64,000 bases of DNA from NCBI RefSeq assembly GCF_004339595.1, contig NZ_SMFU01000008.1:372001-436000 (forward strand), given 5' to 3'. The stretch comes from Marinobacterium mangrovicola (GTDB taxonomy: Bacteria; Pseudomonadota; Gammaproteobacteria; Pseudomonadales; Balneatricaceae). Positions within the stretch are counted from its first letter, which is position 1. Each line of letters opens with the position of its first letter. Shown here in pieces: positions 1 through 64,000 of this stretch. The notes below the pieces were generated by a model. That model was not told the DNA's origin. It saw nothing but the letters and a program-made list of their open reading frames with translations, and made no database searches. The translations under genes were made by a program, and so were the position numbers.

Positions 1-1
1 C

Positions 2-199
2 GATTTTCGCAAGATGCAGCCGGGCGACTGGCTGATGGCTTCAGTAGCCGGCGTTAACTGCTGGCTCTACCGCGAGCAGAGCGGCAACGCCCTGCTGATC
101 GGCTTCGACGCCGGTTTCGACCACTACCTGAGCGACGTTTTTAACACCCTGGTCAGCGAACTGGGTGGCAAAGAATCTACTAAAGGAGGTGCACTATGA
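2..199 (+). CDS. mgdD: N-methylglutamate dehydrogenase subunit D, C-terminal part (sarcosine oxidase gamma-like)
   Basis: Only the last 65 codons are in the window; the 5' end lies to the left. The residues (a [17 protein letters not shown] stretch, then a helix ending in a short polar tail) resemble the end of the sarcosine oxidase gamma-subunit family. The identification leans on context: its stop overlaps the gmaS start (ATGA, 196-199), and gmaS-mgsABC follow, which is the usual neighbourhood of mgdABCD. In the N-methylglutamate pathway the four-subunit MgdABCD oxidises N-methylglutamate to glutamate and passes the methyl carbon to tetrahydrofolate or formaldehyde. A true sarcosine oxidase gamma subunit is the main alternative. 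Confidence 0.7.
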
Positions 200-1530
200 T
201 GCCCGCAGAGATCGATCGTTTTATCAGCCAAAATGACATCAAGTACATCCTGGCCCAGTTCGTCGACATCCACGGCGTTGCAAAGACCAAGTCGGTACCG
301 GCCAACTGCCTGACCGATGTGGTCGAGAAGGGCGCGGGTTTCGCCGGCTTCGCCGTCTGGGGCCTGGGTATGGAGCCGCACGGTCCTGACTTCCTTGCCC
401 GCGGTGACCTGAGCACCCTCAGTGCAGTGCCCTGGCAGCCGGGTTATGCCCGCATCGCCTGCGACGGTTACGTCAACAACGCGCCGCACCCGTACTGCTC
501 CCGCGTGGTGCTGAAAGAGCAGCTGAAGAAGATCAGCGAACGCGGCTGGACCCTGAACACCGGTCTTGAGCCCGAGTTCTCTCTGTTCACCCGTGGTGAA
601 GACGGCTCCCTGCAGCCGGTGGATGAGAGCGATGTGCTCGACAAGCCCTGCTACGACTACAAGGGTCTGTCCCGCTCCCGCGAGTTTCTTGAGGAACTTG
701 TGGAATCGCTGCAGGCGGTGGACTTCGACGTCTACCAGATCGACCACGAAGACGCCAACGGCCAGTTCGAGATCAACTACACCTACAGCGACGCGCTGAC
801 CTCCGCTGACCGCTTCACCTTTGTGCGCATGGCATCCGGCGAGATCGCCAACAAGCACGGTATGGTCTGCTCCTTTATGCCCAAGCCCGCGTCTGATCGC
901 ACCGGCAACGGTATGCACTTCCACCTGTCGATCACCGATGAGAAGGGCAAGAACCTGTTCAACGACGACAGCGACAAGAATGGTATGGGCCTCTCCAAGA
1001 TGGCCTACCACTTCACCGCTGGCATCCTCGCTCACGCCGACGCGATCTGCGCTTTCGCGGCGCCGACCGTGAACTCCTACAAGCGTCTGGTAGTCGGCGG
1101 CAGCGCTTCTGGCGCGACCTGGGCGCCGGCCTATGTCTGCTACGGCGACAACAACCGCTCCGCCATGGTTCGTGTGCCTTACGGTCGCCTGGAATTCCGC
1201 CTGCCGGACTCCGGCTGCAACCCCTACCTGGTACATGCGGCACTGATCGCCGCCGGTATGGACGGTATCGAGCGTGAGCTGGATCCGGGTGAGCCGATGA
1301 ACGTGAACCTGTACAGCCTGAGCCTGGAAGAGATCAAGGAGAAGGGCGTCAGCATTCTGCCGCAGAACCTGAACGAAGCGCTGGACGCGCTGGAAGCCGA
1401 CACCCTGTTCACCGAGAAGATGGGCGAGGAGATCGTCTCCGAGTTCCTGAAGGTGAAACGTCAGGAGTGGGTTGAGTACAGCCGCCACGTCTCCGATTGG
1501 GAAATCAAGCATTACGCCGAGTTTTTCTAA
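196..1530 (+). CDS. gmaS: Gamma-glutamylmethylamide synthetase (glutamine synthetase family, GlnT/GmaS type)
   Basis: 444-residue member of the glutamine synthetase superfamily, expected to ligate methylamine to glutamate with ATP. Sequence landmarks are the N-terminal [16 protein letters not shown] beta-grasp segment, LEPEFSLF (metal-binding glutamates), NGMHFHLS (ATP/metal His) and [12 protein letters not shown] near the C-terminus. The start is set by AAAGGAGGT at 182-190 and by a 4-base overlap with the preceding stop. GmaS and type III GlnT are hard to separate by sequence alone; the following mgsABC genes favour GmaS. It is shorter than the 468-470 residues of GlnA and shows no GlnA adenylylation region that I can recognise. 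Confidence 0.88.
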
Positions 1531-1585
1531 TTCTCTATTTAGCGCGAATTGTGTGATGCCGGGCGACCGGTAAGAGGACAAAAAT

Positions 1586-2488
1586 ATGTGTGGAATTGTT
1601 GGACTTTATCTGAAGAACCCGGCGCTTGAGAGCAAGCTTGGTGAGCTGTTCGAGCCGATGTTGATCGCCATGACCGACCGCGGTCCGGACAGTGCCGGTT
1701 TCGCCATCTATGGCGACGAAGTGGGTGAGGGCAGCATCAAGCTGACACTGCGTCATCCGGACGATGAGTACGATTGGGAAGGGCTGGCGGACTCCATGCG
1801 CCACCAGCTCCGCGTTGAGCTTTCCTGGATGCAGAACGCCAACGTCACCGTGTTCAAGGTGGTTGGTGAAGAGGCTCAGGTACGCGGCTGGCTGGAAGAA
1901 AACGCGCCGGATGTACTGATCCTCAGCGTCGGTCAGTCGATCGAGATCCTGAAAGAAGTGGGTCTGCCGGAAAACATCGCCGGCAAGTTCAACCTGAAAA
2001 ACATGAAGGGCAGCCACATCATCGGCCACACCCGCATGGCCACCGAATCCGCGGTGACCATGGAGGGCAGCCATCCCTTCTCCACCGGTATGGATCTGTG
2101 CCTGGTGCATAACGGCTCCCTGTCCAACCACAACCGTCTGCGTGAAAACCTCAAGCGCGAGGGGATTACGTTCGAGACCGAGAACGACTCCGAAGTGGCA
2201 GCGGGTTATCTGACCTGGCGCCTGCGTCAGGGCGACAGCCTCAAGGTGGCACTGGAGCATGCGCTGGAAGACCTGGACGGTTTCTTCACCTTCACCATCG
2301 GTACCCGTGACGGTTTTGCCGTGATGCGTGACCCGATCGCCTGCAAACCGGCGGTGCTGGCAGAGACCGACGATTATGTGGCGATGGCATCCGAGTACCA
2401 GGCGCTGACCACCCTGCCGGGTATCGAGAACGCCAAGGTATGGGAGCCGGAACCGGCGACCTTCTATGTCTGGGAACGCAGTGCCTGA
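1586..2488 (+). CDS. mgsA: N-methylglutamate synthase subunit A (class II glutamine amidotransferase domain)
   Basis: 300 residues beginning MCGIVGLY, so Cys2 is exposed as the N-terminal nucleophile after Met removal, as in class II (Ntn) amidotransferases. Further marks are RGPDSAGFA, GHTRMATES and CLVHNGSLSNHN. In the N-methylglutamate synthase complex this subunit takes gamma-glutamylmethylamide in place of glutamine and delivers the methylamine to the synthase subunit. It is a free-standing version of the glutamate synthase amidotransferase domain (GlxB type). The start has AGAGGAC about 8 bases upstream. It sits 55 bases after gmaS in the same operon. Confidence 0.88.
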   Translation: MCGIVGLYLKNPALESKLGELFEPMLIAMTDRGPDSAGFAIYGDEVGEGSIKLTLRHPDDEYDWEGLADSMRHQLRVELSWMQNANVTVFKVVGEEAQVRGWLEENAPDVLILSVGQSIEILKEVGLPENIAGKFNLKNMKGSHIIGHTRMATESAVTMEGSHPFSTGMDLCLVHNGSLSNHNRLRENLKREGITFETENDSEVAAGYLTWRLRQGDSLKVALEHALEDLDGFFTFTIGTRDGFAVMRDPIACKPAVLAETDDYVAMASEYQALTTLPGIENAKVWEPEPATFYVWERSA

Positions 2489-2500
2489 GGAGTGATGACG

Positions 2501-3184
2501 ATGAAAACTTATGACCTGACCGAAGCAGCGGTACGCGACCTGAACCAGGCGCTGCATGACCAGTCCCCGGAGTGCGTTGAGCGTGAATTTGAAGTGCTTA
2601 ACCCCAAGGGCCAGCACAACATCGCCTGCGGTATCGACCAGAACCTTTCTGTCGATATCAAAGGCCACGCCGGCTACTTCTGTGCCGGTATGAACAAGAA
2701 AGCCCATGTCACCATCCACGGCAACGTGGGCCAGGGTGTAGCGGAAAACATGATGTCCGGCACAGTGCGGGTGAAGGGCGACGCCTCCCAGGCCGCTGGC
2801 GCCACCGCCCATGGCGGTCTGCTGGTGATCGAAGGTAACGCCGGTGCCCGTTGTGGTATCTCCATGAAGGGTGTGGATATCGTCGTCAAAGGCGATGTAG
2901 GCCACATGAGCTGCTTCATGGGCCAGGCTGGCAGCCTGGTGGTGTGCGGCGATGCCGGTGAAGCCCTCGGCGATTCCCTCTACGAGGTGCATATCTACGT
3001 GAAGGGCACGGTTAAGTCACTGGGTGCAGATTGCATCGAGAAGGAGATGCGCGACGAGCACATCGCCGAGCTGACCGATCTGCTGAACCGTGCCGGCGTC
3101 GATGAAGACCCGGCCAGCTTCAAGCGCTACGGGTCTGCACGCCAGCTCTACAACTTCAAAGTCGATAACGTATCAGCTTATTAA
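2501..3184 (+). CDS. mgsB: N-methylglutamate synthase subunit B (GXGXG-repeat domain)
   Basis: Right-handed beta-helix protein equivalent to the C-terminal GXGXG domain of glutamate synthase (GlxC type). Repeated glycine-rich rungs are visible (GHAGYFCAGMN, GNVGQGVAENMMSG, GDASQAAGATAHGG, GNAGARCGISMKG, GDVGHMSCFMGQAG, GDAGEALGDS). It gives structure to the channel between amidotransferase and FMN sites. Start choice: in-frame GTG 2492, ATG 2495 and ATG 2501 are possible. GAGGAG at 2487-2492 gives the best spacing to ATG 2501. It follows mgsA by only a few bases, so translation is probably coupled. Confidence 0.85.
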   Translation: MKTYDLTEAAVRDLNQALHDQSPECVEREFEVLNPKGQHNIACGIDQNLSVDIKGHAGYFCAGMNKKAHVTIHGNVGQGVAENMMSGTVRVKGDASQAAGATAHGGLLVIEGNAGARCGISMKGVDIVVKGDVGHMSCFMGQAGSLVVCGDAGEALGDSLYEVHIYVKGTVKSLGADCIEKEMRDEHIAELTDLLNRAGVDEDPASFKRYGSARQLYNFKVDNVSAY

Positions 3185-3193
3185 GCAACCGCC

Positions 3194-3332
3194 GTTAAAG
3201 CTAGCTGCGTTGTCAGCAGGGCGTTAAAAACCGGCTCAAATCGGTCATTTATTGGGTATAAACTCCCTCATTTCGCCGATTTTTGTCCGGGCGACGCCTC
3301 GCTACTGCTGACCGCCTCGCTAACGCTTTAAC
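3194..3332. repeat. Long imperfect palindrome between mgsB and mgsC
   Basis: The 179-base gap between mgsB and mgsC is mostly one dyad. The left arm, 3194-3219, begins GTTAAAGC and ends GTCAGCAG. The right arm, 3305-3332, is its reverse complement with a few small indels (CTGCTGAC to GCTTTAAC). Inner segments around CGTTAAAAACC and GATTTTTGTCCGG also pair partly. There is no T-run after it, so it is not an ordinary terminator. It looks like a REP-type extragenic palindrome that could stabilise the upstream mRNA or lower mgsC expression. Confidence 0.6.
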
Positions 3333-3363
3333 AACCGGTTCTCTGATTGATGAGGAATAAATC

Positions 3364-4692
3364 ATGAGCAACGATAGCAACTACAACGGCGGGCTGCGTG
3401 AATCGGCAACTTTCGACCGCACCACCATGGATGAGATCCGCCGCGCGGCCGATACCGGCATCTATGACATTCGCGGCTTTGGCGCCAAGCGCAAGCTGCC
3501 GCACTTTGACGACCTGCTGTTCCTCGGTGCCAGCATGTCCCGCTACCCGCTGGAAGGCTACCGCGAGAAGTGCAACACCTCGGTGGTGCTCGGCGATCGT
3601 TTCGCCAAGAAGCCGATCACCCTGGATATCCCGATCACCATCGCCGGCATGAGCTTTGGCGCGCTGTCTGCCAACGCCAAGGAAGCCCTGGGCCGTGGCG
3701 CCTCTGAAGTGGGTACTTCTACCACCACCGGTGACGGCGGTATGACCCCGGAAGAGCGTGGTCAGTCCAAAAAACTGGTGTATCAGTACCTGCCGTCCCG
3801 TTACGGCATGAACCCGGACGACCTGCGCAAGGCCGACGCCATCGAGGTAGTCCTCGGTCAGGGCGCCAAGCCGGGTGGCGGCGGCATGCTGCTGGGTCAG
3901 AAGATCACCGACCGTGTTGCCCAGATGCGTACCCTGCCGAAGGGTATCGATCAGCGTTCCGCCTGCCGTCACCCGGACTGGACCGGCCCGGACGACCTGG
4001 CGATCAAGATCCTGGAACTGCGTGAGATCACCGACTGGCAGGTGCCGATCTACATCAAGGTAGGTGCGACCCGTACCTACTACGACGTGAAACTGGCGGT
4101 TAAAGCCGGTGCCGACGTCATCGTCGTCGACGGCATGCAGGGCGGTACCGCAGCGACCCAGGATGTGTTCATCGAGCACGTGGGCATCCCGACCCTGGCG
4201 GCTATTCCGCAGGCGGTTCAGGCGCTGCAGGAGATGGGCATGCACCGCAAGGTTCAGCTGATTGTCTCCGGCGGTATCCGCAACGGCGCTGACGTGGCCA
4301 AGTGCATGGCCCTGGGGGCTGATGCGGTGGCTATCGGTACCGCGGCGCTGATCGCTCTGGGCTGTAACGATCCGAAGTACGACGAAGAGTTCAAGAAGAT
4401 CGGTTCCGCCGCAGGCTTCTACGACGACTACCAGGAAGGCAAAGACCCGGCCGGTATCTCCACCCAGGATCCGGAGCTGATGAAGCGTCTTGATCCGGTG
4501 AAGGCGGGGCACCGTCTGGCCAACTACCTGCGCGTGCTGACGCTGGAAGCTCAGACTCTGGCTCGCGCCTGCGGCAAGAACGATCTGCGCAACCTGGAAC
4601 CGGAAGACCTGGTCGCACTGACCGTCGAATCCGCCGCCATGGCGCGTGTGCCGCTGGCTGGCACCAGCTGGGTTCCCGGTCAGGGCTTCTAA
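3364..4692 (+). CDS. mgsC: N-methylglutamate synthase subunit C (FMN-binding glutamate synthase domain)
   Basis: 442-residue TIM-barrel protein equivalent to the FMN/Fe-S synthase domain of glutamate synthase (GlxD type). Evidence is the FMN-domain sequence MSFGALSANAKEALGRGA, STTTGDGGM, the glycine-rich AKPGGGGMLLGQKI, a VDGMQGGTAAT phosphate-binding loop and VSGGIRNGADVAKCMALGADAVAIGTAAL. The C-terminal helix carries an RACGKNDLRNLEPEDLVAL segment. It would condense the methylamine released by MgsA with 2-oxoglutarate to N-methylglutamate. Its start has GAGGAA at 3350-3355. Cysteines of a 3Fe-4S cluster are not obvious as a compact motif. Confidence 0.88.
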   Translation: MSNDSNYNGGLRESATFDRTTMDEIRRAADTGIYDIRGFGAKRKLPHFDDLLFLGASMSRYPLEGYREKCNTSVVLGDRFAKKPITLDIPITIAGMSFGALSANAKEALGRGASEVGTSTTTGDGGMTPEERGQSKKLVYQYLPSRYGMNPDDLRKADAIEVVLGQGAKPGGGGMLLGQKITDRVAQMRTLPKGIDQRSACRHPDWTGPDDLAIKILELREITDWQVPIYIKVGATRTYYDVKLAVKAGADVIVVDGMQGGTAATQDVFIEHVGIPTLAAIPQAVQALQEMGMHRKVQLIVSGGIRNGADVAKCMALGADAVAIGTAALIALGCNDPKYDEEFKKIGSAAGFYDDYQEGKDPAGISTQDPELMKRLDPVKAGHRLANYLRVLTLEAQTLARACGKNDLRNLEPEDLVALTVESAAMARVPLAGTSWVPGQGF

Positions 4693-4728
4693 GCTCAGCG
4701 ACGCTTTACCCTAGAACATACCTAAGCG

Positions 4729-4782
4729 CAGGGCTCTCCCCTTACCCGTTAACTACTAACCGGTAAACAGGGGGAGGGCCTG
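4729..4782. terminator. Strong hairpin between mgsC and folD
   Basis: A long interrupted stem: CAGGGCTCTCCCC (from 4729) pairs with GGGGGAGGGCCTG (to 4782), and inside it TACCCGTTA pairs with TAACCGGTA around a short loop. No U-tract follows, so it may be a weak terminator or processing hairpin that separates the methylamine genes from folD rather than a full stop. Confidence 0.5.
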
Positions 4783-4819
4783 CCAGTACCCCAATTACAA
4801 AGACCTTCAGGAGATAAAT

Positions 4820-5680
4820 GTGGATACAGCACAGCTGATCGACGGCAAGGCCGTTGCGGCCAATCTACGTAAAGAGATCGCCGAACAGGTGAAACTGCGC
4901 AGCGAAAAGGGCCTTCCCGCCCCGGGCCTGGCCGTAGTCCTGATCGGTGAAGACCCTGCCTCCAAGGTCTATGTGGGTAGCAAAGTGAAGGCCTGTGAAG
5001 AGGTTGGGTTCGTTTCACGCAGCTATCGCATGGACGTGGAAACAACGCAGGGTGATCTGCTCGCACTGATTGATGAACTCAATGCCGATGCGGAAATTCA
5101 CGGCATACTGGTACAACTGCCGCTGCCGAAGCAGATCGACGTTCAGTCGGTGATCGAGCGCATCGATCCGAAAAAGGATGTGGACGGATTCCACCCCTAC
5201 AACCTGGGACGTCTGGCCGGCAAGGCTCCGACTCTGCGCCCCTGCACACCTTACGGCTGCATGCGTCTGCTCAAGGCCTACGGTATAGATCCCATGGGTA
5301 AAAAAGCGGTGGTCGTCGGCGCATCCAACATCGTGGGTCGCCCGGTGGCGCTGGAGCTGCTGATGGAAAGGGCGACCGTCACCGTCTGCCATTCCAAAAC
5401 CCAGGATCTACCCGCTGAACTGGCCGACGCCGATATCGTCATCGCCGCTGTGGGTATCCCCAACTTCATCAAGGGCGAATGGCTGAAACCGGGCGCCGTG
5501 GTGATCGATGTGGGTATCAACCGCCTGGCGAACGGCAAACTGACCGGCGATGTGGATTTTGAAGCGGCGAAGGCAAAAGTCGCTGCCATCACACCAGTGC
5601 CGGGTGGCGCAGGCCCGATGACCATCGCCTGTCTGCTGCAGAACACCCTGGAAGCCTGCGAGGCGATGGAAGCCGCCTGA
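4820..5680 (+). CDS. folD: Bifunctional methylenetetrahydrofolate dehydrogenase / methenyltetrahydrofolate cyclohydrolase
   Basis: 286 residues, the family's usual length. It has the substrate-site [16 protein letters not shown], the ILVQLPLP loop, [20 protein letters not shown] and a Rossmann segment [18 protein letters not shown]. The signature near the end is PGGAGPMT, where PGGVGPMT is more usual. It starts at GTG 4820 behind CAGGAG (4808-4813). It interconverts methylene-, methenyl- and formyl-tetrahydrofolate in the cytosol. Its position directly after the methylamine genes suggests it disposes of the methyl carbon freed by MgdABCD, either to formate/CO2 or into assimilation. Confidence 0.93.
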
Positions 5681-5767
5681 CAGTGCACAGCACTAAAACA
5701 TCTGCTCTAACCTGTTTTTCATCCAGGGGTGGTCCGTTATCCACCCCGCCCTCAGCCCTTCATGGAT

Positions 5768-5794
5768 AAAGGCCCCTTGGGGCCTTTCTTTTTT
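5768..5794 (+). terminator. Intrinsic terminator after folD
   Basis: AAAGGCCCC paired with GGGGCCTTT around a two-base centre, followed by CTTTTTT. This is a textbook rho-independent terminator, closing the methylamine/folate transcription unit. Confidence 0.85.
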
Positions 5795-5919
5795 GATCTC
5801 TTACGCTATTCGTCTCTCTTCATAGCTGAAAGCTGACTGGCTTATTAATCATTCAGGCCGGTTTGTGGTCAGCTATACAAGACAAGTCTCAGAACGTATC
5901 AAGAGGGAAGGAACATAGG

Positions 5920-6552
5920 ATGAAACGACGCTATTTACTTCAGGCCGGGCTGGCAGGCGCTGCCGGACTGCTGACTGCGAAAGGGGCATCAGCTGGCGCA
6001 ACGCCTCTGACTGACGGTCCAGCGGAGGGTGCTCAGCCCTATAAAACCGATATCAAAACCCTGGCGATCGTGTCGCACCCCTATCCGGAAAGATCGGTGA
6101 TGACCAAGGGGATGCAGGAAGCCGCGGAGAGTGTCGCCGGCGTGCAGGTGCGTAACCTGGAAACGATCTACGGCTTTGATACCCGCGCCATCGATGCAGC
6201 GAAAGAGAAGGAGATCATGCGCGGCGTCGATCGTGTCGTGTTTATGTTCCCGACCCACTGGTTCAATATCGCGCCCATGATGAAGGCTTATCTCAACGAT
6301 GTCTGGGGCAGCGTGGGGCCAGGGCTCTGGCAGGGCAAGGAGATGCTGCTGGTCACCACCGCGGCGGGCGGCAGCACGACCTATGGGGAGTCCGGCAGAA
6401 TCGGCGTAAAGCTCGAGGATGTGTTCCTGCCGATGAAGGCTAGCGCACTGCACGCGGGTATGACCTATCTGACGCCACTGGCGTTTCAGTCGATCTCGCG
6501 CTCAAAACTGCCGGAGTACCAGCAGGCGTTGATCGAGCGTTTGCAGGCTTAA
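5920..6552 (+). CDS. Flavodoxin-fold NAD(P)H-dependent oxidoreductase with Tat-like signal
   Basis: 210 residues from ATG 5920 (GGAAGGAA at 5905-5912); an in-frame ATG at 5863 has no good ribosome site. The mature part matches the flavodoxin_2 / MdaB-KefF quinone reductase family: LAIVSHPYPERSVMTKGM near the start, then FMFPTHWFNIAPMMKAYLNDVW and a TTAAGGSTTYG loop near FMN/FAD. The first residues, MKRRYLLQAG followed by an alanine-glycine hydrophobic run and ASAGA, look like a twin-arginine export signal with a cleavage site. Relatives are usually cytosolic, so a Tat-exported form is unusual. The physiological electron donor and acceptor cannot be read from the sequence. Confidence 0.75.
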   Translation: MKRRYLLQAGLAGAAGLLTAKGASAGATPLTDGPAEGAQPYKTDIKTLAIVSHPYPERSVMTKGMQEAAESVAGVQVRNLETIYGFDTRAIDAAKEKEIMRGVDRVVFMFPTHWFNIAPMMKAYLNDVWGSVGPGLWQGKEMLLVTTAAGGSTTYGESGRIGVKLEDVFLPMKASALHAGMTYLTPLAFQSISRSKLPEYQQALIERLQA

Positions 6553-6570
6553 GCACTAAATCGGTAAGAG

Positions 6571-6602
6571 CCTGCAGACGATCCCTTTTGATCGCCTGCA
6601 GG
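6571..6602. terminator. Bidirectional hairpin between convergent genes
   Basis: CCTGCAGACGATC pairs with GATCGCCTGCAGG (13-base stem, one mismatch) between the oxidoreductase on the plus strand and the PepSY gene on the minus strand. T-rich flanks are short, but the position between convergent genes fits a shared terminator. Confidence 0.6.
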
Positions 6603-6624
6603 TGATTTACTTCCAGGAGCGATT

Positions 6625-7926
6625 TCAGGCTGTGCGTGCCAGGTAACGCCAGCGGAAGTAATCGATCATCACGAAGCCGATCAGACTGATCCCGAGCAGC
6701 GGCATAAATGCCGACAGCAGGGCGACCACCATCAGCAGCCGGGCGCGGGTGGGCCAGGAGAGCTGCAGCCAGGAATCGATCATCAGCGTTTTACGCTGGC
6801 TGCGGTGACGCCACCAGAGGCGATAACCGTAGATGATCAGCACGATCAAGGCGCAGCCAAAGGCCGCCAGTAGCAGACGGTTAGGCAGGCCGAACAGCAC
6901 TCCCATATGCGCATCGATACCCCAGCGGATCAGCTTGGCTACCATCGGGTAATCGGCAAACCGCGCCGCGTCGATCACGCTGAGAGTGCTGGGATCGATC
7001 GATACCGCATCCACCTGCGTCGGCCAGGCGCGATCGATCTCCTTCACCGACCAGCTCTGGTTCGCATTCATCGCCGGATTGATCTCCAGCTTGTTCGCCT
7101 CGATGCCGTTTTCACGGGCCACTTGCAGCGCCGTGTCGAACATATCCACAGAAGCCTGATTATCGTTTACCGGTTCGGCCAGGGTGCGGTTCACCGACGG
7201 GGTCACCCAGTTGAGCTGTTGGCGCACCATGTTGATCCGCTCTCCGGCCCAGTTGGACCAGGTAAGGCCCGTAGCGGAGAAGAACAGCATGCCGAGGGCG
7301 ATCCACAGACCGATCAGGTTATGTTTGTGGCGCACCGGCTCCACCTTGCGGGCGCGGCGGTAACGTACAAACCAGAGGATACAGCCGCTGAGCGCGCCGA
7401 CCCACATCCAGGAAGCGGCCACTTCGCTGTAGATTCTGCCGTAATGACCCAGCAGCAGGTGGCGGTGGAAAAAGTCGATGGCGATACGAAACGGCAGAAT
7501 ACCGCTGGTGCCGTACACATCAAGGTCGCCTTTTACCTCCAGATTGGCGGGGTCTATAAAAATACCCTGGTTAGAGTCCTTGGCCGGATCCTTGAAAATA
7601 ACCCGGGTGGTTTCGCCCGGTGTAGGTGCAGGACGCACCGCCATCGGCAGCTCGTCGCTGTGGATAAACTGCAGGGCGGCGCGGATCTGCTCCGCCAGTG
7701 GTTTGGTGGGCCCGGTATTGCTGGTGGTGAGCTGCTCGCTGTAGAGCGCATCCTCTATCTCTGGCGTCAGCACGTAAATCACGCCGGTGAGTGCGGCGAT
7801 CAGAATTAATGGCCCGATAAACAGACCGATATAAAGGTGAAGCCGGGTGAGCAGATCCAGCAGTGTGCGCTGGGAAGAGACAGGCGTAGCGCGGCCGCCA
7901 GCCTGGCCGGAATCCTTGCGGGACAT
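6625..7926 (-). CDS. PepSY-associated TM helix domain protein
   Basis: 433-residue inner-membrane protein of the PepSY_TM (PiuB-like) family. A first membrane helix at about residues 29-51 (LHLYIGLFIGPLILIAALTGVIYVL) is followed by a periplasmic PepSY-like region. Two helices lie near residues 170-230, then a second periplasmic segment with AWPTQVDAVSIDPSTLSV, and C-terminal helices from about 350. Family members sit next to TonB-dependent receptors and ferric-siderophore reductases; a role in metal or ferri-siderophore reduction is likely but not shown here. It is downstream of a DUF2946 gene, probably co-transcribed (24-base gap). Confidence 0.85.
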   Translation of the reverse strand: MSRKDSGQAGGRATPVSSQRTLLDLLTRLHLYIGLFIGPLILIAALTGVIYVLTPEIEDALYSEQLTTSNTGPTKPLAEQIRAALQFIHSDELPMAVRPAPTPGETTRVIFKDPAKDSNQGIFIDPANLEVKGDLDVYGTSGILPFRIAIDFFHRHLLLGHYGRIYSEVAASWMWVGALSGCILWFVRYRRARKVEPVRHKHNLIGLWIALGMLFFSATGLTWSNWAGERINMVRQQLNWVTPSVNRTLAEPVNDNQASVDMFDTALQVARENGIEANKLEINPAMNANQSWSVKEIDRAWPTQVDAVSIDPSTLSVIDAARFADYPMVAKLIRWGIDAHMGVLFGLPNRLLLAAFGCALIVLIIYGYRLWWRHRSQRKTLMIDSWLQLSWPTRARLLMVVALLSAFMPLLGISLIGFVMIDYFRWRYLARTA

Positions 7927-7950
7927 TTTAAATCTCAGAAAAACAATGAA

Positions 7951-8382
7951 TTAACAGTGATTGAGCGTCGGAGAGTTAAGTGGTGGCGCGCGCTTGAGTG
8001 CATGCCAGAAGCGGATATAGCTCGCGTATCCGCCACAGAGCGCCGTGATCAGCAGTGCGGTGGGGATAATCGCTGAACGCCCTAGCGCAGGGGCTGCGAT
8101 ATCAAGAAACGGGAAATGCTGGATCAGCGAGCAGTAGCCGCAGGCCTGGCTCCAGTCGCTATGCCGATGCTGGCCAGCCCCGTGCGACCCATGTGAGTTA
8201 ACCGAGTGATGCAGGGCAGGATCGGATGCCATCGGTGGCATCACAGACCCCGCGTGATGCGATACCGGTGCTACCAGTTCCCGGCTTAGCTGGCTGTAAA
8301 GCGGCGCGACAAGCAGCAGCACCAGCGCAAATAGCGCAAGCCAGGCAGAAGAGCGAAGTAGATGACGGCGGCGGAGAAACAT
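7951..8382 (-). CDS. DUF2946 family small membrane protein
   Basis: 143 residues: an N-terminal helix (WLALFALVLLLVAPLYSQL), a His- and Met-rich stretch (SHHAGSVMPP, HHSVNSHGSHGAGQHRHSD), a CGYCSLIQHFP motif and a second hydrophobic segment near residue 100-120. CxxC followed by a hydrophobic helix is typical of DUF2946. The His/Met/Cys content suggests metal (copper or iron) contact. It precedes the PepSY gene by 24 bases on the same strand. About 180 bases upstream (8383-8566) show no further gene. Confidence 0.75.
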   Translation of the reverse strand: MFLRRRHLLRSSAWLALFALVLLLVAPLYSQLSRELVAPVSHHAGSVMPPMASDPALHHSVNSHGSHGAGQHRHSDWSQACGYCSLIQHFPFLDIAAPALGRSAIIPTALLITALCGGYASYIRFWHALKRAPPLNSPTLNHC

Positions 8383-8566
8383 TAACTCAACAGGAGATCA
8401 ACAGCAGAATGCAGCAGGAGCAAGACTACGCCAATAGAGGGCTGAGTTCATCTATTCAGGGAAAAGTCTTAGTTTGGATGCAGTTTTTCGGTTTGATCAG
8501 ATCGCCTGTAGAGCCGAGGGCTGGCCAGGTCCAGCCCTTATCGGCAGAGGGAGTCGATCAGGGATA

Positions 8567-9709
8567 TTAAGCGAGATTACCCGACAGCTTTAACATCCTG
8601 GCCAGACTCTCGGCGGCGAACCTGAGGTTATCCGGCCCCTGTTTCAGTGCTTCATCCAGGCTGCAGACGCCGGGTACGATACTGAACACCGCTGTAATCC
8701 CCTCATCGTAGACCGCATCGATATCCCTGCCCACGGAGCCGGCCAAGGCGACAACGGGAACACCGTATTTTCTGGCGCGCCGCGCCACGCCGATCGGCGT
8801 TTTGCCTCTCAGTGACTGGCCGTCGATCCGCCCCTCGCCGGTAATCACCAACTGAGCGTCACCCAGGTGGTGCTCGATATTCACGGCATCCAGTACGATA
8901 TCGACGCCGCTTTTCAGGCTGGCGTTGAAACAGGCGAGAAATGCCGCGCCGAGACCGCCAGCTGCGCCGGCGCCCGGGGCGTTGATGACCTGTTTATCCA
9001 GCGTGCGTTCGACAAGCTGGCCGAAGTGGCCAAGGTTGGCATCCAGGGCCAGTACCATCTCGGGATCGGCGCCTTTCTGCGGTCCGAAAATAGCCGAGGC
9101 ACCGTTTTCCCCGATAAGCGGGTTATCCACATCGCAGGCGATCTCGAAGCTGACCTGCTGCAGGCGCGGATCGAAGTCGCTCAGGTCTATCTGTGCTAAC
9201 TCTGATAGCGCACCGCCGCCGGGTTGCAGCTCCTGTCCCTGTTGGTCGAGCAGCCTGGCGCCGAGAGCCTGGAGCATACCGGCGCCCGCATCGTTGGTGG
9301 CGCTGCCGCCCAGGCCAATAATAAAGCGTTTGGCACCCTGGTCGAGCGCGGCCAGGATCAGCTCGCCGGTGCCCCGGGTTGTGGTCAGCCAGGGGTTGCG
9401 GGATTCCGGCGTCAGAAGATCCAGCCCCGATGCAGCGGCGGCATCGATAACAGCGGTTTCGCCATCGCCGAGCAGTGCCCAGCGTGCCTCCATCAGTCGG
9501 CCCAAGGGATCGCTGACTTCGGCTGAAAACCACTGGCCGTCGGTGGCGTTCACCAGTGCTTCGCTTGTGCCTTCGCCGCCATCGGCGACCGGCAACGGGA
9601 TCAGTTCCGCGTGGCTGAGCAGCGGGGCTATACCTTCGGCAATCAGTGCAGCAGCCTCAGAGGCGCTCAGGCTTTCCTTGAACGAGTCGGGTGCGATAAC
9701 TATTTTCAT
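8567..9709 (-). CDS. glxK: Glycerate 2-kinase (GlxK/GarK type I)
   Basis: 380 residues starting MKIVIAPDSFKESLSA at 9709. The frame stays open 42 codons upstream, but that extension is non-conserved in character, and the MKIVIAPDSFK start is diagnostic for this family. Other marks are PVADGGEGTSEALV, IGLGGSATNDAGAGMLQALGA, GAAGGLGAAFLA and VITGEGRIDGQSLRGKTP. It phosphorylates D-glycerate, with 2-phosphoglycerate the usual product of this type. It lies downstream of tctCBA and a TetR gene on the same strand with a 222-base gap, so it may be the last step of the pathway encoded by this island. Confidence 0.92.
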   Translation of the reverse strand: MKIVIAPDSFKESLSASEAAALIAEGIAPLLSHAELIPLPVADGGEGTSEALVNATDGQWFSAEVSDPLGRLMEARWALLGDGETAVIDAAAASGLDLLTPESRNPWLTTTRGTGELILAALDQGAKRFIIGLGGSATNDAGAGMLQALGARLLDQQGQELQPGGGALSELAQIDLSDFDPRLQQVSFEIACDVDNPLIGENGASAIFGPQKGADPEMVLALDANLGHFGQLVERTLDKQVINAPGAGAAGGLGAAFLACFNASLKSGVDIVLDAVNIEHHLGDAQLVITGEGRIDGQSLRGKTPIGVARRARKYGVPVVALAGSVGRDIDAVYDEGITAVFSIVPGVCSLDEALKQGPDNLRFAAESLARMLKLSGNLA

Positions 9710-9931
9710 CTCTCTGCTCTTTACAGTTCTATTTATTGGTCTGCCTCTCCTTCTGCTTGCTATGGATCCAGGGGCACTATTGCCCTCAAGCGTGCTTGAG
9801 AAGAAAAGGGGGAGCCTGTCCTGAATGCTTTGCATCCAGGAGGAGCGAGCTTATATCGACTTTAGTCTTATTGTTTGCGTTATATAGATCGTGCGGAGAT
9901 GTCTGGTTTATCTTTTATTAAGTGATCTGAA

Positions 9932-10570
9932 TTATGCCTGAGAGGGCTGTTTGTATCTCAGATAATCCAGCACCATTGTTACTGCATGCGCTTCTCTTTC
10001 CTGAATATTGGGCAGGCTCAAAAGATCTACATCAAAAATAAAGGAAAGTGTCTGTGCGTTGGCGAGGTAAAAGTAGCCGAGTGCAGCTATAGAAATATAA
10101 AGCTGGATAGGATCTACGTCGTTTCTAAATATCTTTTCTGCAGCACCGCGCTGAATAATTTCCCGAATCTGGGATACCAGCGGCGAGTGCTGATCCTTGA
10201 TCTCCGGCAGAGTTTTGAGAAAACGCGCGTTATGCAGGTTTTCGGTGGTCAGCAGCTTGAGGAACCAGGGGTTCTGATAGAAGTGACGGAAGGTAAAGCG
10301 CACCAGCCTGTCCATCGCCTCTACCGGCGGGTATTGCTCGAGGCTGAGCTCCCGTTCCCCCTGGCGTATCGTCCGGTAGGCATCGGCCAGTACGGCACGA
10401 TACAGGTCCTCTTTGTTGCCGAAGTAATGGTAGATAAGCCGTTTGTTCGCTTCAGCGTTTTTGGCAATGCTATCCACCCGCGCTCCATCAAACCCTCGCT
10501 CGCAGAATTCTTCATGCGCTGCGTTAAGAATCTGTTGTTTAGTGGCTTCTGGGTTACGTTTACGGACCAT
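9932..10570 (-). CDS. TetR/AcrR family transcriptional regulator
   Basis: 212 residues. The N-terminal helix-turn-helix is clear: ATKQQILNAAHEEFCERGFDGARVDSIAKNAEANKRLIYHYF, then NKEDLYRAVL. The C-terminal ligand domain is all-helical and hydrophobic. It starts 15 bases after tctA on the same strand, so it is co-transcribed with the transporter it may control. The three GTAAC-N6-GTTAC-type palindromes in the divergent promoter region at 14.07-14.34 kb are the natural candidates for its operator, which would make the circuit autoregulatory. Effector unknown; probably the transported substrate or an intermediate. Confidence 0.88.
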   Translation of the reverse strand: MVRKRNPEATKQQILNAAHEEFCERGFDGARVDSIAKNAEANKRLIYHYFGNKEDLYRAVLADAYRTIRQGERELSLEQYPPVEAMDRLVRFTFRHFYQNPWFLKLLTTENLHNARFLKTLPEIKDQHSPLVSQIREIIQRGAAEKIFRNDVDPIQLYISIAALGYFYLANAQTLSFIFDVDLLSLPNIQEREAHAVTMVLDYLRYKQPSQA

Positions 10571-10585
10571 TAGGTGGACACCATT

Positions 10586-12142
10586 TCAAAGTTGGCTGGG
10601 TTTATCGGCAGTTTTAACCGGCGCTCGAGATAAACCGATGGATGCGAAAAGAGAAGCGACCATTTTTCTGAATAGCGGGATACTTAAAAGTATAGCTAAA
10701 AAAGTGACCGCGCATAGTACCATACTTATAGGTCGAGTAAAGAAAGGCGCAGGGTCACCGCCACTCAGCATCAGGCCTCGACGCAGGTTTGTATCAAGCA
10801 AAGTACCCAGAATAATACCCAGGACGATCGGCGCCATAGGGAATTTCAGCTCACGCAGAATAAAGCCGGCGATCCCGAAGAATATCATCACGTAGACATC
10901 AAACATGCGCTGGGTAATTGCAAAGGGGCCCACCACACAGAGTATGTAAACGATCGGCATCAGCTTTTCTCTGGGGATGGACAGTACCTTTATCAGCAGC
11001 TTGCTCATGGAAAGGCCGTAGGCGGTGATGGCGAGGGTGGTAAACAGCAGCATCGCGATAACCTGGTAGAGAAAGCTCGGGTTCTGGATCATCAGCGTTG
11101 GGCCGGGCTGGATGTCATGGATAAACATTGCCGCGATCAGTACCGCCGCTGAGGTGGAACCGGGGATCGCCAGGGTCAATACCGGGATCATGGCGCCTGG
11201 AATAACGGCGCTGTTGCCGGTTTCCGCCGCGGTGAGGCCTTCATAGGAGCCGTCACCGAACTTCTCTTTCTCCTTGCTGGCGCGGCGTGCGGCAGCGTAG
11301 GACGCCCAGCTGCCGATATCTTCACCGACGCCGGGGATGATGCCCACCAGGGTGCCGATGATGCCGGAGCGGAAGATGGTGCGGCGGTAACGCCAGACAT
11401 CAACGAAGCGCGGGATGACCCGGTCTTTCGAGGTGATCACCTGGGAGTCTTTGCGATTACGCATCACTGTCAGTATTTCGGCAAAACCGAAGGCGCCGAC
11501 CATGGCGGGAATAATACCTACGCCACCGGACAGTTCCGGCATATCGAAGGTAAAGCGCTGATAAGCCTGCAGGCTTTCCATGCCGATCATGGCCACCAGA
11601 AGACCGAGTATCCCGGAGATATAACCTTTCAGGGCGTCGGTAGGCGAGGTTAGCTTGCCACAGATCACCACACCAAAGGCTGCGAGCCAGAAAAACTCGT
11701 AGGAGCCGAAGTCGAAGGCAAGCTCGGACAGCATCGGTGCCAGCAGTGCCAGGCAGAAGATGCCTACCACGGTGCCGATCGCCGAGCTGGTAGTCGCAAG
11801 GCCCATGGCGTAACCCGCCAGGCCCTTTTTGGCCAGCGGATGACCGTCGAGACTGGTGGCGGCGCTGGCCGGCGTGCCCGGAATATTGAGCAGAATCGCG
11901 CTGCGGCTACCGCCATAAATGGCGCCGACGTACATGCAGATCAGCGAAAGAATCGCCTGATCCCCGGGCATGTTATAGGTGAGGGTGACCAGCAGTGCGA
12001 CCCCCATGGTGGCGGTGAGGCCCGGCAGCATGCCGATAATGATCCCCAGCAGTGTTGCCCAGGCAATGGTGAACAGGTTGGACAGGGTCATTAAATGACC
12101 TATGCCGTCACCCAGCATTGCCAATCCTTCAGAAAACAGCAT
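10586..12142 (-). CDS. tctA: Tripartite tricarboxylate transporter, large membrane subunit TctA
   Basis: 518-residue polytopic protein with about a dozen membrane helices. Family features include GMLPGLTATMGVALL, the IYGGSRSAILLNIPGTPASAATSLDGHPLA signature near residue 75-105, and a second inverted-repeat-like GIIPGVGEDIGSWASYAAARR and AIPGSTSAAVL. TctA forms the translocation pathway and works with TctB and the periplasmic receptor TctC. The gene follows tctB by 23 bases. The substrate cannot be read from TctA; family members carry citrate, other carboxylates or sugar acids. Confidence 0.93.
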   Translation of the reverse strand: MLFSEGLAMLGDGIGHLMTLSNLFTIAWATLLGIIIGMLPGLTATMGVALLVTLTYNMPGDQAILSLICMYVGAIYGGSRSAILLNIPGTPASAATSLDGHPLAKKGLAGYAMGLATTSSAIGTVVGIFCLALLAPMLSELAFDFGSYEFFWLAAFGVVICGKLTSPTDALKGYISGILGLLVAMIGMESLQAYQRFTFDMPELSGGVGIIPAMVGAFGFAEILTVMRNRKDSQVITSKDRVIPRFVDVWRYRRTIFRSGIIGTLVGIIPGVGEDIGSWASYAAARRASKEKEKFGDGSYEGLTAAETGNSAVIPGAMIPVLTLAIPGSTSAAVLIAAMFIHDIQPGPTLMIQNPSFLYQVIAMLLFTTLAITAYGLSMSKLLIKVLSIPREKLMPIVYILCVVGPFAITQRMFDVYVMIFFGIAGFILRELKFPMAPIVLGIILGTLLDTNLRRGLMLSGGDPAPFFTRPISMVLCAVTFLAILLSIPLFRKMVASLFASIGLSRAPVKTADKPSQL

Positions 12143-12165
12143 AACCAGCTCTCCTCTCTAATTTC

Positions 12166-12684
12166 TCAGGGCAGGCGAACGAGAAAACCATCCTGGAATA
12201 TCCAGGTGATCGCGATGCCTACCAACACCCCCTCGACGGCGGCGAGTGTCACGCAGCGTGCCAGGCCATGCTGTTTGTCGGAGATGAAGTACTCGAAGAT
12301 GAAAATGACGGCAAAGGTAAACAGAGCCGTGGCTATCCAGAACGGAAGCCGGCCGACCATACCCAGGGTGTAGAACAGGGCCAGGGCCAGCATGGTCAAT
12401 AAGCGACGCATTTCGTTGCTACGAAACAGGGCCGGGATCTCCAGGCTTCTGAAGTGCGCCGCCAGGTCGCCGGACCGGATCGAGCGCAGACTGAGGAGAA
12501 AGCCGCAAAGCGCGAGGCACGCGCCCAGTATCATCGGAACCAGGCCGGGGATGGCGTATCCGGGTACACCCCTGGTTTCCAGTCTTGGCATATTCCACGC
12601 GCTATAGAAGACGATAAGCCCCAGAGCGAGGAAAACCGCGCCGATAAAGAGATCGGACACTATAAGTCTGCTGTTGTTTTTCAT
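12166..12684 (-). CDS. tctB: Tripartite tricarboxylate transporter, small membrane subunit TctB
   Basis: 172 residues with four predicted membrane helices (near residues 10-28, 46-66, 92-112 and 118-135) and the short basic loops typical of TctB. An IPGLVPMILGACLALCGFLLSLRS segment is a family hallmark. It lies between tctC (62 bases upstream) and tctA (23 bases downstream), in the canonical order. Confidence 0.9.
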   Translation of the reverse strand: MKNNSRLIVSDLFIGAVFLALGLIVFYSAWNMPRLETRGVPGYAIPGLVPMILGACLALCGFLLSLRSIRSGDLAAHFRSLEIPALFRSNEMRRLLTMLALALFYTLGMVGRLPFWIATALFTFAVIFIFEYFISDKQHGLARCVTLAAVEGVLVGIAITWIFQDGFLVRLP

Positions 12685-12746
12685 GATCTGCTTGCCTTGA
12701 ACATGACAGGCCGCTCAGCGGACGAACCCACTGAGCAGCCGGAATG

Positions 12747-13781
12747 TCAGTGGGATACTTCAGCGTGTTTTTCGCAGTCGATACCGATCTCTTTGGGGTC
12801 GATAACGGCTTCGCCACGGGCCACATAGGCACAGGCGTTCTCGATAACGCTCGGCATGGCGCGGCGGCGCGCTTCATTACCGTAGGAGGGATCGAAGATG
12901 GCGCCCTGGTGGCGGGCATATTTCTCCAGCTCAGGTGAGTGCATCACCTGCTCTTCCCAGACCTTATCCATGGCGGCAATCACCTCTTGCGGTGCATCCT
13001 TGGGGATAAATACGCCGAAGTAGTCCGGTGCGATGGGGAAGTCCGGCAGCCAATTGGTGATCGGCGGGATAGGATCGGTGCCTTCGATCATCAGAGGCTG
13101 ATCGCTGAGTACTGCCAGGGGCTTGAGGCGGCCACCGCGAATCATCTCCGCCTGGGAGACCGCCAGTTGGGTGGTCACCATCGCTTCGCCGCGGGCTGCG
13201 GCAATCACTGCCGGGTTACCGCCGGGATAGGTGATCATGCGGTATTTGAAATCACCCGCATCACTGATTGACGAGATCGCCGTGCCGCCGGAAGAGACGA
13301 CCCCGGCGGTGGCGACGGTAATATCCTCGCCGCGCTCCTTGAAGGCGGCCAGCAGTTCACCGAAGTCATTGAACTCGCTGGAGGAGGGCACACTGACCAC
13401 CGGCACGTTGGCCACCGAGAGGTAGATATGCCAGTCATCGATATCCGTACCCTCAATCAATCCATTGACCGAATAGTTGGCGTTATTGGCAATCGCGTTG
13501 GCGGTCCACGTGTAACCGTCCTTTTTCGCCAGCAGGGTTTCCCGGGTACCTATAGCGCCCGAGGCGCCCGGCTGGTTGACCACGACGATGTTCTGGCCCA
13601 GCCCTTTTTCCAGCAGGGGTGCGGTGATGCGGGTAACCTGGTCGGTTGAGCCGCCAGCACCCCAGGGCACGATAATGTTGATCGGTTTTTCTGGTGTCCA
13701 TCCTTGAGCAAACGCGCAAGTGCTAACCAGGGTTGTTGCGATAAGACAGCTTTTAAGCGTGGTTTTTATCGGTCGCATCAT
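12747..13781 (-). CDS. tctC: Tripartite tricarboxylate transporter substrate-binding protein TctC
   Basis: 344 residues with a Sec signal peptide (to about FAQG, residue 26-27) and the Bug/TctC beginning EKPINIIVPWGAGGSTDQVTR, followed by VVNQPGASGAIGTRE and TITYPGGNPAV-like ligand-loop residues. It binds the substrate in the periplasm and feeds TctAB. It is the first gene of the minus-strand operon and has a roughly 290-base leader back to the predicted promoter at 14091-14119. Bug proteins usually bind carboxylates, which fits a sugar-acid or similar substrate for the divergent enzymes. Confidence 0.92.
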   Translation of the reverse strand: MMRPIKTTLKSCLIATTLVSTCAFAQGWTPEKPINIIVPWGAGGSTDQVTRITAPLLEKGLGQNIVVVNQPGASGAIGTRETLLAKKDGYTWTANAIANNANYSVNGLIEGTDIDDWHIYLSVANVPVVSVPSSSEFNDFGELLAAFKERGEDITVATAGVVSSGGTAISSISDAGDFKYRMITYPGGNPAVIAAARGEAMVTTQLAVSQAEMIRGGRLKPLAVLSDQPLMIEGTDPIPPITNWLPDFPIAPDYFGVFIPKDAPQEVIAAMDKVWEEQVMHSPELEKYARHQGAIFDPSYGNEARRRAMPSVIENACAYVARGEAVIDPKEIGIDCEKHAEVSH

Positions 13782-14071
13782 AATCTCCAGTCTTATTTTT
13801 CTTTTAACTTTGATTACTGCTTTTGGGGCTCCAGAGGTTCAGCCTCGCCTGGTAGCGGTTAGCCAATGCCTGGAGTGTCTTTGGAAAAGCTGAAGGAAGG
13901 ATAAGAACGTGCCGTCGACCCGAGCTGCGTTGAAGCGGTCGCCTGCCTGGCCATGCAAGTCATTGCACGCAGGTGAATTGCGTAGCCTGGTATTGCCCGG
14001 GTGGCAGTAGCTGCTCAGCCACCGGTGAGTCTTTGGGGTCAGTGAAAGTTTCATCGTTCTTATACTTATTT

Positions 14072-14087
14072 GTAACTTTATGGTTAC
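14072..14087. promoter_or_regulatory. Operator-like palindrome O1 (tctC side)
   Basis: GTAAC-TTTATG-GTTAC, a perfect 5+5 inverted repeat with 6-base spacer. It lies just downstream of the predicted minus-strand promoter for tctC. The same design occurs at 14262-14277 and 14320-14335. Candidate site for the TetR regulator encoded at the end of the tct genes. Confidence 0.6.
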
Positions 14088-14090
14088 CTG

Positions 14091-14119
14091 AGGCTAGCAG
14101 CGGTAATTTTTCTTGTCAA
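14091..14119 (-). promoter_or_regulatory. Predicted sigma-70 promoter for tctCBA-tetR
   Basis: On the minus strand, TTGACA (14119-14114), a 17-base spacer and TAGCCT (14096-14091). The -35 is consensus and the -10 is weak. The start would fall in O1, so a bound repressor would block it. A roughly 290-base untranslated leader would result. Confidence 0.5.
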
Positions 14120-14261
14120 TTGTTCGTTATTTGATCCGAATCCCCAGTCTTTTACCAGCGTTTACTAAACGGAAATCCTCCATTAATCCAAATTAAAAAA
14201 TAATAAAAACAATAATTTAAAAATAAATCAGATTGCTGTAGTGCTGAAAAATAAACCATAA

Positions 14262-14277
14262 ATAACTATTTGGTTAC
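14262..14277. promoter_or_regulatory. Operator-like palindrome O2
   Basis: ATAAC-TATTTG-GTTAC, the O1 pattern with one changed base. It ends 7 bases before the -35 box of the predicted plus-strand promoter. Surrounding bases 14180-14345 are strongly AT-rich. Confidence 0.55.
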
Positions 14278-14284
14278 ATATGTG

Positions 14285-14313
14285 TTGACTTCGAAAAAAG
14301 CCACTACTAGGAT
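14285..14313 (+). promoter_or_regulatory. Predicted sigma-70 promoter for the dehydrogenase/DUF993/isomerase operon
   Basis: TTGACT (14285-14290), 17-base spacer, TAGGAT (14308-14313). It is flanked by O2 upstream and O3 at the expected transcription start, the geometry expected for repression. It lies about 165 bases before the first gene. Confidence 0.55.
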
Positions 14314-14319
14314 TTGTAA

Positions 14320-14335
14320 GTATCTATACGGTTAC
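14320..14335. promoter_or_regulatory. Operator-like palindrome O3
   Basis: GTATC-TATACG-GTTAC, third copy of the palindrome, centred 58 bases from O2 and overlapping the predicted +1. O2 and O3 also share the longer direct repeat GGTTACATAT. Confidence 0.55.
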
Positions 14336-14478
14336 ATATCTTTTGGCCGGATAGGCATAGATCTGAAGGGCACATTGCCACGGGACAGGTTGGCAGGCCG
14401 GCTGAACGCTCAGCCCCTTTGGATTGAACAAGTTGATCTGCCCGGCCACGGGCGAAAACAAAAACAAGAGGTAGCACA

Positions 14479-15630
14479 ATGGCTGACGTAAGACTTGGAA
14501 TCATCATGCACGGTGTCACTGGTCGCATGGGTATGAATCAGCATCTGATCCGCTCGGTGCTGGCGATCCGTGACCAGGGTGGTGTCGTTCTCTCCAATGG
14601 CGATCGCGCCGTGCCGGATATCATCATCGTCGGCCGCGATGCCGATAAGATCGAACGCCTGGCGAAGAAGCACGGTGTAGAGCGCTGGACCACCGATCTG
14701 GATGCCGCCCTTGCCAATCCGGATGACAAGATCTTCTTCGATGCGGCTTCAACCCAGCTACGTGCGGGCCTGCTGAAAAAGGCGATGGATGCCGGTAAAG
14801 CGGTGTACTGTGAAAAGCCGACGGCGGAAAAGCTTGAAGTCGCCCTTGAACTGGCCCGCTATGCCAAAGAGAAAGGCGTTTGTAACGGCGTCGTACATGA
14901 CAAGCTGTCCCTGCCGGGTCTGATGAAGTTGAAGGCACTGCGTGACAACGGTTTCTTCGGTGAAATCCTGTCGGTGCGTGCCGAGTTCGGTTACTGGGTC
15001 TTCGAGGGGGACTGGCAGGCGGCGCAGCGTCCTAGCTGGAACTACCGCAAGCAGGATGGTGGCGGCATGATCCTGGATATGCTCTGCCACTGGCGCTACG
15101 TGCTCGATAACGTCATTGCACCGGTTAAGGCGGTAAGCTGCCTGGGCGCGACTCATATTCCCAAGCGTTGGGATGAGAAGGGCCAGCCCTATGAAGCCAC
15201 AGCCGATGATGCAGCGTACGCAACCTTCGAACTGGAAGGCGGCATCATCGCCCAGATCAACAGCTCCTGGTGCACCCGTGTCCGTCGCGATGACCTGGTG
15301 ACCTTTCATGTAGACGGCACTCTCGGTTCCGCCGTAGCCGGCCTGCATACCTGCCGTACCCAGAGCCGGGTCAACACCCCGAAACCGGTCTGGAACCCGG
15401 ATGAGCCGCAGACCATGGACTTCATGAACGACTGGGTCGAAGTGCCGGACAACATGCACTACGACAACGGCTTCAAGGTGCAGTGGGAAGACTACATCCG
15501 CCACGTGCTCGAAGGCGGCCCCTGGGAGTACGACCTGCTGGCCGGTGCCCGCGGTGTTCAGCTGGCCGAGCTGGGTCTGAAAAGCTGGGAAGAGCGTCGC
15601 TGGCTCGACGTGCCGGTACTCGAGGTTTAA
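14479..15630 (+). CDS. Gfo/Idh/MocA family oxidoreductase
   Basis: 383 residues. The N-terminal Rossmann domain starts LGIIMHGVTGRMGMNQHLIRS, then the family's CEKPTAE motif near residue 115 (catalytic-lysine loop) and a C-terminal alpha/beta domain. Expected to be an NAD(P)-dependent dehydrogenase acting on a polyol, sugar or sugar acid. AGAGG about 9 bases upstream sets the start. It heads the plus-strand operon, divergent from tctCBA, followed by a DUF993 protein and a TIM-barrel isomerase. The substrate is not recognisable. Confidence 0.88.
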   Translation: MADVRLGIIMHGVTGRMGMNQHLIRSVLAIRDQGGVVLSNGDRAVPDIIIVGRDADKIERLAKKHGVERWTTDLDAALANPDDKIFFDAASTQLRAGLLKKAMDAGKAVYCEKPTAEKLEVALELARYAKEKGVCNGVVHDKLSLPGLMKLKALRDNGFFGEILSVRAEFGYWVFEGDWQAAQRPSWNYRKQDGGGMILDMLCHWRYVLDNVIAPVKAVSCLGATHIPKRWDEKGQPYEATADDAAYATFELEGGIIAQINSSWCTRVRRDDLVTFHVDGTLGSAVAGLHTCRTQSRVNTPKPVWNPDEPQTMDFMNDWVEVPDNMHYDNGFKVQWEDYIRHVLEGGPWEYDLLAGARGVQLAELGLKSWEERRWLDVPVLEV

Positions 15631-15862
15631 TTCGGCACTGCAGTCGGAAGCAGGTGGGGTGAGCATACGCCTCGCACCCCCCGATGAACGCCTTCACCTG
15701 CTGCTCCTTCCCCCGGCTGCATTCATGCCGCTTTTTCTCACCCAAACCGGGCTCCCTTATTACCGGGATCGGTATCGGGAGCCGGTGCATCAGCACCGCG
15801 ACCCAGCGTTTGTCTGCGTCAGGGGATGCCCGGTTTCTGCAAATAAAAACAGAGTGATCCTT

Positions 15863-17029
15863 ATGTCTGAATTGATTCTGCCCGTCGCTGCCGGCGGCAC
15901 CGAGCGCTACCGGTTAAGCGCACAGCGTGAGTTTGCCCAGCAGATCGACGCTCCCTTGCCCCGCATCGCATACTCTGCAGCCCATGTCGTTGCCGACCCG
16001 CTGCGTGACTGTTCTCCCTGGCTGGAAGCGGCCGTGGACTGGGATGCCACCATCGCTTACCGCCAGTACCTCTGGAAACTGGGCCTGGGCGTCGCCGAGG
16101 CGATGGATACCGCGCAGCGCGGCATGGGGCTCGATTGGGAAGGTGCCAAGGAGCTGATCCGTCGCTCTCTGGATGCCGCCAGCGATTTCCCCGGCGCTCT
16201 GGTCGCCTGCGGCTGCGGTACCGATCATCTGCAGCCCGGGCCTGATGTCAGCGTTGATGACGTGATCCGCGCTTATGAAACCCAGATGGAATATATCGAA
16301 GGCCTGGGTGGCAAACTGATCATTATGGCCAGCCGTGCACTGGCGGCCTGCGCCCGCTCACCGGAAGACTATGCCAGGGTGTATGGCCGCATTCTGTCCC
16401 AGGCGAAAGAGCCGGTGGTGCTGCACTGGCTAGGCGAAATGTTCGACCCGGCGCTGAACGGTTACTGGGGCAAGGATGATCATGAAGCGGCGATGGATGT
16501 CTGCCTGGGGATCATCGAAGAGCACGCCGACAAGGTGGATGGCATCAAGATCTCTCTGCTGGACAAGGATAAAGAGATTGCGATGCGTCGCCGCCTGCCC
16601 GAGGGCGTGCTGATGTACACCGGTGACGACTTCAACTACGCCGAGCTGATCGAAGGCGATGAGCAGGGCCACTCCCACGCGCTGCTGGGAATCTTCGATG
16701 CCATCGCACCAGCGGCCAGCTCTGCGCTGCAGGCGCTGGGTAAAGGCGACCTGGCGACTTACCACGATATCCTGACGCCCACCGTGCCGCTGTCGCGCCA
16801 TATCTTCCAGGCGCCGACCCGCTTCTATAAGACCGGCGTGGTGTTCATGGCCTACCTGAACGGTCACCAGAACCATTTCAGCATGATCGGCGGGCAGCAG
16901 AGCACCCGGTCCGTGCAGCACCTGAGTGAACTCTTCCGTCTGGCCGATCAGGCCGGCCTGCTGACCAACCCGGATCTGGCCGTGGCGCGCATGCGCAACG
17001 TGCTGGCGACCTACGGTGTGGAGGGATAA
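15863..17029 (+). CDS. DUF993 family, dihydrodipicolinate synthase-like aldolase
   Basis: 388 residues from ATG 15863 (MSELILPVAAGG). The frame is open a further 68 codons upstream, but that part is Pro/Arg-rich and lacks domain character. The body (YRQYLWKLGLGVAEAMDTAQRGMGLDW, VACGCGTDHLQ, VLHWLGEMFDPALNGYWG, DGIKISLLDKDKE with a candidate Schiff-base lysine, VLMYTGDDFNY) fits DUF993, predicted to share the class I aldolase/DHDPS TIM barrel. Likely carbon-carbon cleavage step of the local pathway. It is followed after 3 bases by the isomerase gene, so they are translationally close. Confidence 0.82.
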   Translation: MSELILPVAAGGTERYRLSAQREFAQQIDAPLPRIAYSAAHVVADPLRDCSPWLEAAVDWDATIAYRQYLWKLGLGVAEAMDTAQRGMGLDWEGAKELIRRSLDAASDFPGALVACGCGTDHLQPGPDVSVDDVIRAYETQMEYIEGLGGKLIIMASRALAACARSPEDYARVYGRILSQAKEPVVLHWLGEMFDPALNGYWGKDDHEAAMDVCLGIIEEHADKVDGIKISLLDKDKEIAMRRRLPEGVLMYTGDDFNYAELIEGDEQGHSHALLGIFDAIAPAASSALQALGKGDLATYHDILTPTVPLSRHIFQAPTRFYKTGVVFMAYLNGHQNHFSMIGGQQSTRSVQHLSELFRLADQAGLLTNPDLAVARMRNVLATYGVEG

Positions 17030-17032
17030 ACG

Positions 17033-17872
17033 ATGCGCGACTTCTCCAATGATATGGAAAACCTCTCACTCAATACCGCGACCGTGCGTCAGCGCTGGAA
17101 CCTTGAGCAGATTATCGATGGCTGCGCCCGTCACGGGATTGTCGATATCAGCCCCTGGCGCGATCAGGTAGCCGATTGCGGCCTGGAAAAGTCCGCCAAA
17201 CTGATTCGCGATGCGGGACTGACCGTGTCTGCGCTCTGTCGTGGCGGTATGTTCCCGGCGGCGGATGCCCGCGGTCGTCAGGCGGCGATCGATGATAACT
17301 GCCGCGCCATCGATGAAGCGGTGGCGCTGGGCTCTCGCAGCCTGGTGCTGGTAGTCGGCGGTTTGCCGGAGGGCTCCCGTGACCTGGAAGGCGCCCGCGA
17401 GCAGGTGCTCGACGGCATGCATTCGATCCAGGAGTACGCGCTGAGCTGCAATATGCCGCTGGCGATCGAACCCTTGCACCCGATGTACGCCGCGGACCGC
17501 GCCTGTGTGAACACCCTCAAGCAGGCGCTCGACATGTGCGATCGCCTGGGTGAGGGGGTCGGTGTTGCTGTGGATGTTTACCACGTCTGGTGGGATCCGG
17601 AGCTACGCGAGCAGATCATGCGTGCCGGCCGCAGCGGCAAGCTGTTTGGCTATCACGTCTGTGACTGGATGGTACCGACCCAGGATCTGCTGCTGGATCG
17701 CGGCATGATGGGTGACGGCGTTATCGATCTGAAGAAGATCCGTGGCTGGGTCGAAGAGGCGGGCTTTAACGGCAAGTGCGAGGTCGAGATCTTTTCTGCC
17801 GAGAACTGGTGGAAAAAGGATCCTGACGAAGTACTTAAAACCTGCATCGAGCGCCATCAGAGCGTTGTCTGA
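17033..17872 (+). CDS. Sugar phosphate isomerase/epimerase (xylose isomerase-like TIM barrel)
   Basis: 279 residues of the AP-endonuclease-2/IolE-IolI fold: DISPWRDQV, VVGGLPEGSRDLEGAREQVLDGM, LAIEPLHPMYAAD (metal-ligand glutamate), VAVDVYHVWWDP (metal-ligand Asp/His), DGVIDLKKIRGWVEEAGFNGKCEVEIFS (final metal-ligand glutamate). All expected metal ligands are visible, so it should be active as a Mn/Co/Zn isomerase or dehydratase. Its start lies 3 bases after the DUF993 stop. Last gene of the operon. Confidence 0.87.
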   Translation: MRDFSNDMENLSLNTATVRQRWNLEQIIDGCARHGIVDISPWRDQVADCGLEKSAKLIRDAGLTVSALCRGGMFPAADARGRQAAIDDNCRAIDEAVALGSRSLVLVVGGLPEGSRDLEGAREQVLDGMHSIQEYALSCNMPLAIEPLHPMYAADRACVNTLKQALDMCDRLGEGVGVAVDVYHVWWDPELREQIMRAGRSGKLFGYHVCDWMVPTQDLLLDRGMMGDGVIDLKKIRGWVEEAGFNGKCEVEIFSAENWWKKDPDEVLKTCIERHQSVV

Positions 17873-17897
17873 TCGATGCCTGCTGGGTGGGGGCCCG

Positions 17898-17953
17898 AGC
17901 TATTTTTGATATAGCTGTTTTGATATCGCTGTTTTGATAGTGATGTTTGAGAG
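17898..17953 (+). repeat. Four imperfect 14-base tandem repeats
   Basis: Between the isomerase and ppc, the unit AGCTGTTTTGATAT recurs with small changes at 17898, 17913, 17927 and 17941. The rest of the 266-base gap (17873-18138) shows no gene or clear terminator. The purpose is unknown; it could be a regulator-binding array or slippage product. Confidence 0.6.
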
Positions 17954-18138
17954 ACCTCCGCCCAGCGCTTTGATTGTTATCCCTTTTCTTCCCTTTATTT
18001 GCAGCTGATAGCTGGCCGTGGCGGTCCTTTTGCCGGTCTGTATCCAGTCTACATGTCCAGCGTCAAAGCCTGGAGGCGAAGCCTGCGGCCGGGTCGCCCT
18101 GCATAACCAACACAATAATAAACAGTAGAGATGTACCC

Positions 18139-20763
18139 ATGGATAACCTTGCCGAGCCTCTACGTAAGAACATCAACCTTCTTGGTCAGTTTCTGGGTGA
18201 AGCGATCAGAAACGATCAGGGGGAAGCGGTTTTTCAGAAAATTGAGAGTATCCGGGAGAGTTCCAAGAACTCCGGTGACAGCCAGTGGGGAAGGCCGCTT
18301 CTCAATCTGATCGAACATATAGACGATGAACAACTGGTGCCGGTGGCGCGGGCGTTCAGCCAGTTTCTCAGCCTCTCCAACCTGGCTGAAGAGGTCGACC
18401 GGGTGCGCTGTTACCGCAATCCGGAGACCGATGAGCCTGACCCCTATGCGCTGAACCGGGTGTTCGACGCCATACTGCAGCAGGATATCTCAGCCTCCAA
18501 GCTGGTAGAGAAAGCGGCGGACCTGAAGATCGAGCTGGTGCTGACCGCACATCCCACCGAGGTCAACCGACGCACCTTTATCCAGAAGTACGACAGCATG
18601 GCGCGCTGCCTCGAATCCATGGAAGGACTGCATCCGTCGAGCCCTACCGCCATTAACCAGAAAGAGCGCCTGCGCCAGCTGGTCAGCGAAGCCTGGCACA
18701 CGCCGGAAATCCGCAGCAACAGGCCCACGCCGGTGGATGAGGCGAAGTGGGGCTTTGCGGTGATCGAAAACTCCCTCTGGGAGGCGGTGCCCCGCTTTCT
18801 ACGCAACTTCGACCGCGAACTGGAGCGGGTATCGGATCAGCGCCTGCCGATCGATGCATCGCCGATCAGCTTTGCCTCCTGGATGGGCGGCGATCGTGAC
18901 GGCAATCCCAATGTCACCGCGGCGGTTACCGCTGAAGTACTCTGGCTGTCGCGCTGGATGGCGGCGGATCTGTTCCTCAAGGATATCGGCCAGCTGTTGC
19001 AGCAGCTCTCCATGACTCGCGCCAGTGATGAACTCTGGGCCGAGGTCGGCGAGTGCGATGAGCCTTACCGCAAGCTGCTGCGTGGTGTGCGCACCCGGCT
19101 GGAGAACACCCGCAGCTGGACCGAAGAGTGCCTGAAGCTGGGCTGGCGCGAGCCGGTGGATGTTTACCGGCTCAATGCCGAGCTGCGTGAGCCGCTGCTG
19201 CTCTGCGACCGTTCGCTGCGCGCCTGCGGTATGGCGGATCTGGCGGACAGTCTGCTGCGCGACACCCTGCGTCGTCTTGCCTGTTTCGGGCTGGGCCTGG
19301 TGCGTCTCGATATCCGCCAGAGCTCCGAGCGCCACGCCGATGCGCTGGATGAGGTGACCCGTTATTACGGCCTCGGCAGCTACCGCGATTGGAGCGAGGA
19401 GGACAAGCAGGCCTTCCTGATGCGGGAGCTGAACAGCAAGCGGCCGCTGTTACCGAAAGAGTGGCAGCCCAGTGCCGAGACGCGGGAGGTGATCGACACC
19501 TGTGAGGTGATCGCGCGGCAGAGCCCGGAGGCGCTCGGCAGTTACGTGATCTCCATGGCGTCGGCGCCCTCGGATGTGCTGGCGGTGGCGCTATTGCTGC
19601 AGGAGTGCGGCGTCGCCTTCCCCATGCGCATCGTACCGCTGTTCGAAACCCTGGCCGACCTTAATAACGCTGAGCCTTGCATGGCCCAGCTGTTCGATAT
19701 CGGCTGGTACCGCCATTACACCCAGAACCACCAGGAGGTGATGATCGGCTACTCCGACTCCTCCAAGGATGCTGGCGCGCTGGCAGCGGCCTGGGGCCAG
19801 TACCGTGCCCAGGAGGCGTTGACCCGTCTCTGCCGTGATAACGGTTTTACATTGACGCTGTTTCACGGTCGTGGCGGCACCGTCGGTCGCGGCGGCGGCC
19901 CCAGTCACCGCGCCATCCTCGCTCAGCCTCCGGGTTCGGTGGATGGCCGCCTGCGCGTAACCGAACAGGGCGAGATGATCCGCTATAAGTTCGGTATGAG
20001 CGATATCGCCGTGCGCAGCCTGGAGCTGTATGCCAGCTCGGTGCTGGAGGCGAGTTTGGTGCCCGCGCCGGAGCCGAAACCCGAATGGCGTCGGCTGATG
20101 GATGAAATGGCGGAGACGGCGCACGGACTCTATCGCCAGTTTGTCTGGGAAGAGCCAGACTTCGTGTCCTATTTCCGTCAGATCACGCCGGAGAAAGAGT
20201 TGGCCAAGCTGCCACTGGGCAGTCGGCCCTCCAAACGCAAGGTGGATGGCGGCGTCGAAAGCCTCAGGGCGATCCCCTGGATCTTCGCCTGGACTCAGAT
20301 CCGGTTAAATCTGCCTGCCTGGCTGGGTAGTGATAAAGCGATAGATGAGGCGATGAGTTCGGGTCATCAGCGGGATTTAGAGCAGATGTTAAGCGATTGG
20401 CCCTTCTTTAAGTCGTATGTAGACATGTTGGAGATGGTTTTGGCTAAAGCGGACCCTGGAATTGCTCATTATTATCAGCAGCGACTGGTTGATCCGCAAT
20501 TCAGTGATCTGGGTGAGCGCCTTATAGAACGGCTGCGACAGTGCCAGAACCTGATTAAGCGGTTAAGAAAATGTGAGGTTTTACTACAGGATAAGCGAGC
20601 AGTTCGTGAGTCGTTTGACGTCCGAAAAACCTACATCGACCCGCTCCATTATCTGCAGGCAGAGCTGCTGTTGAGAGACAGAAATAAACCCGGCGAGGCT
20701 GTCGATTTTGCGTTGATGGTGACCATGACGGGTATAGCAACAGGTATGAGAAATACGGGTTGA
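18139..20763 (+). CDS. ppc: Phosphoenolpyruvate carboxylase
   Basis: 874 residues from ATG 18139 (MDNLAEPLRKNINLLGQFLG); the open frame to 17974 is an artefact. Catalytic marks: LVLTAHPTEVNRR with the essential His at residue 138, the second site FHGRGGTVGRGGGPSH, the GYSDSSKDAG loop and the C-terminal MTGIATGMRNTG ending, exactly as in bacterial enzymes. It carboxylates PEP to oxaloacetate for anaplerosis. It is a single-gene unit between the catabolic island and pntAB. The full conserved tail argues it is intact. Confidence 0.97.
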   Translation: MDNLAEPLRKNINLLGQFLGEAIRNDQGEAVFQKIESIRESSKNSGDSQWGRPLLNLIEHIDDEQLVPVARAFSQFLSLSNLAEEVDRVRCYRNPETDEPDPYALNRVFDAILQQDISASKLVEKAADLKIELVLTAHPTEVNRRTFIQKYDSMARCLESMEGLHPSSPTAINQKERLRQLVSEAWHTPEIRSNRPTPVDEAKWGFAVIENSLWEAVPRFLRNFDRELERVSDQRLPIDASPISFASWMGGDRDGNPNVTAAVTAEVLWLSRWMAADLFLKDIGQLLQQLSMTRASDELWAEVGECDEPYRKLLRGVRTRLENTRSWTEECLKLGWREPVDVYRLNAELREPLLLCDRSLRACGMADLADSLLRDTLRRLACFGLGLVRLDIRQSSERHADALDEVTRYYGLGSYRDWSEEDKQAFLMRELNSKRPLLPKEWQPSAETREVIDTCEVIARQSPEALGSYVISMASAPSDVLAVALLLQECGVAFPMRIVPLFETLADLNNAEPCMAQLFDIGWYRHYTQNHQEVMIGYSDSSKDAGALAAAWGQYRAQEALTRLCRDNGFTLTLFHGRGGTVGRGGGPSHRAILAQPPGSVDGRLRVTEQGEMIRYKFGMSDIAVRSLELYASSVLEASLVPAPEPKPEWRRLMDEMAETAHGLYRQFVWEEPDFVSYFRQITPEKELAKLPLGSRPSKRKVDGGVESLRAIPWIFAWTQIRLNLPAWLGSDKAIDEAMSSGHQRDLEQMLSDWPFFKSYVDMLEMVLAKADPGIAHYYQQRLVDPQFSDLGERLIERLRQCQNLIKRLRKCEVLLQDKRAVRESFDVRKTYIDPLHYLQAELLLRDRNKPGEAVDFALMVTMTGIATGMRNTG

Positions 20764-20929
20764 AAGTTCAATTTATGAAAGGGGAGCCAGGCATCAGGCT
20801 ATAACGTTTCGGTAACGTCACTGACCTGCTCACAGCTTCCTTTAACTGGATCCTTAACTTAATCCTTTAACGACATCGTTTTGTTTATCGATGATATCCC
20901 CCGTTTAGATAAACAGGAGAGCTAGAATA

Positions 20930-22492
20930 ATGAAAATAGGCATCCCCAGAGAGGTGGAAGAGGGCGAACGCCGCGTAGCGTTAACGCCTGAAGTCGCCAC
21001 TCAGCTGCACAAGCTGGGTTTTTCTCTTGCCATTGAGACCCAGGCCGGTGCTGCAGCCAACTTCGATGACGAACAGTATCGTGCTGTCGGTGTCGAGATT
21101 GTCGAAGACCCTCGCGAGCTGTGGAAAACCTCAGACATCATCATGAAGGTGCGCCCGCCCAAGGAGCATCCGGAGCTTGGCTTTTACGGCGTTGAGCTGC
21201 TGGGCAAGGGGCAGACCCTGATCAGCTTCATGTACCCGGCCATGAACCAGGAGTTGCTGCAGGATCTCTCGAATCACGGCGTGACCGCGCTGGCGGTGGA
21301 CTCCGTGCCGCGTATCTCCCGCGCCCAGAAGATGGACGCGCTGAGCTCCATGGCCAACATCGCCGGTTACCGTGCGGTGGTGGAAGCGGCGCAGCACTTC
21401 GGTCGCTTCTTTACCGGGCAGATTACTGCCGCAGGTAAAGTACCGCCGGCCAAGGTGCTGGTGATCGGTGCCGGTGTGGCCGGTCTTGCGGCGATTGGTG
21501 CCGCGAAAAGCATGGGCGCCATCGTGCGTGCCTTCGATACCCGTCCTGAGGTTAAAGAGCAGGTCGAGAGTATGGATGCCGAATTCCTCATGCTCGATTT
21601 CGACGATGAGGATGGCTCAGGAGACGGTGGTTACGCCAAAACCATGAGCCCCGAGTTTATCAAGGCGGAGATGGATCTGTTCGCGGCCCAGGCGGCTGAG
21701 GTCGATATCATCATCACCACCGCGCTGATTCCGGGTAAGCCGGCGCCGGAGCTGATTACCGAGCGCATGGTAGCCAACATGAAACCGGGCAGCGTAATTG
21801 TTGACCTGGCGGCGGAAGCGGGTGGTAACTGCAAGCTGACCGAAGCCAACAAGGTCGTGGTTAAGCACGGCGTGACCCTGATCGGTTACACCAACCTGCC
21901 GAGCCGTCTGGCGGCCCAGGCGAGCCAGCTTTACGCCACCAACCTGCGTCACCTGCTGACCGATCTCTGCCCGGAGAAGAACGGCGAGATCGTCGTTAAC
22001 ATGGAAGACGAAGTGATCCGTGGCGCCACCGTGGTGAAAGAGGGCGAGGTCACCTGGCCGCCACCCGCACCGCGCATTTCGCTGGCGCCTAAGGAAGATG
22101 TCGGCATCAAGTCCAAGGCGGAGCTGGAAAAGGCGGAGCCGAAAAAAGCGCATCCGCTGGCGTTCCTGGTGCCGCTGGCACTGTCAGGCCTTGCCCTGTT
22201 TGGTCTTGGCTCTGTGGCGCCGCCTGAGTTCCTCGGGCACCTGACCGTGTTCGTGCTCTCCTGCTTTATCGGTTACATGGTGATCTGGGGTGTGTCTCAC
22301 TCCCTGCATACGCCGCTGATGAGTGTGACCAACGCCATCAGTAGCATCATCGTTATCGGCGCTCTGATACAGATATCCAGCGACAGTCCGCTGGTGGTGA
22401 TTCTGGCGACGCTGGCGGTGTTTATCACCAGTATCAACATCGTCGGCGGCTTTGCCGTCACCCAGCGCATGCTGCGGATGTTCAGGAAATAA
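20930..22492 (+). CDS. pntA: NAD(P) transhydrogenase subunit alpha
   Basis: 520 residues, the fused alpha form as in E. coli. It has the N-terminal NAD(H)-binding domain I ([44 protein letters not shown]) and, after an Ala/Glu/Lys linker near residue 400, four membrane helices ([62 protein letters not shown]). GGAGAGC precedes the start. It works with PntB to make NADPH from NADH using the proton gradient. The 166-base gap before it contains GTTTATC/GATAAAC inverted repeats near 20882-20911. Confidence 0.96.
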
Positions 22493-22503
22493 GGGGCTGA
22501 CTC

Positions 22504-23907
22504 ATGAACTCAGGCATCATCACAGTTTCATACATCGCCTCCAGCGCCCTGTTCATCATGGCGCTGGGCGGCTTGAGCCACCAGGAAACCGCTCGTCGCG
22601 GCAACTTCTACGGCATGCTGGGCATGGGCCTTGCGGTGCTGGTTACCATCGTTGGACTGGTTACAGAGAACCAGGTGTTCCTGATTGGCGGTATCGTTGT
22701 CGGCGGCATCATCGGCTGGATTCTGGCCAAACGGGTTGAGATGACCCAGATGCCGGAACTGGTGGCGATTCTGCACAGTCTGGTCGGTCTGGCGGCCGTC
22801 TTTGTCGGCTGGGCCAACGCACTGGATCATGGTGTTAGCCTCAACAGTGTGGAGCAGGCCATTCACGCATCGGAAACCTATATCGGTATTCTGATCGGTG
22901 CGCTGACCTTCTCCGGTTCGGTTTGTGCCTATCTGAAGCTCGCTGCCAAGATCAGCGGCAAGCCGCTGCAGCTGCCGGGGCGTCACCTGTTCAACTTAGG
23001 TTTAGGCGTGCTGGCGATCTGGTTTGGTGTGGAGTACGTGGCCGCATCGCCGGACGGAGGATTCATCTGGCTCGTAGCGATGACCATCATCGCGCTGATC
23101 TTCGGTGTACACATGGTAGTTGCTATCGGCGGTGCGGATATGCCGGTGGTGGTTTCCATGCTTAACAGCTACTCCGGTTGGGCGGCCGCCGCCATGGGCT
23201 TTATGCTTGGCAACGACCTGCTGATCGTGGTCGGTGCGCTGGTAGGTTCGAGCGGTGCGATCCTCAGTTACATCATGTGTAAAGCGATGAACCGCAAGTT
23301 CCTCAACGTCATTCTCGGTGGCTTTGGCAACAAGAGCAGTGGCGGTTCAGAGTCGGCAGGTGCCGCAGGCAGCGAAGAAGATATCAAGCCGATCGAGGCC
23401 GACGAAGCTGCCGATATGCTGGTGAGCGCCAAGGAAGTGATGATCCTGCCCGGTTACGGCATGGCCGTGGCCCAGGCTCAGCACACCGTGTTCGAGATCA
23501 GCAAGAAGCTGCGCGACAAGGGCGTCAATGTACGCTTCGGTATCCACCCGGTCGCGGGTCGTATGCCGGGCCATATGAACGTCCTGTTAGCGGAAGCCAA
23601 GGTGCCTTATGACATCGTCTACGAAATGGACGAGATCAACGAAGACTTCCCGGATGTGGACGTCTCCGTGGTCATCGGCGCCAACGACATCGTCAACCCG
23701 GCCGCCCAGGAAGTTCCGGATAGCCCAATCGCCGGCATGCCGGTACTGGAGCCCTGGAAAGGCAAGACGACCATCGTCCTCAAGCGCGGCATGAGCACCG
23801 GTTACGCCGGTGTGGATAACCCGCTGTTCTACAAGGACAACACCCGGATGTTGTTCGGCGATGCCAAGGATAGTGTGGATTCTATCCTTAAGATCTTGAA
23901 TGGCTGA
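22504..23907 (+). CDS. pntB: NAD(P) transhydrogenase subunit beta
   Basis: 467 residues, close to the E. coli length. Eight or nine N-terminal membrane helices are followed by NADP(H)-binding domain III, recognisable from [59 protein letters not shown] and the [16 protein letters not shown] end. It starts 11 bases after the pntA stop in a two-gene operon. Confidence 0.96.
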
Positions 23908-24014
23908 TTGGTAGATCAGGTGGGGAGTGCTTAGTCGCTCCCTGCATGATCACACTTCAGTGTGAAAATCGATAACCGTGCGCTTTTCAAGTCCGGTTTC
24001 GCCTGCTGGCGAGC

Positions 24015-24042
24015 AAAGGGGCTTGTGCGGACAAGCCCCTTT
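24015..24042. repeat. Perfect 12-base stem hairpin downstream of pntB
   Basis: AAAGGGGCTTGT and ACAAGCCCCTTT flank a four-base loop (GCGG). No U-run follows, but the stem is very stable and may end or protect the pntAB transcript. Confidence 0.65.
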
Positions 24043-24101
24043 GCAATCCCAAACCGCCCCTAAGGCTTGGTCGGCTATGCCGACTTCCCTGTGCTTCTCG
24101 T

Positions 24102-24180
24102 CTGAAAGAGCGGGAAAGGCTTACTTTTTCAGAATAAGTCGGCTTCGCCTCAAACAGCCTTTCCCTTGTTTCTCTTTCAG
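24102..24180. repeat. Structured noncoding palindrome in the pntB-TRAP gap
   Basis: CTGAAAGAG (24102-24110) and GGGAAAGGCT (24112-24121) pair with AGCCTTTCCC (24156-24165) and CTCTTTCAG (24172-24180). A smaller palindrome, GTCGGC-TAT-GCCGAC, lies just before. Short reading frames cross it on both strands but have the composition of palindrome-derived noise. The whole 500-base gap 23908-24406 looks like an extragenic repeat element rather than genes. Confidence 0.55.
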
Positions 24181-24327
24181 CCTGCGATGCTCGGCTGCGC
24201 CGAAGGGGGTAGATTGATGCGCTCAGGCAGTTATGCGACATCGAGCCTTGTTTAACAATAGGGTTCGAGACAGGCATAGCCCTGAAAAGACGTTGACCAC
24301 CCTCGTAGGTAATGGCTTATGAGTGGT

Positions 24328-24365
24328 AAATAAAAACGGCCAGTCCTTTTGGGATTGGCCGTTTT
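24328..24365 (-). terminator. Intrinsic terminator after the TRAP operon
   Basis: On the minus strand, AAAACGGCCAATCC pairs with GGACTGGCCGTTTT (one G-T pair) over a five-base loop and runs into TATTT. It lies 40 bases beyond the dctM stop. The T-run on the other strand is GTTTTCGTTT, so it may work both ways. Confidence 0.78.
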
Positions 24366-24406
24366 CGTTTAAGCAGATTCTGGCAGAACCTTTTGGCAGA
24401 AAAGCC

Positions 24407-25711
24407 TTACCAGGCCCCCACCACATATCCAAGCTTCTCCGGCAGCCAGAGCGCAAGCCCAGGTACCAGCATCACCAGCAGCAGGCTGGCGAACATCGAC
24501 GCGACAAAGATCAGTGTCCAGCCCAGGGTCTGTTCCAGCCTGATACCCGCAATCCGCGTAGTTACCATCAGGTTCACCGCCACCGGCGGCGTAAACTGGC
24601 CGATGGCGATGTTCATCGCCAGCAGGATACCGAACCAGACCGGGTTCCAACCGAAGTGTTGCATCAGCGGCAGCAGGATCGGGATCAGGATCAGGTAGAT
24701 CGAGATCGCATCCAGTAGCATGCCTGCCAGCAGAACCAGTAGCATCACCAGCCCCAGCAGAACCCAACCGTTTTCCGATAGGGAAAGCATCGCCTCAGCC
24801 AGATGGCGGAAGGTGCCGAGCGTGGTGCCGGCCCAGGCGAAGATGCCGGCCAGGGCGATGATGAACATGACGATGCCGGAGGTGATTCCCGCTTCGCCCA
24901 TCAGGCGCCAGAGGTCCTTCAGGGTTAGCTTGCGGTAGATCAGCGTACCGACGATCACGCCGTAGGCTACGGCAACAACCGCTGCTTCCGTGGGCGTAAA
25001 CAGACCGGAGCGCAGACCGCCCAGGATCAGTACTGGCGCAAACAGGGCCGGGAGTGCCTGTTTGAAGCTTTCACCCAGCGGCGGGCGCTCGGTAGTTTCC
25101 GGATCTTCCCAGCCGTAGCGGCGGGCCAGCAGCCAGGCCGGCAGCAGCAGCGACAGACCAGCGAGAACGCCAGGGATCAGGCCGGCGGCAAACAGCGCGC
25201 GCAGATCCACGCCCGGTACCACGATGGAGTAGAGGATCAGCGCAATGGACGGCGGAATCAGGATCGCCGTGGATGAGGATGCGGCGATCAACGAGGCCGA
25301 GAACGGCTGTGGATAACCGGCACGTTTCATACTCGGCAGCATCACCATCGCCACCGCGGCTGCGTCGGCAGGGCCGGAACCGCTCATGCCGCCCATGATC
25401 AGGCAGACCAGTACGACGACCACGGCCAGGCCGCCGTGGCGCGGACCGATCAGCGCCTGGGCAAAGCGCACCAGGCTGGCGGCGACGCCGGCGTATTCGA
25501 AGATCAGGCCGGTGAGGATAAACAGCGGGATCGCGATCAGCGGGTATTTGGCCACGCTGTTGTAGGTGTTGGTGCCCAGGGTGGCGAGCATATCCGGCGA
25601 CAGGCCGGAGAGGATGCCGATCATGCCACCGATGCCGAGGGAGATCGCCACCGGCGCACCGAGGAGCAGGGCGAGCAGGAAGCCGCCAATCATCAGAATA
25701 TCAGGCGTCAT
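24407..25711 (-). CDS. dctM: TRAP transporter large permease subunit
   Basis: 434 residues, typical DctM length, with about 12 helices. Hallmarks are the GAPVAISLGIGGM start region, SGSGPADAAAVAMVMLPSMKRAGY near residue 110-135, SSSTAILIPPSIALILYS, and LFTPTEAAVVAVAYG. It overlaps dctQ by 11 bases (start inside the dctQ end). It moves an organic acid with sodium together with DctQ and DctP. Confidence 0.94.
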   Translation of the reverse strand: MTPDILMIGGFLLALLLGAPVAISLGIGGMIGILSGLSPDMLATLGTNTYNSVAKYPLIAIPLFILTGLIFEYAGVAASLVRFAQALIGPRHGGLAVVVVLVCLIMGGMSGSGPADAAAVAMVMLPSMKRAGYPQPFSASLIAASSSTAILIPPSIALILYSIVVPGVDLRALFAAGLIPGVLAGLSLLLPAWLLARRYGWEDPETTERPPLGESFKQALPALFAPVLILGGLRSGLFTPTEAAVVAVAYGVIVGTLIYRKLTLKDLWRLMGEAGITSGIVMFIIALAGIFAWAGTTLGTFRHLAEAMLSLSENGWVLLGLVMLLVLLAGMLLDAISIYLILIPILLPLMQHFGWNPVWFGILLAMNIAIGQFTPPVAVNLMVTTRIAGIRLEQTLGWTLIFVASMFASLLLVMLVPGLALWLPEKLGYVVGAW

Positions 25712-26198
25712 GGTGCTCTCCGCTATCGGGTGAACGGCCTTTCAGTCGGTCGATCAGGCTTTGAGTCGAGCGGATCATGATCGCCAGCGTCAGGATCGGC
25801 AGCCAGGCCACGTAGATCCAGTTCGGCAGGCCAAGCCCCGGGGAGAGCGATTCCCACTCGTACTCTTCCATGGCGAAGGTGTAGCCGTACCAGGTGGCGG
25901 CGCCGAGCACGGCGATGCCGGCGGCCCACTGCAGCAGGTATAGCACCGGCAGCAGTGAGCGCGGTACATGGTGCTCGATCAGTTCGATACGGATGTGCTG
26001 GTTATCCCTGGCGGCAGCCGCGGCGCCGGCAAAGGTGACGATCACCAGCAGGAATACGGAGAACTCCTCGGTAAAGGCAAAAGAGGCATCGGTGGCGTAA
26101 CGTACCACCACGTTACCGAGGCTGATAATACAAATGACAGTCAGTGCCAGCGCGGCCAGGAAACGTTCCGGTCGGGCCTTTGGCGGTCTGGATGACAT
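25701..26198 (-). CDS. dctQ: TRAP transporter small permease subunit
   Basis: 165 residues with four helices and the DctQ pattern: VVRYATDASFAFTEEFSVFLLVIVTFAGAAAAARDNQHIRIELI, where the conserved EE and the HI pair are family features. It lies between dctP (75 bases upstream) and dctM (overlapping). Confidence 0.92.
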   Translation of the reverse strand: MSSRPPKARPERFLAALALTVICIISLGNVVVRYATDASFAFTEEFSVFLLVIVTFAGAAAAARDNQHIRIELIEHHVPRSLLPVLYLLQWAAGIAVLGAATWYGYTFAMEEYEWESLSPGLGLPNWIYVAWLPILTLAIMIRSTQSLIDRLKGRSPDSGEHHDA

Positions 26199-26273
26199 GT
26201 AAACTCCAGAAAGGAAAATGCCCGCCGCGTTAAAACGGGCGGGCAGGGATCAGTTTAAAAGTGTTGTCAGCTA

Positions 26274-27284
26274 TTAGTTGTTGCGGTTAGCCACCGCTTC
26301 CTGCGCTTCCTTGACCAGATCTTCACCGATCTTCGGAGCCCAGTTTTCATAGACCGGCTGGGTCGCTTCGACAAAGGCTGCGTGCTGTTCCGGTGTCAGG
26401 TCGATCACCTCAACGCCGCGCTCGCGGATCTTCTCCAGAGTCTCTGCCACTTCACCGCGGGACTTTTCGATTTCCCACTTGCCGGCATCGATAGCGGCCT
26501 GCTTCAGCAGGGCCTGATCTTCCGGCGAGAAGGTGCGCCATACGCGGGTGCTGACGCCGAATACCAGCGGATCAGCCATGTAGTGCCAGCGGGTCAGGTA
26601 GGTCTGGCCAACCTGGTCAATACGCGCCACGTCGAACACGGCAACCGGGTTTTCCTGGCCGTCAACGGCGCCGGTGGTCAGCGCAGGTTTTGCATCAGCC
26701 CAGCTCATCTGGGTCGGGTTGGCGCCCAGCGTAGAGAAGGTGTCCTGGAACAGCGGAGACCCGACCACGCGGATCTTCAGGCCCTTGAGGTCTTCCGGCT
26801 GGTCGATAGCGATCTTGGAGTTGGACAGCTCACGGAAGCCGTTTTCGCCCCAGGCCAGCGGCGTCACGCCACGCTTTTCAATGGCGCTGAAGATCTTGTC
26901 ACCGGTTTCACTCTGGGTGATCGCATCGATCGCTTCGTAGTCCGGCATCAGGAACGGCAGGGAGAACAGGTTGAGTTCCGGCACCTGCGGTGACCAGTTG
27001 ATGGTGGAACCCACGGCCATATCGATCAGGCCTGAGCGCATGGCGGAGAACTCTTTGGTCTGGTCACCGGAGACCAGCTGGGAGTTGCTGTAGATCTTCA
27101 TGTTGATGCGCCCTTCAGAGCGCTCATTGACCAGCTCAACCCACTTCTCGGCAGCCTGGCCCCAAGGGAAGGCGGCGGGAAGTACGGTGGAAACGGTGTA
27201 TTCGGCCTTGTATTCGGCGTGCGCAAGCGGGCTCAGCAGCAGGCAGGAAGCGGCGGCTGCCAGCAGGGTGCGTCTTTTCAGCAT
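26274..27284 (-). CDS. dctP: TRAP transporter periplasmic substrate-binding protein (DctP family)
   Basis: 336 residues with a signal peptide (MLKRRTLLAAAASCLLLS, cleavage after AHA). Family motifs: GQAAEKWVELVNERSEGRINMKIYSNSQL, DMAVGSTINW, LKGLKIRVVGSPLFQDTFSTLGANPTQMSWAD (substrate-arginine region) and AVDGQENPVAVF. The ligand is an organic acid of unknown identity. First gene of the minus-strand TRAP operon, divergent from a chemoreceptor gene, so the two may answer to the same compound. Confidence 0.93.
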   Translation of the reverse strand: MLKRRTLLAAAASCLLLSPLAHAEYKAEYTVSTVLPAAFPWGQAAEKWVELVNERSEGRINMKIYSNSQLVSGDQTKEFSAMRSGLIDMAVGSTINWSPQVPELNLFSLPFLMPDYEAIDAITQSETGDKIFSAIEKRGVTPLAWGENGFRELSNSKIAIDQPEDLKGLKIRVVGSPLFQDTFSTLGANPTQMSWADAKPALTTGAVDGQENPVAVFDVARIDQVGQTYLTRWHYMADPLVFGVSTRVWRTFSPEDQALLKQAAIDAGKWEIEKSRGEVAETLEKIRERGVEVIDLTPEQHAAFVEATQPVYENWAPKIGEDLVKEAQEAVANRNN

Positions 27285-27529
27285 CGGGGCGTCCTTTTCG
27301 ATCTTCTTTTGTCTTGGGGTCCACGGGAAGCGGTTGGGCTTCTTAACTGTGGGCGGGGGGCAACAATATGCCGTAGCTGGTGCCGTGCGTAAAGCTTTAG
27401 GCGCCTGTTGAGGGCGCTCGAAGCCTGATAGCGCGCAGTTTTAGGGCAGGTCTGGGAATTGTTGGTTCGTCCTGGCACGGATTAAGGAAGAGCGACTGTG
27501 GAGAAACATCTGTTGCGGGTGTCCATAAA

Positions 27530-27545
27530 TGGCACGGATGATGCT
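27530..27545 (+). promoter_or_regulatory. Sigma-54 promoter upstream of the chemoreceptor
   Basis: TGGCACG-GATGA-TGCT: a perfect -24 element and a near-consensus -12, with the invariant GG-N10-GC spacing (GG 27531-27532, GC 27543-27544). It is about 155 bases before ATG 27700. A second lone TGGCACGG at 27473 lacks a -12 element. The remaining 27285-27529 gap shows nothing else recognisable. Confidence 0.6.
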
Positions 27546-27699
27546 TCGATTAACTGTATACATATGACTACAAAATAACAGGCTGTTGTGGGTGGCTTTC
27601 TTAGCCGACGCTGTAAGAGGTTACTTCGTTTGCTGTGGCTCCGAAGAGGCGTGGATCGATAAGCACCCTGGAAGTTGGATAAAAGAAGGTTGTATCCGG

Positions 27700-29856
27700 A
27701 TGAAATTGAACATCAGTATCAAGCAGTCGTTGATCGCAGGGCTCGCCGTTAACCTGCTGGCGCTGGTTCTGTTTGGCGTCATCGCTTTCACGAGTATCAG
27801 CACGTTGAACACTAACCAGTCGGCGCTCAGTCAGCTGGCGCTGTTTGAGTCTCAGAGCGGTACGATCAGCCAGGCAGTCAACACGGTGCTTGGGCACAAC
27901 AGCAGGGTCTCCGCATCGGCAACAGTCGATGAGCTTGATTCGATCGGACGAGAGGCGGATCGCAGCGGGTTTGATGAGGCGCTGGCGCTGAGTGAGCAGA
28001 CAATTGCTGATTTCGGATTGCCGGAGGATAAACAGGTTGAGCTGGAACAGGGGCTGAAGGAGCTGGGTACCCGGTTTGAGCAGTTCGCTGACACCAGTGG
28101 CCAGTTCTACGATCAGTCGCGGCAAATCCTGCTGCTGAAAGAGCAGATGCCGGAACTGATTGCGGAAATTGATGCGCAGACCGATCAGAGCATTGGTTTG
28201 ATCGCGGACCTGTCTAATGAGCTGGGGCATCTTGTTACCCGTGAAAGCCGGCGCTTTCTGCGCAGTGTGCGTAGTCTCAAGGATACCGACAGCGAAGCGT
28301 TGGGAGAGCTGCGCAGCGGTTTTCAGGAGATTGTGTTCGGTAATGTCCGCACGGCGCTGACGGTGAGTGAGCAGATCCGCTTCGACATGGTAAAGCTGAC
28401 CGCCCTGTCCCGCCGGTTGCTGCTGGTTGAGGATCTGCAGCGGTTACAGGTATTGAAAGCAGAACAGTTCGAACCGCTGGATCAGGCGCTGCTGGATAAT
28501 CTGGAACGTCTTGATGGGCTTTTGCATGAAGCGCCGGGCCTGCAGCAGAAGGCGGAGGCGCTGAGAGGGGAATATCAGCAGATGCGCTCGCTGCTCACCG
28601 ACAGTGAGCAGGGGCTGTTTACGGCGAAGGTTGCTCAGCTGCGCTACCAGTTTGCACTCTCGAATGTGGAGCTGCAGCTGGAGCAGATGATGCTGCAGGT
28701 ACTTAATCAACTGGATCTGTTAAAAGGTCTCGCTGAAACCGTGCGCGTACAGGAAGATGCCGCATCCGCTGAGATCGCTAACAATGCGCGTAACCTGATG
28801 CTGGTCGCGGGATCGGCCATGGCGCTGCTCCTGCTGGTTGTTGGTGTGCTGCTGCTCAGGCGGATCATCGCCCCGCTGAACTTTATCTCTGGCCGTATGG
28901 ATGAGATTGCCAATGGCGATGGTGATCTGACCGCCCGCATCTCTCTCGACAGGGAGGATGAGATCGGCAAGCTGGCGCAGAATTTCAATGCCTTTGTCGC
29001 GTTGATTCAGGATCTGGTGCGCAAGACGGCAGGTGCCAGTGCCGAGGTTTCACGAGCTTCCGAGCAGACATCGAGCAGTGCCGAGTTGATGGCCGAGGGC
29101 GTTGATGCGCAGAAACGGGAGATCGACTCGGTGGTCTCGGCGGTGCAGGAGATGGCCTACAGCCTGGAGGAGGTCTCCAACAGTGTGGCTTCGACTTCGG
29201 GTTCGGCCAGCCAGGTGGATGATCTGGCGAAGACCGGGCGTGGTCAGGTTGATCAGGTGATCCAGCGGATTCGTGATGTGGCCAACCACGTGAAGCAGGG
29301 CACTGAGGTGGTGGGGCAGCTTAATGAAGACAGCGAATCGATCGGCGAGGTGCTTGATGTTATTTCCAGTATTTCCGAACGGACCAATCTGCTGGCGCTG
29401 AATGCGGCGATAGAAGCCGCCCGGGCCGGAGAGGCTGGGCGAGGGTTCTCCGTGGTAGCCGATGAGGTGCGCAACCTGGCGCAACAGACCCAGGATTCCA
29501 CGGCGAGAATTCAGGCAATCATCGATAAACTCAGGACCAATGCACAGGCGGCCAACGACGCGATTCGCCAGGGTTATGATCAGTCTCTGGTGGCGGTTGA
29601 GTCAGCCGACGCGGCAGGCTCGGCCCTGTCTCAGGTAACCGAGTCCATGGCTAATATACGCCTGATGGCCGAACAGGTGGCGGCAGCCACGGAGCAGCAG
29701 TCTGCTGTAGCCAACGACATTAACAAACATATGGTCGCGATCAGCGATGTATCTGATCGTGCTTCCGATCAGGTTCAGGCGATGCGCGACGAGTGTTCGG
29801 GGCTGAAATCTCAGGCTTATGGGTTGGGCAGCGTCGTCGGCGCCTTCAAGATCTAA
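27700..29856 (+). CDS. Methyl-accepting chemotaxis protein
   Basis: 718 residues from ATG 27700 ([15 protein letters not shown]); the 38 codons open upstream carry no signal character. Domains in order: membrane helix at about 10-32, a long helical periplasmic sensor of more than 300 residues (helical-bimodular type by size), second helix at 366-388, HAMP, and a signalling domain with the conserved hairpin [41 protein letters not shown]. No C-terminal pentapeptide for CheR/CheB docking. The sensor is divergent and the ligand unknown; the neighbouring TRAP transporter hints at an organic acid. Confidence 0.92.
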
Positions 29857-29903
29857 ACAAGTCTCCTGTTGCCAAGTTAAGGCTTCTCTTCATCATTGTC
29901 TCT

Positions 29904-29930
29904 TAGCCCGGCTGTTCGCCGGGCTATTTT
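29904..29930 (+). terminator. Intrinsic terminator after the chemoreceptor gene
   Basis: TAGCCCGGC and GCCGGGCTA form a perfect nine-base stem over a five-base loop, followed by TTTT. Confidence 0.88.
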
Positions 29931-29961
29931 CTGCACCCTTCTGGTAACCCCTGATTATTGC

Positions 29962-29978
29962 TGCACCGTTTTGGATGC
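29962..29978. promoter_or_regulatory. NtrC-like enhancer site upstream of amt
   Basis: TGCACC-GTTTT-GGATGC matches the left half and centre of the NtrC consensus (TGCACC-N5-GGTGCA); the right half is imperfect. It lies about 65 bases upstream of the sigma-54 match, a normal distance for an activator. Confidence 0.4.
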
Positions 29979-30042
29979 CGTTTCTCCCGAAATGTGGCCC
30001 CAGATCCTGTTTTTTTGCCTGTAATCATGTGTTTATTCAAAG

Positions 30043-30059
30043 TTGGTCCGCTGATTGCT
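30043..30059 (+). promoter_or_regulatory. Sigma-54 promoter of the ammonium transporter gene
   Basis: TTGGTCCG-CTGA-TTGCT has GG-N10-GC spacing, the CG of the -24 element and a full TTGCT -12 element. It lies about 95 bases before ATG 30153. It fits nitrogen-starvation control by NtrC, as is usual for amt genes. Confidence 0.6.
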
Positions 30060-30152
30060 TATTCCTTTAAGGAAATTAAATATCTTTGTGGTAATTTTCG
30101 GTTCGCCATGACGGTGCGCCGGCAGTTCTAAAGCACAGCGGAGAACAGATAG

Positions 30153-31412
30153 ATGGAAAACATGGTGATTGAGCTGGGGTACGCCCTGGACACCTTCTAC
30201 TTTTTGATGTGTACGGCACTGGTGATGTGGATGGCGGCGGGCTTTGCCATGCTGGAGTCTGGGCTGGTACGCGCCAAGAATACCGTGGAGATCCTGAACA
30301 AGAACGCGCTCTTGTACGGCATCGCCTGTATCGTTTATCTGCTCGTTGGCTACAACGTCATGTACCCGGCTAACCCGGTGAGCTCAGTCATTCCTGGTAT
30401 CGACTTCCTGCTTGGCGCCGATAACAGTGCTGAGGATGTGGTCGCCGGTGGTGAAGGGGCACCTTACTACTCGGCCATGGCTGACTTTATCTTCCAGGCG
30501 GTGTTCGCCGCTGCGACCATGTCGATCGTTTCCGGCGCGGTAGCGGAGCGTATGAAGCTCTGGCCCTTCCTTATTTTCGCGGTGTTTATGGTCGCGGTTA
30601 TCTATCCGGTAGAAGGTTACTGGAAGTGGGGTGGCGGTTTCCTTGATCAGCTCGGTTTCCAGGATTTTGCCGGCTCCGTGGTTGTTCATATGGCGGGTGC
30701 CGCCGCCGCACTGGCCGCTGTCATCCTGGTAGGTCCGCGAAAAGGCCGCTTTGGACCTAATGGTGAAGTGCGTGCGATCCCGGGCGCCAACCTGCCGATG
30801 GCCACCCTGGGTATGTTTATCCTCTGGATGGGCTGGTTCGGCTTTAACGGCGGTTCTGAACTGAAAATTGCCAACGTTGAAGAAGCTAACGCTGTCGCGA
30901 AGATCTTTGTGAACACCAACGCTGCAGCGGCAGCGGGTATGGTGGTCGCTGCACTGGTTGCTCGTTTCCTGTTCGGTAAAACCGATCTGACCATGACCAT
31001 CAACGGTGCTCTTGCTGGCCTGGTGGCTATCACTGCGGAGCCGTTGGCGCCTTCCGCCGGTGTGGCGAGCCTGATCGGCGCAGTGGGCGGTGTTGTGGTT
31101 GTCTTCTCGGTACTGATGCTCGATAAGCTGAAACTGGATGACCCTGTTGGCGCGATCTCCGTGCATGGTTCTGCCGGTATCTGGGGGATCTTTGCGGTGC
31201 TGATCAGCAACCCGGACGCCACCTTCATGGGGCAGTTGATCGGTACTGTTGCTACCTTCGCCTGGATGTTTATCGCCAGCTTCGTCGTGCTGCTGATCAT
31301 CAAGGCGATCATGGGGCTGCGTGTCAGCGAGCAGGAAGAAGCGGAAGGGATGGATGTGCATGAGTGCGGTATGCACGCCTATCCCGAGTTCGGCCCGGAC
31401 CACATCAAGTAA
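30153..31412 (+). CDS. amt: Ammonium transporter (Amt family)
   Basis: 419 residues with 11 predicted helices. The first, VMWMAAGFAMLESGLVRAKNTVEILNKN, is diagnostic. Pore and core motifs follow: VHMAGAAAALAAVILVGPRKGRFG, GWFGFNGGSEL, NTNAAAAAGMV and ISVHGSAGIWG (twin-His region). It imports ammonium across the inner membrane. No glnK precedes it, unlike the classical glnK-amtB pair, and it is a single-gene unit closed by a terminator. Confidence 0.94.
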   Translation: MENMVIELGYALDTFYFLMCTALVMWMAAGFAMLESGLVRAKNTVEILNKNALLYGIACIVYLLVGYNVMYPANPVSSVIPGIDFLLGADNSAEDVVAGGEGAPYYSAMADFIFQAVFAAATMSIVSGAVAERMKLWPFLIFAVFMVAVIYPVEGYWKWGGGFLDQLGFQDFAGSVVVHMAGAAAALAAVILVGPRKGRFGPNGEVRAIPGANLPMATLGMFILWMGWFGFNGGSELKIANVEEANAVAKIFVNTNAAAAAGMVVAALVARFLFGKTDLTMTINGALAGLVAITAEPLAPSAGVASLIGAVGGVVVVFSVLMLDKLKLDDPVGAISVHGSAGIWGIFAVLISNPDATFMGQLIGTVATFAWMFIASFVVLLIIKAIMGLRVSEQEEAEGMDVHECGMHAYPEFGPDHIK

Positions 31413-31442
31413 CGCCCAGGCGTGTCAGGTTTGCCCTCCATC

Positions 31443-31464
31443 AAAGGCCCTTCGGGGCCTTTTT
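31443..31464 (+). terminator. Intrinsic terminator after amt
   Basis: AAAGGCCC and GGGGCCTTT form a stem over a TTC loop region and continue into TTTTATATTT. The following 31465-31637 show only short GC-rich palindromes around GGCCTTCGGCC. Confidence 0.85.
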
Positions 31465-31637
31465 ATATTTCTAGATAGATAGTGTCGCTGTAAGGCCTCA
31501 CTGAGTTTTTATAGTGGCCGTGAATGGCCTTCGGCCGCGCGGGGCGGGGCTTGGCGTCTCCATATCGAACCGCCAACGTGCTAGGATGCGCTGCGGTTTT
31601 AAGTACACTCGGGCATCTTTCAGGGATCGGAACCAAC

Positions 31638-32900
31638 TTGGCAGTAAAGACGCGTTCATTTTTGATGTTGCAGGGTGTGGCATCGCCATTTTTTGCTCGC
31701 CTGGCGGATGCTCTGCGGGCTTGTGGCCATAAGGTCTACAAGGTCAACTTCAACGCCGGAGATCTGGCCTACTGGATACCGCGCGGCGACAGGGCGCATT
31801 TTCGTGGCTCTCTTGAGCAGTTGCCCGCATTTATCGAATCGCTTTGGAAGCGCTGGGGAATAACTGATCAAATTCTGTTCGGCGACCGCCGGCCGGTGCA
31901 TCGTGCTGCGGTGGAGAAAGCCGAGCGCTTTGGCATTCGAACCCATGTGTTCGAGGAAGGGTATTTTCGCCCTTTCTGGGTTACGCTCGAGCGTGAAGGC
32001 GTGAATGGCCATTCACTGCTGCCGAGGGATCCGGATTGGTTTCGTGCCGCTGCAGTCTATTTGCGTGATCAGCCCGAGCAAAAGCCGAAAAGGTTTCATT
32101 CGGCATTTCGCAAGCGTTCTGGCTACGACGTGATTTATCACGTTGCAGGCATGTTGAATCTGGTACTAAACCCGCGCTATCAGACCCATTCTCCAATTAC
32201 CGCTCCGGTGGAGTATGCGGGTTACATCTTGCGTTTTATGCGGCTGCCTTTCTGGCGCAAGCGAGATGCTGCTGTGATCGATCGTCTCTGCCGGGAGGCC
32301 GACGAGGTTCCTTTCTATCTTTTGCCGCTGCAGTTGAATACCGACGCGCAGATCCGTGATCACTCCCGTTTCGACAATATGCTGCAGGCGATGGAATATA
32401 TCCTTGAGTCATTCGCGAGGAACGCCCCGGGTAAATCTCGCCTGTTGATCAAAAACCATCCTCTGGATATGGGGCTTGTGGATTATCCGGGTCAGATAGC
32501 GCTGCTGGTTAAGCGGTTTGAGCTGGAAAACCGGGTTGAATACATAGAGACCGGGAATCTGGAAAAAGCGATCAAGTCGGCCGCTGGTACTGTGACTGTT
32601 AACAGCACCGCCGGTATGGTTGCTTTGGGGCACGGCTGTCCGACACTCTGCTTGAGCGACCCTATCTATAACCTGCCGGGCCTGACGTGGCAGAACGGCT
32701 TAGACAGCTTCTGGCGTGATGCTGGGCCTGCTGATACCGAGCTCTTCGAGGCATTCCGCAAGGTAGTGGTTCATGCGACGCAAATTAACGGCGGCTTCTA
32801 TTGCTATGACGGGATTGAAATGGCCGTGGAGAACTCCGCCAAGGTACTCTGCGCGGACAATCAGCCGCTTGAGCGTTTACTGAGAGCCTGCCCGTTATGA
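31638..32900 (+). CDS. rkpJ: KpsS-like capsule polysaccharide biosynthesis protein (RkpJ/WcbO type)
   Basis: About 420 residues of the capsule_synth (PF05159) family. The N-terminus has LQGVASPFFARLADALRACGHKVYKVNFNAGD, the usual KpsS opening, then FGDRRPVHRAAVEKAERFGIRTHVFEEGYFRPFWVTLE and the late LLIKNHPLDMG and VNSTAGMVALGHGCPTLCL motifs shared with KpsC/KpsS Kdo transferases. The start is uncertain: TTG 31638 with AGGG upstream fits the family length; ATG 31665 and upstream in-frame ATG 31524 are alternatives. In group 2 capsules KpsS with KpsC adds Kdo to the lipid acceptor. It is first of five genes matching rkpJHIAG/wcbOPQRT. Its stop overlaps the next start. Confidence 0.85.
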   Translation: MAVKTRSFLMLQGVASPFFARLADALRACGHKVYKVNFNAGDLAYWIPRGDRAHFRGSLEQLPAFIESLWKRWGITDQILFGDRRPVHRAAVEKAERFGIRTHVFEEGYFRPFWVTLEREGVNGHSLLPRDPDWFRAAAVYLRDQPEQKPKRFHSAFRKRSGYDVIYHVAGMLNLVLNPRYQTHSPITAPVEYAGYILRFMRLPFWRKRDAAVIDRLCREADEVPFYLLPLQLNTDAQIRDHSRFDNMLQAMEYILESFARNAPGKSRLLIKNHPLDMGLVDYPGQIALLVKRFELENRVEYIETGNLEKAIKSAAGTVTVNSTAGMVALGHGCPTLCLSDPIYNLPGLTWQNGLDSFWRDAGPADTELFEAFRKVVVHATQINGGFYCYDGIEMAVENSAKVLCADNQPLERLLRACPL

Positions 32901-33655
32901 CAGAGATTTTGATTACGGGAGCAACGGGTTCCATTGGGGCCGCTTTGGCCTCTGAATATGCTCAGGCAGGCGTGCACTTGCGGCTTCAAGGGAGAAACGC
33001 CGAGCAGCTGAGGCTGGTCGCCGATACATGTCGTAGCGCTGGAGCAAGGGTGACGGAGTCCGTGCTTGATCTTTGTGACCGCCAGGCACTGGTGCGCTGG
33101 GTGGATGGAGTACTCGAGGCTGGAACGCCGGATCTGGTGTTTGCTAATGCCGGCATGAATATCAATACGGGGCCTGAGCTTTCTGGTGAAAGCTGGGAAG
33201 AGACAGAGCAGTTGCTTGAGCTTAATGTGCGGGCAACATTTTATCTGGCCCACAGGCTGGCGAAGTCCATGAAGCAGCAGGGGCGAGGGCAACTAGTGTT
33301 ATTGAGCTCTCTGGCGGCCTGGTTTGGTTTGCCGGTGACACCGGCATACAGTGCCAGCAAGGCTGCGGTTAAAGCCTATGGCGAGGGGCTGCGAGGCTGG
33401 CTCAGTGGCAGTGGAGTAACAGTCACCGTGGTTATGCCGGGTTATGTGAGTTCGGCGATGTGTGACGCTATGCCTGGCCCCAAACCTTTCCTGTGGCGGC
33501 CGGAACGAGCCGCGCGCTATATCCGTTCCAGGGTGGCGCGCGGTCGCGCACGGATCAGCTTTCCCTTTCCACTGAATTGGGGCACCTGGTGGCTGGCGGT
33601 GTTACCCGCTGGGCTGTCGCACCGGATTGTGCGGCTGATGGGGTTCGGTGGCTAA
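32897..33655 (+). CDS. rkpH: Short-chain dehydrogenase/reductase (RkpH/WcbP type)
   Basis: 252 residues: ITGATGSIGAALASEYAQAG (cofactor loop), FANAGMNINTG, LLSSLAAWFGLPVTPAYSASKAAVKAYGEGLR with the Ser-Tyr-Lys triad. Start overlaps the rkpJ-like stop (ATGA 32897-32900). Position next to the synthase and acyltransferase genes suggests it reduces the 3-oxo product of the AONS-like enzyme, the same order of chemistry as 3-ketosphinganine reductase; that is inference. Confidence 0.87.
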   Translation: MTEILITGATGSIGAALASEYAQAGVHLRLQGRNAEQLRLVADTCRSAGARVTESVLDLCDRQALVRWVDGVLEAGTPDLVFANAGMNINTGPELSGESWEETEQLLELNVRATFYLAHRLAKSMKQQGRGQLVLLSSLAAWFGLPVTPAYSASKAAVKAYGEGLRGWLSGSGVTVTVVMPGYVSSAMCDAMPGPKPFLWRPERAARYIRSRVARGRARISFPFPLNWGTWWLAVLPAGLSHRIVRLMGFGG

Positions 33656-33661
33656 AACGTG

Positions 33662-35173
33662 ATGCTGATAGTTGTAACTGCAGGTCTGCTTATTTCGCTG
33701 CTGATGGGCTCCCTGGTGAATCCCTTGGGTGGGCGGCCAAAACTTCCCGGTCTTTATTCAATACTGAGTGGTCTGGCCTGGTGGCTGGCCTGGTTTGGGG
33801 CCGCTTGCCTGTTGAGTCAGAGGCTTTATTTTTCGGTCAGCCTGGTCGTGATTCTGCATGGCGTGCTGATTGCGGTTAACCACGCCAAGTTCACCTCGCT
33901 GCGAGAGCCCTTTATTCTCCAGGATTTCGAGTATTTTACCGACGCTATACGCCATCCCCGGCTCTATATCCCGTTTTTCGGCGTCATAAAAACGCTGCTG
34001 CTTCTGGCTGCCGGAGCTCTGGCGATCGGGTTGTTCTTCTGGCTGGAGCCCGCTTTCCATGGGGTGCTGGAATGGTGGCAGCTTGCTCCGTCGGCTTTGG
34101 TGATCTCCTTCATCGCTGCAGGCGCAGCCTGGTTGATCAGGCCACGGCTGACGCTGCTGCCTGTCGAGGATATGCAGTCGACGGGGCTAATTTCCCTGCT
34201 GCATTCTCACCTGGCTGAATACTGGCTGGCGCGTGGTAAAAAACTTCCTGAGCCTGCGGCTGAATTTCCGGTTTTTGAGCAGGGTAGTAGTCTGCCAAAC
34301 CTGGTGCTGGTGCAAAGCGAGTCTTTTTTCGATCCCCGTAACTCGTATCCTTTTGTGGCGTCTTCTGTGCTCGAAAACTGGGATCAATGTAGCTCCAGGG
34401 CGATTGTCAGTGGGGCGCTGTCGGTTCCAGCCTGGGGCGCTAATACGGTGCGTACCGAGGCTTCGGTTCTGACCGGGCTCTCGGAAGATGCTCTGGGAAT
34501 CTTCCGTTACAACCCCTATCGCCGCCTGGTGAAAACTCCGGTGTCATCGTTGGCTACGCACCTCAGGGCGCAGGGCTACAGGACTGTTTGCGTTCACCCT
34601 TATATGGCGCACTTCTATCAGCGCGACCGGGTGCTGCCGGTACTGGGCTTTGATGATTTTATCGATATCACTGCTTTTGAGCCGGTGGATCGTTGCGGGC
34701 AATACACCGGAGACCTTGCCGTTACGCGTAAGGTCTCTGAGCTGTTAGACGAAGCTGCCAGGCCGCTGTTTGTGTTTGTGATCACCATGGAGAATCATGG
34801 TCCTCTGCATCTCGAACAGCCTGAACCTGGGCTGGAAACCGCGGTCTACAAACGTCCGCCTGAAGGGCCTGTCGATGATCTGACGGTCTACCTGGGCCAT
34901 CTCAGGCACGCCGACGAAATGGTCGCACAGTTAACCGCAGCGGTCGCAAGCTCCGAGCGAGGCGGCTCCTTGTGCTGGTATGGTGACCATGTACCTATCA
35001 TGGCGGATGTGTATCGTTGCTTCGGCGAACCGGATCCGGCTACGCCTTGGGTGGTGTGGTCTACAGATCAATCCCATGCTGATGACAAAGTAAAACCGGC
35101 TGCTGAGCGGCTCGCGGCAGATCATCTGGCGTGCCGTTGGCTGGAAATTATAAAAGAGCAGCGCCGCCTATAA
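33662..35173 (+). CDS. rkpI: Membrane sulfatase-fold (LTA synthase-like) capsule protein (RkpI/WcbQ type)
   Basis: About 503 residues. Five N-terminal membrane helices (to about residue 160) are followed by a periplasmic alkaline-phosphatase/sulfatase-fold domain: LVLVQSESFFDPRN (first metal site), WGANTVRTEASVLTG with a candidate Thr nucleophile, VCVHPYMAHFYQRDRVLPVLGFDDFID, VFVITMENHGP and CWYGDHVPIM (metal ligands). The architecture is that of phosphoglycerol or phosphoethanolamine transferases. It may move a head group onto the capsule lipid or polysaccharide. Start ATG 33662, with GTG 33659 equally in frame. Confidence 0.82.
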   Translation: MLIVVTAGLLISLLMGSLVNPLGGRPKLPGLYSILSGLAWWLAWFGAACLLSQRLYFSVSLVVILHGVLIAVNHAKFTSLREPFILQDFEYFTDAIRHPRLYIPFFGVIKTLLLLAAGALAIGLFFWLEPAFHGVLEWWQLAPSALVISFIAAGAAWLIRPRLTLLPVEDMQSTGLISLLHSHLAEYWLARGKKLPEPAAEFPVFEQGSSLPNLVLVQSESFFDPRNSYPFVASSVLENWDQCSSRAIVSGALSVPAWGANTVRTEASVLTGLSEDALGIFRYNPYRRLVKTPVSSLATHLRAQGYRTVCVHPYMAHFYQRDRVLPVLGFDDFIDITAFEPVDRCGQYTGDLAVTRKVSELLDEAARPLFVFVITMENHGPLHLEQPEPGLETAVYKRPPEGPVDDLTVYLGHLRHADEMVAQLTAAVASSERGGSLCWYGDHVPIMADVYRCFGEPDPATPWVVWSTDQSHADDKVKPAAERLAADHLACRWLEIIKEQRRL

Positions 35174-35246
35174 ACACGGTGTATGTATATTTGCTACTAT
35201 GCGGCGTTACACTGCGAAGAAGTTTGACTCGGGACTGTACACATAG

Positions 35247-38200
35247 ATGGACAAGCGAATTGCTGTTATCGGTTGCTCACTGCGTTTGCCTAGCTGCGAC
35301 AACACGGAAACACTCTGGAAAGCCCTGCTCGAAAAACGTGACCTGGTGACAGAAGTCCATGAGAGTCGCTGGAGTAAGGACGCATGGAAGCATCCAGACA
35401 AAAAACACCCGGGCAGTAGTTATACCTTTGCGGCGGGATCCCTGGGGGATGTGAGCGGTTTTGACGCGGCTTTTTTTGGTCTGTCTCCGCGTGAAGTAAC
35501 TCATATGGATCCTCAGCAGCGCCTGCTGCTGGAGATGAGCTGGGAGGCGATGGAGCGCGCCTGTATTGCGCCTTCCACCCTGCGCGGCAGCAATACCGGT
35601 GTTTTTATGGGTATCGCTTCCGTTGATTACGCCTACCGCTTCGCTGATGACTTCAGCGCGATTGATGCCAATACCGGTACAGGTACCGCGTCAAGCATCG
35701 CCTCCAACCGAATTTCATACCTGTTTGACCTGAAGGGCCCCAGTGTCTCCATGGATACGGCCTGCTCATCGTCCATGGTGGCTTTTCACCAGGCGTGCCA
35801 GTCGATCCTCAGTGGTGAAAGTGATCTGGCTTTGGCAGGTGGAATCAGTCTGCATCTGCACCCGTTCGGTTTTATGATCTTCTCGAAGGCGACCATGCTC
35901 TCGCCGGACGGTCGTTGCAAAGTCTGGGACGAGGAGGGCAACGGTTACGTCCGTTCCGAGGGCGGCGGTGTATTCCTGCTTAAGAATTATGAGAAGGCGG
36001 TTGCCGATGGTGATCCGATTATTGCCGTCGTCGCGGCAACCGCGGTCAATACCGATGGCTATAAAACAGGGATTACTGTCCCCAACCCGGATGCGCAGAT
36101 TGCGCTGATGCGCAAGGCCTGTGAACGTGCAGGGCTGGAGCCGGATCAGATCGATTATGTCGAGGCTCATGGTACGGGCACTTCTGTGGGAGACCCCATA
36201 GAGACGCGCGCTATCAGTGAGGCCTTGGCCCGTCAGCGAACTAAGCCGCTGAAAATAGGTTCCGTCAAAAGTAACCTTGGGCATCTGGAAACGGCATCCG
36301 GCGTGGCGGGTCTTGCCAAGGCGCTGCTGTCGATTCATAACCGTCAGGTGCCGGCGACCATCGGTTTACGCAAGCCGAACCCAAATATCCGTTTCGATGA
36401 GTGGAACATAGAAGCCGTCACCGAAACTCTGGAACTGCCTAAAACCGGCCAGTTAACCATTGGCGTTAACTCCTTCGGTTTTGGCGGTGCCAATGCTCAC
36501 GTGATTTTGCAAAGCCCGCCGGAGGCATCTGAAATCAGTGAAGCGGATCATGAGCCAGGCCGGGATCTGCCGCTGATTCTTACCGCTCGTAACGCGGATG
36601 CGCTGAAAGTGATGGCTGAGCGCACCGCCGATCAGCTCGATTCCGCTCATGCCGCCAGTCTTTACGATCTGTGCTGGAGCGCACGCTACCGCCGCGAACA
36701 GCATGAGCAGGCGTTGCTGGTATGGGCTCGGGATAAGGGGCAAGCCGCTGGCGCGCTGAGAGCCTTCGCGAAGGGCGAAGAGAGTTCGGGTGTATTCAGC
36801 GGACGCAGGCAGCTGCAGGAGCAGGGCAGCGTTTGGGTCTACTCCGGAAACGGCTGTCAGTGGGCCGGTATGGGCCTGCAGTTGCTTGAACAGTCGAGCC
36901 AGGTCCGCGAGACCGTCGCGGAAGTTAACGCGCTGATCAAGCAGTACTCTGATATATGCGACGTAGAAAAACTGCTCGGAGAGCCTCAGGAAGCTGACTG
37001 CTATGATCTGACCGAGCTGGCGCAGCCGGCGCTGTTCGCGCTTCAGGTTGCGGTGACCCGTTACCTGCGCGATCAGGGCATCAAGCCCGTAGCAGTGACC
37101 GGCCACAGCGTCGGTGAAGTGGCAGCAGCCTGGGCCTCGGGCGCGCTGACGCTGGAGCAGGCCGCTCGCGTCATCTGTATTCGCAGCCACTATCAGGGCA
37201 AGACCGCTGGCAGCGGTGAAATGACCGCCGTCGCGCTGGACGAGCAGAGCCTTAATACGCTGATCGATGAGCTTGAATGTGAGCGCGTTGCCGTTGCCGG
37301 CGTCAACAGTGCGAAGGGGTCTACGCTGGCCGGTGAGCCCGCTCAACTCGAGCTGATCGAAACCCGTTTAAGGGAGCAGAGCGTTCGCTTCAAGCGCTTG
37401 AGTCTGAATTACGCATTCCACAGCCCCTGTATGGATCCGATCGAAGCGGGCCTGAAAGAGGCGTTGGCCGGATTGCAGCCGGGCGACAGCGAAATTCCGT
37501 TTATCTCCACGGTGACTGGCGAGGAACTGGGCGGTAAATCTCTGGATGCTGAGTACTGGTGGCGCAATATCCGCCAGCCGGTGCTGTTTGAAAAGGCGAT
37601 ATCGAATTGCCTCGAAAAGGGTCAGCGGACATTCATTGAAATTGGTGCACATCCCGTACTGCGCACTTACCTCAATGAATGCCTGCGGGCCGAAGACCTG
37701 CAGGGGCAGGTGGTTGCAACCCTGTCTCGTGGTCAGGATAGCGCAGCGGAGCTTGAAAGAGCTCTGGCTGAGTTGATTCTGAGCGGCGCGAAACTCGATG
37801 AAAGCGCCTGGTTCCCGGTACAGGGCAAAGCCGTCGCGCTGCCCGATTACCCCTGGCAGAAACAGCCTTACTGGAAGTCGGACAGCGCTGAGTCTTTGCG
37901 TTTGCTGTCACGTCACTATCAGCACCCGCTGCTTGGCTACACCTTGCCGCATCAACCCGGAGTCTGGGAGTCGCAGCTGGATACCGGACGCCAGCCCTGG
38001 CTGGCGGATCATTTGGTGGGCGATGGTGTCGTATTCCCGGGTGCCGGTTATGCGGAACTCGCACTGGCGGCGGTCGAACAGCATCTGCTGGAGCATGAAT
38101 CCGACGCGGATTGGATCGATATCGAAGGCCTCGAGATCCAGGCTCCGATGCTGCTGGAGACGGGCACGACCAAGGTAGTGAGCACCAGCCTCGAAGAAGT

Positions 38201-41200
38201 GAGCGGCAAGCTGTGTATCAAGGCACGCCCATATGCTCATGAAGGCGAGTGGCAGAATCACGTTAAGGCACGTTGGTTTGCCGGTAGCGCTGGCCGTCTC
38301 CTGGATCGTCAGGGACCAGGGATACCGGAACGGGCAGCGGACTTTAATCGTGAGCAGCACCTGTCCGCGGCCGCTCATATCGGCCTGGACTACGGCCCTG
38401 CGTTCCAGGGTGTCAGCGAAGGCTGGGTCGACGGCGACACCGTTATCGGCCGTTACCAGCCTACTGAAGAGATCAAGCAGACTCATGATGGCCTGCTGTT
38501 GCACCCGGGCATCCTGGATACGGCTTTCCAGCTGTTTATCCCGTTACTGGCCCAGGAAAAAAACCGGGGCGGCTTCGGTTATGTGCCGGTGCAGATCGAA
38601 CGCCTGCAATTTAGCCGGGTGAATATAGGCGTCATTCCCGCGCTGGTTCGGGTGCGGCTGGTGCGTCGATCGCCACATTCGCTGCTGGCCGAAGTTGAAC
38701 TCTTCGGTGCTGAGGGCGAAGCGGTTGCCGTACTGACCGGCGTCCGTTTCAAGGCCGTGCCGCTGCGTAAACAGCAGTCACTGGCTATTTCCAAACTGGA
38801 GATGCCGTTGCTGCCGCTGCCGCTACCAAAGATACCCTCTGCGTTGAACCACACCGGTTTATTACAGGCGTTAGAGCCATTTTTTGCCGATCAATCCGAA
38901 GACCGGATGATCACCGAAGTTGAGCCGCTGCTGGATACCCTGGTGCTGGCGGGCCTCGAACATGGGGTCAGCGAGAAACCTGTGCGTCTGGCTCAGCTGG
39001 GCGACCAGCAGAAGCGCTGGGCAGAAATGGCCATCAAACAGGGAATGCTGGCTGAAAACGAAGCCGGCGATCTGATCGTTCCTGAACCGCCGGAAGTGGA
39101 TCTGGCCGGCCTTTGGGAGCTGCTTCTGCGTGAATATCCCGAAGCTTTTGTGCCTGTGCATGCGGCAGGCCGTTTTGGTTTGCACCTGTCTGAATGGTTG
39201 CACCAGACCGGCTCATTGCCGGAATTAACCGAGCGAGCCTGGGGTGAGATCTACCGCGCGCGTTATGAACCGGCCCGAGAAGCCGTATTCCGGGGGCTGC
39301 TGGCTGAACGGTTACACGCGCAGCTACAGGATCTGCAGCCGGGCCAGCGCTTGGCTATGGCGGAAGTGTGTGCGGGAGAGATGATCCTGACACCGTCGCT
39401 GGCAGCGCAGATCAAAGGCTTTAATGCAGATCTATGCTTCCTGAGCAGTTCGTCGGCAGCCGTTACAGAGGCGCGTGCCCAGCTACATAATCCTGAACAG
39501 CTGCAGGCGCTGCACTGGGATAAACAGACTTTGCCCGCTGAGCTGGGCTTGCTGGACCTGGTCATCATCCACCTGGACTTTATGCGTCCGTCCGAGGTGC
39601 GTCAGTTGCTGCAGCAGCTGCGCACGAAGCTCCGGCCGGGTGCGCAGGTGATGCTGATGGGGCTGCCGCAGGCGTTCTGGCTGGAGCAGCTTTCAAGTGC
39701 AGCACCTGATCTGCTGGAGCAGGAGGGTAGTCTGCAGCCGGGCGTCGCTCATTGGATCCGCTTGCTCTCCGGCCTTGGCTACGAAATCGCGCAGCAGCTG
39801 GAAGATTCCGAGCAGCCGGGTAGTGCCTTCCTGCTGGCGGCGGCGCAGCCGCTGGACGCGGAGGTCGATGATTCAGGTGAGCCGGGACGGTTGCTGGTGT
39901 TGACCGATCAGGCCGCTCAGGTATTGAGTGACAGGCTGCTATCCCACTGTGGACGGGCGCAGGCATTTTCCAGTTCCGATGATCTGCTGGGTCAGCTTTC
40001 CGAAGAGGTAGATTTGTCACAAGCGACGCAGGTTGTTCTGTTGGCAGGGGCCTGGTCCGAAGGCTCGCCAGAGCAGACGACAAAGCGCTGTGCACAGATC
40101 CGTGACCTGGTTAAATCGCTTGATGCCAAGGATGAAGCGATTCGTCTGACAGTCATTACGGCCGGCGTGGGTGCGGCTCAGCTAACTCCGCAGACGCTTC
40201 CGCAGAGCGAACAGGTTATCAGCCAGACCGCTGTCTGGGGCTTTGTTCGCACCTTGATGAATGAAACGGCGTTGCCTCTGCAGTTGATCGATCTGCCAGC
40301 TGATCCCGCGAAGGTTGATTCGGCTGCCTTTGAGCAGGCTTTGAACTGTTCGGTTGATGAGGATGAGCAATACCTCGTCGCTGCCGGTGAGCGATACGTG
40401 CCGCGTTTGATGCACGCTAAACCGGCCGAGCGAGAGGACAGTGTCGAACTGAGCCAGAGCTTTACTCTTGGCTTCGATCAGCCTGGACAGTTGAAGAATC
40501 TGCGTTGGAAGCCTCGTGAACTGGCGCTTCCAGGGGATGAGGAGGTTGCCGTTGAGGTCAAGGCTACCGGACTCAACTTCCGCGATGTGATGTACGCGCT
40601 CGGCCTGTTGGCCGATGAGGCGATCGAGAACGGTTTCTCTGGTCCAGCCATGGGGCTCGAGTTTGCCGGTGTCGTTACATCGGTGGGCGCCGGCGTCACC
40701 GATTTCCGTCCTGGTGACAAGGTGGTTGGCTTTGGTTCCGCCAGCTTTAGCACTCAGATGGTGACCGGCGCAGAGACCCTAGCGCATCTTCCTGCCGATA
40801 TCAGCTTTGAAGCGGCAGCGACAATTCCGACCACCTTCTTCACCGTGTACTACGCGCTCAAGCATCTGGCGCGGCTGCAGCCCGGTGAACGACTGCTGAT
40901 TCATGGCGCCGCCGGTGGTGTAGGTCTTGCCGCGATTCAGATCGGCCGCCTGATGGGAGCGGAAATCTTCGCCACAGTCGGCTCTGCCAGCAAGCGTGAT
41001 GTGGTGCGCCTGCTGGGCATCGACGCGATTTATGATTCGCGCAGTCACACCTTTGCCGAAGAGATTCTTGCTGACACCGACGAGCAGGGCGTGGATGTGG
41101 TGCTCAACTCCCTGGCGGGTGAAGCAGTTAATCAGAACCTGCGAGTGCTGCGCCCCTTCGGTCGTTTCCTGGAGCTGGGCAAGCGTGATTTCTATGAGAA

Positions 41201-42650
41201 CACGGCAATAGGCCTGCGTCCGTTCCGCAATAACATCAGCTATTTCGGCATCGATTCCGATCAGTTGATGAAGGTGCATCCGACGCTGACCCGGATGCTG
41301 TTTCGGGAGATGATGGCCCTGTTTGAAGAGGGTGAACTTTACCCGCTGCCGTATACGGCGTTTGCCGCATCTAATGTGGTCGATGCGTTCCGCTATATGC
41401 AGCAGGCGAAGCAGATCGGCAAGGTCGTGGTTAACTACCCGCAGCTCCCCGACGCTTCGCAGCCGCCGCTGCAGCAACATGAGAGCCTGAATCTGTCGGG
41501 CGATAGAACCTTCCTGGTCACCGGCGGCCTCGGTGGTTTCGGCCTGCGTACGGCTCAGTGGCTGGTTGAAAAGGGTGTACGCCACCTGGCTCTGGTGAGT
41601 CGCCGAGGTAAGGCTGAAGGGGGCGAGGCTGAGATTGTCGCGGAGCTATCTGCTCAGGGCATTGACGTTCAGGCTTATGCCTGTGATGTATCCGATAAGG
41701 CTCGCCTGCAAGAAACGCTGGAGCTTATCGAGCAACAGCAGCCGTCTCTTGCCGGTGTGGTGCATGCCGCCACCGTTTTTGCCGATGGCCTGGTAGAAAA
41801 CATGACCGACGAGCAGATCTCGCAGGTTTTGGGGGCCAAGGCTTACGGTGCCCAGTACCTGCATGAGCTGACGGTGGATAAGCCGATAGAGCTCTTCCTG
41901 ATGTTCTCTTCGGCAACGACTCTGTTTGGTAACCCTGGTCAGGCTAACTACGTAGCCGCGAACCTGGCACTTGAAGCGCTAACTCATCTGCGCAAAGCTC
42001 AGGGACTGGCCGCAACCTGTGTGCGCTGGGGAGCGATTGATGATGCCGGCTACCTGGCCCGCAATACCCAGATTAAGCAGGCACTGCAGTCTCGCATGGG
42101 TGGCGATGCTCTGACCACGGCCCGTGCTTTAGCAGTATTGGAACAGATGCTATTGCAGAACCAGTCGCTGCTGGGTGTAATGGAGTTTGACTGGTCGGCA
42201 CTGGCGCGCTTCCTTCCCAAGGCGAATGCTGCACGTTACCAGCTGATTGCTCGCAGTCATGACGGCAGTGATAGCAGTGACAAGGGTGGGGACCTGTTGG
42301 CAGAACTACTGAGTTTGGAGCCAGAGGAACAGCTGGTCAGGATTGCTGAGGAGCTGAAACAGAGCCTGGGGCAGATCCTGATGCTATCCGCGGATCAGAT
42401 CGATCCGGAGCAGTCGGTCTATGACTTGGGCTTTGACTCGCTGATGGGCGTCGAGCTGATCACCGCGATAGAGGATCGCTTCGGTGTGCAGCTGCCGGCA
42501 ATGGCGATCAGTGAGTCTCCGACCATTGCGAAGCTTTCCGTTAAGCTGCAGGAGCGTATCAGCGGTGAGCACGACGACAGTGATGATGTAACACATGCCC
42601 AGATTGCTGCTCAGCACGGCGTGAGTGAAAACGAGGTAAAAGGTAGTTGA
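35247..42650 (+). CDS. rkpA: Highly reducing type I polyketide/fatty-acid synthase (RkpA/WcbR type)
   Basis: 2467 residues, single module. Domains in order: ketosynthase (1-425; Cys173, His308, His346 present), acyltransferase (about 525-830; GHSVGE Ser621), dehydratase (about 890-1180; His922 and Asp1091), a degenerate methyltransferase-like region (about 1230-1580) without a recognisable SAM glycine motif, enoyl reductase (about 1740-2060; HGAAGGVGLAAIQ), ketoreductase (about 2085-2270; VTGGLGGFGLRTA) and carrier protein (about 2370-2440; DSL Ser2398). It should build a fully reduced acyl chain iteratively. No thioesterase is present; release is presumably by the PLP acyltransferase encoded next, whose start overlaps this stop (TTGA). 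No phosphopantetheinyl transferase is in the window. Confidence 0.92.
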   Translation: MDKRIAVIGCSLRLPSCDNTETLWKALLEKRDLVTEVHESRWSKDAWKHPDKKHPGSSYTFAAGSLGDVSGFDAAFFGLSPREVTHMDPQQRLLLEMSWEAMERACIAPSTLRGSNTGVFMGIASVDYAYRFADDFSAIDANTGTGTASSIASNRISYLFDLKGPSVSMDTACSSSMVAFHQACQSILSGESDLALAGGISLHLHPFGFMIFSKATMLSPDGRCKVWDEEGNGYVRSEGGGVFLLKNYEKAVADGDPIIAVVAATAVNTDGYKTGITVPNPDAQIALMRKACERAGLEPDQIDYVEAHGTGTSVGDPIETRAISEALARQRTKPLKIGSVKSNLGHLETASGVAGLAKALLSIHNRQVPATIGLRKPNPNIRFDEWNIEAVTETLELPKTGQLTIGVNSFGFGGANAHVILQSPPEASEISEADHEPGRDLPLILTARNADALKVMAERTADQLDSAHAASLYDLCWSARYRREQHEQALLVWARDKGQAAGALRAFAKGEESSGVFSGRRQLQEQGSVWVYSGNGCQWAGMGLQLLEQSSQVRETVAEVNALIKQYSDICDVEKLLGEPQEADCYDLTELAQPALFALQVAVTRYLRDQGIKPVAVTGHSVGEVAAAWASGALTLEQAARVICIRSHYQGKTAGSGEMTAVALDEQSLNTLIDELECERVAVAGVNSAKGSTLAGEPAQLELIETRLREQSVRFKRLSLNYAFHSPCMDPIEAGLKEALAGLQPGDSEIPFISTVTGEELGGKSLDAEYWWRNIRQPVLFEKAISNCLEKGQRTFIEIGAHPVLRTYLNECLRAEDLQGQVVATLSRGQDSAAELERALAELILSGAKLDESAWFPVQGKAVALPDYPWQKQPYWKSDSAESLRLLSRHYQHPLLGYTLPHQPGVWESQLDTGRQPWLADHLVGDGVVFPGAGYAELALAAVEQHLLEHESDADWIDIEGLEIQAPMLLETGTTKVVSTSLEEVSGKLCIKARPYAHEGEWQNHVKARWFAGSAGRLLDRQGPGIPERAADFNREQHLSAAAHIGLDYGPAFQGVSEGWVDGDTVIGRYQPTEEIKQTHDGLLLHPGILDTAFQLFIPLLAQEKNRGGFGYVPVQIERLQFSRVNIGVIPALVRVRLVRRSPHSLLAEVELFGAEGEAVAVLTGVRFKAVPLRKQQSLAISKLEMPLLPLPLPKIPSALNHTGLLQALEPFFADQSEDRMITEVEPLLDTLVLAGLEHGVSEKPVRLAQLGDQQKRWAEMAIKQGMLAENEAGDLIVPEPPEVDLAGLWELLLREYPEAFVPVHAAGRFGLHLSEWLHQTGSLPELTERAWGEIYRARYEPAREAVFRGLLAERLHAQLQDLQPGQRLAMAEVCAGEMILTPSLAAQIKGFNADLCFLSSSSAAVTEARAQLHNPEQLQALHWDKQTLPAELGLLDLVIIHLDFMRPSEVRQLLQQLRTKLRPGAQVMLMGLPQAFWLEQLSSAAPDLLEQEGSLQPGVAHWIRLLSGLGYEIAQQLEDSEQPGSAFLLAAAQPLDAEVDDSGEPGRLLVLTDQAAQVLSDRLLSHCGRAQAFSSSDDLLGQLSEEVDLSQATQVVLLAGAWSEGSPEQTTKRCAQIRDLVKSLDAKDEAIRLTVITAGVGAAQLTPQTLPQSEQVISQTAVWGFVRTLMNETALPLQLIDLPADPAKVDSAAFEQALNCSVDEDEQYLVAAGERYVPRLMHAKPAEREDSVELSQSFTLGFDQPGQLKNLRWKPRELALPGDEEVAVEVKATGLNFRDVMYALGLLADEAIENGFSGPAMGLEFAGVVTSVGAGVTDFRPGDKVVGFGSASFSTQMVTGAETLAHLPADISFEAAATIPTTFFTVYYALKHLARLQPGERLLIHGAAGGVGLAAIQIGRLMGAEIFATVGSASKRDVVRLLGIDAIYDSRSHTFAEEILADTDEQGVDVVLNSLAGEAVNQNLRVLRPFGRFLELGKRDFYENTAIGLRPFRNNISYFGIDSDQLMKVHPTLTRMLFREMMALFEEGELYPLPYTAFAASNVVDAFRYMQQAKQIGKVVVNYPQLPDASQPPLQQHESLNLSGDRTFLVTGGLGGFGLRTAQWLVEKGVRHLALVSRRGKAEGGEAEIVAELSAQGIDVQAYACDVSDKARLQETLELIEQQQPSLAGVVHAATVFADGLVENMTDEQISQVLGAKAYGAQYLHELTVDKPIELFLMFSSATTLFGNPGQANYVAANLALEALTHLRKAQGLAATCVRWGAIDDAGYLARNTQIKQALQSRMGGDALTTARALAVLEQMLLQNQSLLGVMEFDWSALARFLPKANAARYQLIARSHDGSDSSDKGGDLLAELLSLEPEEQLVRIAEELKQSLGQILMLSADQIDPEQSVYDLGFDSLMGVELITAIEDRFGVQLPAMAISESPTIAKLSVKLQERISGEHDDSDDVTHAQIAAQHGVSENEVKGS

Positions 42651-43966
42651 AAGTCGCGCAATCGATGAAGCAGCGTCTGATAGAACAATCTGTTCAGCGC
42701 AAACTGAAACGCAATGACCGCAAGGCTTCTGCTGGAACGTTGGTAACCGGTGAGGCTGCGCCTAACCGGCGTACAGACTTTCGGCAGCACCCCGGCTGGC
42801 AACAGCTGAATATTATGCGAGAGGGGGCTCAGAAGCTGGGTGTTGAAGATCCCTTCTTTCGGGTCCATGAGGGCTGTTCCGGTGCCACCGCCATTATTGA
42901 CGGCCGCGAGTGTATCAACTTCGCCAGCTACAACTACCTGGGCTTGTCCGGCGATCCGCGTGTGATAGCAGCAGCGCAGAATGCTGCAGCGAAATACGGT
43001 ACTTCGGTTTCAGCCAGCCGGATGGTGTCGGGCGAGCGTCCTATTCATCGAGAGTTGGAGCAGGCATTGGCGCAGGTTTATAAGGCCGATGATTCCCTGG
43101 CGTTTGTCAGTGGCCATGCGACCAATGTTTCGGTGATCGGTTACCTGATGGGTAGTCGTGACCTTGTTCTGCATGATGAATATATCCACAACAGCAGCCT
43201 CGTTGGGGCCCAGTTGTCCGGCGCAAGGCGTATGGCATTCCGTCATAACGACCTTAATCATCTTGAAAAACTTCTGCAGCAAAATCGTCATCAGTTCGAA
43301 CGGGTGTTGATCGTTGTCGAAGGCCTTTACAGTATGGACGGTGATACGCCTGACCTCTCGGGCCTGGTTGAGCTGAAAGAGTCCCATGAGTGCTGGTTGA
43401 TGGTTGATGAGGCTCATGCGCTTGGGGTTCTTGGAGAGAAGGGGCTCGGTAGTCATGAGCATGTGGGTATCGATCCGACCCGCGTCGATATCTGGATGGG
43501 GACACTGAGCAAGAATCTGTCTGGCTGCGGCGGCTATATCGCAGGCTGTCAGCCGCTGATCGATATGCTGCGCCATTTCGCGCCTGGATTCCTGTACAGT
43601 GTTGGCATGCCTGCCAGTGTTGCAGGTGCAGCGATTGAGTCGCTGCGGATCATGCAGGCTGAGCCTCAGCGCGTGCAGGCGCTGCAGAAGAATTCTGAAT
43701 ATCTAGCAAACCAGGCAAGAGCTGCGGGTTTTGATGTGGGTGAAAGTATAGGCCGGGCGGTGGTGCCGGTTATCAGTGGGAGCTCTCTGGTCGCGACGCG
43801 TCAATCAGTTGAGCTGCTGAAACAGGGTGTGAACGTTCAACCCATCCTGTACCCCGCGGTGCCTGAAAAAAGTGCGCGCCTGCGTTTCTTTGTATGTAGT
43901 GAGCACACTGAGGAACAGATCGATTTTACACTTGATGCTCTTCTCGAATTGGGAGCAGCATCATGA
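42647..43966 (+). CDS. rkpG: AONS/SPT-family PLP-dependent acyltransferase (RkpG/WcbT type)
   Basis: About 439 residues of the alpha-oxoamine synthase family (8-amino-7-oxononanoate synthase, serine palmitoyltransferase, KBL). Motifs: NFASYNYLGLSGDPRV, GTSVSASRMVSGERPIHRELE, DEAHALGVLGEKGLG and TLSKNLSGCGGYIAG with the PLP lysine at about residue 289. It likely condenses the synthase-bound acyl chain with an amino acid, releasing the chain as a long-chain amino-ketone. A biotin role is less likely given the context and the N-terminal extension of about 60 residues. Start TTG 42647 lies 5 bases after AAAGG; ATG 42665 is the alternative. Confidence 0.87.
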   Translation: MKVAQSMKQRLIEQSVQRKLKRNDRKASAGTLVTGEAAPNRRTDFRQHPGWQQLNIMREGAQKLGVEDPFFRVHEGCSGATAIIDGRECINFASYNYLGLSGDPRVIAAAQNAAAKYGTSVSASRMVSGERPIHRELEQALAQVYKADDSLAFVSGHATNVSVIGYLMGSRDLVLHDEYIHNSSLVGAQLSGARRMAFRHNDLNHLEKLLQQNRHQFERVLIVVEGLYSMDGDTPDLSGLVELKESHECWLMVDEAHALGVLGEKGLGSHEHVGIDPTRVDIWMGTLSKNLSGCGGYIAGCQPLIDMLRHFAPGFLYSVGMPASVAGAAIESLRIMQAEPQRVQALQKNSEYLANQARAAGFDVGESIGRAVVPVISGSSLVATRQSVELLKQGVNVQPILYPAVPEKSARLRFFVCSEHTEEQIDFTLDALLELGAAS

Positions 43967-44014
43967 ACGCCTCGTGGACTAGTGGCTTAATGACGACGTC
44001 CAACCGCTCTAGTG

Positions 44015-44036
44015 GCGCTGGCCGGCTGGCCAGCGC
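44015..44036. other. Perfect hairpin before the lipoprotein gene
   Basis: GCGCTGGCC and GGCCAGCGC around a GGCT loop, a nine-base perfect stem between the acyltransferase and lipoprotein genes. No U-tract; possible attenuator or RNase-resistant stem. A 26-codon frame starting ATGA-coupled at 43963 runs through it but resembles nothing known. Confidence 0.5.
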
Positions 44037-44115
44037 TTACTGAAAACGTTAATATGCCGCCCTCAAAGGATTTGAGATGTCTTTGCGGGCGGATATAAAT
44101 GGAGTTATCTGTGGT

Positions 44116-44502
44116 ATGCAGACCCCTTTCTTTACGACCACATCACGGTTTTTAGCGACTTTGGTCTGTGTCGGCGCTCTCGCCGGTTGTGCCCAAACGT
44201 CCCCCGTTTCCTCCGGTAGCCAATGGCAGTCGCAGGCGACAGTCGCCAACACCTTATCACCTGAACTACAGCAGTTTTTCAATAACTCCGCTGAGCAGGC
44301 ATCCGCATATTTTGATCACACCCCTTGGGGCAGTCATGCCGATGTGATCGTGCAGAGCCAGTATTACGCCGGTTCAGGGCGTGATTGCCTGCGCTTGCAG
44401 GTAATTCCTGCCGCCCAGACGACAAAAATCGCCATCGCCTGTAAACAAGATAGCCAATGGGTCTCGGTACGTCCGGTCACCCAGCTGCTTAACGCCCAAT
44501 AA
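44116..44502 (+). CDS. Small outer-membrane lipoprotein, 17-kDa-antigen-like C-terminus
   Basis: 128 residues from ATG 44116 (GGAG at 44101-44104). The signal peptide ends in a lipobox LAGC at about residue 24. The C-terminal half, YYAGSGRDCLRLQVIPAAQTT followed by an ACKQD-SQW-V ending, resembles the end domain of Rickettsia-type 17-kDa surface antigens. It lies directly upstream of the Wza/KpsD-like gene, so it may support the outer-membrane channel. An in-frame start at 44077 would bury the signal peptide and is less likely. Confidence 0.75.
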   Translation: MQTPFFTTTSRFLATLVCVGALAGCAQTSPVSSGSQWQSQATVANTLSPELQQFFNNSAEQASAYFDHTPWGSHADVIVQSQYYAGSGRDCLRLQVIPAAQTTKIAIACKQDSQWVSVRPVTQLLNAQ

Positions 44503-44517
44503 AGCTGGTATTTGCGC

Positions 44518-46230
44518 ATGAAACAGATCAAAGCATTATTCCGTCCGTTCCTGCTGGGGCTTGGTGGATTGGTCCTGGCGAGTCAGGCTCAGGCGATGGA
44601 TATCGACAATAGTGGGATTTTGTCGGGGGTAGATCGCGCCGCTCCTATACCCCAGACCATTGATGAACAGCAGTCGCGTACCGATTGGCGTACAGCGCGC
44701 TTCGGGAAGGGGTCTTTGGATGCTCTTTCTGAAGATGATATGGATTTGGTTCTTCCCTTCGGCAGTCATCTGTTTAACGGTGGTTTTAGCGGAATTCGTG
44801 CTGATGGACTGAACTCCGACTATCGTCTTGTGCCTGGAGATCAGGTCACACTGAGGGTATGGGGCGCGGTTGAGATAGAGCGAATTATGCCCGTCGATGC
44901 ACAGGGTAATATCTTTGTGCCGGGTATTGGACCGATCAAGGTGCAGGGCAGCACCAACGGTGAGTTGAACTCCAAGGTTACCTCAGCCATTAAGTCTGTT
45001 TACCCCGAGGGGGTTGAGGTTTACACCAACCTTCAGGGAGTTCAGCCGGTAGCTGTGTTTGTTACTGGCTACGTCGAACATCCGGGCCGCTATGCGGGTA
45101 CGCCCACAGATTCTCTGCTGTATTTCATTGATCAGGCCGGTGGCATCGATAGTCGTTTGGGCAGCTATCGTAAAATCAGCGTTAAGCGTAATAACGAAAT
45201 TATCGCTTCCGCGGACCTCTATGACTTCCTGCTTGACGGCAAATTGCCGCTGCCTCAGTTCCAGGACGGCGACACCATCGTTATTTCTGAACGTGGCCCG
45301 TCTGTCGTGGTAACCGGTGACGTTGAACGTGACTACCGTTATGAGCTCTTGCCTGAAGAGATGAACGGCGGCGCGTTGTTGTCCTTGGCGCGTACCAAGT
45401 CAGACGTTTCGCATGTGTTGCTGCGCGGTAACCGTGATGACGGGCCTATCTCGATCTACGTAGCTGTTAACGAGCTGTCACAGCAGCCGCTGCGCAGTGG
45501 TGATGAGGTGCTGTTTAGCTCGGATCAGCGTGATGAAACGATCGTTGTTCAGCTTGAAGGCAGTTTCTATGGCCCTTCCCGCTATGCACTGCCGAAAGAT
45601 GTCCGCCTGCAGGAGTTTCTGGATGCGATTGCGGTACCGCCCCAGTTGACCGACACGTCCAGTATCTCGTTGCGTCGTGTTTCGGTTGCTGAACGCCAGC
45701 GTGAGGCCTTGCAGGAAAGCCTGCATCGTCTCGAAACCAATTACCTTTCTACGCCTTCATCAACTTCGGAAGAGGCTGAGATTCGACTCAAAGAATCCGA
45801 GTTGATCAGCAACTTCGTGGCGAAAGCATCACAGGTCGAGCCGAATGGCCGTCTTGTTGTCTCGCATAACGACCAGATCAGCAACATCCGTCTTCAGGAT
45901 GGTGATGTGATCACTCTGCCGGAGTACAGCGATTCAGTAATGGTCAGCGGTGAAGTCCTGGTTCCGCAGTCGATGGTATACAAACCCGGCCTGACCGCTA
46001 TGGACTACATCGAAAGCTCCGGTGGCTTTAGCCAGAATGCAGATGATGAGAATGTTCTGGTGGTACGGATGAATGGCGAACTCCGCCAGGCAAGTGATGT
46101 CAGCTTAAAACCGGGCGATGAAATCCTGGTGCTTCCGGTTATCCCAACGAAGAACTTGCAGTTGGCCACCAGCATCAGCCAGATCGTCTACCAGATCGCT
46201 ATCGCAGCCAAGGTCGCCTTCGACCTGTAA
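44518..46230 (+). CDS. kpsD: Polysaccharide export protein with SLBB domains (Wza/KpsD/WcbC type)
   Basis: 570 residues from ATG 44518 (the frame also has TTG 44512). A Sec signal (MKQIKALFRPFLLGLGGLVLASQAQA) without lipobox is followed by the poly_export domain (DYRLVPGDQVTLRVWGAVEIERIMPVDAQGNIFVPGIGPIKVQG) and successive SLBB segments (VFVTGYVEHPGRYAG; QLEGSFYGPSRYALP; VMVSGEVLVPQSMVY). The missing acylation site and length match KpsD more than Wza. It would form the outer-membrane/periplasmic conduit for the capsule. Confidence 0.9.
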   Translation: MKQIKALFRPFLLGLGGLVLASQAQAMDIDNSGILSGVDRAAPIPQTIDEQQSRTDWRTARFGKGSLDALSEDDMDLVLPFGSHLFNGGFSGIRADGLNSDYRLVPGDQVTLRVWGAVEIERIMPVDAQGNIFVPGIGPIKVQGSTNGELNSKVTSAIKSVYPEGVEVYTNLQGVQPVAVFVTGYVEHPGRYAGTPTDSLLYFIDQAGGIDSRLGSYRKISVKRNNEIIASADLYDFLLDGKLPLPQFQDGDTIVISERGPSVVVTGDVERDYRYELLPEEMNGGALLSLARTKSDVSHVLLRGNRDDGPISIYVAVNELSQQPLRSGDEVLFSSDQRDETIVVQLEGSFYGPSRYALPKDVRLQEFLDAIAVPPQLTDTSSISLRRVSVAERQREALQESLHRLETNYLSTPSSTSEEAEIRLKESELISNFVAKASQVEPNGRLVVSHNDQISNIRLQDGDVITLPEYSDSVMVSGEVLVPQSMVYKPGLTAMDYIESSGGFSQNADDENVLVVRMNGELRQASDVSLKPGDEILVLPVIPTKNLQLATSISQIVYQIAIAAKVAFDL

Positions 46231-46257
46231 TAGGCTGACGTTAAGCTGATCCCTTTC

Positions 46258-46283
46258 GGCGGGCTTGGCCCGCCACATTTTTT
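46258..46283 (+). terminator. Intrinsic terminator or attenuator between export genes
   Basis: GGCGGGC-TTG-GCCCGCC followed by ACA and six T's. It is a good rho-independent signal placed between the channel gene and the ABC permease gene, all on one strand, so it may set their relative expression or mark a separate promoter. Confidence 0.75.
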
Positions 46284-46299
46284 CGCATGAGGTTTATGC

Positions 46300-47091
46300 G
46301 TGATTAGTACAAGAACTCCATGGCAGGTCACCCGCTCGGTATGGCACGCCATGTTTATCCGCGAAGCCCTCGCTCGTACCATGTCAGACCGCATGGCCTG
46401 GTTCTGGATGCTGTTTGAGCCGATTGCGATGATCGTGCTGATGGTACTAATTCGAACTGTGGCCATGGGGAGTGTGCAGCACATTGGGGGGGCTGAGTTC
46501 ATACCCTGGATAGTCACAGGCCTATTCGGATTTTTCCTTTTTCGCGAAAATATGTTGCGTCCTATAGGTGCCATTGATGCGAACAAAGGCTTGCTTGCTT
46601 ATCGCCAGGTCAAACCGATTGATTCGGTTATGGTTAGGTGCTATCTCGAAGGCCTCCTTAAATCATTTATTTTTTGTCTCTTTATTTTGGCGGGAGTGTT
46701 GCTGGATATAGGGCTTCTACCGGCGGAGCCTCTAGTGGCCCTATGGGCTTGGTTTTCGCTTTGGTGTCTAGGGGGGGGCGCAGGTCTCGTTTTTTCCGCG
46801 CTTGCCGGGCTAGTTCCCGAGGTGGCGAGGGTCCTACGAATTATATCTATGCCGTTGTTGATTATATCGGGCGTAGTATTCCCCCTGAACTTCGTTCCCC
46901 ATGATTTGCTGCACTATGTGATGTGGAATCCAATAGTACATGGTCTGGAGACGCTGCGAGCCGCTTTTTTTGCTTTGTACCAACCTGTGCACGGCACGAG
47001 CCTTCTTTATCTCTGGTATTGGGCGTTAACATTGATGACCCTTGGGTTGATGCTACATGTTCGTTTTGAGTCTAGGCTGAAACGCCAATGA
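46300..47091 (+). CDS. kpsM: ABC-2 type capsule exporter permease (Wzm/KpsM)
   Basis: 263 residues, GTG start at 46300 with GAGG at 46289-46292. Six helices are apparent, with the ABC-2 polysaccharide pattern: RMAWFWMLFEPIAMIVLMV near the N-terminus, FIPWIVTGLFGFFLFRE, and ISGVVFPLNFVPHDLLHYVMWNPIVHGLETLRAAFF near the end. It forms the inner-membrane channel with the adjacent ATPase. GC content falls within the gene relative to its upstream neighbours, and it contains G7 and G8 runs. Confidence 0.92.
   Translation: MISTRTPWQVTRSVWHAMFIREALARTMSDRMAWFWMLFEPIAMIVLMVLIRTVAMGSVQHIGGAEFIPWIVTGLFGFFLFRENMLRPIGAIDANKGLLAYRQVKPIDSVMVRCYLEGLLKSFIFCLFILAGVLLDIGLLPAEPLVALWAWFSLWCLGGGAGLVFSALAGLVPEVARVLRIISMPLLIISGVVFPLNFVPHDLLHYVMWNPIVHGLETLRAAFFALYQPVHGTSLLYLWYWALTLMTLGLMLHVRFESRLKRQ
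46771..46778 (+). repeat. G8 homopolymer inside the capsule permease gene
   Basis: Eight consecutive G's code for part of a Gly-Gly-Gly run (CLGGGAG). Frame is intact here. A second tract of seven G's is at 46486-46492. Gain or loss of one base would abolish the exporter, so it could act as an on/off switch. Confidence 0.85.
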
Positions 47092-47765
47092 TCAAAGTAG
47101 AGAACCTTTACAAACGCTATCACAACCACCATGGCAGTGATTGGGTACTTAAGGATGTGAGTATTGAGATTCCGAGTAACGTTAGCGTGGGATTGGTTGG
47201 CCGTAACGGCGCCGGAAAGTCCACGTTACTGCGCTTGCTTGGTGGGATGGATAGCCCTGATCGCGGTCGTATCGTTACCAATAGTCGTATCTCTTGGCCC
47301 ATAGGGCTGTCAGGGGGGCTTCAGGGCTCAATGACTGGTCGACAGAATGTACGGTTTGTTGCCCGAGTTCACGGAAATCGCGATGGAATTGCGGATATCG
47401 TCGCCAGAGTCGAAGAGTTTGCAGAGATAGGTAAGGCTTTTGATGAGCCAGTTAAAACATATTCTTCAGGTATGCGTTCTAGATTAAATTTTGGTCTATC
47501 GCTTGCGTTTGACTTCGATGTCTATTTATCAGATGAGGCAACGGCTGTCGGTGACAGATTGTTTAAAGCCAAAGCGACGAAGGCTTTTCGCGATCGTGTT
47601 GGAAAAGCGAGCATTATTATGGTTTCTCACTCAGAAGGAATTTTAAAAGATTTGTGTCAAGCCGGTATTTGGCTCGATGAGGGTAAAGCTATCTGGTTTG
47701 ATGATATTAATGCTGCCATCGAGGCATATCATAATAGTAGCGGCAAAAAGGGAAAGGGTAATTAA
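47088..47765 (+). CDS. kpsT: Capsule exporter ATP-binding protein (Wzt/KpsT)
   Basis: 225 residues: Walker A GRNGAGKSTLLR, signature YSSGMRSRLNFGLSLAFDFDVYLSDEA with Walker B, and the H-loop MVSHSEG. Its length matches KpsT; it lacks the C-terminal carbohydrate-binding extension of the O-antigen Wzt, so the exported polymer is probably not recognised through a Wzt cap domain. Start overlaps the kpsM stop (ATGA). Codon use is AT-richer than in the rkp-like genes. Confidence 0.94.
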   Translation: MIKVENLYKRYHNHHGSDWVLKDVSIEIPSNVSVGLVGRNGAGKSTLLRLLGGMDSPDRGRIVTNSRISWPIGLSGGLQGSMTGRQNVRFVARVHGNRDGIADIVARVEEFAEIGKAFDEPVKTYSSGMRSRLNFGLSLAFDFDVYLSDEATAVGDRLFKAKATKAFRDRVGKASIIMVSHSEGILKDLCQAGIWLDEGKAIWFDDINAAIEAYHNSSGKKGKGN

Positions 47766-47770
47766 CCTGC

Positions 47771-48871
47771 ATGAAAATCAACATTAAAAAGCTTATTAAG
47801 CAATATCCTTACTGGTTTGCCTGCCTGCTATCGATAGCACTTGTTGCATTCTATTGGGGTCTTTGGGCCAGCGATCGTTACGTATCAGAGGCCAATGTGG
47901 TGTTGGAAAGCCCACAGATAGCAGCGCCTACATTGGACTTCCAGTCCTTGCTAACTGGCGCTGGTAGTAATGATCGTGACATGCTGTTGCTGCGGGATTA
48001 CCTTTTGTCGGTTGATATGTTGCGTAAAGCCGACGCAGAGCTGGACCTACGTGGTCACTATACGCGGAACGGTATCGATTTCTTCTCAGAGTTATCTGGT
48101 AAAGATGTAACGATTGAGGAGCTGCACGAATACTATCTAAAGCGTGTCTTTGTAGACTTAGACTCATATGCAGGTGTTTTACGTATCAAGGTAGTCGCGT
48201 TTGATCCGGATATGGCGCATGCACTGTCTTCTTTTCTGCTGACTGAAGGCGAGCGTCACATGAACGCTATGGGGCAGCGCTTGGCTGAAGAGCAGGTTCA
48301 GTTTTTAGAAAAACAGGTAGCCAAACAGGCAGAGCAATTTGATCTCGCACGCCAGAAACTTATCGAATACCAGAACGAAAATGGCCTAGTTTCACCTACG
48401 GGTACAGTTGAAAGCATCAATGCGGTAGTCGCGAGTCTTGAAGCTCAATTGGCGAATTTAAGAGCAAAGAAAACAGCTTTATTGAGCTATCAGAGCAAGC
48501 GCTCGTCCGAGGTGCAGCGTACGGAAGCTGAAATTAAGGCATTGATTCAGCAAATCAGCCTGGAGCGCGCACGAATGGCGCAGCAGTCGGGTGGTGCGTT
48601 GAACGTCGTCTCTTCTGAATACCAGACACTTGAATTGCGTACCCAGTTTGCTCAGGAAAGCTACTCGGGTGCATTGATGGCGTTGGAAAATACGCGTATT
48701 GAAGCAGCACGTAAGCTCAAGCAGGTATCTGTGCTGCAGAGCCCAACACTGCCGGAGTACTCAGTAGAACCGCGTAGACTCTATAACACAGTGGTGTTTG
48801 CGATCATCGCGTTGCTGGCGGGGCTGATTTTTCAGATGCTCGTGCTGATTGTTAAAGATCACAAAGATTAA
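47771..48871 (+). CDS. kpsE: Capsule export inner-membrane protein (KpsE/WcbD type)
   Basis: 366 residues of the polysaccharide co-polymerase class: a first membrane helix (YWFACLLSIALVAFYWGLW, about 13-32), Wzz-like periplasmic region, a long helical part (about 170-320, RLAEEQVQFLEKQVAKQAEQF and following) and a C-terminal helix VVFAIIALLAGLIFQMLVLIV preceded by the LQSPTLPEYSVEPRR motif typical of KpsE. It links the ABC exporter with the KpsD-like channel. Spaced 5 bases after kpsT. Confidence 0.93.
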   Translation: MKINIKKLIKQYPYWFACLLSIALVAFYWGLWASDRYVSEANVVLESPQIAAPTLDFQSLLTGAGSNDRDMLLLRDYLLSVDMLRKADAELDLRGHYTRNGIDFFSELSGKDVTIEELHEYYLKRVFVDLDSYAGVLRIKVVAFDPDMAHALSSFLLTEGERHMNAMGQRLAEEQVQFLEKQVAKQAEQFDLARQKLIEYQNENGLVSPTGTVESINAVVASLEAQLANLRAKKTALLSYQSKRSSEVQRTEAEIKALIQQISLERARMAQQSGGALNVVSSEYQTLELRTQFAQESYSGALMALENTRIEAARKLKQVSVLQSPTLPEYSVEPRRLYNTVVFAIIALLAGLIFQMLVLIVKDHKD

Positions 48872-48962
48872 TTTTTTCACAAACTGAAAACCGGGTCGGA
48901 ATGCCGGCCCTACAGCACGTGCGGATAGAGGTTGCTCTCCAAATTGGAGGAATACGCGACCG

Positions 48963-48975
48963 GGCGGTAGCGTGC
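48963..48975 (+). promoter_or_regulatory. ops element (RfaH recruitment / JUMPstart core)
   Basis: GGCGGTAGCGTGC followed by TTAA, an exact match to the operon-polarity-suppressor core found in the 3' part of JUMPstart sequences before O-antigen, LPS-core and capsule operons. It lies 24 bases before the chosen rmlB start, on the coding strand. RfaH loads at ops on paused RNA polymerase and prevents Rho termination in long foreign operons, so everything from rmlB to beyond the window may depend on it. The 48872-48962 stretch must hold the promoter; no confident box was seen. Confidence 0.8.
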
Positions 48976-48998
48976 TTAATCACTGGCCAAGGATCATG

Positions 48999-50090
48999 AT
49001 GAGTCAAAAAACCTTTCTTGTGACCGGCGGTGCCGGCTTTATCGGGTCGGCTGTTGTGCGTGAGCTGATCAACAATAGTAGCCACAAGGTCGTTAATGTC
49101 GACAAGCTGACCTATGCCGGTAATCTGGAGTCTTTGGTAAGCGTTACAGGCGACCCGCGTTACACGTTTGTGCAGGCCGATATCGGTGATGCTGCCGCTA
49201 TGCAGCGCGTCTTGGCAGAGCATCAGCCTGATATCGTTATGCACTTGGCGGCCGAAAGCCATGTGGATCGCTCCATCGACGGCCCTTCTGAATTTATTCA
49301 GACCAATATCGTAGGTACGTATATTCTCCTGGAAGCAGTCCGCCAGTACTGGAACGGACTGAATCAATCAGCTCCTGAAAAAGCCGAATGGTTCCGTTTC
49401 CATCATATTTCCACTGACGAAGTTTACGGAGATCTGCCTCACCCTGACGAGTTTGAGGGTGACGAGCTGCCATTGTTTACAGAGCAGACGAGCTATGCGC
49501 CCAGTAGCCCGTATTCCGCCAGTAAAGCTAGTTCGGACCATTTGGTACGCTCCTGGCAGCGCACGTTTGGCTTACCGACATTGGTAACTAACTGCAGCAA
49601 TAATTACGGCCCGTTTCATTTTCCTGAAAAACTCATCCCGTTGATGATACTTAATGCCTTGGCTGGTAAACCTCTTCCGGTTTATGGTGACGGTAAGCAG
49701 ATCCGTGACTGGCTGTATGTTGAAGACCACGCTCGTGCGTTGATTCTAGTTGCCCAGAAAGGCGCGATAGGTAGCACATACAACATCGGTGGCCACAACG
49801 AAAAGCGGAACATCGAAGTGGTCCACACTCTTTGTGATATTCTGCAAGAACTCCTTCCCTCTGACGCAAACTACGGTGATCTGATCACCTATGTACAAGA
49901 CCGTCCCGGCCACGATGTCCGCTACGCCATCGACGCGAGCAAGATCGAACGCGAACTGGGCTGGAAGCCGCAGGAAAGCTTTGAAACAGGCATGCGCAAG
50001 ACCGTCGAATGGTACCTTAATAACAGGGAATGGTGGCAGCGCGTGCAGGATGGTAGCTACCAAGGCGAACGCTTGGGAGTCGCCAAATGA
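48999..50090 (+). CDS. rmlB: dTDP-glucose 4,6-dehydratase
   Basis: 363 residues. NAD-binding [40 protein letters not shown] with catalytic Asp-Glu, and [15 protein letters not shown] with the Tyr-x3-Lys pair. It makes dTDP-4-keto-6-deoxyglucose. ATG 48999 is 5 bases after AAGGAT; 48996 is a possible alternative and the open frame starts at 48972. First gene after the ops element; overlaps rmlD (ATGA). Confidence 0.96.
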
Positions 50091-50959
50091 AAATCCTGAT
50101 CACTGGCGGTAATGGCCAGGTAGGTTTTGAATTGCAGCGTTCGCTGGCACTGTTCGGCGAAGTTTTAGTACCTACCCGACAGAAATTGGATTTGGCCAGC
50201 CATACGGCGGTTGAAGATTATCTGCAGACTCATCATCCGGGTCTCATCATCAACGCCGCTGCCTATACAGCTGTCGATAAAGCTGAATCTGAGCCCGATA
50301 AGGCCCGCCGCTTGAATGCCCAATTGCCCTCTCAATTGGCTGCCTACGCTAAAGCAAATGACATCTTACTGGTGCATTATTCATCCGATTATGTCTATCC
50401 GGGCATAGGTGATAAGCCATTCAGTGAAGATGCTGAAACAGGCCCTTTGGGCGTCTATGGCCAAACCAAATTGGAGGGCGACGAAGCCATTACAGCCAAT
50501 GGTTGCCGTCATCTGATTTTTCGTACCAGTTGGGTCTACAGTGCTCGTGGTAACAACTTCATGAAGACCATGCTGCGTCTGGCTAAGGATAAAAACGGTC
50601 TCAATATCGTTGCTGATCAGGTCGGGGCACCAACTCCGGCAAGGTTGATTGCTAATGTAACCGCTCATGCAGTTGCCCGATCGTTACCCTCCGGTACATA
50701 CCACCTGGCCCCCAAGGGATCAACCAGTTGGCATGGCTTTGCCCAAGCGATCTTCAAACTGGCGAAAGAAAAAGGCGAAGAATTGAAAGTGGGACCGGAA
50801 CAAGCCCATCCTATACCGACCAGCGAGTACCCAACGCCGGCCCAAAGGCCGCTGAACTCTAGATTAAACCTGAGTAAACTAGAAACAGCACTTAACGTCC
50901 AATTGCCTGATTGGCAGAGTCAGCTGCAGCTGACCCTGGGTGAATATCTAGAAGAATGA
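50087..50959 (+). CDS. rmlD: dTDP-4-dehydrorhamnose reductase
   Basis: 290 residues: [56 protein letters not shown] with Tyr and Lys, and [21 protein letters not shown]. It reduces dTDP-4-keto-rhamnose to dTDP-L-rhamnose. Start overlaps the rmlB stop. The next reading frame overlaps its own stop by four bases, suggesting tight coupling to the first coiled-coil gene. Confidence 0.95.
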
Positions 50960-50982
50960 TTGAGTCTCGGAGCAACATCAAT

Positions 50983-52968
50983 ATGACGGTAACATTGGGC
51001 GTAAGCCTCTACAGCAACTGGCAAATCATATCTCCCTTGCTAGAAACCTTAGGTTGCGCCCCCGTTAAAGATGCTTATCCAGAAAGTTGGTATTTAGAAC
51101 AACAGGGTGTCCCGGAGGGATTCCTTTTACTTGCTTACACTTACCCTGAAAAAGCATTGGTGTGTGCAATGCAAAAGGGGCAGGAACCGGCTAAAGCATT
51201 GCAAGATTGGGAAAGGCATATCCAAGCATTACTTACCCTTTACAAAAAAAACCGGAACCGTGCTGTCTTAGTCAATATCCAGCAGGCAGCGAATAATCGG
51301 GAGCGAACCGTAGAAGCGATTGCCAGCAATTGGAATCTGAATATTGCATTGCCGGATATCAAAGACAAAAACGATGACAGTGAGCCAGACTCATATTTTC
51401 GACTGATCGCAACCTATATAGTACAGCAAGACCGGAAATTAAACGGGCTTCTTGCTCAACTGGAGGCTTGTACCCTTCCAGTAAACAGTGAGGACTCCGA
51501 GAGGATACAGGAGCTAGATATAGATTCCCTATTCTGGGATATTTCGAAACTTCGTCAAAGGAATAGCGAATTTGAGGCTCTTAAAGTATCCCGCGACAAA
51601 GCTGAGGGCGAGCTGAAGCAGTGTATCGAAGATATGCACGAGCTGCGCACGGCCCTAGAGTCAAAGGACTTAGATTACCAACAAAAGGATTATGAGGCGC
51701 AGAGGCTTCAGCAAGAGCTTGAACAGGCCCGTCGACAAAGCCAGCAGCTGCAATCGGGGCTGGGCGAAGAAAATCTGATGGTTATTGAACAACTCCATCG
51801 GGTTCAAGAAGAGCTCGCGCAAGTGCAAGGGCTGGATATAGATTCTGTATACCGGGAAGTTTCGAAACTTCGTCAAAGGGATAGCGAATTTGAGGCTCTT
51901 AAAGTAGCCCAAGCCAAAGCTGACGAAGAGCTAAAGCAGCGTATCGAAGATGTGAACAAGCTGCGCACCTCCTTGGAGGCAAAGGAATTAGAATACCAAC
52001 AAAAGGATGATGAGGCGCAGAGGCTTCAGCAACAACTGGAACAGACTCGTCAACAAAGCCAGCAGCTTCAATCGGCGCTGGGCGAAGAGAACCAGTTGGT
52101 TATTGAGCACCTCCACCGAGTTCAAGAAGAGCTCGCGCAGGTACAGGGGCAGGATATAGATTCCGTATACCGTGAGGTTTCGAATCTTCGTCAAAGGGAT
52201 GAAAAACTTGAGGTTCTAAAAGCAGCCCAAGCCAAATCAGACGAAGAGCGAGAGCGGCGTGTCGCAGATGTGAACAAGCTGCGTGCCTCCTTGGAAGCAA
52301 CGGAATTTAAATACCGAAAAGCACACGATGAGGTGCGCAGGCTTAATCAAGAGCTGGAACATGTTGGTCAACAAGGCGAGCAGGTACAATCGGCGCTGCG
52401 GGAAGAAAACCGGTTGGTGATAGAACACTTGCATCAGGTGCAAGAAGAGCTCGAGCGACAGTTTATTCATAAGCATTCACTCGAAAAACAGTTGAAAAGG
52501 TTAACCCTGGAACAAGAGCAGGCTCTTTCCGCCGCCAACAACCAGATCAGTCGGCTACAAAACGAACTTAACCGAATCAAAGGTAGTGTTGCGTGGAAAG
52601 CTACTACGCCCATGAGGGCTATCAGCCACTCCTTCATACGGACATCGCACGAAAAAAGTAAGCTTAAAAAGCAAGTAGAACAGCTAGAATCTACGAAATA
52701 CTTCGATGCAGCCTGGTATCTGAAAACCTATCCGGATGTGGCAGCAAGCGAGCTAACTCCGGTGGAACACTACCTAAAGTTTGGAGCGGATGAGGGGCGA
52801 AATCCTAGCCCGGAATTCGACACTCATTGGTATGTCCAGGTAAACCCAGATGTTCAGGAGTCTGGCATCAACCCTCTTATTCACTTCATTAGCCACGGCC
52901 AGGGCGAAGGGCGCGCACCTAACTCAAGAGTACAGCAGTCCCTCCCATCACCCCAGGAGGAGAAGTAA
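50983..52968 (+). CDS. Coiled-coil protein with three 106-residue tandem repeats and C-terminal WYL/NPDV repeats
   Basis: About 661 residues; ATG 50983 has GGAG at 50968-50971, while ATG 50956 overlapping rmlD would add nine residues. Residues 1-160 form a globular domain I do not recognise. Residues about 179-496 are three near-identical 106-residue coiled-coil units (opening D-I-D-S, then REVSKLRQRDSEFEALK, ending HRVQEELAQVQG). More coiled coil follows to about 560. Residues 573-648 carry two copies of a motif, FDAAWYLKTYPDVA ... HYLKFGADEGRNPSP and FDTHWYVQVNPDVQ ... HFISHGQGEGRAPN, also present in the glycosyltransferase gene at 55903. No membrane segment or signal. Its place in a polysaccharide operon suggests a scaffold or length-measuring role, not shown. 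Confidence 0.72.
   Translation: MTVTLGVSLYSNWQIISPLLETLGCAPVKDAYPESWYLEQQGVPEGFLLLAYTYPEKALVCAMQKGQEPAKALQDWERHIQALLTLYKKNRNRAVLVNIQQAANNRERTVEAIASNWNLNIALPDIKDKNDDSEPDSYFRLIATYIVQQDRKLNGLLAQLEACTLPVNSEDSERIQELDIDSLFWDISKLRQRNSEFEALKVSRDKAEGELKQCIEDMHELRTALESKDLDYQQKDYEAQRLQQELEQARRQSQQLQSGLGEENLMVIEQLHRVQEELAQVQGLDIDSVYREVSKLRQRDSEFEALKVAQAKADEELKQRIEDVNKLRTSLEAKELEYQQKDDEAQRLQQQLEQTRQQSQQLQSALGEENQLVIEHLHRVQEELAQVQGQDIDSVYREVSNLRQRDEKLEVLKAAQAKSDEERERRVADVNKLRASLEATEFKYRKAHDEVRRLNQELEHVGQQGEQVQSALREENRLVIEHLHQVQEELERQFIHKHSLEKQLKRLTLEQEQALSAANNQISRLQNELNRIKGSVAWKATTPMRAISHSFIRTSHEKSKLKKQVEQLESTKYFDAAWYLKTYPDVAASELTPVEHYLKFGADEGRNPSPEFDTHWYVQVNPDVQESGINPLIHFISHGQGEGRAPNSRVQQSLPSPQEEK
51517..52470 (+). 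repeat. Three in-frame 318-bp direct repeats
   Basis: Units start at 51517, 51835 and 52153, each opening with the same dozen bases (GATATAGATTC). The spacing is exactly 318 bases both times, so copy-number change by recombination would keep the frame and lengthen or shorten the coiled coil by 106 residues. Confidence 0.9.
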
Positions 52969-52971
52969 GCT

Positions 52972-54591
52972 ATGGCAGTTATAATCACTCTGAACGCGGC
53001 TAGTACAGAAATCATTACCATAGGCGCCAAAGGTGAAAAAACAGCGAAAACCATCGCCGTTGCGGTGACGCCGAACCCGGAAAGTAACACTCTTTACGAA
53101 TACAACCTGCCTGACGCCAACAGTCTGCATCCGGCGGAGGAAGGCCTGAAGCTGCTTTTTCCGGGTTTGAAATTACAAGCAAAGCGGCAAGTTGAAACCC
53201 AGCATCCTGAGGAACTGGTACGTCACTGTTGTCCGCACCTAGAGCAGGACAACCAGTTGAGTATTAACAGCCCTGGCGAAGAGCAGAATATATTCAACGC
53301 GCTTGCCGAAGCCGGGCTCCTAAAATTTTTTACCCAACTTACTGTACTTGCCCACGAGAAGCCTGTTTATCAGAATGCGAAGCCTGCTCAAGAAATAGTG
53401 GATTTATTTACAAAGCATGGCTTTGAGTATGGCGGAACCAATACCAAAGATCCGGACTGGCCAACGTTGACATTCAAGCGCAACCGTCTCCAAAACACGG
53501 TAGATAAGCTGCGAGGCGAGCTTCAAAGCGCACTCGAAAAGTTCCATGCAGAGGTCGAAAAAAACAAAGCCTTAGAGAAGTACCTGGCTGAAACACAAAG
53601 CCGGTTACAGCAACTGGAAAAGGCACGAAAAAGTACTGAAGACAGGCTCAATGACACTCTACATGACGAAAGGAAAGCGGGTCAGCGTCTGAGCGCAGAG
53701 CTTGAAAGTCTCAAAGTGAAGTTGGCGGAAACCGAAGAACAGCTCGAAGAACGGTCTAATACTCAAAGTACTCTCAAGACCCTGCAGGATCGGATGGAAT
53801 ATCTGTTCGGCCAGAATACATTGCAACTTGAACAAGCTGCAAATGCGTTGGGCCAACACGTAAGCCAAACTGCAGAAATCACTTCAAGGGAACTTGAAGC
53901 CGGCATAGCCTTGCAGCGCGTGGCTCCGGGGGCCGCTGCAATCACTCACAGCGGGCTACCTAAAAGTGCCGCGTTGGAACTGGCAAGCCAGCTTAATACC
54001 AAAAACTACGACCTGATCATTGAACTGGGCAGTGGTAGTACCACTTATTTCATAGCTCAGCTCTTGAAGAACGCCGGAAAGGACCACTCCTCGACAACTG
54101 AGAATCAGAGGTCGCTGAGCCATTATGTAGAGCCCAGTGAAGACGACTTGCCAAGGCGGATCCTGAGCGTCGATCACAATCGAAATCGTCAGAAAGAACT
54201 CGGCGAAAATTTAACCAATGCGGGTCTAGCAAGCTATGTAAGCCTGCAATTCGCACCGCTGGTACCTTCGCAATACGCCGGTAAAGAGCAGCTCTTCTAT
54301 GACTGCAGTACTCGCCTGCAGCAGGTTGCTCATTTGTTGGATAGCCGCCTAGGTAGAATCCTGGTTGTGGTGAATATCGACCCAACAGAAACCGGCCCGG
54401 AACCAGGCGCGGCCTTGCCCGCAGTATTGCAATATCTTTCAGCGCATCAGCTAGATATCGTCATCCATAGTCCGTCCCAGCAGCAAATCACCGACCAATG
54501 GTTAAGCATACTGAGCCAACGAGGTCTTGACCATTCGGCACTGAAGGCCTTTGGCACGGGACAGGTTCAACACCTCACGGTGAACCCGTAA
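52972..54591 (+). CDS. Coiled-coil protein with C-terminal methyltransferase-like domain
   Basis: 539 residues, start behind GGAGGAG. Residues 1-165 are an N-terminal globular module (SLHPAEEGLKLLFPGLKL; AGLLKFFTQLTVLAHEKPVY; a DPDWPTLTFKRN ending) of unknown function. About 167-310 is a strong coiled coil. About 340-530 resembles a class I SAM methyltransferase: YDLIIELGSGSTTYFIAQLL as motif I and RRILSVDHNRNRQKELGENL as the acidic motif II region. It sits 3 bases after the tandem-repeat protein. A methyltransferase tied to a coiled coil in an ABC-exported glycan locus recalls WbdD, but the domain order is reversed and no kinase domain is seen. Confidence 0.68.
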   Translation: MAVIITLNAASTEIITIGAKGEKTAKTIAVAVTPNPESNTLYEYNLPDANSLHPAEEGLKLLFPGLKLQAKRQVETQHPEELVRHCCPHLEQDNQLSINSPGEEQNIFNALAEAGLLKFFTQLTVLAHEKPVYQNAKPAQEIVDLFTKHGFEYGGTNTKDPDWPTLTFKRNRLQNTVDKLRGELQSALEKFHAEVEKNKALEKYLAETQSRLQQLEKARKSTEDRLNDTLHDERKAGQRLSAELESLKVKLAETEEQLEERSNTQSTLKTLQDRMEYLFGQNTLQLEQAANALGQHVSQTAEITSRELEAGIALQRVAPGAAAITHSGLPKSAALELASQLNTKNYDLIIELGSGSTTYFIAQLLKNAGKDHSSTTENQRSLSHYVEPSEDDLPRRILSVDHNRNRQKELGENLTNAGLASYVSLQFAPLVPSQYAGKEQLFYDCSTRLQQVAHLLDSRLGRILVVVNIDPTETGPEPGAALPAVLQYLSAHQLDIVIHSPSQQQITDQWLSILSQRGLDHSALKAFGTGQVQHLTVNP

Positions 54592-54607
54592 CAGAGAGTA
54601 AAACAGC

Positions 54608-54922
54608 ATGAAACCGGACAACCCCCTGATTTTGAACTTCTCTCAACCCGCTCAACAGGTCTCTCAGGCGACCTTGCAAGCTGATGCTACAGACGCTGCT
54701 CGGCAACTTGAAAGGCTAAAAAGTGAACTCTACGGCAAGAATCAACTGATCGAAACCAAAAATAAAGAAATCAGTGAATTGAAAATCAGAAATCGCCAGC
54801 TGCAGGCGGAAAATCAAGAAAATCAAGAACGGCAAAAACTCATGGACGAAGAGCTGCGAAGAGCCGAAACGCAAATTGAATTAATCATGGAGCTAATGAA
54901 CGAAAACCAAGCAAAGAAATAG
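54608..54922 (+). CDS. Small coiled-coil protein
   Basis: 104 residues. After a short disordered N-terminus (LILNFSQPAQQVSQATLQ) nearly all of it, about residues 30-100, is one charged heptad coiled coil (LERLKSELYGKNQLIETKNKE to RAETQIELIMELMNEN). No homologue recognised. It is the third consecutive coiled-coil gene between rmlD and rmlA and may be a partner subunit of the two before it. Confidence 0.65.
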   Translation: MKPDNPLILNFSQPAQQVSQATLQADATDAARQLERLKSELYGKNQLIETKNKEISELKIRNRQLQAENQENQERQKLMDEELRRAETQIELIMELMNENQAKK

Positions 54923-54979
54923 TAAGTCACTTTTCTTTTCGTGTTTATTAGTGGATTAATGGAAAAAGGTATCAAAAAA

Positions 54980-55843
54980 ATGAAAGGCATAATTCTCGCC
55001 GGTGGCTCCGGCACCCGCCTACACCCCATTACTCTGGGAGTCTCCAAGCAGCTGCTGCCTATTTATGATAAACCCATGGTGTACTATCCCATCTCCGTAC
55101 TCATGTTGGCTGGTATTCGCGATATTCTCATTATTAGCACCCCGGAGGATCTATCCCAGTATGAGAAGTTACTGGGTACAGGCGAGCAGTTCGGTGTGAA
55201 CTTCAGCTACAAGGTGCAGCATAAACCCGAAGGCCTTGCTCAGGCTTTTACTATCGGCGAAGAGTTCATAGGCAAAGATAGCGTATGCCTGGTACTGGGC
55301 GACAACATCTTCCACGGCCAGCATTTCAGTGAGCAGCTAAAGGATGCTGCTCAAAAAGACAAAGGCGCAACGGTATTCGGCTACTGGGTTAAAGACCCCG
55401 AACGATTTGGTGTGGTGGAATTTGACGAAAATGGCAGAGCCATCAGCATCGAAGAAAAGCCCGAGCAACCAAAATCATCCTACGCTGTCACAGGCTTGTA
55501 TTTCTACGACAACGACGTTGTGGAAATAGCCAAAAACGTAACACCGTCCGCGCGTGGCGAACTGGAGATCACCGCCGTAAACAATGTGTACCTCGAGAGG
55601 GGCGATCTGCACGTTCAGAAACTCGGTCGCGGCTTTGCGTGGCTGGACACTGGTACCCACGACAGCCTGTTAGAAGCCAGCAGCTACGTGCAGACTATTG
55701 AGCACCGTCAGGGATTGAAAGTGGCTTGCCTGGAAGAAATCGCTTGGCGCAACAAGTGGATAACTGACGAAGAACTCCGGGCGCGGGGAAAGACCCTCAA
55801 AAAGACGGGTTACGGTAGCTACCTCTGTGAACTCGTAAAGTGA
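54980..55843 (+). CDS. rmlA: Glucose-1-phosphate thymidylyltransferase
   Basis: 287 residues from ATG 54980 ([18 protein letters not shown]). Motifs GGSGTRLHP (nucleotide loop), [45 protein letters not shown] and [19 protein letters not shown] are all present. First committed step to dTDP-rhamnose. Separated from rmlBD by the three coiled-coil genes, and rmlC is not found in the window. Confidence 0.96.
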
Positions 55844-55902
55844 AACCCCCATTATTAATTATCTCATCGTCGCTATTACATGGAATTGTTAGCTGGTAAC
55901 CC

Positions 55903-58900
55903 ATGATGAATGTTCAGGTAAAACCTGCAACGCTGCTAAGCGCTGCGAACAGTAAATTCAGAAATGCGCAATATCGGGAGGCGATCGATGCATATCGTCA
56001 ATTACTCCGGGACAACCCGGAATTAGGAAGGTCAATCCACTTTAATCTGGAACTTGCGCAGAGACGGCTGAACGGTGATTCGCACGCTCAAAAAGAGGTG
56101 AAGACCACTCCTGCGGCGGCTCCAGAGAAATCAGCAGTGGAGATGAGTAAAGCAGCTCACCACTTTGACCCCGAATACTACTTGCAAGAAAATGACGATG
56201 TGCGCGAAGCAGGCGTTAATCCTGAAGAGCACTACTGGTCAAACGGCGAACGAGAGGGCCGAAAGCCCAATCCGTGGTTTGATCCTTCGTTCTACTACCG
56301 GCTGAACGCTGATGTCCGCCAAGCCGGGATTTCCGCTTTCCGGCATTACATCGATTCAGGCCGTCAGGAAGGTCGTGGAAGTCATTCTCCCATTCAGGAT
56401 GACAAGCGAGTAACTACCTCTGCCCATAAACCGTTATTGTTCGTGGGGCATGATGGTGTGCTCGCGGGCTCTGAAATTGTGCTGCTTGAAGTGGTGAGGT
56501 GGTTCTATAACCACACCACTCGTAAAATCAAACTTTTGCTTCTAGCTCCTGGCCCGGTAGCTGACCAGTACGCTGAATTTGCTGATGTCTATGTGTTGCC
56601 CGGTGACGGTGTCGACCAGCCCGACGACCTGAAAGCATTCCTTAACGAGAACTTCGAGTTCGCATATCTCAACACCGTTGTCTCGGGTAGACTGTTCAAC
56701 TATCTAGAACAAGCAGGTGCGCGACTGGATTGCGATATCGTTACCCATATTCATGAAATGGAAAAGGTGTTGGCGACCTTTCCGGTGGAGATGGAAGCAT
56801 TGCTTGGCCGAACCAAACATTGGATATCTGCCTCCCCGGCTTCCTCTGCAACACTGGAAACCAAGTACCAAATAGCCATTGGCGCACTGACAACCGTACC
56901 CGCGTTTATTAACCCGGTTGCAAGAAAGGAAGCCCTCACCAACGAACTTCAGGCCGAGGCAAGAGAAGAACTGGGGCTGAGCACGAGTGCCTTCGTGGTC
57001 ATGGGTTGTGGGACGGTCTACGAGCGTAAAGGCCCTGACCTGTTCCTGGAAGCCGCCCGCTTGCTGAAAAAGCAAACCAACCAGCAGATTGAGTTTGTGT
57101 GGCTGGGCCAAGGGCCTGACAAGGAAATATTGGAAGCATCACTCACTGAAGAGGAAAAAGGCTGGATAATATTTGCGGGTAACAGAAATAACGCGAACAA
57201 ACTACTAGCTGGGGCTGACGTATTCTTTATGTCATCCAGAGAAGATCCGTTCCCTCTCGTGGTTCTGGAATCTGCCCAGCATGGTGTCCCAACCGTCTGC
57301 TTTGAGCCTGCAACCGGCATCACAGCGTTTATTGAGGAGAATGCCGGTATCGCAGTACCGGAAATCAGCTCTCAATTGGCAGCGAAGGCTCTTCAGAAAC
57401 TGATGGAGCACCCCAGCTATCGGCAGGAGCTTGGTAACAATGCGCGGGCAAAACTGTTCGCTAACTACACCACAGACCAGCAAAACCTCAAGATTTACAC
57501 TACCATTCAGCAAGTTACCGATTACAAGCCGTCTGTTTCAGTCATCGTGCCGTTCTACAACCACGAAAAATTCATCGAAGAGCGGCTGGACAGCATTCTG
57601 GCGCAGCCCATAAAAGACATTGAAATCATCGCGCTGGATGACTGCTCCACTGATAACACCGTGGCTAAAGTGCACCCGTACGAGCTAGACGGCCGGGTAA
57701 CCCTCATCGAGAACGAAGCCAACTCTGGCTCCCCCTTTAAGCAGTGGGAGAAAGGCATTCGCCTGGCTCAAGGGGATGTGATCTGGATTGCAGAAGGTGA
57801 CGACACCTGTGATCCAAACTTCATACAAACCCTGCTGCCTTATTTCGACGACCTGATGGTTAACATTGCCGGGGCGAAAACAGAAATAATTGACGAGCAC
57901 GGTACCCTGAAGGAAAACGCGCTGTCGCCATACCTGAACATGGCGTTCCCCGGCAAGTTTGACAAGAGCTATATCAAGGATGGCTTCGAGGAAGTCAACG
58001 AGCAACTTGGAGCCATGTGCACCCTCGTGAATGCAAGCGGATTGCTGATCAGAAAGCGATCCTTCGGCGCCAGTCTGAGCACTGCCCAGAACTTCAAAAT
58101 GTGTGGCGACTGGCTGATTTATCTTGAATGTCTAACAGGCGGAAAAATAGCCTATGATATCAACACTCGAAACTACTTCCGGCGCCACTCTGCATCCCAG
58201 GTTCACAAGGTAGAGGGTACCGAGGTTTACTTTAACGAGCGCTACGCCATCACAGATTTTGTGGTAGAGAATTTTGCAGTATCCCGACGGATGCTGAAAA
58301 AAGCGTTCGCAGCAATCGACCATGAATGGGAGCGCTTTGCGCACAAAAATCCAGGCAAGAGCCTCTCGGACTTGTACAACCTGGACACCATCAGAAAGAA
58401 ATCCTCTTTCCTTGAAAGGCAACCCCACGTTGCTTTTTACGTGCACGGCATGATGTTCTCCAAAGGCGGAATCGAGCGCCTGGCAGGTCAGCTCGCGAAT
58501 CATCTGGTGGAGAACGGCTGGCAGGTAACCATATTCTGCAAGGCCCACCCAAGTAGAAAGCCGATCTACCCACTCTATGAAAGCGTTAGAGTGGTGCCGC
58601 TGTTCGATGAACATAAACTGGAAAAATCGGTAAAAGCTCTCAATACAGCGCTTTGTTATTCAGACATTGATGTATTCGTTCCGATGCTCTCTGAGTGGCT
58701 GTTTGAGCCTGTAATAGAAGCAGCACAGAATACAGGCGTTGCCATAATTGCGTCCGAGCACAATGATCCTTGGAAAATCGAAGAATTGTGGTGGGGTAAA
58801 AAGGAGCGAGCTGAGTGGTTTGGGAAGGTCGATGCCATCCATCTTTTACTGAATAAATTCACAGAAAGTTTGCCTGGGAATTTGCACCAAAATGTATTTA

Positions 58901-59487
58901 CCATACCAAATGGCGTCGATATCCCCAAAGAAATATCAATAGATAAGAGAGAGAAAATTATTCTTGCTGTTGGTCGTTTGGAGAAACAAAAGCGATTTGA
59001 CCGACTTCTAGAGGCAATTGGTAAAACTCAAACTTCTCTAAGGGATAAGGGGTATCGCGTACATATTTTGGGTGAAGGTAGTTTAAAAGCCGAGTTGAAG
59101 AGCCAAGCGGAATCTCTAGGAATTCAGGACTTGGTTGTGCTATTGGGGTCATCCCCAAACATTGAAATTTCCTATAAAAGCGCAGATTTTTTTGTGATGT
59201 CATCTGAGTTCGAAGGGTTTGGGATAGCTTTGGTCGAAGCAATGGCTCATGGATTGCCTGCTATTGGGTTTCGTGAGTGCAATGGACCGAACGAAATAAT
59301 CATAGAGGGCGAGACTGGAGCATTAGTTGATAGTAGTGATGAGCTCGCTAAGATGATTGATGAATGGCTATCGGCAGACCTAACTGAAGCTCGATTATCT
59401 GCTGCCAAGCACGCGAAAAACTTTAGTTTGGATAAATTCTATGATGAGTGGAAAGATCTACTCAGCTTTGTAAGGAGTGCGACGTGA
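55903..59487 (+). CDS. Triple-domain glycosyltransferase (GT4-GT2-GT4) with NPDV-type repeats
   Basis: 1194 residues. A short TPR-like helix pair (about 5-55) precedes two FDPEYYLQENDDVR ... EGRKPNP-type repeats (about 86-163). Next is a GT4 domain (about 173-540; LFVGHDGVLAGSE, MGCGTVYERKGPDLFLEAA, SSREDPFPLVVLES). A GT2 domain follows (about 543-800; VSVIVPFYNHEKFIEERLDS, AEGDDTCDP). A second GT4 ends it (about 842-1190; FYVHGMMFSKGGIERLA, VGRLEKQKRFDRLLEA, MSSEFEGFGIALVEAMAHG). Three transfer activities in one chain suggest it assembles a repeat unit. GC drops within the last GT4 domain, near 58.9 kb. Confidence 0.9.
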   Translation: MMNVQVKPATLLSAANSKFRNAQYREAIDAYRQLLRDNPELGRSIHFNLELAQRRLNGDSHAQKEVKTTPAAAPEKSAVEMSKAAHHFDPEYYLQENDDVREAGVNPEEHYWSNGEREGRKPNPWFDPSFYYRLNADVRQAGISAFRHYIDSGRQEGRGSHSPIQDDKRVTTSAHKPLLFVGHDGVLAGSEIVLLEVVRWFYNHTTRKIKLLLLAPGPVADQYAEFADVYVLPGDGVDQPDDLKAFLNENFEFAYLNTVVSGRLFNYLEQAGARLDCDIVTHIHEMEKVLATFPVEMEALLGRTKHWISASPASSATLETKYQIAIGALTTVPAFINPVARKEALTNELQAEAREELGLSTSAFVVMGCGTVYERKGPDLFLEAARLLKKQTNQQIEFVWLGQGPDKEILEASLTEEEKGWIIFAGNRNNANKLLAGADVFFMSSREDPFPLVVLESAQHGVPTVCFEPATGITAFIEENAGIAVPEISSQLAAKALQKLMEHPSYRQELGNNARAKLFANYTTDQQNLKIYTTIQQVTDYKPSVSVIVPFYNHEKFIEERLDSILAQPIKDIEIIALDDCSTDNTVAKVHPYELDGRVTLIENEANSGSPFKQWEKGIRLAQGDVIWIAEGDDTCDPNFIQTLLPYFDDLMVNIAGAKTEIIDEHGTLKENALSPYLNMAFPGKFDKSYIKDGFEEVNEQLGAMCTLVNASGLLIRKRSFGASLSTAQNFKMCGDWLIYLECLTGGKIAYDINTRNYFRRHSASQVHKVEGTEVYFNERYAITDFVVENFAVSRRMLKKAFAAIDHEWERFAHKNPGKSLSDLYNLDTIRKKSSFLERQPHVAFYVHGMMFSKGGIERLAGQLANHLVENGWQVTIFCKAHPSRKPIYPLYESVRVVPLFDEHKLEKSVKALNTALCYSDIDVFVPMLSEWLFEPVIEAAQNTGVAIIASEHNDPWKIEELWWGKKERAEWFGKVDAIHLLLNKFTESLPGNLHQNVFTIPNGVDIPKEISIDKREKIILAVGRLEKQKRFDRLLEAIGKTQTSLRDKGYRVHILGEGSLKAELKSQAESLGIQDLVVLLGSSPNIEISYKSADFFVMSSEFEGFGIALVEAMAHGLPAIGFRECNGPNEIIIEGETGALVDSSDELAKMIDEWLSADLTEARLSAAKHAKNFSLDKFYDEWKDLLSFVRSAT

Positions 59488-60215
59488 AAAGATTGGTTAT
59501 TCTATCAACCCAAAGAAGTGGCTCGACGATGGTATGTGATGATATTGCAGGGGCTGGTGCTCTGGGTAGACCATCTGAATACTTCATTAAGGTGATTGAT
59601 TCCAGCGAGAAGGTCGATTCACAAGAATTGAAACGCTTAATTCGAGAGGTAGACGAAAGAGGTCAGACAGAAAACGACATAACAGCTGTAAAAATTATGT
59701 CTAATCAAATAAGACCTATTGGAAAAGCTTTGAAGAAATCAGGTATATTGAATATTGATGATGCAGATGAGTGTTTTTATGAATACTTTAAAGGCTCGGT
59801 TTTTGTGAGAGTTAGAAGAGCTGATAAGGTCGCTCAAGCCGTTTCTCGGGTAATGGCACAGCAAACCGATGTCTATCATTCGGCTGATGAAACAAATGGA
59901 CTTGAGGGTATGTTAGGTAAAGTTTCTAAGTCCCGCGACAATACCAAGTTGCATTATGATGAGGTTGCTATTAGGAATTCTTTAAAATCTATAGGGAGGG
60001 AAGAGGCGTTTTTAGATCAATTTGTCTCGAAGTTTTCCTTGAATGTTGTAAATATTCGGTATGAGGATGTGGTAAAAGATAGATCGTATGTGAGCAAAAT
60101 AGGTGAACTGTTTGGTTTGGAATCTGTCAGCCTAAATGATCGCCGTTTAAGAAAGATATCCGGTAGTGAAGCTGCAGAATGGATTGAGAAATTCAAAATG
60201 GTAGCTGATAGCTGA
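59484..60215 (+). CDS. Stf0-type sulfotransferase
   Basis: 243 residues. The start is GTG 59484, overlapping the previous stop (GTGA) with AAGGAG at 59472-59477. It has the PAPS-binding STQRSGSTMVCDDIAGAG, the GRPSEYF stretch and VRRADKVAQAVSRVMAQQTDVYHS, all characteristic of Stf0 (mycobacterial trehalose 2-sulfotransferase). In this operon it most likely sulfates the polysaccharide or its glycolipid. AT-rich compared with upstream genes. It ends inside a heptanucleotide repeat. Confidence 0.85.
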   Translation: MKRLVILSTQRSGSTMVCDDIAGAGALGRPSEYFIKVIDSSEKVDSQELKRLIREVDERGQTENDITAVKIMSNQIRPIGKALKKSGILNIDDADECFYEYFKGSVFVRVRRADKVAQAVSRVMAQQTDVYHSADETNGLEGMLGKVSKSRDNTKLHYDEVAIRNSLKSIGREEAFLDQFVSKFSLNVVNIRYEDVVKDRSYVSKIGELFGLESVSLNDRRLRKISGSEAAEWIEKFKMVADS

Positions 60216-60236
60216 TAGCTGATAGCTGATAGCTGA
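60202..60236 (+). repeat. Five copies of TAGCTGA across the sulfotransferase stop codon
   Basis: Perfect 7-base tandem repeat; the stop codon at 60213-60215 lies in the second copy. Because every frame through the repeat meets TAG or TGA, copy-number changes cannot extend the protein. Confidence 0.95.
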
Positions 60237-60575
60237 GATTTAATGATAATTGAACGCTTGTAGTATGAGGTTATGAAAAATAAGCCGGTGCTATAAGCTT
60301 ACAGGCAGTGTCTTTAGAACAGTGAATAATATAATCAGTTGATCTGTTGGTTAATAGCCTGCCTTTTTAACAGGTAATATCGTAAATCATTTCCTGTTTT
60401 AAATTAAATCTTAGTTTGTGCTCATGCCTTAAATTTCTTTATTGTTCATCGTGGAATGAAAAATAACTAACCAGGATTTTCTATAAAGTCTGTAGTTTGG
60501 GCCGCTCGAAAGCATTTAAAAAGCCCCCTAAATTCCACTTGGAATCTCGCTGCCATAGGTTGAAAAGAATATCTT
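60237..60575. other. AT-rich intergenic region without a gene
   Basis: 339 bases, low GC, no open frame of interest, no clear terminator and no ops-like element. It separates the sulfotransferase from the split acetyltransferase and looks like a recombination junction or the remnant of a lost gene. Confidence 0.6.
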
Positions 60576-61479
60576 ATGCATTTTACTGTTTATGGGAACT
60601 GTCAATCTAAAGCTTTGGCAGAAAGCCTTTTATGTTTTGATGATTTTTGTAAACTATATAGTCATTTAAAACTTAAAGCGGTCCAAAATATAGGCGCTGA
60701 TGAACTAGAATCAGTATTTGATGTTTTTCGTAAATGTGATCTTTTTATTGAGCAGGTGATAAGTGATAATTATAAGACGCCCGATCTTGCGTCCAAAAAA
60801 CTGGCTCTATTTAAGAAGTCGTCTGCTCAGACTCTAAAGTTTCCCTCAATTTATTTTGGCGGAACTTTTCCAAGTTTTTTTTTCGGTACCGTTGAAGTCT
60901 GTATTGGGATTTAATCATTGTTACTTAATAATTAAGTGCTTTATTCTTGGCGTACCCAAAAAACATTTAACATGTCTTTTGAAGTCAAAAGATATGTTTA
61001 TGTATGAAGAGTCTGTTGAACTTTTTGAGAATTGTCTTTTAGGACTTAAGGTTAGGGAAAAAACAAACGAAGTGGATTTAAAAGTTTCAGATATTATCTT
61101 GGCTAATTTTAAAGATAATGTCCTTTTTGATACGATGAACCATCCTAGAGGCCTTGTTTTTAAAGAACTTAGTAATAAAATTATCGGCATCCTAGGGGGC
61201 AATAGAGACTGCTATAATTTTGATGATTTTAAGATTTTTCTTGGTAGTGTTAGTATTCCTCCTTATTATAGTACCAAGTTCAATCTGGGTTTGAACTATG
61301 AATTAGAAGACTTTTCAACCGTTGATGGTGAATTAATTTCGATAGATGAGGTTGTGGATAGGTTTTATTACGATTATATGAATTCATCTTTATCGCTTGA
61401 AACACTCTTGGAAAAAAATAAGAGTAAGAACGTTATAATTCTTGATCGCGTAGTTAACAGGTGTTTCTTTGATGGTTAA
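60576..61479 (+). pseudogene. wcbI: WcbI-like polysaccharide acetyltransferase, split by a frameshift in a T9 tract
   Basis: Two overlapping frames together make one protein of about 300 residues. The first (60576-60914) begins MHFTVYGNCQSKALAESLL with the WcbI hallmark GNCQ and reaches FPSIYFGGTFPSF. The second continues from about 60880 to 61479 in the next frame with LKVSDIILANFKDNVLFDTMNHPRG, also a WcbI-family region. The switch coincides with nine T's at 60875-60883; eight would restore one reading frame. WcbI is a capsule acetyltransferase-like protein in Burkholderia pseudomallei. It is either off by phase variation, decayed, or a sequencing error. Confidence 0.78.
60875..60883 (+). 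repeat. T9 homopolymer at the wcbI frameshift
   Basis: Nine T's between CCAAG and CGG inside the WcbI-like gene; loss of one T joins the two frames. Confidence 0.95.
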
Positions 61480-63136
61480 TGATTTCTTTGATGAGTTCAA
61501 GAGGCTGTTCCGTGATGCCAGATACAGCGATATTACCGTAGTTAAAATAAGCTCAGAAGCGAGTGAGTTTTTCTCTGGCGAAGTGAAAGACATATGTAAG
61601 TCCCAGTCTTCTTTCGATTATGGCCGTATAAAGAGGCAGATTAACGAGCTTGCTCGCTTAGACTCTAATTTGCAATTATGCAATCCGGTAAGTGGTGAGT
61701 TGACGCGTGTTTGTTTTTCTCGTACGCATGGAATGAGCAACTTTTTGATTTTTGCAGATGCAGAATATTCAAATATATGGATGCTTGGCCAGACGACGAG
61801 CTTTATAGATATAGTTATAGTTAATGGAAAGATATATAGGACAGGATTTGATTCAGCTACTTGTTTGAAAAACTTTGAAGCTGCTGTCTTCGAGGGTGTT
61901 TTTGATAATTATTCTGGAGGGTTTTCATCAAAGGCAGCTTTGGTTTTGAAGTGTGCAAGGCCATTTCATAGCATCTACGATCAAGAGTACTGGCTTTGGT
62001 TTCTATGTCAAAATAATGAGAGTGATATAGGGTTTAAAATATTTGATGAGGTTTCCTTTATTGACCCCGCTTTGATTGTGAACGAATTTGATACAGTTAA
62101 TTCGTTCGCACAAAAAAATGATGATTATGCCTGTTTCTTTCCATGCTTTTTTCCAAGAAACTCTTACCTTAAGTCCATTGCAAGTGATAGCGGTTCAGGT
62201 TATCAAGACTCTCTAGAAATAAAGAGGCTAGTTAGCACTGTAAAAGATTATGAGATTTTTTTGAGAGGCTGTTCTGATCAAGAAATAGTAAAAAAAGACG
62301 ATTGCTTTTATCTCTGGATAGGTATTACGGGCCAAAAAAGATCTTGGGTTGAGCAGAGCTCTGGTTATGCACAGATTATCAATTATCTTAGTAATTCGAT
62401 CGATAAAAAATTGGTCGTTTTTGTTGATGGTTGGACAGCTGTTCATGGCTCAAAAGCTCAAGGACAAGTTTGTGATGAAGATAATGCCGTAGCTTCAGAG
62501 ATATTTTTAAATCTTAATTGCCATGATAAGGTAGAGTTTGTTTCTTTGGTGGGGTTCGATTACGCATCCAAGATATCTGCGAGTAAAGTGGTCGATTTTT
62601 TTATATCGAATGGCGGGGCTGGTGCGACCGTTCCACTGAGAATCGCGCAGCTGCCTGGTGTTATTCATTCTAATTCTAGCCTGTTTACATTTCCTGATAA
62701 TTATCCCAGCAGTATTAAAATTATTAATAAGCCGCCTTTAGTTTCTGATTTGGTGGGGGAAGATAATTTGATTTCAGATAAAACATCTTACTCTATAGCA
62801 TGGGATGTTGTTTTAAATAAGCTTCTTGATGCTATTTTTGAACTTAGAGGTGAGAGTTTTATCAATAGAGATTTAGAGGAATGTAAAGCTAGGTCGATCG
62901 AATTTATAGAATCTAGGCTAGGAAAATCAATAGGATACTTTCCCGATATCTTTCGGACGATTGCTGTTTTTTTTGAAATGCGAAAAGATATGTTTTGGGC
63001 TTATAAAGCGATCTCTTTAGCACATGAAGCGCGACCATCAGGGGATTTCTTGATTAATAAAAAGAAAAAGTATTGTAAATACCTCGATTTTGAAATTATT
63101 TCCTATCAAGACTATAAAAGAAGGCACAGTGCATGA
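61472..63136 (+). CDS. Unknown capsule-locus protein, possibly GT-B-like
   Basis: 554 residues from ATG 61472, overlapping the WcbI-like stop by 8 bases. I do not recognise the family. The second half, LWIGITGQKRSWVEQSSGYAQIINYL, KKLVVFVDGWTAVHG and FFISNGGAGATVPLRIAQLPGVIHSN, reads like the donor half of a GT-B glycosyltransferase, and there is no membrane segment or signal. The N-terminal 250 residues have no visible motif. Strongly AT-rich, unlike the aldolase gene right after it. A helical tail ends in basic residues. Confidence 0.6.
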   Translation: MVNDFFDEFKRLFRDARYSDITVVKISSEASEFFSGEVKDICKSQSSFDYGRIKRQINELARLDSNLQLCNPVSGELTRVCFSRTHGMSNFLIFADAEYSNIWMLGQTTSFIDIVIVNGKIYRTGFDSATCLKNFEAAVFEGVFDNYSGGFSSKAALVLKCARPFHSIYDQEYWLWFLCQNNESDIGFKIFDEVSFIDPALIVNEFDTVNSFAQKNDDYACFFPCFFPRNSYLKSIASDSGSGYQDSLEIKRLVSTVKDYEIFLRGCSDQEIVKKDDCFYLWIGITGQKRSWVEQSSGYAQIINYLSNSIDKKLVVFVDGWTAVHGSKAQGQVCDEDNAVASEIFLNLNCHDKVEFVSLVGFDYASKISASKVVDFFISNGGAGATVPLRIAQLPGVIHSNSSLFTFPDNYPSSIKIINKPPLVSDLVGEDNLISDKTSYSIAWDVVLNKLLDAIFELRGESFINRDLEECKARSIEFIESRLGKSIGYFPDIFRTIAVFFEMRKDMFWAYKAISLAHEARPSGDFLINKKKKYCKYLDFEIISYQDYKRRHSA

Positions 63137-64000
63137 GGCTACTCGATTGTACGTTTAGGGATGGTGGTTACTATAACTCCTGGGATTTCTCCACTGATTT
63201 AATCCACCAGTACCTTGAGGCTATGTATTCTGCTGGGGTGGATGTGGTCGAACTTGGCTTTCGTACGCTCAAGAATAATGGATTTCAGGGCCCTTGTGCC
63301 TTCACTACCGATGAGTTTATCCGCAGCTTGACGATACCGGACGGGCTGAAGATTGGTGTCATGGTCAATGGCAACGAGCTGGTGGGTGGGATGCCTCAGC
63401 AAGAGGCGCTGGCACGGCTATTCCCCGATGCAGCGGCGGATTCCCCGGTGGATCTGGTACGTATTGCATGCCATGTGTATGAATTTGAGCAAGCACTTCC
63501 TGCCGTTACCTGGTTGAAGGAACGCGGCTACCAAGTTGGTTTTAACCTGATGCAGGTGGCGGATCGCACCGAAGACGAGGTTAAGGCGCTCGCTCGTCTG
63601 GCCTCAGCCTACCCGATGGATGCGCTCTACTTCGCCGACAGTATGGGCAGCATGAACCCTGGTCAGGTTGCACAGATTATTCATTGGTTCCGCAGCGAGT
63701 GGACCGGCGCCATGGGCATCCATACCCATGATAATTTGGGGCTGGCGCTCTCCAATACCCTCCGGGCGCTGGATGAGGGCGTAACCTGGGTCGACTCCAC
63801 TGTCACTGGGATGGGCCGTGGGCCGGGCAATGCCCGCACTGAAGAGCTGGCTATCGAGATAGCCGCACGGAGCGGCAAGTCGGCCAATATGGTGCCGCTG
63901 ATGGTGCTGCTGCGTGAGCACTTCAAGCCGATGCAGGCCCATTATGGCTGGGGCTCCAATCCCTACTACTACTTGGCGGGTAAGTACGGCATTCACCCTA
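63133..64000 (+). CDS. DRE-TIM (HMGL-like) aldolase, incomplete at the right edge
   Basis: At least 289 residues, cut by the window end. It starts ATGA-coupled to the previous stop (63133-63136). MRLLDCTFRDGGYYNSWDF carries the RDG metal-binding turn; VDVVELGFR, FADSMGSMNP and IHTHDNLGLALSNTLRA hold the catalytic-barrel and HxH metal ligands; TVTGMGRGPGNARTEELAIE is the late glycine loop. The family includes 4-hydroxy-2-oxovalerate aldolase and acyl-transferring synthases. Here it probably makes or cleaves a keto-acid used in an unusual sugar or substituent. GC returns to the level of the housekeeping genes at this point. Confidence 0.85.
   Translation, partial: MRLLDCTFRDGGYYNSWDFSTDLIHQYLEAMYSAGVDVVELGFRTLKNNGFQGPCAFTTDEFIRSLTIPDGLKIGVMVNGNELVGGMPQQEALARLFPDAAADSPVDLVRIACHVYEFEQALPAVTWLKERGYQVGFNLMQVADRTEDEVKALARLASAYPMDALYFADSMGSMNPGQVAQIIHWFRSEWTGAMGIHTHDNLGLALSNTLRALDEGVTWVDSTVTGMGRGPGNARTEELAIEIAARSGKSANMVPLMVLLREHFKPMQAHYGWGSNPYYYLAGKYGIHP

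Follow-up and report, generated by a model that had tools for sequence, protein, structure and literature searches.

Among transporter-dependent capsules, the closest described counterpart of the genes considered here is kfiB of E. coli K5, whose heparosan capsule, a heparin precursor, needs KfiB. Both the capsule and the recruitment of the polymerase (KfiA/KfiC) to the membrane reportedly require this protein, which is said to assemble and stabilise the polymerase complex, and one review also credits it with a more uniform chain length; a 2015 paper still gives the kfiB product no clearly defined role (PMC4366286). KfiB was reportedly inactive in a Kdo-acceptor assay, although that assay measured another activity. 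The WbdD-type combination is that of a coil joined to a methyltransferase (PMC11231755), and ABC systems devoid of a carbohydrate-binding module also exist. Many group 3 clusters of E. coli have putative methyltransferase genes whose coil length is described as varying, a variation that the kTYPr authors did not expect to be critical (PMC13171606). In the literature searched, this last paper alone named both KfiB and a coiled coil, and no mention of DUF8374 was found.

The window, i.e. the whole 64,000-nucleotide stretch of Marinobacterium mangrovicola DNA analysed here, carries a kps (ABC-exporter) capsule locus in which three tightly packed genes, CC1, CC2 and CC3, lie between rmlD and rmlA, as the first-pass annotation had described and as the ORF calls and the models of the flanking genes now bear out. 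The features are as follows.

31524..32900, + strand, KpsS-like Kdo-linker gene (Capsule_synth PF05159, above cut-off)
44512..46230, + strand, polysaccharide export protein (KpsD-like)
46300..48871, + strand, KpsM-, KpsT- and KpsE-like exporter genes (even the best named models score under their curated cut-offs)
48972..50959, + strand, rmlB and rmlD (NCBIfam equivalog models, above cut-offs)
50956..52968, + strand, CC1, 670 aa, KfiB-like, with a sulfotransferase-fold head, a coil and an EGR tail
50983..51525, + strand, CC1 head, sulfotransferase fold without the canonical PAPS-binding loop
51508..52443, + strand, three tandem repeats in the CC1 coil, spaced by 318 bp (106 aa)
52699..52914, + strand, CC1 C-terminal EGR repeat module, FDxxWYLxxxPDVxx...HYLxxGxxEGRxP occurring twice (profile)
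52972..54591, + strand, CC2, 539 aa, with an FkbM-derived head, a coil and an eroded class I methyltransferase domain
52975..53511, + strand, CC2 head, FkbM-derived, SAM motif I absent (profile A1)
53899..54588, + strand, CC2 C-terminal methyltransferase domain, which retains E.GSG but has lost DGPP and DD
54608..54922, + strand, CC3, 104 aa, coiled coil with similarity to the C-terminus found in some CC2-like proteins
54980..55843, + strand, rmlA (NCBIfam equivalog model, above cut-off)
55903..59487, + strand, large glycosyltransferase (GT4-GT2-GT4) with a TPR-like N-terminal hairpin (residues 1-62) and EGR repeats (residues 87-158)

The ORF calls agree with the gaps of 3 bases (CC1/CC2) and 16 bases (CC2/CC3) and with the 104 residues given earlier for CC3. 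The 661 residues given for CC1 correspond to the in-frame ATG at 50983, an alternative to the ATG at 50956 that opens the longer 670-aa frame and overlaps the rmlD stop codon as ATGA. None of the three proteins matched anything above a curated cut-off in Pfam or NCBIfam. Their composition, poor in G+P (1-3%) and rich in EKRQ (40-47%), supports a coiled-coil nature, and heptad periodicity, a modest statistic, agrees: the observed power was reached by 33, 2 and 29 of 1000 shuffles for CC1, CC2 and CC3, respectively, and by 545 and 157 of 1000 in two segments of globular protein used as controls. The tandem repeats of CC1 are real at both the DNA and the protein level, since, of the three 300-nt copies spaced by 318 nt, the second shares 85% and the third 71% identity with the first, with protein identities of 72, 43 and 66 of 100 positions. 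A QLHxVQEELE-type coil motif is found in CC1 at residue 492 under a looser pattern; the stricter one matches 14 of 287 proteins, CC1 of the window not being among them.

Judged from sequence comparison and predicted models, the CC1 head has a sulfotransferase fold from which the canonical cofactor loop is missing, and the [KR]SG[TS] PAPS-loop pattern was absent from the first 28 residues in all 12 heads compared. The head matched that of KfiB with E-values of 2.5e-15 (profile A5) and 1.3e-8 (profile A3, window-type rows only), and hhalign gave 7.8e-7 for the same pair. For the sulfotransferase template 26 loci were taken, of which 11 without a matching loop pattern were dropped and 15 aligned; early hhalign comparisons of heads with sulfotransferases, made before the E. 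coli intermediates were added, were weak (P 0.004, 0.019 and 0.042), and no Foldseek match was as good as E 0.001. Searches against PDB sequences returned nothing credible for the CC1 head, the CC2 head or the EGR tail. We place CC1 as a distant KfiB-type protein, a remote kinship that rests on the head. The EGR tail is predicted to be helical (AF2 pLDDT 84.5), and a Foldseek search of the PDB with its model gave no match at E<=10, nor was there a VIA row, a result that does not in itself establish a novel fold. This module is common to CC1 and to the large glycosyltransferase of the same locus, and by analogy a KfiB tail common to its own glycosyltransferases could be expected; a search of seven E. 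coli Kfi/glycosyltransferase proteins, in which no KfiB-type tail was found, ruled this out. The EGR module had no match in KfiB, the two tails being different, and the TPR-like hairpin had none in KfiA or KfiC.

CC2 is a partner built like CC1, on an FkbM methyltransferase fold, with a second methyltransferase domain that is eroded here. With the profile of its head (A1), an FkbM protein of PF05050 is recovered at E 4.6e-13, and SAM motif I (VGANxG) is not present in the window head; a partial IGAG-type motif I is kept in the CC2 heads of E. coli and several other relatives. The coil joined to a methyltransferase-like domain that the first-pass annotation read in CC2 is upheld, since the domain, weak in Pfam (Methyltransf_24, E 0.041, 15.2 bits vs. 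a cut-off of 26.3), is clear when compared with relatives. The DGPP and DD motifs are kept in five of eight CC2-type sequences compared, including two E. coli kps loci. Across 14 loci the domain is eroded in two, the window included, and was not found in the CC2-like protein of eight (L043, L044, L046, L047, L049, L072, L077 and Leisingera). CC3 resembles the coil-and-tail C-terminus of some CC2-like proteins, a similarity that is a coiled-coil match: when CC3 was shuffled 100 times, one of the shuffled sequences also gave E<=1e-3.

CC1-like and CC2-like genes recur side by side in glycan loci, namely these 14 with the window counted, 10 of which also have ABC genes, and this part of the first-pass reading is supported. 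CC3 does not always accompany the pair. No ABC gene was present within 60 kb in G717 and G679, and Wzy_C and initiating-transferase genes lie nearby in G717. Relatives found elsewhere rule out a set restricted to this genome, and its distribution is patchy, since CC2 was absent from all seven same-genus genomes. Nor is the set obligatory, as neither the K5 stretch nor any of three galE-linked stretches of E. coli has a CC2-like gene (by annotation only) beside the KfiB-like gene. In 72,556 plasmid records the CC1 head occurred in 2 and CC2 in 10, viral contigs gave one EGR locus and no CC1 head, and the genome contig scan gave one locus, in Marinimicrobium agarilyticum. Class-sample searches also returned weak matches in G474, G589, G667 and G529.

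We consider that CC1, CC2 and CC3 probably serve, in the main, a structural role in capsule assembly, as a membrane scaffold that keeps polymerase and exporter side by side. Their coils would zip into a membrane-associated scaffold whose heads and tail/TPR-like modules could keep the glycosyltransferases next to KpsM/KpsT, and the polymer made on the Kdo-lipid primer would thereby be handed to the exporter. Some CC2-like proteins that lack the extra domain have a coil-and-tail piece of their own, in cis, and CC3 may provide this piece in trans. A similar job has been reported for KfiB with KfiA/KfiC in E. coli K5.

The earlier proposal was that of a WbdD-like system, in which the methyltransferase of CC2 (with CC1 and CC3) caps the chain and coil length sets its size. 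CC2 does join a coil to a methyltransferase as in WbdD, the domain with intact motifs may act in lineages such as those of the two E. coli kps loci, and the coil-length variation of the group 3 putative methyltransferases, presumably CC2-like, would fit. However, the CC2 of the window has lost DGPP and DD and the domain was not found in the eight loci listed above. The window KpsT (225 aa) has 101 residues after the ABC signature, too few for a Wzt-type carbohydrate-binding module, and the polysaccharide-type ATPases of 11 of 12 loci have 93-111 (190 in G131), which leaves no room for a typical one. KpsS and KpsC are both encoded, the marks of a Kdo-linker, Kdo-lipid-primed capsule. A terminator held on a ruler is thus not supported in the window, was set aside as the main reading and appears quite unlikely, even though the coil may affect chain length. 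A scaffold could act as a ruler with no terminator, coil length setting the polymerase-exporter distance and so tuning chain length or processivity: the CC1 coil grew in frame by tandem 106-aa units and the whole-protein length of its relatives ranges widely, from 304 to 791 aa. Neutral coil length would produce such variation too, and the judgement of the kTYPr authors on group 3 coils points the same way, so that we hold this version to be unlikely. It is very unlikely that CC1 and CC2 are working modification enzymes (a sulfotransferase and methyltransferases) that are coiled-coil by chance. Both heads and the CC2 C-terminal domain belong to enzyme folds or families, relatives are annotated as sulfotransferase or O-methyltransferase in records, and several CC2 heads keep motif I; against this, the canonical PAPS loop and SAM motif I are missing from the heads in the window, as are DGPP/DD from the C-terminal domain, and KfiB was inactive in the assay mentioned above, though another activity was assayed.

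Returning to the scaffold that we favour, a wider class for KfiB (an enzyme-fold head without a cofactor loop, a coil, an exchangeable tail and a recurrent methyltransferase-like partner) would make it possible to test concretely, in transporter-dependent capsules, how the scaffold connects with polymerase and exporter and whether chain length depends on the length of the coil. It also calls for caution, as 'sulfotransferase' or 'methyltransferase' gene labels may not imply a sulfated or methylated polymer. A bolder extension, unlikely as a whole, would unite KfiB, CC1 and CC2 in one broad class of coiled-coil scaffolds derived from retired sugar-modifying enzymes, across Gamma- and Alphaproteobacteria and both Kps-type and Wzm/Wzt-type systems, with coil length setting polymer size without a terminator here, and with intact-CC2 lineages (e.g. 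the two E. coli kps loci) representing the first case of a Kdo-lipid-primed capsule with a coiled-coil chain terminator.

Compared with WbdD and related coiled-coil terminators of ABC-exported O antigens, CC2 likewise combines a methyltransferase and a long coil in an ABC-exporter locus, but its methyltransferase domain is eroded and placed after the coil, the window has a short KpsT and Kdo-linker genes, and its Pfam scan gave no kinase family. The FkbM methyltransferases (PF05050) include the member matched by the CC2-head profile and differ from this head in its lack of SAM motif I. The E. coli CC2-like genes, on plasmid pAL.H8 (group 3 layout) and chromosome NZ_CP032237 (group 2 layout), lie directly 3′ of a KfiB-like gene and encode, as in the window, an FkbM-like head (pAL.H8, profile E 5.1e-5), a coil and a C-terminal methyltransferase; they are 42% identical to each other over 603 columns, and the pAL.H8 form is 23% identical to CC2 over 373 columns. 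In both, the DGPPG and DD motifs lost from the window CC2 are intact, and they probably correspond to the coiled-coil genes called 'putative methyltransferase' in PMC13171606. Finally, KfiB and the KfiB-like proteins of other E. coli transporter-dependent loci share with CC1 the sulfotransferase-fold head lacking a canonical PAPS loop, the long coil and the place in the kps-locus variable region, adjoining glycosyltransferases. CC1 of the window differs in its shortened head, its three 106-aa coil repeats, the EGR tail in place of the KfiB C-terminal module, and its neighbours CC2 and CC3.

The three coiled-coil genes of the rmlD-rmlA interval form a real and recurrent set that belongs to glycan loci. 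An ORF check found CC1, CC2 (52972-54591) and CC3 (54608-54922) where the first-pass annotation had placed them, separated by 3 and 16 bases. Two CC1 starts are possible, one at 50983 and one at 50956, the latter within an overlap with the rmlD stop. The flanking genes are rmlB, rmlD and rmlA (NCBIfam), an RmlC-like stretch lies beyond the window (L141 5648-6169), and 5' of the coiled-coil genes are KpsD-, KpsM-, KpsT- and KpsE-like genes, several of whose best named models score under cut-offs. An upstream KpsS-like gene passes the PF05159 cut-off and stays under that of the KpsS model itself, and past the window edge a single 661-aa frame (G000:C2:449738-451474) carries KpsC-type matches. 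Given the rml flanks and these Kps-like genes, we read the locus as one for a capsule of the Kdo-linker type, exported by an ABC transporter, that includes rhamnose genes. Polyketide-synthase-like and BioF-like genes, with scores under cut-offs, also lie upstream near KpsS, SDR and sulfatase-family genes, a group (window 31524-43966) that we take to be similar to the rhizobial rkp-1 region.

At E<=1e-3 the whole CC2 protein matched 4/96 genomes, one of them the source genome and two with weak matches, and none of the seven other genomes of the genus. The CC2-head profile matched 10/390 genomes of the order at E<=1e-5 (own included, and taking in G212, which is the FkbM enzyme) and 4/321 of a class sample (own included), and the CC1-head profile 6/312 of a class sample (own included). 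CC1-like and CC2-like genes occur together at 14 loci, window included, the assignment being weak for G280 (without either head), for the CC1-like protein of G376 (based on tail and place), for G131 and G399 (partial CC1-head matches) and for G679 (under threshold in one search, and based on a CC2 head at 5.3e-6 and CC1-head similarity to G237).

Pair loci, by state of the CC2-type methyltransferase
Intact (4/14): G717, G280, E. coli pAL.H8, E. coli NZ_CP032237
Eroded (2/14): window, G385
Not found (8/14): G131, G147, G115, G399, G376, G237, G679, Leisingera M527

The two genes adjoin in 12 of the 14; one glycosyltransferase gene separates them in G237, and in Leisingera they lie 5.3 kb apart on opposite strands. 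A CC2-like gene with no CC1-like gene recognised in the stretch was seen in the G053 kps locus, G350, Thalassovita, Sulfitobacter and Ensifer, and the converse in a second G053 locus (L076) and the further E. coli loci with KfiB-like genes described below. Roseobacter-group plasmids with glycan genes (L117, L118, L121) encode CC2-like proteins, that of Leisingera also a CC1-like one; a Thalassovita plasmid of the same group carries rhamnose genes and a CC2-like protein. In an E. coli isolate from a pond, the pair is part of a kps-type capsule locus carried by an IncY plasmid (L120, NZ_CP082350.1 15628-36897).

Two EGR repeats close CC1 and are also present in the large glycosyltransferase (55903-59487). 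The predicted model of this tail is confidently helical (pLDDT 84.5), with no PDB match found, and it was mainly through the tail that CC1 matched 24/390 genomes of the same order at E<=1e-8 (own included). EGR-tailed coiled-coil proteins at L045 (9453-11735) and L074 (11415-13223) have another head, methyltransferase-like by eye, and these different heads suggest that heads are exchanged on one shared coil-tail design.

A profile of seven CC2 heads matched an FkbM methyltransferase at E 4.6e-13, itself matching PF05050 at E 4.3e-15; motif I is not present in the window CC2 head by sequence comparison. The CC2 C-terminal domain is, on sequence grounds, a class I methyltransferase. DGPPG and the following DD are kept in 5/8 such domains (L042, L075, L048 and both E. 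coli) and altered in the window, L041 and L040, while GSG is conserved in 7/8, L040 having GTG. The first-pass annotation had proposed that a WbdD-type terminator held on a coil sets chain length. Passages of PMC11231755 describe WbdD systems as capping the chain with an intact enzyme, whereas the window domain is eroded; the domain was not found at eight pair loci, and in 11/12 loci the polysaccharide-type ATPases are too short to hold a typical carbohydrate-binding module. For this window, control of chain length by termination is not supported; it could still operate in lineages whose CC2 domain is intact. Our preferred reading of the gene set is a scaffold of KfiB type, with a partner derived from a methyltransferase.

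In a check of co-occurrence with ABC-exporter loci, as put forward with that proposal, the pair recurs in glycan loci and ABC genes are seen in 10/14, counting KpsM/E/D-like genes in G280 and a label plus ATPase pattern in Leisingera; they are distant in G385 (~33 kb) and G147 (~22 kb). In G717 and G679 a 60-kb stretch each showed no ABC gene, and neither did the short contigs of G376 (11.9 kb) and G237 (14.9 kb). Because a Wzy_C protein and an initiating-type glycosyltransferase lie nearby in G717, the pair may extend beyond ABC systems.

CC3 resembles the C-terminus of CC2-like proteins without methyltransferase: against 284 proteins, whole CC3 matched L047 (2.1e-8), then L043 (0.24) and L046 (0.37), and its tail alone L047 (4.9e-9), L077 (6.5e-5), L043 (3.7e-4) and L046 (7). 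Of 100 shuffled CC3 sequences, one likewise attained 1e-3. CC3 and these four CC2-like proteins share an AEAQI-type motif starting about 20 residues or less from the protein end. The third position in L040, L041 and L049 holds a small TPR-like coiled-coil protein, not CC3. A TPR-like hairpin begins these small proteins, the large glycosyltransferase (window 55903-56088) and other glycosyltransferases; it was detected in 13/281 proteins at E<=0.01 (four seeds included, one match C-terminal), and in 3/7 E. coli proteins supplied (GT_L143, GT_L144, GT_L130), KfiA, KfiC and two others having no match. Those three are glycosyltransferases adjoining KfiB-like genes. The hairpin is a possible docking part, by which the scaffold would be bound.

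By blastn, the NZ_CP032237 pair had hits in 350 of the 5426 E. coli genomes searched, 39 covering at least 80% of the query; among 60 of the 350 matches listed, 53 are partial, all within CC1, and labelled kfiB, DUF8374, sulfotransferase family, coiled-coil or hypothetical. We presume the galE-linked E. coli loci L143-L145 to be K4-like. The C-terminal module of an E. coli KfiB-like protein (L120 5073-6836, residues 477-565) matches the start of NF058596, the NCBIfam O-methyl phosphoramidate transferase, at E 1.5e-8, under cut-off. By layouts in PMC10433991, pAL.H8 is group 3 and NZ_CP032237 group 2; PMC13171606 terms kfiB a putative sulfotransferase and describes, in many group 3 clusters, putative methyltransferase genes varying in coil length. 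PMC11666461 reports no elongation of Kdo acceptors by the candidate taken from E. coli K5.

The E. coli Nissle KfiB gene, labelled hypothetical, is flanked by kfiA and kfiC, and a transposase remnant precedes kfiC. Over almost its whole length the encoded protein shares 32-39% identity with four others from E. coli, and a CC1-head profile that contained no E. coli sequences finds it at E 2.5e-15. As parts of PMC4366286 relate, kfiB deletion abolished the K5 capsule in a phage test and KfiB loss prevented KfiC membrane localisation (citing Hodson 2000). KfiB has no direct part in polymerisation according to passages of PMC12834895, where it contacts KpsM/KpsT and stabilises KfiA-KfiC, chains being more uniform, and a passage of PMC9371971 names a KfiA-KfiB-KfiC membrane complex.
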